This document shows, one piece after another, positions 1 through 31,802 of a stretch of DNA of 31,802 nt. Source of the stretch: a virus; the IMG/VR virus record IMGVR_UViG_3300027773_000003, positions 1-31,802 of that record; one strand, 5' to 3'. The notes under the pieces are model-generated. The model searched no databases. It worked only from the letters and a program-made list of their open reading frames with translations, and had not been told where the DNA came from. Within the stretch, counting starts at the first letter, position 1; every line of letters starts with the position of its first letter. A program made the position numbers and the translations under genes.

Positions 1-127
1 GGCGGGGCGCTACTCTCCTATTTCTCCGTCCTGCCCCCGCCCGGTTCCCGCCTGCGGAGGGCCGCTTCGGGCGGGAGCTTTGCTTTCAGCTTCGCACTAG
101 ACAGATCTTCTGCATCAGGCGCACCCC
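1..127. repeat. Left copy of 127-bp terminal direct repeat
   Basis: Bases 1-127 are identical to 31676-31802. A 127-bp exact end overlap is what a k=127 assembly graph leaves on a circular contig. The biological unit is therefore about 31,675 bp and position 1 is arbitrary. The repeat cuts through the 3' end of the Gp157-like gene, so it is not a natural gene boundary. A real terminal redundancy of this length is possible but less likely. Confidence 0.93.
36..75 (-). terminator. Hairpin after the Gp157-like gene
   Basis: CCCGCCCG (36-43) pairs with CGGGCGGG (68-75), and shorter GC-rich pairings lie in the 24-base loop. It sits 10 bases past the stop codon of the minus-strand gene ending at 86. 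There is no T-run after it in the minus direction, so it may be a weak or Rho-assisted terminator, an attenuator or an RNA-stabilising hairpin ahead of the next minus gene (31628-31263 across the circle junction). Confidence 0.45.
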
Positions 128-580
128 GGCGATCTCCTCGCCGCGGGCGATAGCCGCTTTGACCGCCTTTTTATCCACGGATTCGACCAGCTTCGAGCGG
201 ATATAGTCGCGCGGGATCAGAGAGGCATCGAGCACCTCCAAGGCGGGCGGCGCCGGGCGGGCGGTAAAGGTGATGTGGAAGCCGGCCGCGCGTGACAGCT
301 GCGCGGCTGCCATGCGGGCCAGGATCGCCTCCTCCAGGCGAGCCGCGCGCTCGAGCGCGGCCGCTTTGCGCTTTTCGAGTGCGGTAATTTGCTGGTCGAA
401 CGCCGCCACGCGGGCTGCCAGGCGATCGAGCACAGCGCTGGCCCGGTCGATCGCCTGCTTGGCTCGCAGCTCCTTATGCCGGCTCTCGCGCGCAGCGGGG
501 ATACTCTCGCGGTGCGCCGGCTGAGGCGCCTGGCGAGGGACGACAGCGTAGAGCTGCGGATAGCGCGTGGGGGCGATCAT
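86..580 (-). CDS. Gp157-like phage protein
   Basis: A 164-aa protein. Residues about 40-90 form a charged, Ala-rich coiled coil. The C-terminal part contains an IPRDYI...DKKAVKAAIARGEEIAGVRL motif, the hallmark of the Siphovirus Gp157 family, whose members end in a DK..IK.A.K.GEE.PG.. segment. Gp157 proteins are encoded in early regions of many phages beside recombination or single-strand-binding genes, and their biochemical role is not settled. The ATG at 580 has a GGAGG eight bases upstream and overlaps the upstream stop by ATGA. It is the last gene before the hairpin at 36-75. The family call is fairly sure; the function is unknown. Confidence 0.75.
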   Translation of the reverse strand: MIAPTRYPQLYAVVPRQAPQPAHRESIPAARESRHKELRAKQAIDRASAVLDRLAARVAAFDQQITALEKRKAAALERAARLEEAILARMAAAQLSRAAGFHITFTARPAPPALEVLDASLIPRDYIRSKLVESVDKKAVKAAIARGEEIAGVRLMQKICLVRS

Positions 581-780
581 TGCGCGCCTCCTTCCTCGAT
601 GCCGCGTTCCCCCAACGTGAGGTAATCCACCGCGTCCCAGAATTCGGCTTCGGCCAAGCCGGAGAACCAGCCCGCGATGCGAAGCAGCAGCCGGCGGGCT
701 GCTGCAGCATTCAGTGAGTGAATGTAATTGATGAGCCGCGCCACACGCGCGTCGGTGGGCGCCGAGTGCCGGGTATTCAT
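577..780 (-). CDS. Small conserved-type phage protein, unknown function
   Basis: A 67-aa protein starting MNTRHSAPTD and ending EEGGAQ. It is mostly helical: a basic amphipathic stretch (ARRLLLRIAGWF) is followed by an acidic EAEFWDAVDYLTLGE segment. Both ends overlap neighbours by 4 bases (ATGA at 777-780 and 577-580), which ties it into the operon by translational coupling and fixes the ATG. A longer reading upstream would run into the coding frame of the previous gene. I do not recognise a family. A small early accessory protein is likely. Confidence 0.6.
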   Translation of the reverse strand: MNTRHSAPTDARVARLINYIHSLNAAAARRLLLRIAGWFSGLAEAEFWDAVDYLTLGERGIEEGGAQ

Positions 781-1328
781 TGCTGGGCTCCGTTCTGATC
801 GTTGATATAAAGCGAATTGGCGATGGCGCGGATATCCGAGCCGAGAAACGTCACCGAAAAATTCTTGGAGCGGGCGTATTCGGCTGCTTCGATTGCGGCA
901 TCGATGGCCGCACACAGGCATTGCGCCAGGTGTGAGGAACCGCGCAGCGGCCGTGTTTCCGCCGCTGCCAGGCTGGGGCGCGGCGGAACCGGGCGCAGGT
1001 GGCCGTTCTGCGTGGTGGCGCCCACCGGATAGTGGCCGCGCAAGCGGCTCGGCTCGCGCAAGAGCTGAATGGAATAAGTGGCCTCGCGGCCGTGCACCTG
1101 CTTGAGGATCCGAACCTGGTCGCCAGGCTGCGCAGCCTGGCGCAGCAGCTCCTGCCGCGCGGCGGCCGGCAGGTAGAGAAAACCGGGCGTGCCCTGGCAT
1201 AGGACGCTGTAGCGGTATTCGGTGGCGCCGGTGATCTGGGATCTGGTTTCATGGCCGTCAGCCTCTTCGAGCGTCACAATGGTAGGCGAGTCCGAAGAAA
1301 GACGGATTTTTTCGCGTGTTACGGACAT
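777..1328 (-). CDS. Early phage protein of unknown function
   Basis: A 183-aa protein. The N-terminal half (residues 1-100, starting MSVTREKIRLSSDSPTIVTL) looks beta-rich. A Pro/Gln linker follows, then a C-terminal helical module (about 135-180, AIDAAIEAAEYARSKNF...GSDIRAIANSLYI). A similar C-terminal module occurs in hypothetical proteins of other phages and could bind DNA or oligomerise. The beta-rich half next to a Gp157-like gene would suit a single-strand-binding or annealing protein, but no diagnostic motif is visible. The start has AGGAG eight bases before the ATG, and the stop overlaps the next gene by ATGA. Confidence 0.6.
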   Translation of the reverse strand: MSVTREKIRLSSDSPTIVTLEEADGHETRSQITGATEYRYSVLCQGTPGFLYLPAAARQELLRQAAQPGDQVRILKQVHGREATYSIQLLREPSRLRGHYPVGATTQNGHLRPVPPRPSLAAAETRPLRGSSHLAQCLCAAIDAAIEAAEYARSKNFSVTFLGSDIRAIANSLYINDQNGAQQ

Positions 1329-1351
1329 AGTTAGTATCTCCTGAAGTAAAG

Positions 1352-1561
1352 TTAGTAAGTCGTATGTAAGTCGGCTTTGCCGGCAGCTCCGCCGGCCGGT
1401 TGGGGAGTTTGAAACGTGCGATCAGCTTTCCCTATCTGATCGCAAATTGACTCTAACAGCGCGATCTCGGCTTCAAGATGCCGGATCTCGGCAGCACGCA
1501 GCGCGTAATCGTGATACAGCCAGGCGCAGACGCAGCAGGCGAGCAAGAACAGGCCCGTCAT
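1352..1561 (-). CDS. Small membrane-anchored coiled-coil protein
   Basis: A 69-aa protein. Residues 1-20 are hydrophobic (MTGLFLLACCVCAWLYHDYA) and form one membrane segment. A heptad-like helix (AAEIRHLEAEIALLESICDQI) and a polar tail follow. It overlaps the upstream gene by ATGA at 1558-1561. Small one-pass proteins of this shape in phage early operons can be superinfection-exclusion factors, spanin-like or holin-associated, and nothing here decides between them. I recognise no family. Confidence 0.55.
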   Translation of the reverse strand: MTGLFLLACCVCAWLYHDYALRAAEIRHLEAEIALLESICDQIGKADRTFQTPQPAGGAAGKADLHTTY

Positions 1562-1782
1562 GCGGCCTCCGTTTTTTCAAGCGTGAGCTTCTCGTAGCAG
1601 CCCGGGCACAGGCGCAATTGCGTTTCGCAAGCGCAATGCTGCGGATCGTAATCGCGCGCCGTGAAATCGAATGCGAGCTGCCTGCTGGCGTATTTCTCCC
1701 GCTCTCTTTGCTTGCGCAACCGGTTGATGCGCATCTGCTCGAAGGAGTCCGGCCAGTTGTCGTAATCGTCGGTGGTGAACAT
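1558..1782 (-). CDS. Small putative zinc-binding protein, first gene of the minus operon
   Basis: A 74-aa protein. The first half is acidic then very basic (RINRLRKQREREKYASRQLAF). The second half holds CAC followed ten residues later by CPGC, the usual spacing of a small zinc ribbon. It is the promoter-proximal gene of the 1782-to-86 operon, about 37 bases downstream of the predicted transcription start. A basic helix plus zinc ribbon in the first early gene fits a regulator or nucleic-acid-binding protein, but the family is not recognised. Confidence 0.6.
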   Translation of the reverse strand: MFTTDDYDNWPDSFEQMRINRLRKQREREKYASRQLAFDFTARDYDPQHCACETQLRLCPGCYEKLTLEKTEAA

Positions 1783-1820
1783 TTGCGTTTGCCTCTTTGA
1801 ATTCCTTATCGGCTAATTTC

Positions 1821-1915
1821 ATGCTACCTTACAGTGTGTTGGTAAGCAAGTCAAAAAAGGTACCGCAAGTACCAGAAAATTCCGGCGTGCAACCCTAGCC
1901 CCTGTCTGGTAGCAT
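1821..1915. promoter_or_regulatory. Divergent promoter and operator cluster
   Basis: This region separates the minus operon (start 1782) from the plus gene at 1923. The minus promoter reads TTGACT, 17 bases, TAAGGT (complement of 1849-1854 and 1826-1831). Three inverted repeats overlap it: CTTAC-N9-GTAAG (1828-1846), GGTAC-CGCAA-GTACC (1859-1873) and a distant ATGCTACC (1821-1828) with GGTAGCAT (1908-1915). GGTA half-sites recur throughout. A plus-strand TAGCAT (1910-1915) could be a -10 that would give an almost leaderless message for 1923. The layout resembles a repressor-controlled switch, but the protein that binds is not identified. Confidence 0.55.
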
Positions 1916-1922
1916 AGGGCTA

Positions 1923-2168
1923 ATGACGGACGAGCCACCGCCGCCGGAAATGATCGAATATCTAAGTCGCATCGGAAAGAAGTATGGGGCGCTGGGCGGC
2001 CGCGCGGCAGCACGGAAGCTGTCGGCTGCGGCGCGCAGACGGCGCGCCAAGAAAGCCTCGGAGGCGGCAGCGAAAGCACTTACTCCGGCGCAGCGGAAAG
2101 AGCGAGCGCGCTTGGCGGCTCAGGCTCGCTGGGCGGCTCAGAAAAAGGAAAAATCGGCCGATGAGTAG
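1923..2168 (+). CDS. Small basic Ala/Arg-rich DNA-binding protein, possible regulator
   Basis: An 81-aa protein. After an acidic start it has a GGRAAARKLSAAARRRRAKK stretch and a C-terminal LTPAQRKERARLAAQARWAA motif. This GG-(A/K)-rich plus RK.A..AARW pattern is common in small basic proteins of Acidobacteriota and some phages, and implies nucleic-acid binding. It is transcribed divergently from the minus operon across the operator cluster, the position expected of a regulator. It has only a weak AGGG ahead of the ATG, so translation may be near-leaderless. It does not resemble CI or Cro folds. Confidence 0.6.
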   Translation: MTDEPPPPEMIEYLSRIGKKYGALGGRAAARKLSAAARRRRAKKASEAAAKALTPAQRKERARLAAQARWAAQKKEKSADE

Positions 2169-2171
2169 AGC

Positions 2172-2489
2172 ATGTCTCGGCTCGCAATCGCTCTGGGTGT
2201 TCTGTATGCCTTTTTGGCGACGGCGTCGCGCGCGGATCAACTCGGCTGTCAGGTTTGGCTCAACGTGACCGCGTCGGACCAGCAGCAGGCAGATAATGGG
2301 CTTCCTCGGTTCATGTGGGCGGCCGCTCAGACACTTGAGTATGGAGCGGAGTCTCGCCGCCACTCCGCAAGTGCCGCTGCTGCCTGCCCCAACTCGGCAG
2401 TAACTCGATTTACCGCCAGTCCCGGTTGCGCTCCCACAGCGCGCGTCGGCGGCTTTTGGAAAAGTGCAGATAGATCTGGGTGGAGCTGA
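2172..2489 (+). CDS. Possible small secreted protein, doubtful
   Basis: A 105-aa frame starting 3 bases after the stop of the previous gene. The N-terminus (MSRLAIALGVLYAFLATASRA) reads as a signal peptide with an A-x-A-like cleavage site. The rest is low-complexity and unlike any family I know, and the last 80 bases lie antisense over the 3' end of the recombinase gene. No clear ribosome-binding site is present, so it could be re-initiated after 1923-2168. It may be a decayed gene whose 3' end was replaced, or not a gene at all. Confidence 0.3.
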   Translation: MSRLAIALGVLYAFLATASRADQLGCQVWLNVTASDQQQADNGLPRFMWAAAQTLEYGAESRRHSASAAAACPNSAVTRFTASPGCAPTARVGGFWKSADRSGWS

Positions 2490-3069
2490 TCTCGCGGTGC
2501 CCCATCCAGTCCTGGATCTCTTCGGCTGTGCAGCCGCGCTCGGCCAAGTGTGTGCCGCAGCTGTGTTTGAGAGCATGCATGTGGGCTTTCTCGGGCCGGA
2601 TGCCGGCTAGCGCGCAGTAGTGCTTGATGAGCTGGTCGAGCCGTTTACGGGTGATGCCTTTTGTGCCCTGCCGGCTGGGGAACAGGGGGCCGGGCTGTGT
2701 GCCGCGCACTTTGATCCAGGCTCTGAGGCAGCGCAGCTCTTCATCGACCAGGCGGTATTCGCGCGAGATGGAGCCTTTGCCGCGCCGCACAAACAGGACC
2801 CCGTCGCGGTCGCGGAAGTCGGCCAGCTGGAGCAGTCCCACTTCATGGGCGCGCAGGCCTCGATGATAGACCAGGCGGAAGATCGCCCGGTCGCGTTTGG
2901 ATTTGATCGCCGCGAACAGGCGGCCCAGCTCTTCGGGCTCGAAATACATCCATTCTTCAAGCTCGCGGAACACCCTGCGTTTTGCGGGCTTTTGGAGTTG
3001 GACAGAGTGCCCACTCTGTCCAACTCGCGCCATTTTTTGTGCATTTTTGCCCAATTTTTTTGTGTGCAA
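2410..3069 (-). CDS. Tyrosine recombinase, catalytic domain only
   Basis: A 219-aa protein lacking the usual N-terminal core-binding domain. Active-site positions: Arg73 in RGLRAHEVG, Lys98 in RRGKG, His165 in HALKHS, His191 in MGHREIS and Tyr200 in STQIYLHFS. The second catalytic Arg of the HxLR box is Lys168, a substitution seen in some integrase subfamilies. The chosen start is TTG at 3069, because GGAGG lies 10 bases upstream. An ATG 12 codons later is the alternative. It could be the integrase, a DNA invertase or a dimer resolvase; a second, full-length recombinase lies at 30289. A long palindrome falls inside codons 15-25. Confidence 0.85.
   Translation of the reverse strand: MHTKKLGKNAQKMARVGQSGHSVQLQKPAKRRVFRELEEWMYFEPEELGRLFAAIKSKRDRAIFRLVYHRGLRAHEVGLLQLADFRDRDGVLFVRRGKGSISREYRLVDEELRCLRAWIKVRGTQPGPLFPSRQGTKGITRKRLDQLIKHYCALAGIRPEKAHMHALKHSCGTHLAERGCTAEEIQDWMGHREISSTQIYLHFSKSRRRALWERNRDWR
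2995..3026. repeat. 32-bp near-continuous palindrome inside the recombinase 5' end
   Basis: GAGTTGGACAGAGTG (2995-3009) is followed by CC and then its exact reverse complement (3012-3026). On the plus strand T-runs follow at 3033-3038, 3043-3047 and 3054-3060, so it could end a plus transcript running antisense to the recombinase. It could equally be a recombinase or repressor binding site, or a translation-blocking hairpin in the recombinase mRNA. It encodes RVGQSGHSVQL in the recombinase, so it is tolerated in the protein. Confidence 0.7.
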
Positions 3070-3270
3070 GCGAAAAAAACCTCCGAATAATGTCTATCTC
3101 GTCGCCACGCCAAACCGACCGGCCTGGTGGCACTCCAGAGCCGTTTTCAGGCCCTCCGGCGGCTGGGCTGCCCTGGTGACCCCATGCCGGGTGGCGGACC
3201 CGATGTATGCGGCCGAAAAAATTTTTGCAATTGTCTGGGCTTTTTTTAACTTTTAAGCGAAGCTGATGGT

Positions 3271-3840
3271 ATGCACCACCGGGAGCAAGTGAAAGCGGAG
3301 CGCGAGCGAGGGATTTTTGAGGAGTTTTGCTTCCAAGCCGGCCTGAGGGTGAGCAGGATCGAGCCTCGGAAGCCGCCGGAAGCAGACATCTTGTGCTCTG
3401 TTTCCGGCGCGCCACGGTATTTTGAGATCGCGCACGCGGCTAGCGAGCAGTGGCAAGAGATCGTTGCGGGCAGAAATATCAAGGTCGGCGCGAGCGGTCC
3501 GCTAATCCTTGACGTTTGTCAAGATCTGTGCCGGGTATTGAACTCAAAACTCGAGAAGGGATACCAGACTTTAGGGGCGGCAAGAATCGACCTTTTGCTC
3601 TATGTTGAGCTTCGAGAGCCGAAACTTCTCGAGCGGCTCTCGAAAAGCACAGGTCTTCGGGAGGCTGTGACGCAGGGTTCCTTCACACGAATTTGGATCT
3701 ACCAGCGGGCTTATGGGGTTATCGGTATTGTCGATCGAGAGCCCTTCCGCATTCTGTTTGACTGGCGCGACAGAGATTTTGATTTCCGAAGTGTGGTCAT
3801 TTCTGATCCGAGATACTCAGTTGGCTTATTGCCGTTGTAA
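3271..3840 (+). CDS. Accessory protein, possible PD-(D/E)XK nuclease-like fold
   Basis: A 189-aa protein. A helix (residues 5-25) leads into EPRKPPEADILC...RYFEIAHA, with Asp39 and Glu52 spaced as in PD-(D/E)XK nucleases. The Lys of the ExK step is not obvious (FEIA), so the fold call is tentative. The later part alternates beta strands and helices (ARIDLLLYVEL, FTRIWIYQ, VIGIVDREP). The gene is visibly poorer in GC than its neighbours, stands alone on the plus strand with no clear ribosome-binding site, and follows an AT-rich stretch (3215-3256). These are signs of a recently acquired accessory gene. It might be a defence or anti-defence factor, but nothing shows that directly. Confidence 0.55.
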   Translation: MHHREQVKAERERGIFEEFCFQAGLRVSRIEPRKPPEADILCSVSGAPRYFEIAHAASEQWQEIVAGRNIKVGASGPLILDVCQDLCRVLNSKLEKGYQTLGAARIDLLLYVELREPKLLERLSKSTGLREAVTQGSFTRIWIYQRAYGVIGIVDREPFRILFDWRDRDFDFRSVVISDPRYSVGLLPL

Positions 3841-3858
3841 GCTACTAGGCAACAAAGC

Positions 3859-4077
3859 ATGGAGCGCCTTTCCGCGGAATATCTGGGATCGCTAGAGCGT
3901 GTACGCGGCCTGCTGGCCGCCGCGCGCGAGGAACTGGAGCGAGTGACGCTTCCCGACGACTTGCAGTTGCCGGTGAGATCGCATTTGGCGGCCCTGTGCG
4001 CTGCGCTGGCACGGGCTGAATTCTTGCTGCGCTATCGCGCTCGAACGGTGCGGCAGGCCGTCTCTGCGGCGTCCTGA
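3859..4077 (+). CDS. Small helical protein of unknown function
   Basis: A 72-aa all-helical protein made of two amphipathic segments (YLGSLERVRGLLAAAREELERV and SHLAALCAALARAEFLLRYRA). It starts 18 bases after the nuclease-like gene and ends one base before the 3' end of the convergent excisionase-like gene, so the two fit tail to tail. The upstream ribosome-binding sequence is weak. No motif suggests a function. Confidence 0.5.
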   Translation: MERLSAEYLGSLERVRGLLAAAREELERVTLPDDLQLPVRSHLAALCAALARAEFLLRYRARTVRQAVSAAS

Positions 4078-4078
4078 T

Positions 4079-4255
4079 TCAGGCGCTCGGCTTTTCGCGC
4101 GAGACGTATGCTTCCAACGCCTGACGTGTGGTGCGCCAGAGTTTTTCTCCTACGCGAAAGCTGATGATGGCCTGTTGTTTCATCAGCCGCTGTGCGGTGC
4201 GCACGCTGATGGCGAGCGCCTGCGCCACATCCTTGGGGGCGAGATAGGGTTCCAT
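4079..4255 (-). CDS. Excisionase-like helix-turn-helix protein
   Basis: A 58-aa protein beginning MEPYLAPKDVAQALAISV and ending SREKPSA. It matches the small MerR-like excisionase/HTH_17 pattern: YL.P..VA..L..S.RT.QRL at residues 4-24 is the winged-helix DNA-recognition unit, and the wing FRVGEKLWR.TR.ALEAYV follows at 33-51. Such proteins direct recombinases to excise prophages or act as small regulators. It is on the same strand as the 2410-3069 recombinase but separated from it by two plus-strand genes. No good ribosome-binding site precedes the ATG. Two 14-bp direct repeats lie upstream and could be its targets. Confidence 0.75.
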   Translation of the reverse strand: MEPYLAPKDVAQALAISVRTAQRLMKQQAIISFRVGEKLWRTTRQALEAYVSREKPSA

Positions 4256-4320
4256 ACTGGGTAGCTTGGCCCGATGGGCGCCGCAGGCGCCGGAGCATCT
4301 GCACTAAACTGCTGATTTTG

Positions 4321-4353
4321 CGCCGCATGTGACTTTGCGCGCCGCAGGTGACT
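4321..4353. repeat. Two 14-bp direct repeats upstream of the excisionase-like gene
   Basis: CGCCGCATGTGACT (4321-4334) and CGCCGCAGGTGACT (4340-4353) differ at one base and are offset by 19 bp, just under two helical turns. Tandem sites like these suit cooperative binding by a small winged-helix protein such as the product at 4079-4255. A partial third copy, CGCCGCAGG, lies at 4279-4287. Confidence 0.55.
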
Positions 4354-4512
4354 ATAAGCGCCTGAGGCTGGCCTTCTGGGCTGGTGGCAGGCGATAATAG
4401 GCCTGGCGGGCGGCGGATCCTTTCTTTTCCTGCCTTCTTCGCGCATGAGCTTCATCCCCTGCTGCCCGCTACGTTCCCCGGGAGCGGAAACCCGGCCGCA
4501 GGCCTCCGCACA

Positions 4513-4547
4513 GTGAGACCTTGCTCACAGTGGTGGCACTCTATAAC
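4513..4547 (+). promoter_or_regulatory. Putative promoter and operator of the 4591-6289 operon
   Basis: TATAAC at 4542-4547 is a good -10, about 44 bases before the ATG at 4591. The -35 is poor (TTGCTC 15 bases upstream), which suggests activator dependence. GTGAG-N6-CTCAC (4513-4528) is an inverted repeat on the upstream side, CACAGTG recurs on both arms, and another TGTGAG lies at 4564-4569. Confidence 0.5.
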
Positions 4548-4590
4548 CACAGGCATCGCCAGTTGTGAGAATCCGCGCGAGCGGGCGAGG

Positions 4591-5028
4591 ATGGGAAAAC
4601 TTGTCTCATTTCCGGGCGGAAGCGGGAGCCGCCGCGTTCCGACCTACGATTGCGAGGGCAATCGGATACGGGATTATTCAGAGGGCGCGGTGCGCGAGCT
4701 GGTGGCGCGCGGGCGGATGTTCTGCCTCACCAACCGGCGCGAACAGATTCTGTTTGCCCAGTTTCTGCCGTCGAAGCCGAGCTGGCGCCCGGCTTCCAAG
4801 CCGCTGTTTAAGCTCGTGTCGTGTGAAACGCGCCTGCCCGGCGTGGAAGCTTGCGCGGCGCTGTTTGCGGTGCCGCTGGAGGAAGCCGCGGCCCAGCTGG
4901 AGCGGTTTCAGCGGGCCATTTATTCTCAGGCTGTGCTGTGCTGCCAGACCCAGAGAGCGAAGGTAATCGCCATCGATACGCATCCGCGCTTTGAGCGCCC
5001 GGAGGAGCCCGAAGAGCGAGGGGCATGA
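4591..5028 (+). CDS. First gene of the plus regulatory operon, unknown function
   Basis: A 145-aa protein taken to start at ATG 4591 (MGKLVSFPGGSG), where the sequence begins to look protein-like. Earlier in-frame codons read as low-complexity. A short beta segment (VPTYDCEGNRIRDYS) is followed by helix and strand (REQILFAQFLP), then a Cys-containing C-terminal half with LEEAAAQLERFQRAIYSQAV. It overlaps the next gene by ATGA at 5025-5028, so it is coupled to the putative regulator. I recognise no family. A DNA-binding or regulatory partner is possible. Confidence 0.6.
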   Translation: MGKLVSFPGGSGSRRVPTYDCEGNRIRDYSEGAVRELVARGRMFCLTNRREQILFAQFLPSKPSWRPASKPLFKLVSCETRLPGVEACAALFAVPLEEAAAQLERFQRAIYSQAVLCCQTQRAKVIAIDTHPRFERPEEPEERGA

Positions 5029-5633
5029 AGCCATTCGTGTGGACACGCTCAGAGACGCTGGCGCTGGCGGCTCAGAAGTGCAGCAGCTGCTTCGGTTTGG
5101 GACTGCGCGGCGGACGCAGCGGCCGGCAAACCGTGTGCCACTGCGTGCTGCGCGCCATCTTTCGCGCCTGCTATGCGCGTTTCCGCGCCTGTGCCGAGGC
5201 GCAGCGTTCCCAGCGCTATATCGCCCATGTCGCGCTTGAAGCTCGGCCGGGGCGGCAGCGGCGGACGAGCTGGGGCATGAAGAACGAGGAATATATGGCG
5301 GATTTCTGTCTGGTGGCGCGACGCACCTTGAGCGAACGTGAATACGCGATCTTTCGCTACCACTTTCTGCTCGGCGCGCCCTGGAAGCCCTGCTGCGAGA
5401 AGTTGCGACTCGACCGCGGCAACTTCTTTCATGCGGTCTATCGCATCGAGCGCAAATTGGGGATGGCCTACCGCACGCTCGAGCCCTATCCGCTGTTCCC
5501 CACCGACGAGTATTTTGCCTCGGCAGAGGGCCGAAAGAGGCCGGAGCTGCTCGATGTGCTGTTTCCCGTGGAGGCCGAACCGGAAGAGGAGAGCCTGGCG
5601 CCGGCCGTTCCGCTGAAGGCGAGCGCGGCATGA
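5025..5633 (+). CDS. Zinc-finger plus sigma-region-4-like phage regulator
   Basis: A 202-aa protein. The N-terminus has CSSCFGLG at residues 19-26 and CHC about 12 residues later, a DnaJ-like CxxC...CxC zinc module. Residues about 88-145 (MADFCLVARRTLSEREYAIF, ending in RIERKLG) look like a sigma-70 region-4 helix-turn-helix: acidic start, LSERE helix, then a CCEKLRLDRGNFFHAVYRIE recognition unit. A PYPLFPTDEYF tail follows. Similar DRGNFFHAVYRIE proteins occur in other phages without a fixed role. It sits upstream of the 6344-6378 terminator and the late genes, the place of Q in lambdoid phages. I infer a late-gene activator or antiterminator. Confidence 0.65.
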   Translation: MKPFVWTRSETLALAAQKCSSCFGLGLRGGRSGRQTVCHCVLRAIFRACYARFRACAEAQRSQRYIAHVALEARPGRQRRTSWGMKNEEYMADFCLVARRTLSEREYAIFRYHFLLGAPWKPCCEKLRLDRGNFFHAVYRIERKLGMAYRTLEPYPLFPTDEYFASAEGRKRPELLDVLFPVEAEPEEESLAPAVPLKASAA

Positions 5634-5758
5634 GGCTGTTGCGCAGTTCCTCGCAGCGTCATGCGGCCTATCGCGTCTACCAGACGCTGTTTACTGTCGC
5701 CTGCGCCTGTGGCCGGACGCACTGGGCCACGGCCACGTTTTTGCTGAGTTTGAACTGA
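5630..5758 (+). CDS. Very small protein, 42 residues
   Basis: It runs from ATG 5630, overlapping the previous stop by ATGA, to TGA 5756-5758, one base before the next ATG. The peptide starts MRLLRSSSQRHAAYRVYQ and contains CACGRTH, a possible metal-binding patch, before a hydrophobic end. The tight packing on both sides is the main argument that it is translated. It has no recognised family. Confidence 0.5.
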   Translation: MRLLRSSSQRHAAYRVYQTLFTVACACGRTHWATATFLLSLN

Positions 5759-5759
5759 G

Positions 5760-6032
5760 ATGCGCGCCTGTTGGATTGCCGTTCTGATTGCGGTGAGCGT
5801 GTGCCTGGCGCTGGTGTGCGCGCAGACCTCCGTATCCGCATTGAGCGTGCGCCCCTATTACGTCACCAATGCGGCGGCCTTTCCAGCGCTGCCCCTGCCG
5901 GCGCACGCGCTGATCTTCCGCAATGGGATTTATCAGACGCCCGGTATCGATTACGCGGTGCTCGGCGGCAGTGCGTTCCGCATGAGAAGCGTGGAGAATG
6001 GCGATATCGTGAGTGTGGTGACGCTGCCGTGA
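5760..6032 (+). CDS. Small exported protein with a tail-fibre-type beta module
   Basis: A 90-aa protein. Residues 1-22 are a clear Sec signal peptide (MRACWIAVLIAVSVCLALVC then AQ). The mature part holds ALIFRNGIYQTPGIDYAVLG and ends with GDIVSVVTLP. This matches the RNG..Q.PG.DY...G...GD.V.V beta module found in many phage tail and fibre proteins. It lies in the regulatory operon rather than the tail cluster, one base after the 42-residue gene. It could be an exported or virion-surface protein or a moron acting on the host envelope. Confidence 0.6.
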   Translation: MRACWIAVLIAVSVCLALVCAQTSVSALSVRPYYVTNAAAFPALPLPAHALIFRNGIYQTPGIDYAVLGGSAFRMRSVENGDIVSVVTLP

Positions 6033-6289
6033 GAGGCTTGCCAGCGATTCTGGCGCGCGCGTTGGAGCTCGAGGCCGAGCTAGCCCGACATTTTGCCGAC
6101 GGCAGCCGGGTGGATCTGCTGCGGCGCGAGCAGATCGCGCAGCAGATGGCGCAGAATGCGGCTGATTTCCGCAGCTTTGTGGATCGCTATCAGGTCCCGG
6201 TGAAGCGGCGCCCCTGCGCCCCCGGGCCAGGAGACGCGCCAGAAACGCCGCACTGCCCGGTGTGCGCCGGCAGGGGGCGAGTGCGGTAA
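6029..6289 (+). CDS. Helical protein with a C-terminal zinc-knuckle motif
   Basis: An 86-aa protein from GTG 6029, which overlaps the previous TGA as GTGA. Residues 1-55 are amphipathic helix (ILARALELEAELARHF, REQIAQQMAQNAADF). The tail has CAPG...HCPVCAGRGRV, a CxxCxGxG half of a DnaJ-type zinc finger like the one in the 5025 product. It is the last gene before the intrinsic terminator. It may work with the 5025 regulator, but this is inference. Confidence 0.6.
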   Translation: MRGLPAILARALELEAELARHFADGSRVDLLRREQIAQQMAQNAADFRSFVDRYQVPVKRRPCAPGPGDAPETPHCPVCAGRGRVR

Positions 6290-6343
6290 AAGGCGAAGGC
6301 AATTGGCTTCTGATGCGGGCAAGAGGAACTCCTGAACTCCTTT

Positions 6344-6378
6344 GGGCGCGGTGCAGTGTAGCCGCGCCCGTGCTTTTT
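6344..6378 (+). terminator. Intrinsic terminator before the late genes
   Basis: GGGCGCGG (6344-6351) pairs perfectly with CCGCGCCC (6362-6369) across a 10-base loop, followed by GTGC and TTTTT (6374-6378). It lies 54 bases after the stop of the last regulatory-operon gene and separates that operon from the packaging genes. Transcripts from the 4542 promoter should end here unless antitermination occurs. Confidence 0.85.
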
Positions 6379-6430
6379 AATCCATGAACTGTCTCTGGCG
6401 CCCTAGACCTGTGCGGGGACGGCGGTACGC

Positions 6431-6595
6431 ATGACGCCGCAAACCGGCCTGCTTCTGGCCTCGCTCGTGATCGCCGCGCTGAACGCCTGGTTGACGAAGA
6501 ACATCCGCGAGGCGATCTTGCAGTTGAAGCTCGATCTGGTAGAGAGAATCGCCAAGACCGAAGCCGATGTGAAGGTCTTGCAGGCGCAAAAGTAA
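6431..6595 (+). CDS. Small membrane protein with coiled-coil tail, holin/spanin-like shape
   Basis: A 54-aa protein starting MTPQTGLLLASLVIAALNAW and ending KVLQAQK. It has one N-terminal membrane helix (residues 5-20), then a charged heptad helix (IREAILQLKLDLVERIAKTEADV). A GGGGA precedes the ATG. It is the first gene after the terminator and just upstream of the packaging genes. The shape suits an inner-membrane spanin or a small holin-like protein, but no family signature decides this. Confidence 0.6.
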   Translation: MTPQTGLLLASLVIAALNAWLTKNIREAILQLKLDLVERIAKTEADVKVLQAQK

Positions 6596-6614
6596 GTGCG
6601 AGTAAAGGTGACGG

Positions 6615-7031
6615 ATGAGGAAGAAACAGACGAAAACGCCCGAGGCAGCGTTCAGAGACCTGGCAGATGAATACGGTGCGCTCGAGGCGGAGTTGCAGCC
6701 TTGGAAAGTGAAGCTGAAGCGGCAGGAGGAGCTGGCCCGCTGGCTGCGGGCCTACGCCCAGCGGGCACCGGCGGCCGAAGCGGTGGTGATTGCGGGCGAA
6801 CGATATGAAATTACGCTGTCACCGCGGGAAAACAAAACCGTGTTTGCGCCGCTCGCCACCCTCTACAAAAGACTCGGCAAGGATGTATTTCTGAAGGTGG
6901 CGAGCGTAACGCTGGCGGCCTTAAAGGCGCATGTGCATCCCGAGCTGGTGGCGGAGTTGACGCGCACGGAACCGGTCGGGCCGCGGGCGATTGTGGTGCG
7001 GGCCAAAGCAAAACTGGCGCAGGCGGCATGA
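6615..7031 (+). CDS. Conserved-type phage protein upstream of the terminase
   Basis: A 138-aa protein. The N-terminal helices (AAFRDLADEYGALEAELQPW, RQEELARWLRAYA) precede a beta core (VVIAGERYEITLSPRENKTVF) and a second helical part with LATLYKRLGKDVFLKVASVTLAALKAHV. Proteins with this ENKT.F.PL..LYK.LG pattern occur in other phages without an assigned role. It overlaps the small-terminase-like gene by ATGA at 7028-7031, so a packaging-related role is possible. Confidence 0.6.
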   Translation: MRKKQTKTPEAAFRDLADEYGALEAELQPWKVKLKRQEELARWLRAYAQRAPAAEAVVIAGERYEITLSPRENKTVFAPLATLYKRLGKDVFLKVASVTLAALKAHVHPELVAELTRTEPVGPRAIVVRAKAKLAQAA

Positions 7032-7402
7032 TGAAGCTTCAGCGCCAATGCAGCGCGCATGCGAAACAGACGGGCAGACGCTGCCGGCAGCCGGCGATAC
7101 CGGGGGGCACCGTGTGCCGCTATCACGGCGGGGCCGCGCCGCAGGTACAGCGTTCGGCGCAGGCGCGCCTGGCGGCACTGGTGGATCCGGCGATTGAACG
7201 GCTGGCGCAGCTGCTCACTAGCGACAAGGACGCCGCCGCCTACCGCGCGGTCAAGGACGTACTCGATCGCGCCGGGTTGAAGCCAAAAGAGCAAGTGACC
7301 GTCACGGGCCAGGACGGAGCGCCGCTGGCGATCGAGGTGACGTTCGTTTCTGCGGCAACGCGTGACGATCGAATTTCCGGCAAAACTCCGCTTCCTGTTT
7401 GA
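7028..7402 (+). CDS. Putative small terminase subunit with zinc knuckle
   Basis: A 124-aa protein. Residues 8-34 hold C...H.KQTGRRCRQPA...G..CRYHGG, the Cys/His HGG motif found in small phage proteins directly before large terminases. Helical segments follow (QARLAALVDPAIERLAQLL, AYRAVKDVLDRAGLKP), as in terminase small subunits, which oligomerise on packaging sites. The last 41 bases overlap the large-subunit gene in another frame. The assignment rests on position and motif and is not certain. Confidence 0.65.
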   Translation: MMKLQRQCSAHAKQTGRRCRQPAIPGGTVCRYHGGAAPQVQRSAQARLAALVDPAIERLAQLLTSDKDAAAYRAVKDVLDRAGLKPKEQVTVTGQDGAPLAIEVTFVSAATRDDRISGKTPLPV

Positions 7403-8612
7403 GCCGCATCCCTACAAAGTGGTCTACGGCGGCCGCGGCGGCATTAAGAGCTGGAGCGTGGCCCAGGCGCTCCTGCTTGAGGGGGCGCAGAAGCCGCTCA
7501 GAGTCTTATGCGCGCGGGAGGTGCAGAAATCGATCGCCGAAAGCGTGCACCACTTACTCGAGCTGCAGATCGGGCGCCTGGGTCTGGAGAGCGTGTACAC
7601 GGTGGAGAAGGCGCGTATTTACGGGCGTAACGGGACGGAGTTTTTCTTCAGCGGCCTGCGCGATGCGCATAATCTGAAGAGTTACGAATCGGTGGACCGC
7701 TGCTGGGTGGAGGAAGCCGCCAATGTCTCGAAACGCAGCTGGGACTTGCTGCTGCCTACCATCCGCAAGGCCGGCTCGGAGGTCTGGGTGACGTTTAATC
7801 CGGAGCTGGAGACCGATGAAACCTATCGGCGGTTTGTGCTGGCTCCGCCGCCCGGCGCGGTGGTGGTCAAGACCAGCTACCGCGACAATCCCTGGCTGAC
7901 GCCGGAACTCAGAGCACAGATCGAGCATCTGCGCGCCACGGATCCGGACGCCTATTTGACGGTGTATGAGGGCCACTGTCGGCAGACGCTTGAGGGCGCG
8001 ATCTTCGCAAGCGAGTTGCGCGCGGCAACGCAGGCGGGCAGGATCACGCGTGTACCTTACCATCCGGCCTTTCCGGTGCACACCTTTTGGGATCTCGGTT
8101 ATGCGGATCACACCGCGATCTGGTTCGTGCAGTCGATCGCCTTTGAGCATCGTTTCATCGACTTCTATCAGGCGCGCTGCCAGGCGCTGCCGCACTATTT
8201 GGCCGAGCTGCAGAAGCGCGGCTACGTCTACGGCGCACACCATCTGCCGCACGATGCGCGCGCCAAGCAATTGGGCACCGGCAAATCGATTGAAGAGCTG
8301 ATGCGGGCAGCTGGCTGCGCGGTGAAGCTGGTGCCCGAGATTGGCTTAGCGAACGGATTGAACGCGGCGCGCACACTGATGGCAGTGTGCTGGTTCGATG
8401 AAGAGCGATGTGCCGACGGTTTGCAGGCGTTGCGGCGCTACCGCTACGCGGTGGATCCGGTCACGAATCAGTTCTCACGCACGCCTCTGCACGATGAGGC
8501 CTCGCACGCAGCCGACGCCTTCCGCTATGCGGCGGTGGCGCTGCGCGAGCCCGAGCGCCAGAAAGAGCAGCGGCACAGAAAGTTAGCCAGTCAAGTCAGT
8601 CCCTGGAGTTAA
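7362..8612 (+). CDS. terL: Terminase large subunit (Terminase_3 type)
   Basis: A 416-aa packaging motor: an ATPase that pumps DNA through the portal plus a nuclease that cuts concatemers. The ATPase domain has a deviant Walker A GGRGGIKS (residues 23-30) and Walker B CWVEEA (about 114-119). The nuclease domain has the three acidic positions of the RNase H fold: Asp244 in FWDLGYADHT, Asp298 in LPHDA and Asp385 in HAADAFRYA. The length is normal. The start is a GTG inside the previous gene, with no strong ribosome-binding site, so coupling is likely. Headful packaging would match the P22-like gene order but cannot be read from the sequence alone. Confidence 0.95.
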   Translation: MTIEFPAKLRFLFEPHPYKVVYGGRGGIKSWSVAQALLLEGAQKPLRVLCAREVQKSIAESVHHLLELQIGRLGLESVYTVEKARIYGRNGTEFFFSGLRDAHNLKSYESVDRCWVEEAANVSKRSWDLLLPTIRKAGSEVWVTFNPELETDETYRRFVLAPPPGAVVVKTSYRDNPWLTPELRAQIEHLRATDPDAYLTVYEGHCRQTLEGAIFASELRAATQAGRITRVPYHPAFPVHTFWDLGYADHTAIWFVQSIAFEHRFIDFYQARCQALPHYLAELQKRGYVYGAHHLPHDARAKQLGTGKSIEELMRAAGCAVKLVPEIGLANGLNAARTLMAVCWFDEERCADGLQALRRYRYAVDPVTNQFSRTPLHDEASHAADAFRYAAVALREPERQKEQRHRKLASQVSPWS

Positions 8613-8616
8613 ACAG

Positions 8617-8826
8617 ATGGCAACCCTTAAAGCGGCGCGGCGCAAGGCGCTGCCTCCCTCGCTCTTCGGCCTGCCGGCCGAAAGAAAGTATCCGATGCCG
8701 GATCGAGCGCATGCGGCCAACGCCAAAGCGCGCGCCACGCAGATGGAAAAGCGCGGCAAGTTATCGGCCTCGCAGGCGGCCCAGATCCGCGCCAAGGCCA
8801 ATCGAATTTTGTCAGGAGCACGGTAA
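8617..8826 (+). CDS. Small basic protein, RKYPMPD-type, terminase-portal interval
   Basis: A 69-aa protein with LPAERKYPMPDRAHAANAKARA followed by SASQAAQIRAKANRIL. This R.YP..D..HA..A.AR pattern followed by a helical tail is widespread in small phage proteins close to portal or capsid genes (DUF6582-like). Its role is not established. It follows the terminase by 4 bases and runs straight into the next gene. Confidence 0.7.
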   Translation: MATLKAARRKALPPSLFGLPAERKYPMPDRAHAANAKARATQMEKRGKLSASQAAQIRAKANRILSGAR

Positions 8827-9099
8827 ATGGCGGAAAAAAAGCGTTTGCGGCGCATGGAGATTGAGCCGGCCGACAATGGCGGCCACCTGGTGCGCCACCA
8901 CTTTGAAGCGAACCTGCGCTACCGGCGCGGGCTGGCCGGAGGCTTTGAGGAGGCGGCTCGAGCGCCTGAGGAACATGTCTTCGGCCGGGGTGAGCACAAA
9001 GAGCTGCTTGAGCATATCGGGCAGCATCTCGGGCTGAAGCCACATTCGCCCGATTCGGCTGCCGCGGCGCCCGAGGAGGAGGAAGAGGAAGAGGAGTAA
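8827..9099 (+). CDS. Small phage protein with acidic tail
   Basis: A 90-aa protein. The core LRRMEIEPADNGGHLVRHHF...EEHVFGRGEHKELLEHIGQHL matches a short family found near portal genes of many phages: RMEIEPA.NG..V.HH.....HVF......L..HI. The C-terminus is a run of eight Glu. Its function is unknown; it may be a minor head or assembly factor. It starts directly after the previous stop. Confidence 0.7.
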   Translation: MAEKKRLRRMEIEPADNGGHLVRHHFEANLRYRRGLAGGFEEAARAPEEHVFGRGEHKELLEHIGQHLGLKPHSPDSAAAAPEEEEEEEE

Positions 9100-9642
9100 G
9101 TGCCCCGGTCGAAGATCGAGCGCAACCGCATCAACCGCCTGCTGCGCGCCAACGGCTTAGGCAGCTTGGAGGAGCGCGGCACGCTGATGCAGCTCGCCTA
9201 TTTGGTACGCGATCACGCACATTTGCGCGACTTATTGAACGCCTGCGAGCCCTCTGAGCGGGTGGCGATGTATGAAGCCATACAGCCCAATCTGCGCTTT
9301 CCGGCCAAACCGCTCGATGTCTATCTGGCCGAGATGCAGGAGTTGGCGGCGCGCAAGCAGTTGCCCGTAATCGAGCCAAACGGTACACTCACGCCCTATC
9401 GGCCGCCGGAAATCCGCACGCAGGCGGCGGAAGAGAAAGCCAGTAGCGACTTACTCGCCGAAGCGAACGAGGTCGTGGCGGCGGCCACGGCTCGGAAAGC
9501 GCTCAAAGTCGTGTGCGCGCACTGCACGCGAGCTGCCGTGTTTCACGGTTTTTTCAGCGACGATTGCGTGAAAGCGGCGCGGGAAGCGGGCTGGCGCTAC
9601 GACGCGGAACATCACGCCGAGGTCTGCCCGGAGTGCGTATAA
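9100..9642 (+). CDS. Protein of unknown function with zinc-ribbon C-terminus
   Basis: A 180-aa protein from GTG 9100, directly after the previous stop. The N-terminal two thirds are helical (NRINRLLRANGLGSLEER and others). The C-terminus has CAHCTRAAVFHGF followed by GWRYDAEHHAEVCPECV, a CxxC...CxxC zinc ribbon of the kind found in small phage proteins next to portals. Position suggests a packaging or head role, but I cannot name a family. Confidence 0.6.
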   Translation: MPRSKIERNRINRLLRANGLGSLEERGTLMQLAYLVRDHAHLRDLLNACEPSERVAMYEAIQPNLRFPAKPLDVYLAEMQELAARKQLPVIEPNGTLTPYRPPEIRTQAAEEKASSDLLAEANEVVAAATARKALKVVCAHCTRAAVFHGFFSDDCVKAAREAGWRYDAEHHAEVCPECV

Positions 9643-11703
9643 ATGCCTGAAAACCGACGCGACGCCGCGCTCCTAGAAGAGATCCGCGAGCGCTATCGCT
9701 ATGCCAGCGACATGTGGCGCGAGGCGCGCGAAGAGCGGGCCACCGATCTCAGATATATCTGCGGCGATCCCTGGGAAGAAGCGGACCGGCGGGCGCGGCA
9801 GGACGCCGGACGGCCCTGCATCAATCACGATGAGCTGGGCCAGTATGTGAACGCCTGCGTCAACAATCTGCGGCAGAACCCGCGCGCCATCCAGATCGAG
9901 CCGGCGGGAGGGGGCGCGAGCGAGAAGACCGCGGCATTGCGGCAGGGCTTAATCCGCTCCATTGAATACCGCTCGCAGGCGCAATCGGTGTATCTGACGG
10001 CGTTTCAGAACATGGTGGAAGGCAGCTACGGCTTTGCACGGATCTCGCGGCGTTACGTCTCGGACGATTCCTTTGACCAGGAGATTGTGATCCGCAACAT
10101 TCCGAATCCCGATGCGGTCCTGTTCGATCCTGACTGCAAGGAAGCCGACTGGTCGGACGCGCAGTACTGCTTTGTGCTAGATCCTCTGGCCAAAGATGAG
10201 TTTCTGCGGCGCTTTCCGCAGGCGCAGGTGCGCGATTTCTCCGCCGAAGATCTGCGTGTAGCCAAGGACTGGCTCTCGGATCGCACGGTGCTGGTCGCCG
10301 AGTACTGGAAAATCGAAACTACCTCCGGCAGACTCTACCAGTGGGCAGATGGGACGGTGAGCAGTTCGCTCCGGGAAGGGGAAACGCCGGTGCGAGTGCG
10401 CATGGTGGAGCGCAAACGCCTGGTGCAGTATGTGACCAACGGGATCGAAATTCTCGAGACCACGGAGCAGCCGGGCAGGCTGATCCCGATCGTACCCTTT
10501 ATCGGGCTGCAGCGCTATGTAATGGAAGGCGGCACACCCAAGCGCAAGCTGTTTTCTTTAGTGCGTCTAGCGCGCGATCCGCAGATGTCGCTGGCCTATC
10601 TGTGCTCCCAGCAGATGGAAGAGGCCGGGCTGTCGCCCAAAGTGCCATATGTCGGCTACAAAGGGCAGTTTGAATCGGACGCCGAGGCCTGGGAGACGGC
10701 GACGAAGATCCCGCATGCCTATTTGCAGGCCGATCCTATCGTGGATGCGGCCACCGGGCAGATTCTGCCGCTGCCGCGGCGCGAACCGTTTACGCCGAAC
10801 TTTGCGGCTTACGAGATCGCCAAAGACTCCTGCCGGCGCGCCATTCAGGCGGCTATGGGGATATCGCCGCTGCCCACGGCGGCGCAGCGGAACAACGAAA
10901 AGTCGGGCGTGGCGCTCGAGCGCATTCAGACGCAGCAGGAGATCGGCAGTTTTCATTTTGTGGATGCCTTTGATCGCGCCTTAGCCTATGCCGGGCGCGT
11001 GATTGAGTCCTGGATCCCGGTAGTCTATGACACCGAACGCGAAATCGCGCTGCATCAGCCCGATGAATCGCGGCGCCTGATCACGATCAACACGCCTGAG
11101 CCGTATCTGGATCCGCGCACGAACGCGCCCGCGCACTATCCGGTGGCCGCAACCGCCGATCACGATGTAACAGTGGCCACTGGGCCGAGTTATCAGTCGC
11201 AGAGAGAGGCGGCGGCCGAGTTTCTCGATTTGCTGGTCAGCAAGTTAGGCATGCTGCCGATTCCGCCGCCGGCGCAGGCGAAGCTGTTGGCGCTGGCCAT
11301 TCAGATGCGCAACCTGGGTCCCAAAGGCGATGAGATGGCCGAGATCATCTCGCCGCCCGAGCCGCAAGCGATGCCGCCGGCGGCGCAGGCGCAGCTCAAT
11401 CAGGCGCACCAGATGATCCAGCAGCTCACTGGCGCCCTGAATCAGCTCGCGGGCCGGCTGGAAGCGAAACTGCCGGAGCTGGCCATGAAGGAGCGCATTG
11501 CGCTGATCAACGCCAAAGCCGGCATCTTGGAGGCGGCCTTAAAAGCCAAGAGCCAGGAGGCGATGCTGGCCTTTGAGAAAGATATCGAGCAGATCGACCG
11601 GATCCTCTCGTTGATGCCGGATCCGGGCGCTGAGAGCGAGGCGGCGCCCGCCACTCGGGCGTCGGCTCCGCCGGCGGCCCAGCCGCCGCCAGTTCAGCAG
11701 TAA
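9643..11703 (+). CDS. P22-type portal protein
   Basis: A 686-aa portal, close to the 725 residues of P22 gp1. It forms the dodecameric ring through which DNA enters and leaves the head. The N-terminal part resembles the P22 portal family: YRYASDMWREAREERATDLR, GRPCINHDELGQYVNACVNN, then NMVEGSYGFARISRRYV and IRNIPNPDAVLFDPDC. The stem/crown region is followed by a long C-terminal Gln/Ala-rich helical part (about 560-660), like the barrel of the P22 portal. The position between terminase and scaffold agrees. Confidence 0.93.
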   Translation: MPENRRDAALLEEIRERYRYASDMWREAREERATDLRYICGDPWEEADRRARQDAGRPCINHDELGQYVNACVNNLRQNPRAIQIEPAGGGASEKTAALRQGLIRSIEYRSQAQSVYLTAFQNMVEGSYGFARISRRYVSDDSFDQEIVIRNIPNPDAVLFDPDCKEADWSDAQYCFVLDPLAKDEFLRRFPQAQVRDFSAEDLRVAKDWLSDRTVLVAEYWKIETTSGRLYQWADGTVSSSLREGETPVRVRMVERKRLVQYVTNGIEILETTEQPGRLIPIVPFIGLQRYVMEGGTPKRKLFSLVRLARDPQMSLAYLCSQQMEEAGLSPKVPYVGYKGQFESDAEAWETATKIPHAYLQADPIVDAATGQILPLPRREPFTPNFAAYEIAKDSCRRAIQAAMGISPLPTAAQRNNEKSGVALERIQTQQEIGSFHFVDAFDRALAYAGRVIESWIPVVYDTEREIALHQPDESRRLITINTPEPYLDPRTNAPAHYPVAATADHDVTVATGPSYQSQREAAAEFLDLLVSKLGMLPIPPPAQAKLLALAIQMRNLGPKGDEMAEIISPPEPQAMPPAAQAQLNQAHQMIQQLTGALNQLAGRLEAKLPELAMKERIALINAKAGILEAALKAKSQEAMLAFEKDIEQIDRILSLMPDPGAESEAAPATRASAPPAAQPPPVQQ

Positions 11704-11744
11704 GCGCGCCCGCGCGAGCGTATCGCGCATTGCCACGGAGAACC

Positions 11745-12734
11745 ATGGACACACCATCAGACGCACCGAAAACCGCGGAGTCGTCATCTGCGGGCACCCC
11801 CATCACTGTGCCGCGTGAGGCCGAGGCCTACGCGGAGTGGCGCCAGACGGGCAAACTGCCCGCCAGGGCGCCCGCCCAGCCGGAAGCGAAGGAATCGGCC
11901 CCTTCGGAAAAATCTGAATCCGATACCGCGCCCGCTGCGGAGCGAGGCGGACAGCAGCAGGAGAAGAAGGCCAGGCCGCGCTCGAACGCAGAGACGCGCC
12001 TGCAGGAGCTGCTTGAGGATCTAAAGCGCGCCGGGCTGACGCCGGCTGAGCTGAAGACTTTCAAGCGCCAGATGGAAGCGCAGCCGGCTCGGGAAACCGC
12101 CCAGGAGCCCGAGCCACCCAAGCGACCGAAACTCGAAGACTTCGACTCGTATGAAAAATATGAGGAAGCGCGCGAGAAGTATTTTGAGGAGCTGGCTGAC
12201 TATCGCGCCCAGCAGAAGCTGCGCGAATACGAGCAGCGCCAGCGGGAACTCGAAGCGCAGCGTGCCACGCAAGAGAAGCTGAACGCCGCCAAAACGCGCT
12301 ACGGCGAGACTGCGGTCTCGACGATTGCCCGCGCGGCCAAAGAGATCTTTGAGGATCGAGCCATCCCGCCGGTGATCAAAGCCATCGTCAACGATTCGCC
12401 GGTGATCGCCGATCTGCTCTACGTGATGGGCTCGCAGCCGGAAGACTTTCAAGAGTTTGTGGCGCTGGCGAAAACGAATCCAGGCCAGGCCATCCGCAAA
12501 GCGGTGCTACTCGAGCGGCTGGTGGCCGAAGAGCTGGCCAAAAGCGCCGTGGCGCCGGAAGCCGAAAAACCTGCTGCTAAAAAAGTGACCCAGGCGCCTC
12601 CTCCTCCCAAGGAAGTGAGCGGCCGGGCGGCTGCTCCGCCTGATGAGATCGAGAGCGCCGTAACCCGCAACGATTTCGCGGCCTTTCGCCAAGCGGCGAA
12701 CCGGCGCGATCTCGCGCGGCATCAAGGACGCTAA
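11745..12734 (+). CDS. Scaffolding protein
   Basis: A 329-aa protein taken to start at ATG 11745, with GGAG four bases upstream. An in-frame TTG at 11730 is less likely. It is highly charged, with little hydrophobic core: a low-complexity Pro/Glu/Lys N-terminus, a coiled coil at about 130-200 (YEKYEEAREKYFEEL, QKLREYEQRQRELEAQRA) and a basic C-terminal helix (DFAAFRQAANRRDLARHQGR), the part that binds coat protein in P22-type scaffolds. It lies between portal and coat, as gp8 does in P22. Confidence 0.88.
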   Translation: MDTPSDAPKTAESSSAGTPITVPREAEAYAEWRQTGKLPARAPAQPEAKESAPSEKSESDTAPAAERGGQQQEKKARPRSNAETRLQELLEDLKRAGLTPAELKTFKRQMEAQPARETAQEPEPPKRPKLEDFDSYEKYEEAREKYFEELADYRAQQKLREYEQRQRELEAQRATQEKLNAAKTRYGETAVSTIARAAKEIFEDRAIPPVIKAIVNDSPVIADLLYVMGSQPEDFQEFVALAKTNPGQAIRKAVLLERLVAEELAKSAVAPEAEKPAAKKVTQAPPPPKEVSGRAAAPPDEIESAVTRNDFAAFRQAANRRDLARHQGR

Positions 12735-12747
12735 CGCATAAAGGTAC

Positions 12748-13980
12748 ATGGCAAATCAATTTTTAAACACTAACTGGGTCTCGATGGAGATCCTACGTCT
12801 CCTGCTCAACCAGCTGGAGATCGCCGAATATTTCAACCGCGAGTGGGAGCGCGATTTTGACAAGGAATTCGCGCCCGGTTCGTCGATTACGGTCAAATTC
12901 CCGCAGCGCTTCACCACGGCTGACGGCATGGGCTATCAGCCGCAGGGCATCAACCGTGTGTCGACCACCATTAGCCTGGATCAATGGATTCAGGTGGCTT
13001 TCGAGTGGGATGATTATGAGCGCGCTGTGAAACTCGAGCGCTCAGAAGAAGAGCTGCGAGAGAACTACTGGCAGCCCGCTGCGGCGGCCTTAGCGCAGGA
13101 ATTTGACTCGCGTGCCGCCAAGTTCGCCTATCAGAACGCGAGTAACATCGCCGGTGTGCTGGGCACCGATCCCACATCCGTGGCCACCTACTATACGGCG
13201 CGGCAGATCCTCAAGCAGGAGGCCTGCCCGCCCGGCAAGCGCTGTATGCAGATATCGACCTCGATGATGGCCTCGCTCGGTGCTAACATCACCAATCTGT
13301 TCAATCCGCCCGATGAAATCACCAAAATGTGGAAGGAAGGCGCGATCGGCAGGCTGGCGGGCTTCGATTTCTACGAGTCCAACTCGCTGTGGAGCCATAC
13401 TGCGGGCTCGATTGCGGCTACGCTGACGGTCACCGGCGCCAACCAGAGCGGCACATCGCTCGTGGTGACCGGCTCGCCCGGCGATGTGCTGAATCAAGGC
13501 GATAAGATCGCCATCGCCGGTGTAAACCGGGTCAATCCGATGACGCGGCGCAGCGCCGGCCCGCTGACACCGCGCACGTTCACGATTACGCAGACGGTGA
13601 CGCTCACGGGCGGCAACGACACCATCAACATCTTGCCTGCGATTTACGGACCCGGCAGCCAGTATCAGAACGTGGACAGCTTGCCGGCCAACGGCGCGGC
13701 GATCACGCTCTGGCCAGGGACCGCCTCACCCAACGGCAAAACCGGCACCGTGGGCTTGGCGCTGTCGCGTTTCGCCTTTGCGCTGGTGGGAGCGCGCCTG
13801 TATGTACCGAAAGCGGTGGAGCAATCCGGACAGGCGCAGGATCCCGACACCGGCATTGCCGTGAGGAAAGTGGTGGCCTGGGATCCGGTGCGATCGATGC
13901 AGATCAACCGCATGGATTCGCTCATCGGCTTTGGCAATCTGTATCAAGCCAACGGCGCGGTGGCGGTCTTAGGCGCCTAA
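12748..13980 (+). CDS. Major capsid (coat) protein, P22 gp5 family
   Basis: A 410-aa protein, close to the 430 of P22 gp5, with the HK97 fold of that family. Features include the N-arm MANQFLNTNWVSMEILRLLL, the E-loop-like NRVSTTISLDQWIQVAFEWD, and a spine helix region EELRENYWQPAAAALAQEFD. A beta-rich insertion at about 225-310 (LTVTGANQSGTSLVVTGSPG, DKIAIAGVNRVN) corresponds to the I-domain of the gp5 family. AAAGG precedes the ATG. Confidence 0.93.
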   Translation: MANQFLNTNWVSMEILRLLLNQLEIAEYFNREWERDFDKEFAPGSSITVKFPQRFTTADGMGYQPQGINRVSTTISLDQWIQVAFEWDDYERAVKLERSEEELRENYWQPAAAALAQEFDSRAAKFAYQNASNIAGVLGTDPTSVATYYTARQILKQEACPPGKRCMQISTSMMASLGANITNLFNPPDEITKMWKEGAIGRLAGFDFYESNSLWSHTAGSIAATLTVTGANQSGTSLVVTGSPGDVLNQGDKIAIAGVNRVNPMTRRSAGPLTPRTFTITQTVTLTGGNDTINILPAIYGPGSQYQNVDSLPANGAAITLWPGTASPNGKTGTVGLALSRFAFALVGARLYVPKAVEQSGQAQDPDTGIAVRKVVAWDPVRSMQINRMDSLIGFGNLYQANGAVAVLGA

Positions 13981-14001
13981 CTCAGATCAAGGAGAAACAC
14001 G

Positions 14002-14733
14002 ATGAAGCGATTCGAAAAACTCTTCCTTTCCGGCGCCGCGGTGCTGGCGCTTTCTCTGACTGCAGCGGCGCAAACCGCGCTGACGCAGACCACGCTGGTC
14101 TCTGCGATTAACGCATCGCAGACCAGCTTCAAGCTGGCTTCGACCGCCGGCATCACGCCGAATGCGACCGATCTGTTCATCGATAACGAGCTCATGGCGG
14201 TGTATGCGGTGAACGGCAACACGGTGACGGTAGGTCCGCGCGGGGCTGCCGGCACCAAGGCCTTCGCGCACATTGCCGGCGCAGGTGTGCTGGCAGGGCC
14301 GCCCCAGGCGTTCATCGCCTATGACCCGAGCGGTGCCTGCAGCCCCGGCCAAGGGCTGTTTCAATACGCCCCGGTGGTGAATATCGCCAACGGCAACCAG
14401 TGGCTGTGTTCGAGCGTGCTGAATAAAGTGGCGCCCGGCTTTGGCAATACAGCCGATCCGGCTCTGCCCACCTCTGCGGTGGCTTCCGCTTCTGCCATCA
14501 CCCCCAGCGGGCCTCTGTTTCATGTCACGGGCACGGCGGCGATCTCGACCATCAACCTGCCGGTCGGATTCGATCCGAAAGGCGGCGGTTCGTTCACGAT
14601 CATCGCCGACGGGGTCTTCTCCTGGGGCACGGGCGGCAATATCGCAGTAGCCTCCGGCACCGTGGTAGTAGGCCGTTCCTACACCTTCACCTACGATCCT
14701 CAGACCCAGAAATTCTACCCCAGCACTCAGTAA
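14002..14733 (+). CDS. Putative head decoration/surface protein with signal peptide
   Basis: A 243-aa protein. Residues 1-23 (MKRFEKLFLSGAAVLALSLT, then AAA) form a classical signal peptide, with predicted cleavage before Gln. The mature part starts with a beta module (TTLVSAINASQTSFKLASTA...ATDLFIDNELMAVYAVNGNT) of the kind found in phage decoration or fibre proteins. It ends with a second beta domain (GGSFTIIADGVFSWGTGGNI). GGAG lies 8 bases before the ATG. It follows the coat gene, where many phages encode decoration proteins. The export signal is odd for a protein that should assemble in the cytoplasm. Confidence 0.7.
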   Translation: MKRFEKLFLSGAAVLALSLTAAAQTALTQTTLVSAINASQTSFKLASTAGITPNATDLFIDNELMAVYAVNGNTVTVGPRGAAGTKAFAHIAGAGVLAGPPQAFIAYDPSGACSPGQGLFQYAPVVNIANGNQWLCSSVLNKVAPGFGNTADPALPTSAVASASAITPSGPLFHVTGTAAISTINLPVGFDPKGGGSFTIIADGVFSWGTGGNIAVASGTVVVGRSYTFTYDPQTQKFYPSTQ

Positions 14734-14741
14734 CCAGCTTC

Positions 14742-14772
14742 GGGCGCGCCCTCTTTTTCCGAGGGCGCGCCC
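14742..14772 (+). terminator. Strong hairpin between head and tail modules
   Basis: GGGCGCGCCCTC (14742-14753) pairs perfectly over 12 bp with GAGGGCGCGCCC (14761-14772), with loop TTTTTCC. There is no T-run after it, so it is more likely a transcript-stabilising or partial terminator element that lowers expression of the tail genes relative to coat and decoration protein. Confidence 0.7.
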
Positions 14773-14825
14773 TGGCTGCAAGACTTGGTTTGGACCTCCG
14801 GCTTTGCCCAGAGTCGCGATAAGCC

Positions 14826-15245
14826 ATGCCTCTTTATGAAGCCGCCAGCTATCGCACGCGGCACCACTTATCAAAGGAGCAACGCGCCGAAGCGCATCGG
14901 GCGCTCTTCGGCTTCGCAAGACATATGGATGTACATCTGACCCTGGAAGAAATCGAGCGCATGCGCGAGCTGGTTCGCTCGCACGATCACGCGCGCCAGG
15001 CCGAGACGCAAGAGTTCGACCTGAACGATCCGCCGCAAAAGCCTTATGTATATGAGGAGTTTCCGCGCCTGGTATATCACCACGAGCAGCGCATGCATCG
15101 CGCCGTGCGCAACGAGAAAGAGCTCGCCGAAGCGCTCAAAGCTGGCTTTAGACGAGAGCCTTCGCCGTGCGAGCACAGCGAGCTGGAGGAAGAAAACGTG
15201 GCCGGGCTGCCGCTTGTCGAAGCACAAGCCAGACGGAAGAAGTAA
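14826..15245 (+). CDS. Phage head-tail interval protein, unknown function
   Basis: A 139-aa protein. A helical N-terminus (LSKEQRAEAHRALFGFARHM, LTLEEIERMRELV) leads to the distinctive PPQKPYVYEEFPRLVYHHEQ...AVRNEKELAEALKAGFRREP. Phage proteins with this PY..FPR..YH........NE.E..AL..G pattern often lie between capsid and neck genes, and their role is unclear. The start has no strong ribosome-binding site. The stop TAA is followed directly by the GTG of the gp4-like gene. Confidence 0.65.
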   Translation: MPLYEAASYRTRHHLSKEQRAEAHRALFGFARHMDVHLTLEEIERMRELVRSHDHARQAETQEFDLNDPPQKPYVYEEFPRLVYHHEQRMHRAVRNEKELAEALKAGFRREPSPCEHSELEEENVAGLPLVEAQARRKK

Positions 15246-16010
15246 GTGTCCACCTGGGGCGATCTGATCACCGATGCGCTGATCGACGCCGGCGTCTATT
15301 CCAGTGTCGAAGCGATTCCGGCGGCCGATTTCGAGCTGGCGGCGCGGCGGCTCAACCGCATCCTGGATCAGCAGGCAGCGCTGCGGCGCTATGCCTATAC
15401 CACCCAATTTACGCAATATACGCTCACCCCGAATCACGCCCCGCACCTGATCGGGCCCAACTTGCAAAGCCCTGATCTGGCCACGCCGCTGGCAGCGCCG
15501 CGGCCGGTGCGCATCGAATCGGCCGCGCTGATCTTAAACGATGTCACGCCCAACGTGGATGTGCGCTTACATCTGCGCGATCGCGCCTGGTGGGCGGATC
15601 AGCATGTGAAATCGCTCTCTAGCAATGTACCGACCGATGTCTATTATGAGCCGGACTGGCCAAACGGATCTTTGTATCTGTGGCCGGTGCCGGCCTATGC
15701 TTACGGCCTGCGTCTGGAGATGTGGACCGCGCTGGGGCAGATCCCGCTCGATGCCAGCGGCAATCTGAATTTTAAGGCCAGCTTCCAAGCTCCTCCCGGG
15801 TATGCAGAGCTGCTGCTGGCCGAGCTGATTGAGAAGCTGTGCCAGAGCTATGGGAGGCCGCTGACGCCGGCGCTGACTGAGCGGCTGCGCCGGGCCCGGG
15901 CGGCAGTGGAGGCCTATCAGTCGCGCTCGCCGCGCACCGCAAGCCTGGATTACGGCACGCGCGGCAGCTCGCCCGGCGGCTTCAATTACTACTCGGGCGG
16001 TCCGGCTTAG
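15246..16010 (+). CDS. P22 gp4-like tail accessory (portal-closing) protein
   Basis: A 254-aa protein from GTG 15246. The N-terminus STWGDLITDALIDAGVY...ADFELAARRLNRILDQ is the helical start typical of the gp4-like family. These proteins dock under the portal after packaging and hold DNA in the head. Strands (TTQFTQYTLTPNHAPHLIGP, VRIESAALILNDV) and an SLYLWPVPAYAYGLRLEMWT segment follow. P22 gp4 is shorter (166 aa), so this is a longer family member. Order coat-gp4-gp10 is as in P22. Confidence 0.85.
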   Translation: MSTWGDLITDALIDAGVYSSVEAIPAADFELAARRLNRILDQQAALRRYAYTTQFTQYTLTPNHAPHLIGPNLQSPDLATPLAAPRPVRIESAALILNDVTPNVDVRLHLRDRAWWADQHVKSLSSNVPTDVYYEPDWPNGSLYLWPVPAYAYGLRLEMWTALGQIPLDASGNLNFKASFQAPPGYAELLLAELIEKLCQSYGRPLTPALTERLRRARAAVEAYQSRSPRTASLDYGTRGSSPGGFNYYSGGPA

Positions 16011-17462
16011 ATGCGGTTTGAGGGTTTTATCGGCGGCTCGGGCTCGGCGCTCTCGCTGCAGGCCGATGCCGAGCGCGCGGTGAACTTCTATGTAGAGCGC
16101 ATCGACTCGCCGACGGGGCGCACCAAAAGCGATCGTATTCTGCTCTCCCGGCCCGGCCTGTCGCTGTTTTGCAGCCTGCCCGCGCCGAGCGTGCAGGCCT
16201 TGTGCGCCATCAATGGCCGCGCCTTTGCCGCGGCGGGCGGCCAGTTCTTCGAGCTTCTGGCCGGGGGCAACTACACGGCTTACAGCGGCTATCTGGGCAG
16301 CGGGCGCGTACAGCTCTGCGCCTCACAGACTCAGATTCTGATCCTGGCGCCGGCCGGTGGCTATATCTTCGATCTGGCCGCCAGCACGCTGGCTCCCATT
16401 ACCGCTGCAGGATTTCCTGTGGGCGCCACGAAAGCCGCTTTTATTGACGGCTATTTCATCGTCTTGGAGCCTCATTCGCAGAGCTTCGCCATTTCTGCCT
16501 TAAACGATGGCACGCAGTGGGATGCGCTCGATTTCGGCACCGCAGAAGGCGAAGCGGGGGACGTCGTCACTCTCCTGGCCGATCACCGGCAGCTGTGGCT
16601 GCTGGCCAACACGCACGGGGAGGTGTACTACGATTCGGGCAACGCGAATTTTCCCTTTTCACGACTAGAAGGGGCGTTTTTCGAACAGGGCTGTGCCGCG
16701 ATCGATTCGGTGGTGAACATCGACAACACGATCCTGTGGCTGGGCCAGAACCGTGACGGGGCTGCCATCGTCTGGCGCGCCAACGGCTATACGCCGCTGC
16801 GCGTCTCCACGCACGCTTTCGAAAGCCAAGTCTCGCAGTACCCTACCCTCTCTGACGCGACCGCCTACTGCTATCAGGAGAACGGACACACTTTCTACCG
16901 GCTGGATTTTCCGAGCGCCCATAGCGGAAGAGGCGCCACCTGGGTCTACGACATCGCCACGGGCTTGTGGCACGAGCGGAGCTGGTGGAATGCGCAGCAG
17001 GGACTGGCCTATGCCGATCTGGCGCGCACGCACTGTTTCGCATTCGGCGAGCACCTGGTAGGCGACTATGCTTCAGGGAATGTGTACATTCAGTCGATGC
17101 GGTATGCGACGGACAATGGCGCACCCATCCGGCGCTTGCGACGCGCGCCCGCGCTGGCCCACGGCGGCCGGCGGCTGTTCTTCCGCGAATTGCGGGTTCT
17201 GGCCGAGACGGGCGTAGGCCTGGATGGCGGCCTGGTGCCCGGCTCCGATCCGCAGCTGGTGCTGCGCTGGTCGAATGATGGCGGGAAAACCTTCTCTAGC
17301 GATGTGTCGCGCTCGCTGGGCCCGCTCGGTCAATATCAGACCATCTTGCGCTGGCCGCATCTGGGCAGCTCCTTCAATCGGGTATTTGAAGTGGAGTGCG
17401 CCGAGCCGGTGTTTGTCGCTTTGATCTCGGCCGAACTGGATATCGAACCGGAGGCGCGCTAG
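16011..17462 (+). CDS. P22 gp10-like packaged-DNA stabilisation/tail hub protein
   Basis: A 483-aa protein, nearly the length of P22 gp10 (472). The N-terminus MRFEGFIGGSGSALSLQADA...RAVNFYVERIDSPTG, followed by SRPGLSLFCSLP, fits this family: NF..E......G......R.PGL. Repeated beta blades follow (VQALCAINGRAFAAAGGQFF, LYLAP-like segments), as in the gp10 tail-hub beta structure that receives the tailspikes. The ATG follows the previous stop directly. Confidence 0.88.
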   Translation: MRFEGFIGGSGSALSLQADAERAVNFYVERIDSPTGRTKSDRILLSRPGLSLFCSLPAPSVQALCAINGRAFAAAGGQFFELLAGGNYTAYSGYLGSGRVQLCASQTQILILAPAGGYIFDLAASTLAPITAAGFPVGATKAAFIDGYFIVLEPHSQSFAISALNDGTQWDALDFGTAEGEAGDVVTLLADHRQLWLLANTHGEVYYDSGNANFPFSRLEGAFFEQGCAAIDSVVNIDNTILWLGQNRDGAAIVWRANGYTPLRVSTHAFESQVSQYPTLSDATAYCYQENGHTFYRLDFPSAHSGRGATWVYDIATGLWHERSWWNAQQGLAYADLARTHCFAFGEHLVGDYASGNVYIQSMRYATDNGAPIRRLRRAPALAHGGRRLFFRELRVLAETGVGLDGGLVPGSDPQLVLRWSNDGGKTFSSDVSRSLGPLGQYQTILRWPHLGSSFNRVFEVECAEPVFVALISAELDIEPEAR

Positions 17463-17464
17463 GT

Positions 17465-19018
17465 ATGGATGTCAGGCTGACGCCGGCCGCGGCGCAGCAG
17501 ATACTGATCGGTCCCGATGGGCGTCTGACGCGCGACGGCATTATCTTTCTGCAGCAATTGCTGGCGGTGGCGCAGCAGGCGGCCGCGGCGCAGGACACGA
17601 GCGCGGGCGCCTTGCAGGCAGCCAACAATCTGAGCGATGTGACCAGCGTGGTGACGGCGCGGGCGAATCTGGGCTTGGGCAGCGCCGCCACTCATGCGGC
17701 CACCGATTTTGATCCGGCTGGGGCCGCGGCGGCCGCGCAGGCGGCCAGTCTGCAAAAAGGCGCCAATCTGGCCGATGTGGCCAATGCCGCAGCGGCGCGG
17801 GCGAATCTGGGCCTGGGCAGTGCCGCCACCGCTAACACGGGCAACCTCAGCGAAGCCACTAGCGATGTGTTGCTGATCGGCGGAGGCATAGGGGCGGTGC
17901 TCGGGCCGGGCACTACAATCCAGGTGCAGCAGGCTTCGGCGGCGCAGGATGGCTATTTATCCAAAGGCGACTGGGCCACGTTCAATGCCAAACAACCGGC
18001 GCTCTCGGTCGTCAACGATACCAACGTCACGGGTGCGGTGTCCGGAGGCAGCTTCACGCTGGGCTGGTCGGGCACGCTGGCGCTGGCGCGCGGGGGTACT
18101 GGCGCCGCCACGCCTGCGGCCGCACTGGCCAATCTGGGCGGGGCCAGCCTGACGGCGGCCAACACGTTTTCGGGTGCCCAGACGTTCTCCGGCACGAATC
18201 CGCTGACCATCCTCACGGGTACCGCCAGCGATACCATGCCGGCCTTGAGTGTGGCGCTGGTCGCCGGGGAAATTCACAGTGACGGCAGCGCTACCTCCGA
18301 CTACGGATTCCTGCGGCTGTCGGCTGGCGGAGGCACGGATTTAAACACCAAAGCGGCGATTGACTTAAATGGCTACGGCGCCAGCGATAACTCCCAGATC
18401 CGCTTTTACACAGCAGGTCTCGAGCGCGGGCGGATCACCACCAGCGGCAATCTGCTGCTCGGCACCACCTCGGATGCCGGCAGCGCTTATAAACTGCAGG
18501 TCCAGGGCGGCCTGTCGGTTTCCGGCAGCGGCCTGTTCTCCGGGCAGGTGAATTTCGCGGGCACGACGCTGGCGGGCTCCGGCAATGCCGGCTCTACGGG
18601 CACCTTACAGTGGCAAGCCAATCCCGGTTCGCCCGTATCCGGGCGGCTGCTGTTCGGCACGGACGGCACGGGCTGGCAGCTGCGCATCGGCAAGAACCAG
18701 GGCGGAGCCATTACCGATTACGTGCAGGTGCAAGATAACGGCGCCTGGACGTTTCTTTCGGGCTGCGCTGTGACTTTTAGCGGCGGCGCGACGCTCAATT
18801 CGGGCCTGAATCTGAACGGGCAGACCGTCTCCGGCAGTGGCACCTTTTCGGGTACGGTGACCTTTTCGAATCCCGTCAAGATGAGCCAGAATGCGACCGG
18901 CTCGGGTGCGGCGGCGCTGGGCGCCAATTGCCCGGCGGTCACGCTCGGGGCGCCCTACACCTGGCTCAAGCTGACGGCCGCCGATGGCTCGACGGTATAC
19001 GTGCCGGCCTGGAAATGA
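17465..19018 (+). CDS. Tail fibre / needle-position protein with RANLGLG repeats
   Basis: A 517-aa protein taken to start at ATG 17465, with GGAGG ten bases upstream. The N-terminus LTPAAAQQILIGPDGRLTRD probably binds the tail hub. Two near-identical ARANLGLGSAAT units (from about 17655 and 17799), the phrase DGYLSKGDWATFNAKQ and AGGTGAATPAAALANLGG are typical trimeric phage-fibre repeats. The C-terminus ends in TYVPAWK-like residues (GSTVYVPAWK). It occupies the position of the gp26 needle in P22. Receptor binding or cell-envelope penetration is likely. Confidence 0.82.
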   Translation: MDVRLTPAAAQQILIGPDGRLTRDGIIFLQQLLAVAQQAAAAQDTSAGALQAANNLSDVTSVVTARANLGLGSAATHAATDFDPAGAAAAAQAASLQKGANLADVANAAAARANLGLGSAATANTGNLSEATSDVLLIGGGIGAVLGPGTTIQVQQASAAQDGYLSKGDWATFNAKQPALSVVNDTNVTGAVSGGSFTLGWSGTLALARGGTGAATPAAALANLGGASLTAANTFSGAQTFSGTNPLTILTGTASDTMPALSVALVAGEIHSDGSATSDYGFLRLSAGGGTDLNTKAAIDLNGYGASDNSQIRFYTAGLERGRITTSGNLLLGTTSDAGSAYKLQVQGGLSVSGSGLFSGQVNFAGTTLAGSGNAGSTGTLQWQANPGSPVSGRLLFGTDGTGWQLRIGKNQGGAITDYVQVQDNGAWTFLSGCAVTFSGGATLNSGLNLNGQTVSGSGTFSGTVTFSNPVKMSQNATGSGAAALGANCPAVTLGAPYTWLKLTAADGSTVYVPAWK

Positions 19019-19482
19019 TCACGCTGGAGCGCACCTTCGATTATGCCCAAGTGGCGGCGATCATGCGCCATCGGCGGCTCTATCGCTGGTTGGGTGACGA
19101 TTTCTACCCGCCGGCGGAGTGGTTCTGGCCCATGGAGAACGAGCAGATCTGCTATCTGCTCGCGCGGGAGGGCGGGGCGCTGCTCGGCGTATGTATCACG
19201 CATCCGATCAACCCGCTACTGTGGGAAGTGCATCACGCCCTGCTGCCTGAGGCCTGGGGACCGCGCGCGCTCGAGATCGGGCGTGCGTTTGAGGCCTGGC
19301 TGTGGGCCCATACGCGCGCCGAGCGAGCCTTCGGCCTGACTCCCACGGATAACCGCCTGGCGCTCGCCTATGCGCGCCGGCTCGGGATGCAGGAGGCGGG
19401 CCGGCTGGCGCGTTGCTACCAGCGCGACGGCCAGTTACATGATCTGATCATTTTCTCAAAGAGCAGACCAAAGGAAACTTGA
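19015..19482 (+). CDS. GNAT-like protein in the P22 gp14 position
   Basis: A 155-aa protein starting at ATG 19015 in an ATGA overlap with the fibre gene. MITLERTFDYAQVAAIMRH, GALLGVCITHPI, WEVHHALLPEAWG and TPTDNRLALAYARRLGMQEA follow the order of a GNAT acetyltransferase fold: beta4, beta5 and the N...A...Y.R.GF-like helix. The canonical Q/RxxGxG/A acetyl-CoA loop is not clear, so it may be enzymatically dead. P22 gp14 lies at the same point in the gene order, and acyltransferase-like proteins are seen in other podovirus tail clusters. Confidence 0.7.
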   Translation: MITLERTFDYAQVAAIMRHRRLYRWLGDDFYPPAEWFWPMENEQICYLLAREGGALLGVCITHPINPLLWEVHHALLPEAWGPRALEIGRAFEAWLWAHTRAERAFGLTPTDNRLALAYARRLGMQEAGRLARCYQRDGQLHDLIIFSKSRPKET

Positions 19483-19483
19483 T

Positions 19484-20368
19484 ATGGCATCCATGCTACT
19501 GGGCGCCGGCATCAGCAGCATCGGCTCGCTGATCGGTGCGGGGAAACAGGCTTCGGCGATCAAGAGCGCAGCGCAGACGGAAGCCCAGGCCGCCGAATAT
19601 GCGGCGAACCTCGCGGCACAAGGCCAGCAGAACGCGCTCGATTTCACCAAAGGCGTCTACCAGAACGCGCAGTCCTATGCGGCCCCCTATCAATCGGCCG
19701 GCACCACGGCCCTGCCGTATTTACTGCAGGCTGCTGCGCCCGGCGGGGCCTTCAACTCGACGCCGACGGCCGCCGAGGTGATGGCGCTCGATCCGGGCTA
19801 CCAGTTCAATCTCGAGCAAGGCCAGCAGGCTCTGGAACGCGCCGAAGCCGCAGCGGGCGGTCTGGTCTCGGGAGGTGCTTTAAAAGCGGCGGCGCAGTAT
19901 GCGACCAACTACACTACGAACGCGTATCAGAACGCCTATAACCAGTTCCTGAACACACGCCAGGCCAATTACGCCAATCTGATGGGCCTGGCAGGCCTGG
20001 GCGAGAACGCCAATGCGCTGCTAACCAATGCGGGCACGAGCGCGGCGTATAGTAACACCAATGCAGCGCTCCAGGGCGCCAATCTGCAGGGCAACTATCT
20101 CACGCAGGGCGCTAGCGCGCAGGCCGCGGGCACGGTGGGCGTGGCAAATGCTTGGAACGGCGCGCTGTCGAATATCGGCAATCTCGCCCTGCAGTATCCG
20201 ATCCTCAACCAGCTCGTCCAGGCGCAGAACCGCTCGGGCTACGATGTGGGCACCAATCCCGCCGATCTGTGGGGCCCGGCAGGCCTGCTGTCGGGCAACA
20301 GCAGTGAGTGGCTGTATGGCGGCCAGCCGCCCTCTTACGACTACACCAATCTGGCGAATCTGGGATAG
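19484..20368 (+). CDS. Ejection (DNA-transfer) protein, gp7-like
   Basis: A 294-aa Ala/Gln/Asn-rich protein. The N-terminus MASMLLGAGISSIGSLIGAG is a glycine-rich hydrophobic helix. Next come QASAIKSAAQTEAQAAEYAA and a region with ALDPGYQFNLEQGQQALERA and GLVSGGALKAAAQYATNY, typical of phage DNA-transfer proteins of the p32/gp7 type. These are packed in the virion and ejected to help DNA cross the envelope. AAGGA precedes the ATG. It stands first of three ejection-type genes, as gp7 does in P22. Confidence 0.78.
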   Translation: MASMLLGAGISSIGSLIGAGKQASAIKSAAQTEAQAAEYAANLAAQGQQNALDFTKGVYQNAQSYAAPYQSAGTTALPYLLQAAAPGGAFNSTPTAAEVMALDPGYQFNLEQGQQALERAEAAAGGLVSGGALKAAAQYATNYTTNAYQNAYNQFLNTRQANYANLMGLAGLGENANALLTNAGTSAAYSNTNAALQGANLQGNYLTQGASAQAAGTVGVANAWNGALSNIGNLALQYPILNQLVQAQNRSGYDVGTNPADLWGPAGLLSGNSSEWLYGGQPPSYDYTNLANLG

Positions 20369-20373
20369 ATGAG

Positions 20374-22086
20374 ATGGCTTTAGACCCGAATGTGTTGCTG
20401 GGCACGCAGCCGGTGCGCATCGCCTCTCCGCTCGAGGCCTATGTGCAATATGCCCAGTTGCGCAACCTAGCAAATCAAGACCAATGGCAGCAGCAGCAGA
20501 TCGAAGCCGCGACGATGGAGAACCGGCAGCGGCAGATCGCGCTCCAGGATCAGCAGACGCTGCGCCAGGCGTTTGTCGACGCCAACGGCGATCCAGACCG
20601 GATGCTGGCACTCGCCGCCGCACGCGGCGCTTCGCCGGGTGCGCTCTTTCAATTGAGGACCACGCTGCTCGATCAGAAGACGAAAGCCGCGGCGCTCGAT
20701 AAAGACACACTCGCCAATGCGCAGACGCGCAACGATCAGCTGCAATCGCTGCTGGCGCCCGTGGCCGCGGAAAGCGATCCGGTGAAACAGCAGCAGGCCT
20801 GGGACAACGCGGTCGGGCAAGCGGTTGCGAGGGGTCTGATCCAGCCGCAGGATGCCGCTCGCTACGCCTATCCGGGTCCGGAGGGCGTAAAGACCGCGGC
20901 CGCCCAACTGAACCTGGAAAAATGGACGCTCTCCGAGCAACAGCAGGCGCGGGCCGAGCAGGCGCAAACACAGGCGCAGCTGAACCGAGCCAAACTTCCG
21001 GGCGCGGCCGCGCAGGCGCAATTCCAGGTACTCCAAAACGCCGTGGCCCAGCTGGCTGCCGCGCCGCCTCGAGACGCCCAGGAGTATGTGCAGCGCATCA
21101 GCCAGCTCGATCCGCAAACCGCGGTGGCAATTCTGCGCGCGGTTCCGGTGAGCCGGTACGATCCGGTCGAGTCCATCCGGGCGCTGCGCGCGCTGGGGGA
21201 AACGCCCGTCGAGCAGCAGACGGCAGGCGAAACCGAGCGCCACAACGTGGCAGAAGAAGCGCTTTCTGGGCAGCGCAACGCGATCGAGCAACAGAATGCG
21301 AATACGAACCGCCAGCGACTGGGGGTGGAGCAGTACAACGCCGGACTGGGGCCGGATGGGAAACCCCTCTCCGGCTTGAGTCTGACGGGCGAAGATTTTT
21401 TAAAAACGCTGCCTCCCGGGATGCAGTTGCGCGTAAAAGCCATCGCTGAAGGGAGAGAGCTGCCATTAACCGGCCGCGCCGCCGCTTCAGGCGCCGGGCG
21501 CCAGTTGATGGAAGCGGTGACGCAGTACGATCCGGGCTGGTCGGTGCAGCGGGCGCAATTGCGCAGCGCTTTCACGGGCAACAGCAAAGACGGGCGCAAC
21601 ATCGGCGCGCTGAATACGGCTGTGGCCCACATCGACCAGTACGTCGAAGCCCTAAAAGCGCTACAGAACGGCACCTTCCGGCCGGGCAACCAAGTGTGGA
21701 ACAACTTCAAGGCCACCTTCGGCGCAGGCGCACCCACCACGGCACAGGGGATCGCCAATGCGGTGGCGGGAGAAACCGCCAACGCGCTCAAAGGCGACGC
21801 CACGGATCCGGAGATCGCGGCCGTGCGCGCGGCCATGCCGCAGAACGGCTCACCCCAGCAGATCGCCGATTATGCCAAATCGCAATTGCATGTGCTCGGG
21901 GCGAAATTAAACACTTACGACGAGCGCTATCAGGCGCTGGCGCCCGGCGACCCGTGGTCTCCGGTGCTGCCCACCGCCAGAGCCGTGTTCGCTAAGTACG
22001 GCATTCAGCCGCTGACGCGTTTTGGGGGCGGCCCCAACAGCCAGCCATTCGATGCGCAGGCCGCGCGTAAAAAGTACCACTACTAG
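20374..22086 (+). CDS. Ejection protein, gp20-like
   Basis: A 570-aa protein (P22 gp20: 471) starting MALDPNVLLGTQPVRIASPL at 20374. Residues 25-75 are Gln-rich helix (QLRNLANQDQWQQQQIEAAT). A long helical, Ala/Gln-rich middle (ARAEQAQTQAQLNRAKLPGA) is followed by a compact part with LNTAVAHIDQYVEALKALQN and NQVWNNFKATFGAG near residues 405-450. This composition and position between gp7-like and gp16-like genes support an ejection protein that forms part of a transient DNA conduit. Direct homology cannot be judged by eye. Confidence 0.75.
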   Translation: MALDPNVLLGTQPVRIASPLEAYVQYAQLRNLANQDQWQQQQIEAATMENRQRQIALQDQQTLRQAFVDANGDPDRMLALAAARGASPGALFQLRTTLLDQKTKAAALDKDTLANAQTRNDQLQSLLAPVAAESDPVKQQQAWDNAVGQAVARGLIQPQDAARYAYPGPEGVKTAAAQLNLEKWTLSEQQQARAEQAQTQAQLNRAKLPGAAAQAQFQVLQNAVAQLAAAPPRDAQEYVQRISQLDPQTAVAILRAVPVSRYDPVESIRALRALGETPVEQQTAGETERHNVAEEALSGQRNAIEQQNANTNRQRLGVEQYNAGLGPDGKPLSGLSLTGEDFLKTLPPGMQLRVKAIAEGRELPLTGRAAASGAGRQLMEAVTQYDPGWSVQRAQLRSAFTGNSKDGRNIGALNTAVAHIDQYVEALKALQNGTFRPGNQVWNNFKATFGAGAPTTAQGIANAVAGETANALKGDATDPEIAAVRAAMPQNGSPQQIADYAKSQLHVLGAKLNTYDERYQALAPGDPWSPVLPTARAVFAKYGIQPLTRFGGGPNSQPFDAQAARKKYHY

Positions 22087-22088
22087 CC

Positions 22089-23726
22089 ATGCCAGATCAA
22101 CCAGCTTCCCCTCCGGCGCAGCCGGCCGATGTCTCGCTCTACACGCTGGCGCCCGCGGCGCAGCAGAAACTGGACGGCATCATTCAGCAGATGCAAGCCA
22201 ACGGCGAGAGCGACGACTATATCCGCAACGTGGTCAGCGATTTCAAGCAGAAATACGGGGCGCCCCCGGGCCCTGTGCAGCGGGCGCTGAACTATCGTAC
22301 CGGCAATCAGTGGATTGACGCGCCGCTCGGCGTGCTCGAAGGAGTAGGGAAAGGGGCGGCCAGCACCCTGTATGGCACCCTCGATCTGGCGAACCAGGTG
22401 GTGCCGCATCCCATCGAGCTCAATCCGGAGTACCGCGCTTCGGTCACGCAAACCAACGGGATCGGCCAGAGCATCGGCAAGTTTGCCGAGCAGACGGGGG
22501 AGTTTCTGCTGCCGGATGCGCTGGCAGGCAAAGCGGTGGAAGGTTTGCCGCTGCTGGCGCGCCTGGCCGCCAAAGGCGCCACCGACGCCGGCGTGGCAGG
22601 CATCCAGTCGGGCGGGAATCCCACGGCGATGATCGTGGGCGGGGCACTGGGCGCGGGGGGCGAACTGGCCGGCAGCGGCATCCGGGCCGTGCGCGAGCTG
22701 GGCAAAACCAAAGCTCCTACGCTTCCGAATTACTGGGATGCCTTCGCCGCCACGCCCGGGCAGCGGCCGGAGATCGGCGATGCGGTGCCGGTCCTGACGC
22801 GCGATGGCATTATGCCGGGCAACTCGCCCGGAGAAATGCTGGAGGCAGTCCAAAACCGGCTAGCCGCGCTCAAAGCTCAGTATCAGGCGCTCGATCCCGC
22901 CATCGCCTCGCGCTCGATTGACGCCGATGTGGTGATCCGGGATTTGCAGGCGCAGCAGGCGGCGTATATGAAAGGCGTCGAAGAGCAGATGCGGCAAGTG
23001 CCTACCGGACTGGTCGATCCGCGGGGCCAGCCGATCCTGCACACGCAAGTGACGAGCCAGCCGCTGGTGTCGCCCGCCAACGAGAAATACTTCCGCCAGC
23101 TCAACGACGAAATCGAGTTCGTGCGGCGCCTGGCGGCGCAGAACGACGGCCAATTGACCTTCGACCAATTGCGTTATCTGCGCGATGGCGCCAATGGCAA
23201 AACCAGTTTCAGCGATCCGCCGGAGGATCGGAATCTGTTCCGCGGCATCGGCAATGCCTACCGTCGCGCCATGGACTTTATCGCGCCCGAAACCACGCCG
23301 CTCAACCGCGATTACGCCACCTACAAGAATCTGCTGGAGATCGCGCAGGAGAACGTGAATAAGGGTCGCGGCCTGGTGCCCTCCGGGCTCGAGCAGGCCT
23401 CGGAGAAAGCCGCCAGCAGGCAGACGGGCCTGGTGCTGGGCGGAGCCATCGGCGAAGCGGCAGGACACGCCACCGGCATTCCGGGAGCCGGTTGGGTCGG
23501 GGCAGGACTGGGCGGAGCTGTCGGAGCCGCGGTCTGGCCGAAGCTGTCAGCTCCGGTGGTGCAAACGCTCAAGAACGCTGCCGAAAACGGCGCTCTCGAG
23601 CATATGGCGCCGGCGAAACTCAAGCTGTTGCAGTGGGCGGCGAGTGTGGGCGACAATCAGACGATTCTCAGCCTGCTCGGCCAAGCCGCCGGAAAAGCTA
23701 AGGCTACCGAGATCGCCTCGCAGTGA
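22089..23726 (+). CDS. Ejection protein, gp16-like
   Basis: A 545-aa protein (P22 gp16: 609). A helical start (DGIIQQMQANGESDDYIRNV) is followed by hydrophobic/glycine-rich membrane-active segments: about 170-205 (TAMIVGGALGAGGELAGSGI) and near 455-485 (GLVLGGAIGEAAGHATGI, GAGLGGAVGAAVWP). Between them lies a long helical domain with NEKYFRQLNDEIEFVRRLAA. No transglycosylase or protease catalytic motif is visible. Third in the ejection triplet, it probably inserts in the host membrane. Its 3' end overlaps the minus-strand membrane gene by 23 bp. Confidence 0.75.
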   Translation: MPDQPASPPAQPADVSLYTLAPAAQQKLDGIIQQMQANGESDDYIRNVVSDFKQKYGAPPGPVQRALNYRTGNQWIDAPLGVLEGVGKGAASTLYGTLDLANQVVPHPIELNPEYRASVTQTNGIGQSIGKFAEQTGEFLLPDALAGKAVEGLPLLARLAAKGATDAGVAGIQSGGNPTAMIVGGALGAGGELAGSGIRAVRELGKTKAPTLPNYWDAFAATPGQRPEIGDAVPVLTRDGIMPGNSPGEMLEAVQNRLAALKAQYQALDPAIASRSIDADVVIRDLQAQQAAYMKGVEEQMRQVPTGLVDPRGQPILHTQVTSQPLVSPANEKYFRQLNDEIEFVRRLAAQNDGQLTFDQLRYLRDGANGKTSFSDPPEDRNLFRGIGNAYRRAMDFIAPETTPLNRDYATYKNLLEIAQENVNKGRGLVPSGLEQASEKAASRQTGLVLGGAIGEAAGHATGIPGAGWVGAGLGGAVGAAVWPKLSAPVVQTLKNAAENGALEHMAPAKLKLLQWAASVGDNQTILSLLGQAAGKAKATEIASQ

Positions 23727-23982
23727 ACCGCGGCCGCGCCTGCACCGTGATGCCGTAGCGTTTGCGGAAATAAAACGGGACGGCGAGGCTTTCTAGCCAG
23801 TAGTAGAGTGGCGAAAGCAGACGGAAAATCCGCTGCACCCACCAGGCGAGAGTCAGGCAGGCATGGCAGCCTATGAGCACGAGCCACAGAATAGAACGCG
23901 GTCCGCCACCCGGCTGCGGCGGATACAACAGCGCACTAACGATGGCCGCCGCGAATGTCAGAAGCCAGAGCCTTTCGATCAT
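23704..23982 (-). CDS. Small two-helix membrane protein
   Basis: A 92-aa protein with two hydrophobic segments: residues 4-20 (RLWLLTFAAAIVSALLY) and about 30-48 (SILWLVLIGCHACLTLAWW). A third, weaker one (LYYWLESLAVPFYF) and a basic tail follow. It is encoded on the opposite strand to the tail genes and overlaps the ejection gene's 3' end and the upstream minus gene. Two helices with a basic C-terminus is a class II holin shape, but other phage membrane roles fit too. No family is recognised. Confidence 0.6.
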   Translation of the reverse strand: MIERLWLLTFAAAIVSALLYPPQPGGGPRSILWLVLIGCHACLTLAWWVQRIFRLLSPLYYWLESLAVPFYFRKRYGITVQARPRFTARRSR

Positions 23983-24172
23983 CGCCGTGTGTGATATAGC
24001 GGCAAGCCATACGGATCAGCAAGCCGGCGAGCAGAGGCAGAAACGGCACCAGACGGTCGACATCGCTCTGGATGCCGGAGCCCACGCTAAAACCCAAAAA
24101 CGCGAGAGCCATCCACAGCAGGCTCAAAAGCAGCCAGGCGCGTCGCATCACGCCACAAACATACCGCGGCAT
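23936..24172 (-). CDS. Small membrane protein, partner of the next minus gene
   Basis: A 78-aa protein from ATG 24172 (MPRYVCGVMRRAWLLLSLLW). An ATG eight codons later (MRRAWLLL) is equally possible; neither has a clear ribosome-binding site. It has hydrophobic helices at 13-30 (LLLSLLWMALAFLGFSVG) and about 43-58 (LVPFLPLLAGLLIRMA), then a charged tail. The frame remains open upstream into the copied initiator fragment, where it reads PKRLLSFFQSLPENQRAQ, as in the initiator. A fused longer form from a TTG is conceivable but lacks a ribosome-binding site. It overlaps the next minus gene by 47 bp. Confidence 0.55.
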   Translation of the reverse strand: MPRYVCGVMRRAWLLLSLLWMALAFLGFSVGSGIQSDVDRLVPFLPLLAGLLIRMACRYITHGDDRKALASDIRGGHR

Positions 24173-24251
24173 CAGACCCGGTGTCGATAGCCCGGCGGAG
24201 ATAGGGTGTAATGGTACTCCGTTGCGCAGAGAAAAGCAGCCGCGCGCGCAC

Positions 24252-24375
24252 TGGGCGCGTTGATTTTCTGGAAGTGATTGAAAAAAAGAGAGTAATCGTT
24301 TGGGCAAGTTATTTTGGCCAAAATTCTGTTCGCCTTTTTTTCTCTCTGGTTCCGCTCCACCTTGCCGCAGAGATA
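24252..24375. repeat. Duplicated initiator-gene fragment with iteron palindrome
   Basis: This 124-bp stretch matches 29255-29379 in the initiator gene except for one single-base indel in the T/CT tract (about 24335-24345). Weaker similarity extends some 15 bases to the left. It includes the palindrome ATTTTGGCCAAAAT (24311-24324). The indel breaks the initiator frame, so it is not a functional coding copy. It forms most of the leader of the tailspike gene, which starts 39 bases later. Confidence 0.93.
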
Positions 24376-24414
24376 AAGAAAGCTTCCTTTCACTTTCGCA
24401 ATAAGGAAAACGTC

Positions 24415-26313
24415 ATGAAACGCCTTCTTAGTGCGCTGGCGCTGCTATGCGCTGGCACGGTGATCGTGTGCGCCCAAAATGCGGCGCCGATGCCCATCCC
24501 CAAACAGCAGTTTCTGGACGCGAGCGGCGTGCCGCTCGCCGGCGGGCTCGTCTACACTTGCGTGGCAGGCAGCGCCTGTCCGGGCAATCCTCTGGCGACC
24601 TATACCGATGCCAGCGGCAGCGTGCAGAATCCCAATCCCATCGTGCTCGATGCGGGCGGCTATGCCTCGATCTGGCTGGGCCCGTCCGCTTATAAGATCG
24701 TGGTGGAAAACGCGCTGGGCGTGGTGCAGTGGACGCAGGATAATGTGCAGAACAACGGGCTGGCGCTCAGCCAGCTCAAATGCAGCCCGCTCGGCATGGC
24801 CTGTCTGGATGCCCAGGGGTTCGTATTACAGTCTGAGCTCAACTACAACCGCGGCGGCGCCAGCACGGTGAACCGCTCGATAGCAAGCAAACTGGGAGAT
24901 ACGGTGAGCGCGCTCGATTTTGCGGGCGCCGATCTGGGCGCTCAGATCAATGCTGCCATCTCTGCGCTCGGCACACGCTGCGGCACGATCGTCATTCCGG
25001 CAGGAGTATACAGCTTTGCGACGCCCATCAATGCCGATCAAACGGTGGGCTGCACAATTGTCGGCGCCGGCGGTCTGACCGGTGGGGCTCAGGCAGCCGT
25101 ACAGCTCCAATACACGGGCACGGCCACGCCCATCTCGGCCCGTTCTTCTTCGGCGTTTCGTCTGAGCGGGGTGCAGCTTGTGGTGAACAATAGCGGCTTC
25201 CACGGCTATGGCATCGACCTGAGCCACACGGGCACCGGCTGCGGAGGCGGGGGCTGTGACTCAGCCTTTTGGCAGATCGATCATGATTCGTTTTATGCCT
25301 CCGGTTCGGCGCAGTATGCGGCGGTGATCAACGCCCAAGACACCATTGAAGGGACCATTGAACGAAACGCCTTTGGCAACTACATCTATGCGATTCAAGG
25401 GGCGATCAATGGGAACACGGATTACGCCAATGCCAGTCTCGTCCGGGGCAATCAATTCCTGCACAGCTCCTACACCCTGGCCGATATCTTTGGCCCTACG
25501 CAGGGCTGGCAGATCACCAGCAACACGTTTGAGCTGGCTGCCGGTACGGGTTCGGTGATCGCCTTCAACAGCACAACGAGCTGCACCGGCTGTGTGTTCG
25601 CGGCTAACTGGATTGGGGATGTGGCGACGACTAGCGCGTTTAACGTGGTGAATGTCTTTGGGGGCGGCTGGCAGATCAGCGGCAACTACGTGGCTTTGAA
25701 CGCGGCGCAGACGCAGACCGCCTTCAATATCGGATCTGGCTTGGCAGGTCTGTCTCTCACGGGCAACACCATCCAGAACTATGCTTGCGCCGTCAACTTC
25801 AATGGCGGCACCCCGGTGAAAGATGTAGTGATCCTAGGCAATAACGATGGCGGACAAAATGCGGTGTGCGGCCCGTCTCCGACGACGGGCACCAGCTCCA
25901 CCGCGGGCTACACAGCGATCTACAATGCGTTGCAAATCTTGGGCAGCTCCGCTCTACCCGCCAGTACCGGCAGCGCATTGTATCTGGCAGCCGGTTTTGC
26001 CTCCCCTGTCCTAGGGCGCATCTACGTGGGTGATGGCACGGGTTATCAGCTAAACCTCGCGAAGCGCTCGGCCAGCACCGACACCGATCTGTTTCAGTTC
26101 CGGGACAGTGGTCAGCTCATCACATCTGGCAACGTCACGGTGCAAAGCGGCGGCTTGACCGTCCAAAACGGCGGCCTGAGTATTACCGGCGGCGCCACGA
26201 TTACCGGCACGATTCAAAACCCCACCATCAAAGCCAATAGCGGCACCCGCTATGTGTGCGTAGACACAAGCGGCAATCTGGTCTCGCAGACCACGGCCTG
26301 CTCCGGCACCTAG
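24415..26313 (+). CDS. Tailspike with head-binding domain, beta-helix and signal peptide
   Basis: A 632-aa protein. Residues 1-20 (MKRLLSALALLCAGTVIVCA) look like a Sec signal peptide. A tailspike-type N-terminal binding domain follows: PKQQFLDASGVPLAGGLVYT...LATYTDASG...NPNPIVLDAGGYASIWL. Then comes a pectate-lyase-like right-handed beta-helix (from about 165, VSALDFAGADLGAQINAAIS, IVIPAGVYSF, repeated N..F/N.I turns). The C-terminal tail GTRYVCVDTSGNLVSQ resembles that of other fibre proteins. The likely role is receptor polysaccharide binding or cleavage. AGGA lies 8 bases before ATG 24415. The open frame extends upstream through the duplicated fragment, but that part is not expected to be translated. 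Confidence 0.88.
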   Translation: MKRLLSALALLCAGTVIVCAQNAAPMPIPKQQFLDASGVPLAGGLVYTCVAGSACPGNPLATYTDASGSVQNPNPIVLDAGGYASIWLGPSAYKIVVENALGVVQWTQDNVQNNGLALSQLKCSPLGMACLDAQGFVLQSELNYNRGGASTVNRSIASKLGDTVSALDFAGADLGAQINAAISALGTRCGTIVIPAGVYSFATPINADQTVGCTIVGAGGLTGGAQAAVQLQYTGTATPISARSSSAFRLSGVQLVVNNSGFHGYGIDLSHTGTGCGGGGCDSAFWQIDHDSFYASGSAQYAAVINAQDTIEGTIERNAFGNYIYAIQGAINGNTDYANASLVRGNQFLHSSYTLADIFGPTQGWQITSNTFELAAGTGSVIAFNSTTSCTGCVFAANWIGDVATTSAFNVVNVFGGGWQISGNYVALNAAQTQTAFNIGSGLAGLSLTGNTIQNYACAVNFNGGTPVKDVVILGNNDGGQNAVCGPSPTTGTSSTAGYTAIYNALQILGSSALPASTGSALYLAAGFASPVLGRIYVGDGTGYQLNLAKRSASTDTDLFQFRDSGQLITSGNVTVQSGGLTVQNGGLSITGGATITGTIQNPTIKANSGTRYVCVDTSGNLVSQTTACSGT

Positions 26314-26315
26314 CC

Positions 26316-26522
26316 ATGTCTTTGCACAACGATCCGGCCGCCTGCGCCGCATTGCTCTATCTGGCCTACGCGATCGGCTCGAGTGCGGTGCGCGCGCTGC
26401 CCGAACCGAAGCCCGGTGCGCCGCCGGCCTATGTGTGGTTCTACGGGTTTGCGCATGCACTGGGAGCAAATTGGGACCGGGTACGGGCGGCGCTCCTGGT
26501 GATCCTGAAAATTTCCGCTTGA
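26316..26522 (+). CDS. Small holin-like membrane protein
   Basis: A 68-aa protein from ATG 26316, just after the tailspike stop. Residues 5-24 (DPAACAALLYLAYAIGSSAV) are hydrophobic, then a PEPKPGAPPAYVWFYGFAHALGAN segment and a last helix (RVRAALLVILKI). Short phage proteins with a PPA..WFY.F.HAL..N motif after the tail genes are common and usually called hypothetical or holin-related. It is the best lysis-gene candidate here, although no endolysin accompanies it. Confidence 0.6.
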   Translation: MSLHNDPAACAALLYLAYAIGSSAVRALPEPKPGAPPAYVWFYGFAHALGANWDRVRAALLVILKISA

Positions 26523-26599
26523 CGCGGCCTCCGGTTTCCCGCTAAGCTTTTCCTGTCCGGTGCGCAAGGTTTCGTTTTTAGCCCTGCCCTGACGGCCAG

Positions 26600-26617
26600 T
26601 TATTTTGGCCAAAATTC
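26600..26617. repeat. Lone copy of the iteron palindrome
   Basis: TTATTTTGGCCAAAATTC here is identical to 24309-24326 and 29312-29329. It lies in the AT-richer gap (26523-26736) between the tail module and hicAB, where nothing codes. The surrounding bases do not match the initiator gene, unlike the 24252 copy, so the 18-mer itself seems to be what is kept. Confidence 0.85.
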
Positions 26618-26700
26618 CATTCCCCAAACGAACGAAATTTAACTCTTCGCGCAAGTCCTTATTTTTCCAATAGAAAGCTGAATTTGCATGCTTTTGTAGC

Positions 26701-26730
26701 TTGCCGGATCGGACAAATTTGTCCGATACT
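26701..26730 (+). promoter_or_regulatory. hicAB promoter with palindromic operator
   Basis: TTGCCG (26701-26706), 18 bases, then GATACT (26725-26730) forms a plausible promoter. The perfect 20-bp palindrome ATCGGACAAATTTGTCCGAT (26708-26727) fills the spacer and touches the -10. It lies 9 bases before hicA. HicB antitoxins with a C-terminal HTH repress their own operon at such sites, so autoregulation is the natural reading. Confidence 0.8.
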
Positions 26731-26736
26731 AGAACC

Positions 26737-26955
26737 ATGAAAGGCTCCGAGTTCCTGCGCCGAATCCAGGAGCTCGGGCGCGAAAAGGGGATCCCAGTGA
26801 GCTTTGTGCCGCACCGCGGCAAAGGCAGTCACGGCACGCTGTATTTTGGCGAGCGGCGCACGATTCTTCGTAACCCGAAAGACGAACTGAAGAAAGGCAC
26901 GCTGCACGCCATGCTCAAGCAGCTCGGGATCGATTGGAAAGAGTTCTCGCAATGA
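26737..26955 (+). CDS. hicA: HicA-family mRNA interferase toxin
   Basis: A 72-aa protein of the usual HicA size, starting MKGSEFLRRIQELG at ATG 26737. It has the double-stranded-RNA-binding-like fold. The catalytic His is His32 in GKGSHGTLYF. The typical C-terminal KKGTLHAMLKQLGI helix follows. HicA cleaves mRNA and is blocked by HicB. It starts 9 bases after the palindromic operator and is followed after 19 bases by hicB. In a phage it may stabilise a carried element or block rival phages. Confidence 0.92.
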   Translation: MKGSEFLRRIQELGREKGIPVSFVPHRGKGSHGTLYFGERRTILRNPKDELKKGTLHAMLKQLGIDWKEFSQ

Positions 26956-26974
26956 GGAGGTAAGGAGCAGGACC

Positions 26975-27427
26975 ATGCGCAGCTATGAATACCCGGCGAA
27001 TTTCAAACGCGCCCGCGAAGGCGGATTCGTCATTACGTTCCCCGATCTGCCGGAGGCTATTACGCAGGCGGAAACCCTTGAGCAGGGACTGGAAGAGGCC
27101 GCCGATGCGTTGGAGGAAGCCATCATTGGAAGGATCAACACCGGCGAGCCCATCCCACCGCCTTCTCCGCCGCGCAAACGGCAGTATCTGATTCCGGTGC
27201 CGGCACAGGCCGCCTTCAAGGCTGCGTTGTGGGAGGAGATCCGGAGCCAGGGTTTGAATAAGGTGGAACTGGCGGCGCGGCTGGGGATTGATGAAAAAGA
27301 GGTGCGGCGGCTGCTAGATCCGCATCACGCTTCGAAACTCCCGCGCATTGCTGAAGTGCTCGAGCGAGTGGGAAAGCATATCGTGGTGGGGGTGCGGGAC
27401 GAACGGGAACTGGCGACACATGCCTAA
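26975..27427 (+). CDS. hicB: HicB-family antitoxin
   Basis: A 150-aa protein. Residues 1-65 (MRSYEYPANFKRAREGGFVI, FPDLPEAITQAETLEQGLEE, ALEEAIIGRI) are the partial RNase-H-like HicB fold that covers the toxin. Residues about 85-135 (KVELAARLGIDEKEVRRLLD, LPRIAEVLERVGKHI) form an Xre-type helix-turn-helix, which would bind the palindrome upstream of hicA. GGAGG and AAGGAG precede the ATG. The 3' half lies antisense to a minus-strand gene ending at 27216. Confidence 0.92.
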   Translation: MRSYEYPANFKRAREGGFVITFPDLPEAITQAETLEQGLEEAADALEEAIIGRINTGEPIPPPSPPRKRQYLIPVPAQAAFKAALWEEIRSQGLNKVELAARLGIDEKEVRRLLDPHHASKLPRIAEVLERVGKHIVVGVRDERELATHA

Positions 27428-27560
27428 GGTGACGCCGCAAACGTCTCTCTCGCGCGATGGATACCGCTCTTTCGAGGCGGATCCCAATCTTTTTGAACTC
27501 ACGGCGCAGCGGCCAGAGCAGGAAGGGCGCGGCGGCCAGCAACAGGAGGGTGAGCTTCAC
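27216..27560 (-). CDS. Small membrane protein at the end of the replication operon
   Basis: A 114-aa frame from GTG 27560, overlapping the previous stop as GTGA. Residues 1-17 (VKLTLLLLAAAPFLLWP) form a membrane helix followed by a basic stretch (RREFKKIGIRLERAVSIARE). The C-terminal 70 residues are low-complexity Pro/Ala-rich and lie antisense over hicB for 212 bp. The N-terminus looks genuine; the tail may be read-through into DNA brought in with hicAB. No family is recognised. Confidence 0.45.
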   Translation of the reverse strand: MKLTLLLLAAAPFLLWPLRREFKKIGIRLERAVSIARERRLRRHLRHVSPVPVRPAPPPRYAFPLARALQQCAGVSKRDADLAAAAPLFHQSPAAPPVPPYSNPGSGSPPTTQP

Positions 27561-27811
27561 GGATTCGTGATTTCGCGGTGGTGCACCTGCTGGAAGAGCT
27601 GGCACCAGCGCCGCCACTCGGCTGCGCTCCATTGCTTACCGTAGCTGCGGATATGGATCCACTTGATCAAGGCCTCGATGGGCACTTGGTAATGCTCAGC
27701 GATGGCGACCAGGTTTTCGGCGCGCTGGGCCAGCTCCTCCGGCGGATCGCGCAGCTCCTCACACAGCGCCCGGCGCACCCAGGCCAGGGCAGCCTTTCTC
27801 ACCTCGATCAT
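27557..27811 (-). CDS. Small protein of the replication operon, unknown function
   Basis: An 84-aa helical protein (RKAALAWVRRALCEELRDPP, LAQRAENLVAIAEHYQVPIE, SAAEWRRWCQLFQQV). Both ends overlap neighbours by 4 bases (27808-27811, 27557-27560), which supports the start. The middle (LVAIAEHYQVPIEALIKWI) resembles a short DNA-binding helical pair, but no family is recognised. Confidence 0.6.
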   Translation of the reverse strand: MIEVRKAALAWVRRALCEELRDPPEELAQRAENLVAIAEHYQVPIEALIKWIHIRSYGKQWSAAEWRRWCQLFQQVHHREITNP

Positions 27812-28077
27812 ACGTGCCTCCCCTCGCTCCCGAGCCCGGCGAGAGCGGCGTGAGCTTCATAGCCGCCTGCGCGCAACTGGGCGATGAGGCCTTCGATCAC
27901 ACAGCGGGCTACGTCCGCGCAAAAACCCTGATTGCCAGCCTGGCACAGGGCCAGGTGCAATTCGCCGGCAAGCGCCAGCGCGCTGTCTAGATCGAGCGTG
28001 AGTCGGATCTCGCGTTCGCCCAGCCGTTTGCGCTCTTCGCGCAGGCACTCGGCAAGCAGCGTCTCAGGAACCCCCAT
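27808..28077 (-). CDS. Small protein of the replication operon, unknown function
   Basis: An 89-aa protein. A charged helical start (PETLLAECLREERKRLGERE) is followed by LTLDLDSALALAGELHLALC and CVIEGLIAQLRAGGYEAHAA helices with three Cys. AGGAG lies 8 bases before the ATG. It overlaps the upstream gene by 14 bp and the downstream one by ATGA. It could be a replication accessory factor judging only by its place after the initiator. Confidence 0.6.
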   Translation of the reverse strand: MGVPETLLAECLREERKRLGEREIRLTLDLDSALALAGELHLALCQAGNQGFCADVARCVIEGLIAQLRAGGYEAHAALAGLGSEGRHV

Positions 28078-28411
28078 GCGCTCGCTCCTCTCGCTTTGGG
28101 GGACAGCTTTCGGCCCTCAGTTGTTCGAGCTCGGCTAACAGCGCAGCAGTGATTTCTGCCAATTCGGCATCGCCGGCATCCACCAGTGCTCCGCCGGCGC
28201 CCTGCGCCAAGTCGCGCCAGAACAGGCGCGTCGATGCGCGGCCGCGGCCGTAAAACGGCTTCGCGTGGATAGCCAGAGCAGGATGGCGGCGGAAGGCTTG
28301 CCGCAGTTTGGCGAGTCCGCGCGCAAGCGGCGTCATCGCGAACCCTCCCGTGCTGTGGCGCTGACGCACGCAGGCGCCGCACAGCAGGCCATCGGCTGCC
28401 CGAAGGATCAC
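28064..28411 (-). CDS. Small protein immediately after the initiator
   Basis: A 115-aa protein from ATG 28411, in an ATGA overlap with the initiator's stop. LCGACVRQRH near the N-terminus is a possible half zinc site. Basic helical (RGLAKLRQAFRRHPALAIHA) and acidic helical (AELAEITAALLAELEQLRAE) parts follow. In lambda the gene after the initiator is the helicase loader P, and position alone raises that idea. The sequence is too short and shows no loader motif. Confidence 0.6.
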   Translation of the reverse strand: MILRAADGLLCGACVRQRHSTGGFAMTPLARGLAKLRQAFRRHPALAIHAKPFYGRGRASTRLFWRDLAQGAGGALVDAGDAELAEITAALLAELEQLRAESCPPKREERAHGGS

Positions 28412-29712
28412 GGTTGACCCTCCGTTGCGGTCAGCCGCCGCATCTGCGCGTAAAAAGCTTCTATATCGAACGCCTCCTCCTCGGGCGGCGGGATCGCTTG
28501 CTGCTGCTGTTGGGCCCGTTGGCGGTCCGCTTCGACTTCGCGCGGATGCTGGCGGATCCAGCCGGGCAAGTCGGCCGTCACCATGTCGTACAGCGCGCCG
28601 GGGGAATGGATGGGATAGCGCTGTGTGCGTTTGCGGTCCAACTTTTCCACCAGGAAGCGCCAGACGCTTCGAGCGGGGATGGCGAATTGCGCGGCGAGTA
28701 GCTGGAATTTGGCTCGGAGCGGATCTCCGCTGCCCAGCTTACGCCCAAAGAAGTGTTGCACGCAATCCACGATCGGGTCCTCGTCGCAGAGTGGGTCCTC
28801 GATTGCCCCCTTACCTAAACAGGAAGGGTTTGGGGTGAGTGGGGTGGCGGGCGGGCTGGGGGCCCGGGGAGGATCCGGCGGAGCGGTCTTTTCCACAGCT
28901 AGAGCGGCGCCACTCACTCTCTGATTCTCTGTATTCTCTGACGAGAATAAGGATGCACTTATTTGGCCACCCGCGTTTTGATTTTTGGCCACATCCTCAT
29001 TTGCATTTTGGCCAAAATTCCCGTTCTGGTTATTTTGGCCAAAAAAAATCTCGGGCGGTCGCAGAAGCGAAAGCTGGAGCAGCGCCGGCTCTGTGTGCGC
29101 CACTTTCGGGCGGCCGCGGGATTCCTCGCCCACAAAGCCGATGGAGGCGAGGTACCGATCCTCGAGTTGCTGGGCGACCTCTCGTGCCTGGCGCCTAGCC
29201 TCGGCTTCGGCCTGCTTGCCCCACTCCAGCAGCTGCAGGTAGCCGTGCAGGTATTGGGCGCGTTGATTTTCTGGAAGTGATTGAAAAAAAGAGAGTAATC
29301 GTTTGGGCAAGTTATTTTGGCCAAAATTCTGTTCGCCTTTTTTCTCTCTCTGGTTCCGCTCCACCTTGCCGCAGAGATAGAGCCGGCCGGTTTCTGCATC
29401 GCGGCGTGCCAAGCCGCAGCCTGCAAGCTCATCCCAGACATAGCTGGCAGTCGAGATCGGCCAGTTGAGATCGGCGGCCAGGTGCTTGAGACCCAGCTCG
29501 CCGCGCTCGTCTTTAGCGTAGGGCGTGCGGCCCCCGCGCTTGGCGCGGAGGGTCTTCCAGCGCAGCCAAGCCAGCGCCCGCTGTCCGCGATCGCTCAATC
29601 TCATGTCCTCATCGAGAAAACACATGTATTGATCGGGTGGCATGGGATCCCAGCCGTTGGGCGAGCCTATCTGGCGCATTAGGTGATCGTGGACGGTGAC
29701 GCTGCTGCTCAC
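28408..29712 (-). CDS. Replication initiator, winged-helix, with origin inside the gene
   Basis: A 434-aa protein from GTG 29712 (GTGA overlap with the previous stop). An earlier ATG at 29796 would overlap that gene by 88 bp. Residues 44-115 (RGQRALAWLRWKTLRAKRGG, LGLKHLAADLNWPISTASYV, GLARRDAETGRLYL) form a winged helix, as in phage O and RepA-type initiators. FGQNN occurs at residue 130 and again near 223 and 230; these codons are the iterons. A low-complexity Pro/Gln linker precedes a C-terminal helical domain (IVDCVQHFFGRKLGSGDPLR, SVWRFLVEKLDR). I infer that the N-terminal domain binds the iterons and the C-terminal part recruits host helicase or loader. Confidence 0.75.
   Translation of the reverse strand: MSSSVTVHDHLMRQIGSPNGWDPMPPDQYMCFLDEDMRLSDRGQRALAWLRWKTLRAKRGGRTPYAKDERGELGLKHLAADLNWPISTASYVWDELAGCGLARRDAETGRLYLCGKVERNQREKKGEQNFGQNNLPKRLLSFFQSLPENQRAQYLHGYLQLLEWGKQAEAEARRQAREVAQQLEDRYLASIGFVGEESRGRPKVAHTEPALLQLSLLRPPEIFFGQNNQNGNFGQNANEDVAKNQNAGGQISASLFSSENTENQRVSGAALAVEKTAPPDPPRAPSPPATPLTPNPSCLGKGAIEDPLCDEDPIVDCVQHFFGRKLGSGDPLRAKFQLLAAQFAIPARSVWRFLVEKLDRKRTQRYPIHSPGALYDMVTADLPGWIRQHPREVEADRQRAQQQQQAIPPPEEEAFDIEAFYAQMRRLTATEGQP
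28959..29045. repeat. Iteron cluster, likely replication origin
   Basis: Four TTTGGCC units lie in the initiator gene: TTATTTGGCCAC (28959-28970), ATTTTTGGCCAC (28981-28992), ATTTTGGCCAAAAT (29005-29018) and ATTTTGGCCAAAAA (29032-29045). Their GGCC centres are 22, 23 and 27 bp apart, about two helical turns. The units are palindromic (TTTTGGCCAAAA). AT-richer sequence (28918-28960, with ATTCTCTG repeated) lies on one side and could unwind. A fifth full palindrome is at 29314-29327. The layout matches lambda ori in gene O. Confidence 0.75.
29255..29379. repeat. Source copy of the 124-bp duplication within the initiator gene
   Basis: These 125 bases encode part of the initiator around residues 111-152, including VERNQREKKGEQNFGQNN, and contain the palindrome at 29314-29327. 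They match 24252-24375 apart from one indel. The two copies are in direct orientation, offset by 5,003 bp at their left ends. Confidence 0.93.
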
Positions 29713-29945
29713 TGCGCGGACCCTCCTTCCGGCTGGCGCTCCAGGCGACGGCGCTCTGCTAGTGCTTCTTCGAGGGCGCGCGCGGTGGTCAGACATTCAG
29801 CAGCACGACCGAACTCTTCCGGCGGCAACGCTCGGGCGATGGCGCGCAGGCGTGCGACGGCTTCTTGCGGCGTAAGGCGGTCTGCTGGGACTTCTAGTAC
29901 TTTTGCCGTGTCCCAAACGGCGGAAATGTTTTTGGCGATCCTCAT
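29709..29945 (-). CDS. Small protein upstream of the initiator, unknown function
   Basis: A 78-aa protein from ATG 29945, with AGGAG four bases upstream. The N-terminus MRIAKNISAVWDTAKVLEVP precedes a helical body (TPQEAVARLRAIARALPPEE, AECLTTARALEEALAERRRL). It ends in a GTGA overlap with the initiator, so the two are translationally coupled. It may regulate initiator level or replication. No known family is evident. Confidence 0.6.
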   Translation of the reverse strand: MRIAKNISAVWDTAKVLEVPADRLTPQEAVARLRAIARALPPEEFGRAAECLTTARALEEALAERRRLERQPEGGSAQ

Positions 29946-30022
29946 ACGGCTCCTTGTCTTTCTGCCGGGGATCGCGCGACAATAAAAGCGATCACGCTTC
30001 CCGGCGGCTCGGGTGGCTCTGG

Positions 30023-30058
30023 CTACCCCGGCAATTCCGGCTTACCCGGTTGCTCCGG
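30023..30058. repeat. Four 9-bp tandem repeats
   Basis: CTACCCCGG, CAATTCCGG, CTTACCCGG and TTGCTCCGG follow one another without gaps, consensus NNNNYCCGG. They code for the Pro-rich end of the 51-aa protein on the minus strand, but the conserved YCCGG and strict 9-bp period could also serve a DNA-binding protein. Confidence 0.6.
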
Positions 30059-30178
30059 CGTGGTTGCAGAAACGCTTAACAATCCGGAAACGGCGTTCCG
30101 GCGCGTTTTCTGGTTCTTAAAGTCAGAACTCCCCCGCCGCCGGAGTGAACATCGCGGCGGTGGGGGCGGTATAGCCAT
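30023..30178 (-). CDS. Short leader-type protein of the replication operon
   Basis: A 51-aa frame from ATG 30178, preceded by a near-perfect AAAGGAGGT three bases upstream, the strongest ribosome-binding site in the window. The peptide starts MAIPPPPPRCSLRRRGSSDF and ends in three and a half P-x-x units (PEQ PGK PEL PG) encoded by 9-bp tandem repeats. It is first in the operon, about 80 bases after the predicted transcription start. It could be a regulatory leader peptide or a small DNA-binding protein. It matches no family I know. Confidence 0.5.
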   Translation of the reverse strand: MAIPPPPPRCSLRRRGSSDFKNQKTRRNAVSGLLSVSATTPEQPGKPELPG

Positions 30179-30211
30179 AGACCTCCTTTCTCTCCTTCCA
30201 GCTCGGCGACG

Positions 30212-30234
30212 CCGTTATAATTCGGTCTTAACGG
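30212..30234 (+). promoter_or_regulatory. Plus promoter -10 and operator upstream of the recombinase
   Basis: A perfect TATAAT lies at 30216-30221, about 68 bases before the ATG at 30289; the matching -35 (near 30193-30198) is poor. The -10 is embedded in the inverted repeat CCGTTA-N11-TAACGG (30212-30234), so a bound protein would block it. The repeat also lies in the leader of the minus-strand replication operon. Confidence 0.55.
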
Positions 30235-30264
30235 TCTAGCCGTGCTGGGACTTTCCTGAGCGTC

Positions 30265-30295
30265 AGTATACGAGTTAAGTTCTCGGGCATGTCAA
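30265..30295 (-). promoter_or_regulatory. Minus promoter of the replication operon
   Basis: Reading the complement, TTGACA (30295-30290) is followed after 19 bases by TATACT (30270-30265). Both hexamers are near-consensus, though the spacer is slightly long. Transcription would start near 30258 and run to the 51-aa gene and the initiator. The -35 box overlaps the start codon of the recombinase gene at 30289, so the two promoters are face to face and would interfere. Confidence 0.6.
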
Positions 30296-31266
30296 GCCCG
30301 GAGCAATTAAAGCTGTTCGATACCGGCCCCGGATATCTCAGCCGATTGCGACAGAAGCGGGAGGAACTGATGAAAGCTTCGCATGCGCCGCGCACCCGTG
30401 CCGCCTACAGCTATACCTGGATGATCTTTGCACGCTGGTGCGAGCAAGTCGGAGGCCAGGCGCTGCCCGCCACGCCCGAAACGGTCGCCGATTTTGTGGT
30501 CTGGAGTCTGTACGAACGGCAGCCGCCCTACCGCTTGCAGACGGTGCAGCTGACGCTCTATGCCATCTCTCACCGACATCAGCAGGAGCACCTGCCTTCG
30601 CCGCTGACTGACAACGTCAAGCTGCTGGTGCGAAACGCCAAACGCGATCTGCGCGAGCGGCCGCAATACGCGCAGGCGCTCGAGCCGGCCGAGCTGAGGC
30701 GGATCTGTCGGCAGTTGTGTACCACCGTTCCCATCGACATTCGCGACCGCGCTCTGATCCTGACACAGTTTGCGGCTGGCTGGCGCCGCGAAGAGATCGC
30801 TTCGCTCGACCGCTGCGATGTGCGCTTCATGCGCAAAGGGTTTCTGCTCTCGCTCGGCGCTTCGAAAACCGATCAGGATGGGAGCGAGGGCCGGATCGTC
30901 GCCATCGAGTACGGCGCACACGCTGTGACCTGTCCGGTGCGGGCGCTGCGCGAATGGCTGGACATCCGGGGCACCTGGCCCGGGCCGCTGTTCTGCGCCA
31001 TGTATGGAGGCGGGATCCACCCGCAGCGTTTGAGCGGCGATGCGATCAACGAACGTTTCAAGCTGGCCGTGGCCCGCGCCGGCCTTCCGGCAGCCCGCTA
31101 TAGCTCGCATTCGCTACGCGCCGGTATGGTGACGGCGGCTATCGAACGCGGCGCGCCTGAAACGCTCATTATGCTGCGCACCGGGCACAAATCGCTGGAC
31201 TCCATGCGGCGCTACGTGAGGCCGGCGAAGGCCTGCCGCTTCAACGTGCTTCAGGGCGTACTTTAA
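30289..31266 (+). CDS. Full-length tyrosine recombinase/integrase
   Basis: A 325-aa protein with an N-terminal SAM-like core-binding domain (residues 28-125, RTRAAYSYTWMIFARWCEQV) and a catalytic domain. Catalytic residues: Arg166 in GWRREEIASL, Lys193 in ASKTDQDG, His274 and Arg277 in SSHSLRAGM, His300 in RTGHKS and Tyr309 in MRRYVRP. All are present. ATG 30289 has no ribosome-binding site. An in-frame ATG at 30370 has GGAGG five bases upstream and may be the true start, giving 298 aa. It could integrate the phage or resolve dimers of a circular element. It is convergent with the gene at 31263-31628, overlapping by 4 bp. Confidence 0.92.
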   Translation: MSSPEQLKLFDTGPGYLSRLRQKREELMKASHAPRTRAAYSYTWMIFARWCEQVGGQALPATPETVADFVVWSLYERQPPYRLQTVQLTLYAISHRHQQEHLPSPLTDNVKLLVRNAKRDLRERPQYAQALEPAELRRICRQLCTTVPIDIRDRALILTQFAAGWRREEIASLDRCDVRFMRKGFLLSLGASKTDQDGSEGRIVAIEYGAHAVTCPVRALREWLDIRGTWPGPLFCAMYGGGIHPQRLSGDAINERFKLAVARAGLPAARYSSHSLRAGMVTAAIERGAPETLIMLRTGHKSLDSMRRYVRPAKACRFNVLQGVL

Positions 31267-31628
31267 ATCTGCCCAAGGCCGGCGCCAAAGCTGCGCGCTT
31301 GCACCTCCCCCGTCTGACCCGTTTCGCCGCTTTCGCCTTCTGCGCCCTGCGCTTGCGCCGGCTGCCAGGCGACCGGAATGTTATAGCGCGTGCCTAAATA
31401 AGCCATCACGCGCCGCCGCGCATCCGGCTGCAGGTTCTTGAGCGCCTCCAGACAGATGCCCAGGGACTGGGCCTCCGCATCCGAGGTGGTCTTCTGTACG
31501 GCAACCGTCGGCCGCGGTGAGCTGGAGCGGGAACGCGAGCGCGCGCTCGAGCCGGAGGGCCGCCCGACGGCGCCCGCCGGATTTTGCTGCAGAGGATTTT
31601 GTTTGACGTTGGTCTTGCTCATGGACAT
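31263..31628 (-). CDS. Small regulator-like protein, unknown family
   Basis: A 121-aa protein. A basic, Ser/Arg-rich N-terminus (GSSARSRSRSSSPRPT) is followed by a structured segment (residues about 50-85, AQSLGICLEALKNLQPDARR, RVMAYLGTRYNI). The tail is Gly/Glu/Gln-rich. The LEALK.L.PDARRRV..YL..RY phrase recurs in small proteins of phages and Acidobacteriota, where it appears to be a helical protein- or DNA-binding unit. On the circle it lies downstream of the Gp157-like gene on the same strand. ATG 31628 or the ATG two codons downstream could start it; neither has a good ribosome-binding site. Confidence 0.6.
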   Translation of the reverse strand: MSMSKTNVKQNPLQQNPAGAVGRPSGSSARSRSRSSSPRPTVAVQKTTSDAEAQSLGICLEALKNLQPDARRRVMAYLGTRYNIPVAWQPAQAQGAEGESGETGQTGEVQARSFGAGLGQI

Positions 31629-31675
31629 GCTTTGAGGCTACGATAAAAGGCGGTTCACAAGCTAGCAGGAAACGC

Positions 31676-31802
31676 GGCGGGGCGCTACTCTCCTATTTCT
31701 CCGTCCTGCCCCCGCCCGGTTCCCGCCTGCGGAGGGCCGCTTCGGGCGGGAGCTTTGCTTTCAGCTTCGCACTAGACAGATCTTCTGCATCAGGCGCACC
31801 CC
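31676..31802. repeat. Right copy of 127-bp terminal direct repeat
   Basis: This is identical to 1-127. It should be removed when the contig is circularised. It carries a partial duplicate of the end of the Gp157-like gene. Confidence 0.93.

Follow-up and report, generated by a model that had tools for sequence, protein, structure and literature searches.

The window analysed here, i.e., the whole 31,802-nucleotide stretch of the IMG/VR virus record IMGVR_UViG_3300027773_000003, is a circular assembly, as indicated by the 127-base overlap of its ends. The phage genome is podovirus-like with a P22-type portal, and the relatives of its major capsid protein that were found within bacterial genomes were all located in Acidobacteriota assemblies; the phage comes from soil and is of the Acidobacteriota type. 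Two overlapping minus-strand genes that encode membrane-protein-like products stand between the structural genes and the tailspike gene (Table 1). The gap that separates the tailspike from the nearer membrane gene is 248 bp long, and half of it is taken up by a copy of DNA from the inside of a replication-initiator-like gene. Because two transcription directions part in this gap, separate promoters must lie there. The order tailspike - initiator - integrase was the same in the window and in two relatives from IMG/VR contigs, G001 (IMGVR_UViG_3300036790_000324) and G050 (IMGVR_UViG_3300036805_000152). The 31.7-kb phage has two different tyrosine recombinases, of which the one at 2410-3069 (minus strand) is kept by the relatives L007 and L013 and the one at 30289-31266 by G001 and G050; a 32-bp nearly perfect palindrome (2995-3026) lies in the frame of the former, near its start. 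In addition, a stretch of roughly 110 bp occurs twice in tandem (17578-17829, 72% identical) within the fibre-like gene 17396-19018. Signal-peptide-like starts are unusual for virion-module proteins. Both the tailspike and the 14002-14733 protein have secretion-signal-like starts that end in A-Q (24415-24480 and 14002-14070, respectively); the same signal-like start was observed in most of the relatives, in over twenty contigs (L005, L006, L008, L016, L031, L032, L072, L078, L082, L105 and others), and the G001 tailspike had no such start.

Table 1. Positions of the genes and candidate sites discussed in the text
Feature	Position	Strand	Remark
Second small membrane-protein-like gene	23704..23982	-	overlaps 23936-24166; no family match
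Small hydrophobic (membrane-protein-like) gene	23936..24166	-	divergent from tailspike; no convincing family match
Copy of initiator-gene DNA, tailspike / membrane-gene intergenic region	24252..24375	+	124 bp
ATTTTGGCCAAAAT perfect palindrome in the copy	24311..24324	.	centre 97 bp before tailspike ATG
Tailspike, 632 aa	24415..26313	+	signal-peptide-like start
Third location of the site	26594..26625	+	palindrome 26602-26615, centre 128 bp before hicA ATG
HicA toxin	26737..26955	+	
HicB antitoxin	26975..27427	+	C-terminal HTH
Replication-initiator-like protein, 462 aa	28408..29796	-	winged helix - linker - helical C-terminus
TTTTCCACA, DnaA-box-like, beside the cluster	28889..28897	+	at corresponding place in G001, absent from G050
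Cluster site 4 (probable), weak half-site (TTATTTGGCCAC)	28960..28971	.	
Cluster site 3 (probable), two mismatches	28983..28994	.	
Cluster site 2 (probable), ATTTTGGCCAAAAT	29005..29018	.	
Cluster site 1 (probable), TTTTGGCCAAAA	29033..29044	.	
Initiator-gene segment from which the copy derives	29255..29379	-	protein segment aligns with relatives
Distal initiator site (probable), ATTTTGGCCAAAAT	29314..29327	.	same alignment column as the relatives' longest palindromes
Tyrosine recombinase adjoining the initiator	30289..31266	+	same order in G001 and G050

The sequence-only reading had described 24252-24375 as a near-exact copy of 29255-29379 with one palindrome and a frame-breaking indel, and all three points were confirmed. 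In a local alignment of the 124-bp copy with its 125-bp source, all of the aligned bases were identical, and the sole difference was a single-base gap: source base 29344 is absent from the copy after 24340, which breaks the initiator frame. In a self-BLAST of the window, the pair (E about 1e-46) was the strongest repeat after the end overlap. The initiator gene can be regarded as the origin of the copy since the source segment is coding, conserved and aligned with the relatives, and the near-identity of the two stretches indicates that the copy is recent. The copy has a G+C content of 44%, compared with 63% for the genome. Its palindrome is perfect over 14 bp and lies near the middle, 59 bp from the left and 51 bp from the right end; under a first-order model about 1e-4 occurrences of ATTTTGGCCAAAAT are expected in the whole window, in which four are present. 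The plus-strand frame of the copy runs open into the tailspike by accident (ORF 24211-26313). A promoter search revealed no consensus sigma-70 promoter in the copy, and neither an Rfam family nor a tRNA was found in the window.

Judged from sequence and predicted structure, the protein encoded by the source gene represents a new family of replication-initiator-like proteins. It belonged to no Pfam or PHROG family, with a winged-helix match below the threshold only; the replication families of Pfam and PHROG, including lambda O homology, gave no match up to E 1, and the RepA_N domain (PF06970) was matched by none of three members of the family. The structure model has a winged helix at residues 69-141 and a helical C-terminus, and its low-confidence linkers are where the palindromic sites are encoded. 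When the full model was compared with the PDB using Foldseek, the first three matches, and five of the top six, were N-terminal domains of replication initiators or Rep-DNA complexes (4pql, 4pt7, 4pta, 5kbj). RepA-type plasmid initiators topped the ranking with modest E-values, none of which reached 0.001; those of the top matches were 0.009-0.06, which is of low confidence. A search with the domain alone found a generic winged helix that also matches IclR and NtcA and is not initiator-specific. Three relatives share about 30% protein identity with the initiator of the window, the third being G016 (IMGVR_UViG_3300050821_007730), which is provisional, as its gene was read across contig ends that have no overlap and between which the frame continues. 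Scans of the viral contigs with single proteins (the initiator and the product of the 22089-23726 gene) and of the genome contigs with the initiator yielded no relatives, and neither did a profile of the initiator when it was run against 396 Acidobacteriota genomes, a search run without a positive control. Nothing in the phage and plasmid records closely matched the origin, the initiator or the leader, whether at the DNA or the protein level.

Palindromes occupy the same alignment columns in the four initiators: the distal one at 178/179 and those of the cluster at 303 and 312 in all of them, and at 320 and 327 in some. Their core is TTTTGGCCAAAA in the window phage and CTGTACAG in the three relatives, which is a contrast of GGCC versus GTAC at identical positions, and the putative recognition helix also differs between the window phage and the relatives. 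At the distal site, the palindrome is perfect in each of the four (14, 10, 18 and 22 bp); in the window this site lies 280 bp from the cluster, is the most perfect palindrome and is the one that the copy carries. When translated, the sites give different residues (FGQN versus CTD or SVQ), which means that the DNA is kept and not the peptide. Because the columns are the same in four initiators while the core differs, the palindromes are likely to be the initiator sites of an origin that lies within the initiator gene itself, an arrangement shared with lambda O and pSK41 Rep. The region 29000-29049 is 66% A+T, and the TTTTCCACA box beside the cluster was common to the window phage and G001 only. 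The exact 18-mer TTATTTTGGCCAAAATTC was absent from other viral contigs, and among the contigs in which two TTTGGCCAAA sites lie close together, none codes for a homologue of a protein of the window. In one unrelated viral contig (L131:3525-3716), about 190 bp contain five TTTGGCCAAA sites, perhaps as another iteron array.

The site was found at a third location, upstream of hicA, which agrees with the region of the distal site at 28 of 32 bases and has an intact 18-bp core, while the outer flanks are at background identity (17/86); the alignment score was 44 compared with at most 26 in 300 shuffles. This intact core between background flanks suggests that the site itself matters as DNA. Both of the extra sites are intergenic, and each is followed by a start codon after about 100-130 bp. 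Among the phages compared, sites outside the initiator gene occurred in the window phage only: with up to one mismatch, there were none in G001 and G050, which were fully read, or in the part of G016 that was read (all but bases 8001-17455). A 20-bp perfect palindrome, ATCGGACAAATTTGTCCGAT (26708-26727), ends 9 bp before the hicA ATG and is a possible HicB operator. HicB was also considered as the binder of TTTTGGCCAAAA, which is disfavoured both by this palindrome of hicA's own right before its start and by the relatives without detectable hicAB, which keep the same-column sites.

Starting from the observed duplication, the site that both places share and the conserved positions of the sites, we propose that the copy is a recent ectopic duplication around the distal site that created a functional extra initiator-binding site, to which we assign a probability of roughly one half. 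Binding of the initiator to the copy is likely because the palindrome is the perfect distal one, and we infer it from the co-divergence of the sites and the protein. The suggestion of a second initiator-binding site in the sequence-only reading was sound, given a source in a replication-initiator-like gene and a palindrome that is positionally conserved. The origin would lie inside 28408-29796 and would consist of the distal palindrome and of four palindromic iterons, one of them weak, located where the gene codes for a disordered linker. The duplication would have put a perfect initiator site between the tailspike and the two opposite-strand membrane-protein genes, where an initiator dimer may bind via its winged helix as it would at the origin. 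Once bound, the initiator could hinder or modulate the divergent transcription, or the copy could hold it back from the origin or loop it away; the more diverged site upstream of hicAB might act likewise. Several points count against an extra binding site, namely that one difference in 124 bp signifies recency and not constraint, that the copy showed no consensus sigma-70 promoter, that the relatives do without sites outside the initiator gene, and that the fold matches of the protein are of modest significance and, for the domain alone, not initiator-specific. Regulation of the tailspike or hicAB by the initiator is possible, any effect on expression being a guess. It is rather doubtful that the initiator doubles as a transcription regulator, in which case duplicated origin sites would place the promoter of the hicAB toxin-antitoxin genes and the divergent promoter between the tailspike and the membrane genes under the initiator level, and late and stability genes would be tied to replication.

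A neutral scar is a realistic alternative to the extra binding site, although we consider it to have somewhat less than an even chance. Here, template switching or illegitimate recombination during replication would have copied 124 bp into a tolerant intergenic spot, where they would be functionless and decaying. The single change, which marks a young copy, is consistent with this, as is the distribution among the relatives. The sequence-only reading had raised the question of whether the copy recurs before other tailspikes; within the contig parts at hand, a comparable copy was absent from the leaders of all ten relatives with similar tailspike heads, which leaves it specific to this phage among those seen. 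Moreover, G001 has a duplication of its own tailspike leader (64 bp, 91%; L098:4068-4131 and 4947-5010) that is unrelated to the copy of the window, which implies that the junction is duplication-prone. This duplication in G001 includes a GTCCGAATTTTTCGGAC palindrome and brackets a minus-strand ORF, as if a cassette had entered. In G050, the tailspike starts within about 10 bases of the preceding reading frame and has no leader of the window's kind. What argues against a scar is that a perfect initiator site lies near the middle of the copy, between divergent genes, and that a second extra site with a conserved core lies before hicA.

The remaining explanations are far less probable. If the tailspike mRNA began before position 24252, it would include 124 nt able to pair with the central part of the initiator mRNA, so that late tailspike transcription could stop translation of the initiator. 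The copy and its source are direct repeats and the two genes lie on opposite strands, which fits; such an orientation, however, arises in one of two cases by chance, the target is mid-gene and not the ribosome-binding site, the strand (folded as DNA) has no notable fold (z -0.95), and no plus-strand promoter was found upstream of the copy, which makes this trans-antisense role improbable. It is hardly more credible that the 5-kb segment flanked by the repeats was imported through recombination at the 124 bp. Although direct repeats do bracket 24376-29254, including the tailspike and hicAB, the tailspike import envisaged in the sequence-only reading is not needed, as the relatives already have the tailspike, the initiator and the integrase in the same order, and the gene that contains the right repeat is intact and conserved. 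An assembly chimera is very improbable: the identical block of 89 bp is shorter than the apparent assembly k-mer of 127 (from the end overlap of exactly 127), the indel tells the copies apart, both flanking genes are intact and the gene order matches that of two relatives. Least of all do we expect a secondary origin, a weak proposal despite the one perfect initiator site in AT-rich DNA, since the copy has the single distal site, with neither the cluster of four sites nor the AT-rich and DnaA-box-like surroundings found at the main locus, and in lambda the minimal fragment competent for unwinding comprises two iterons and the adjacent AT-rich region (PMC7466680).

The phage was caught soon after a probable origin site had been copied into the control region of another gene and, provided that the initiator binds the copy, would illustrate how replication and the expression of late genes become wired together. 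The family, in which the protein and the embedded sites appear to have changed together, may also serve as a natural test bed for initiator-site co-evolution. Lambda has four inverted-repeat iterons inside its O gene, which the O protein binds via its amino-terminal half (PMC7466680, PMC4488673). Dyad-symmetric iterons lie likewise inside the gene of the window's initiator, as they do in all four initiators; unlike lambda O, this protein has neither sequence similarity to it nor a family match, the cores are different, and there are an additional distal site and the extra sites elsewhere in the genome. A second group of close counterparts comprises the RepA_N plasmid initiators, such as Rep of pSK41, and RepA of PLE, with DNA binding by an N-terminal domain, four Rep boxes in the central part of rep and a linker that the ori encodes (PMC5703833, PMC7145576). 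The window gene similarly holds four putative binding boxes (one weak) and the distal site, and the full model of its product gave fold matches to 4pt7, 4pta and 5kbj at low confidence; in contrast to the RepA_N proteins, it has no Pfam RepA_N match, belongs to an Acidobacteriota-type phage and has its distal site set apart. Extra origin sites on a plasmid can compete for the initiator, and ectopic ori-lambda arrests lambda (PMC4488673). By analogy, the copy may be an extra origin site that could compete for its initiator, with the difference that it is one site only and acts in cis, within the genome of the phage itself, where titration would be a putative effect.
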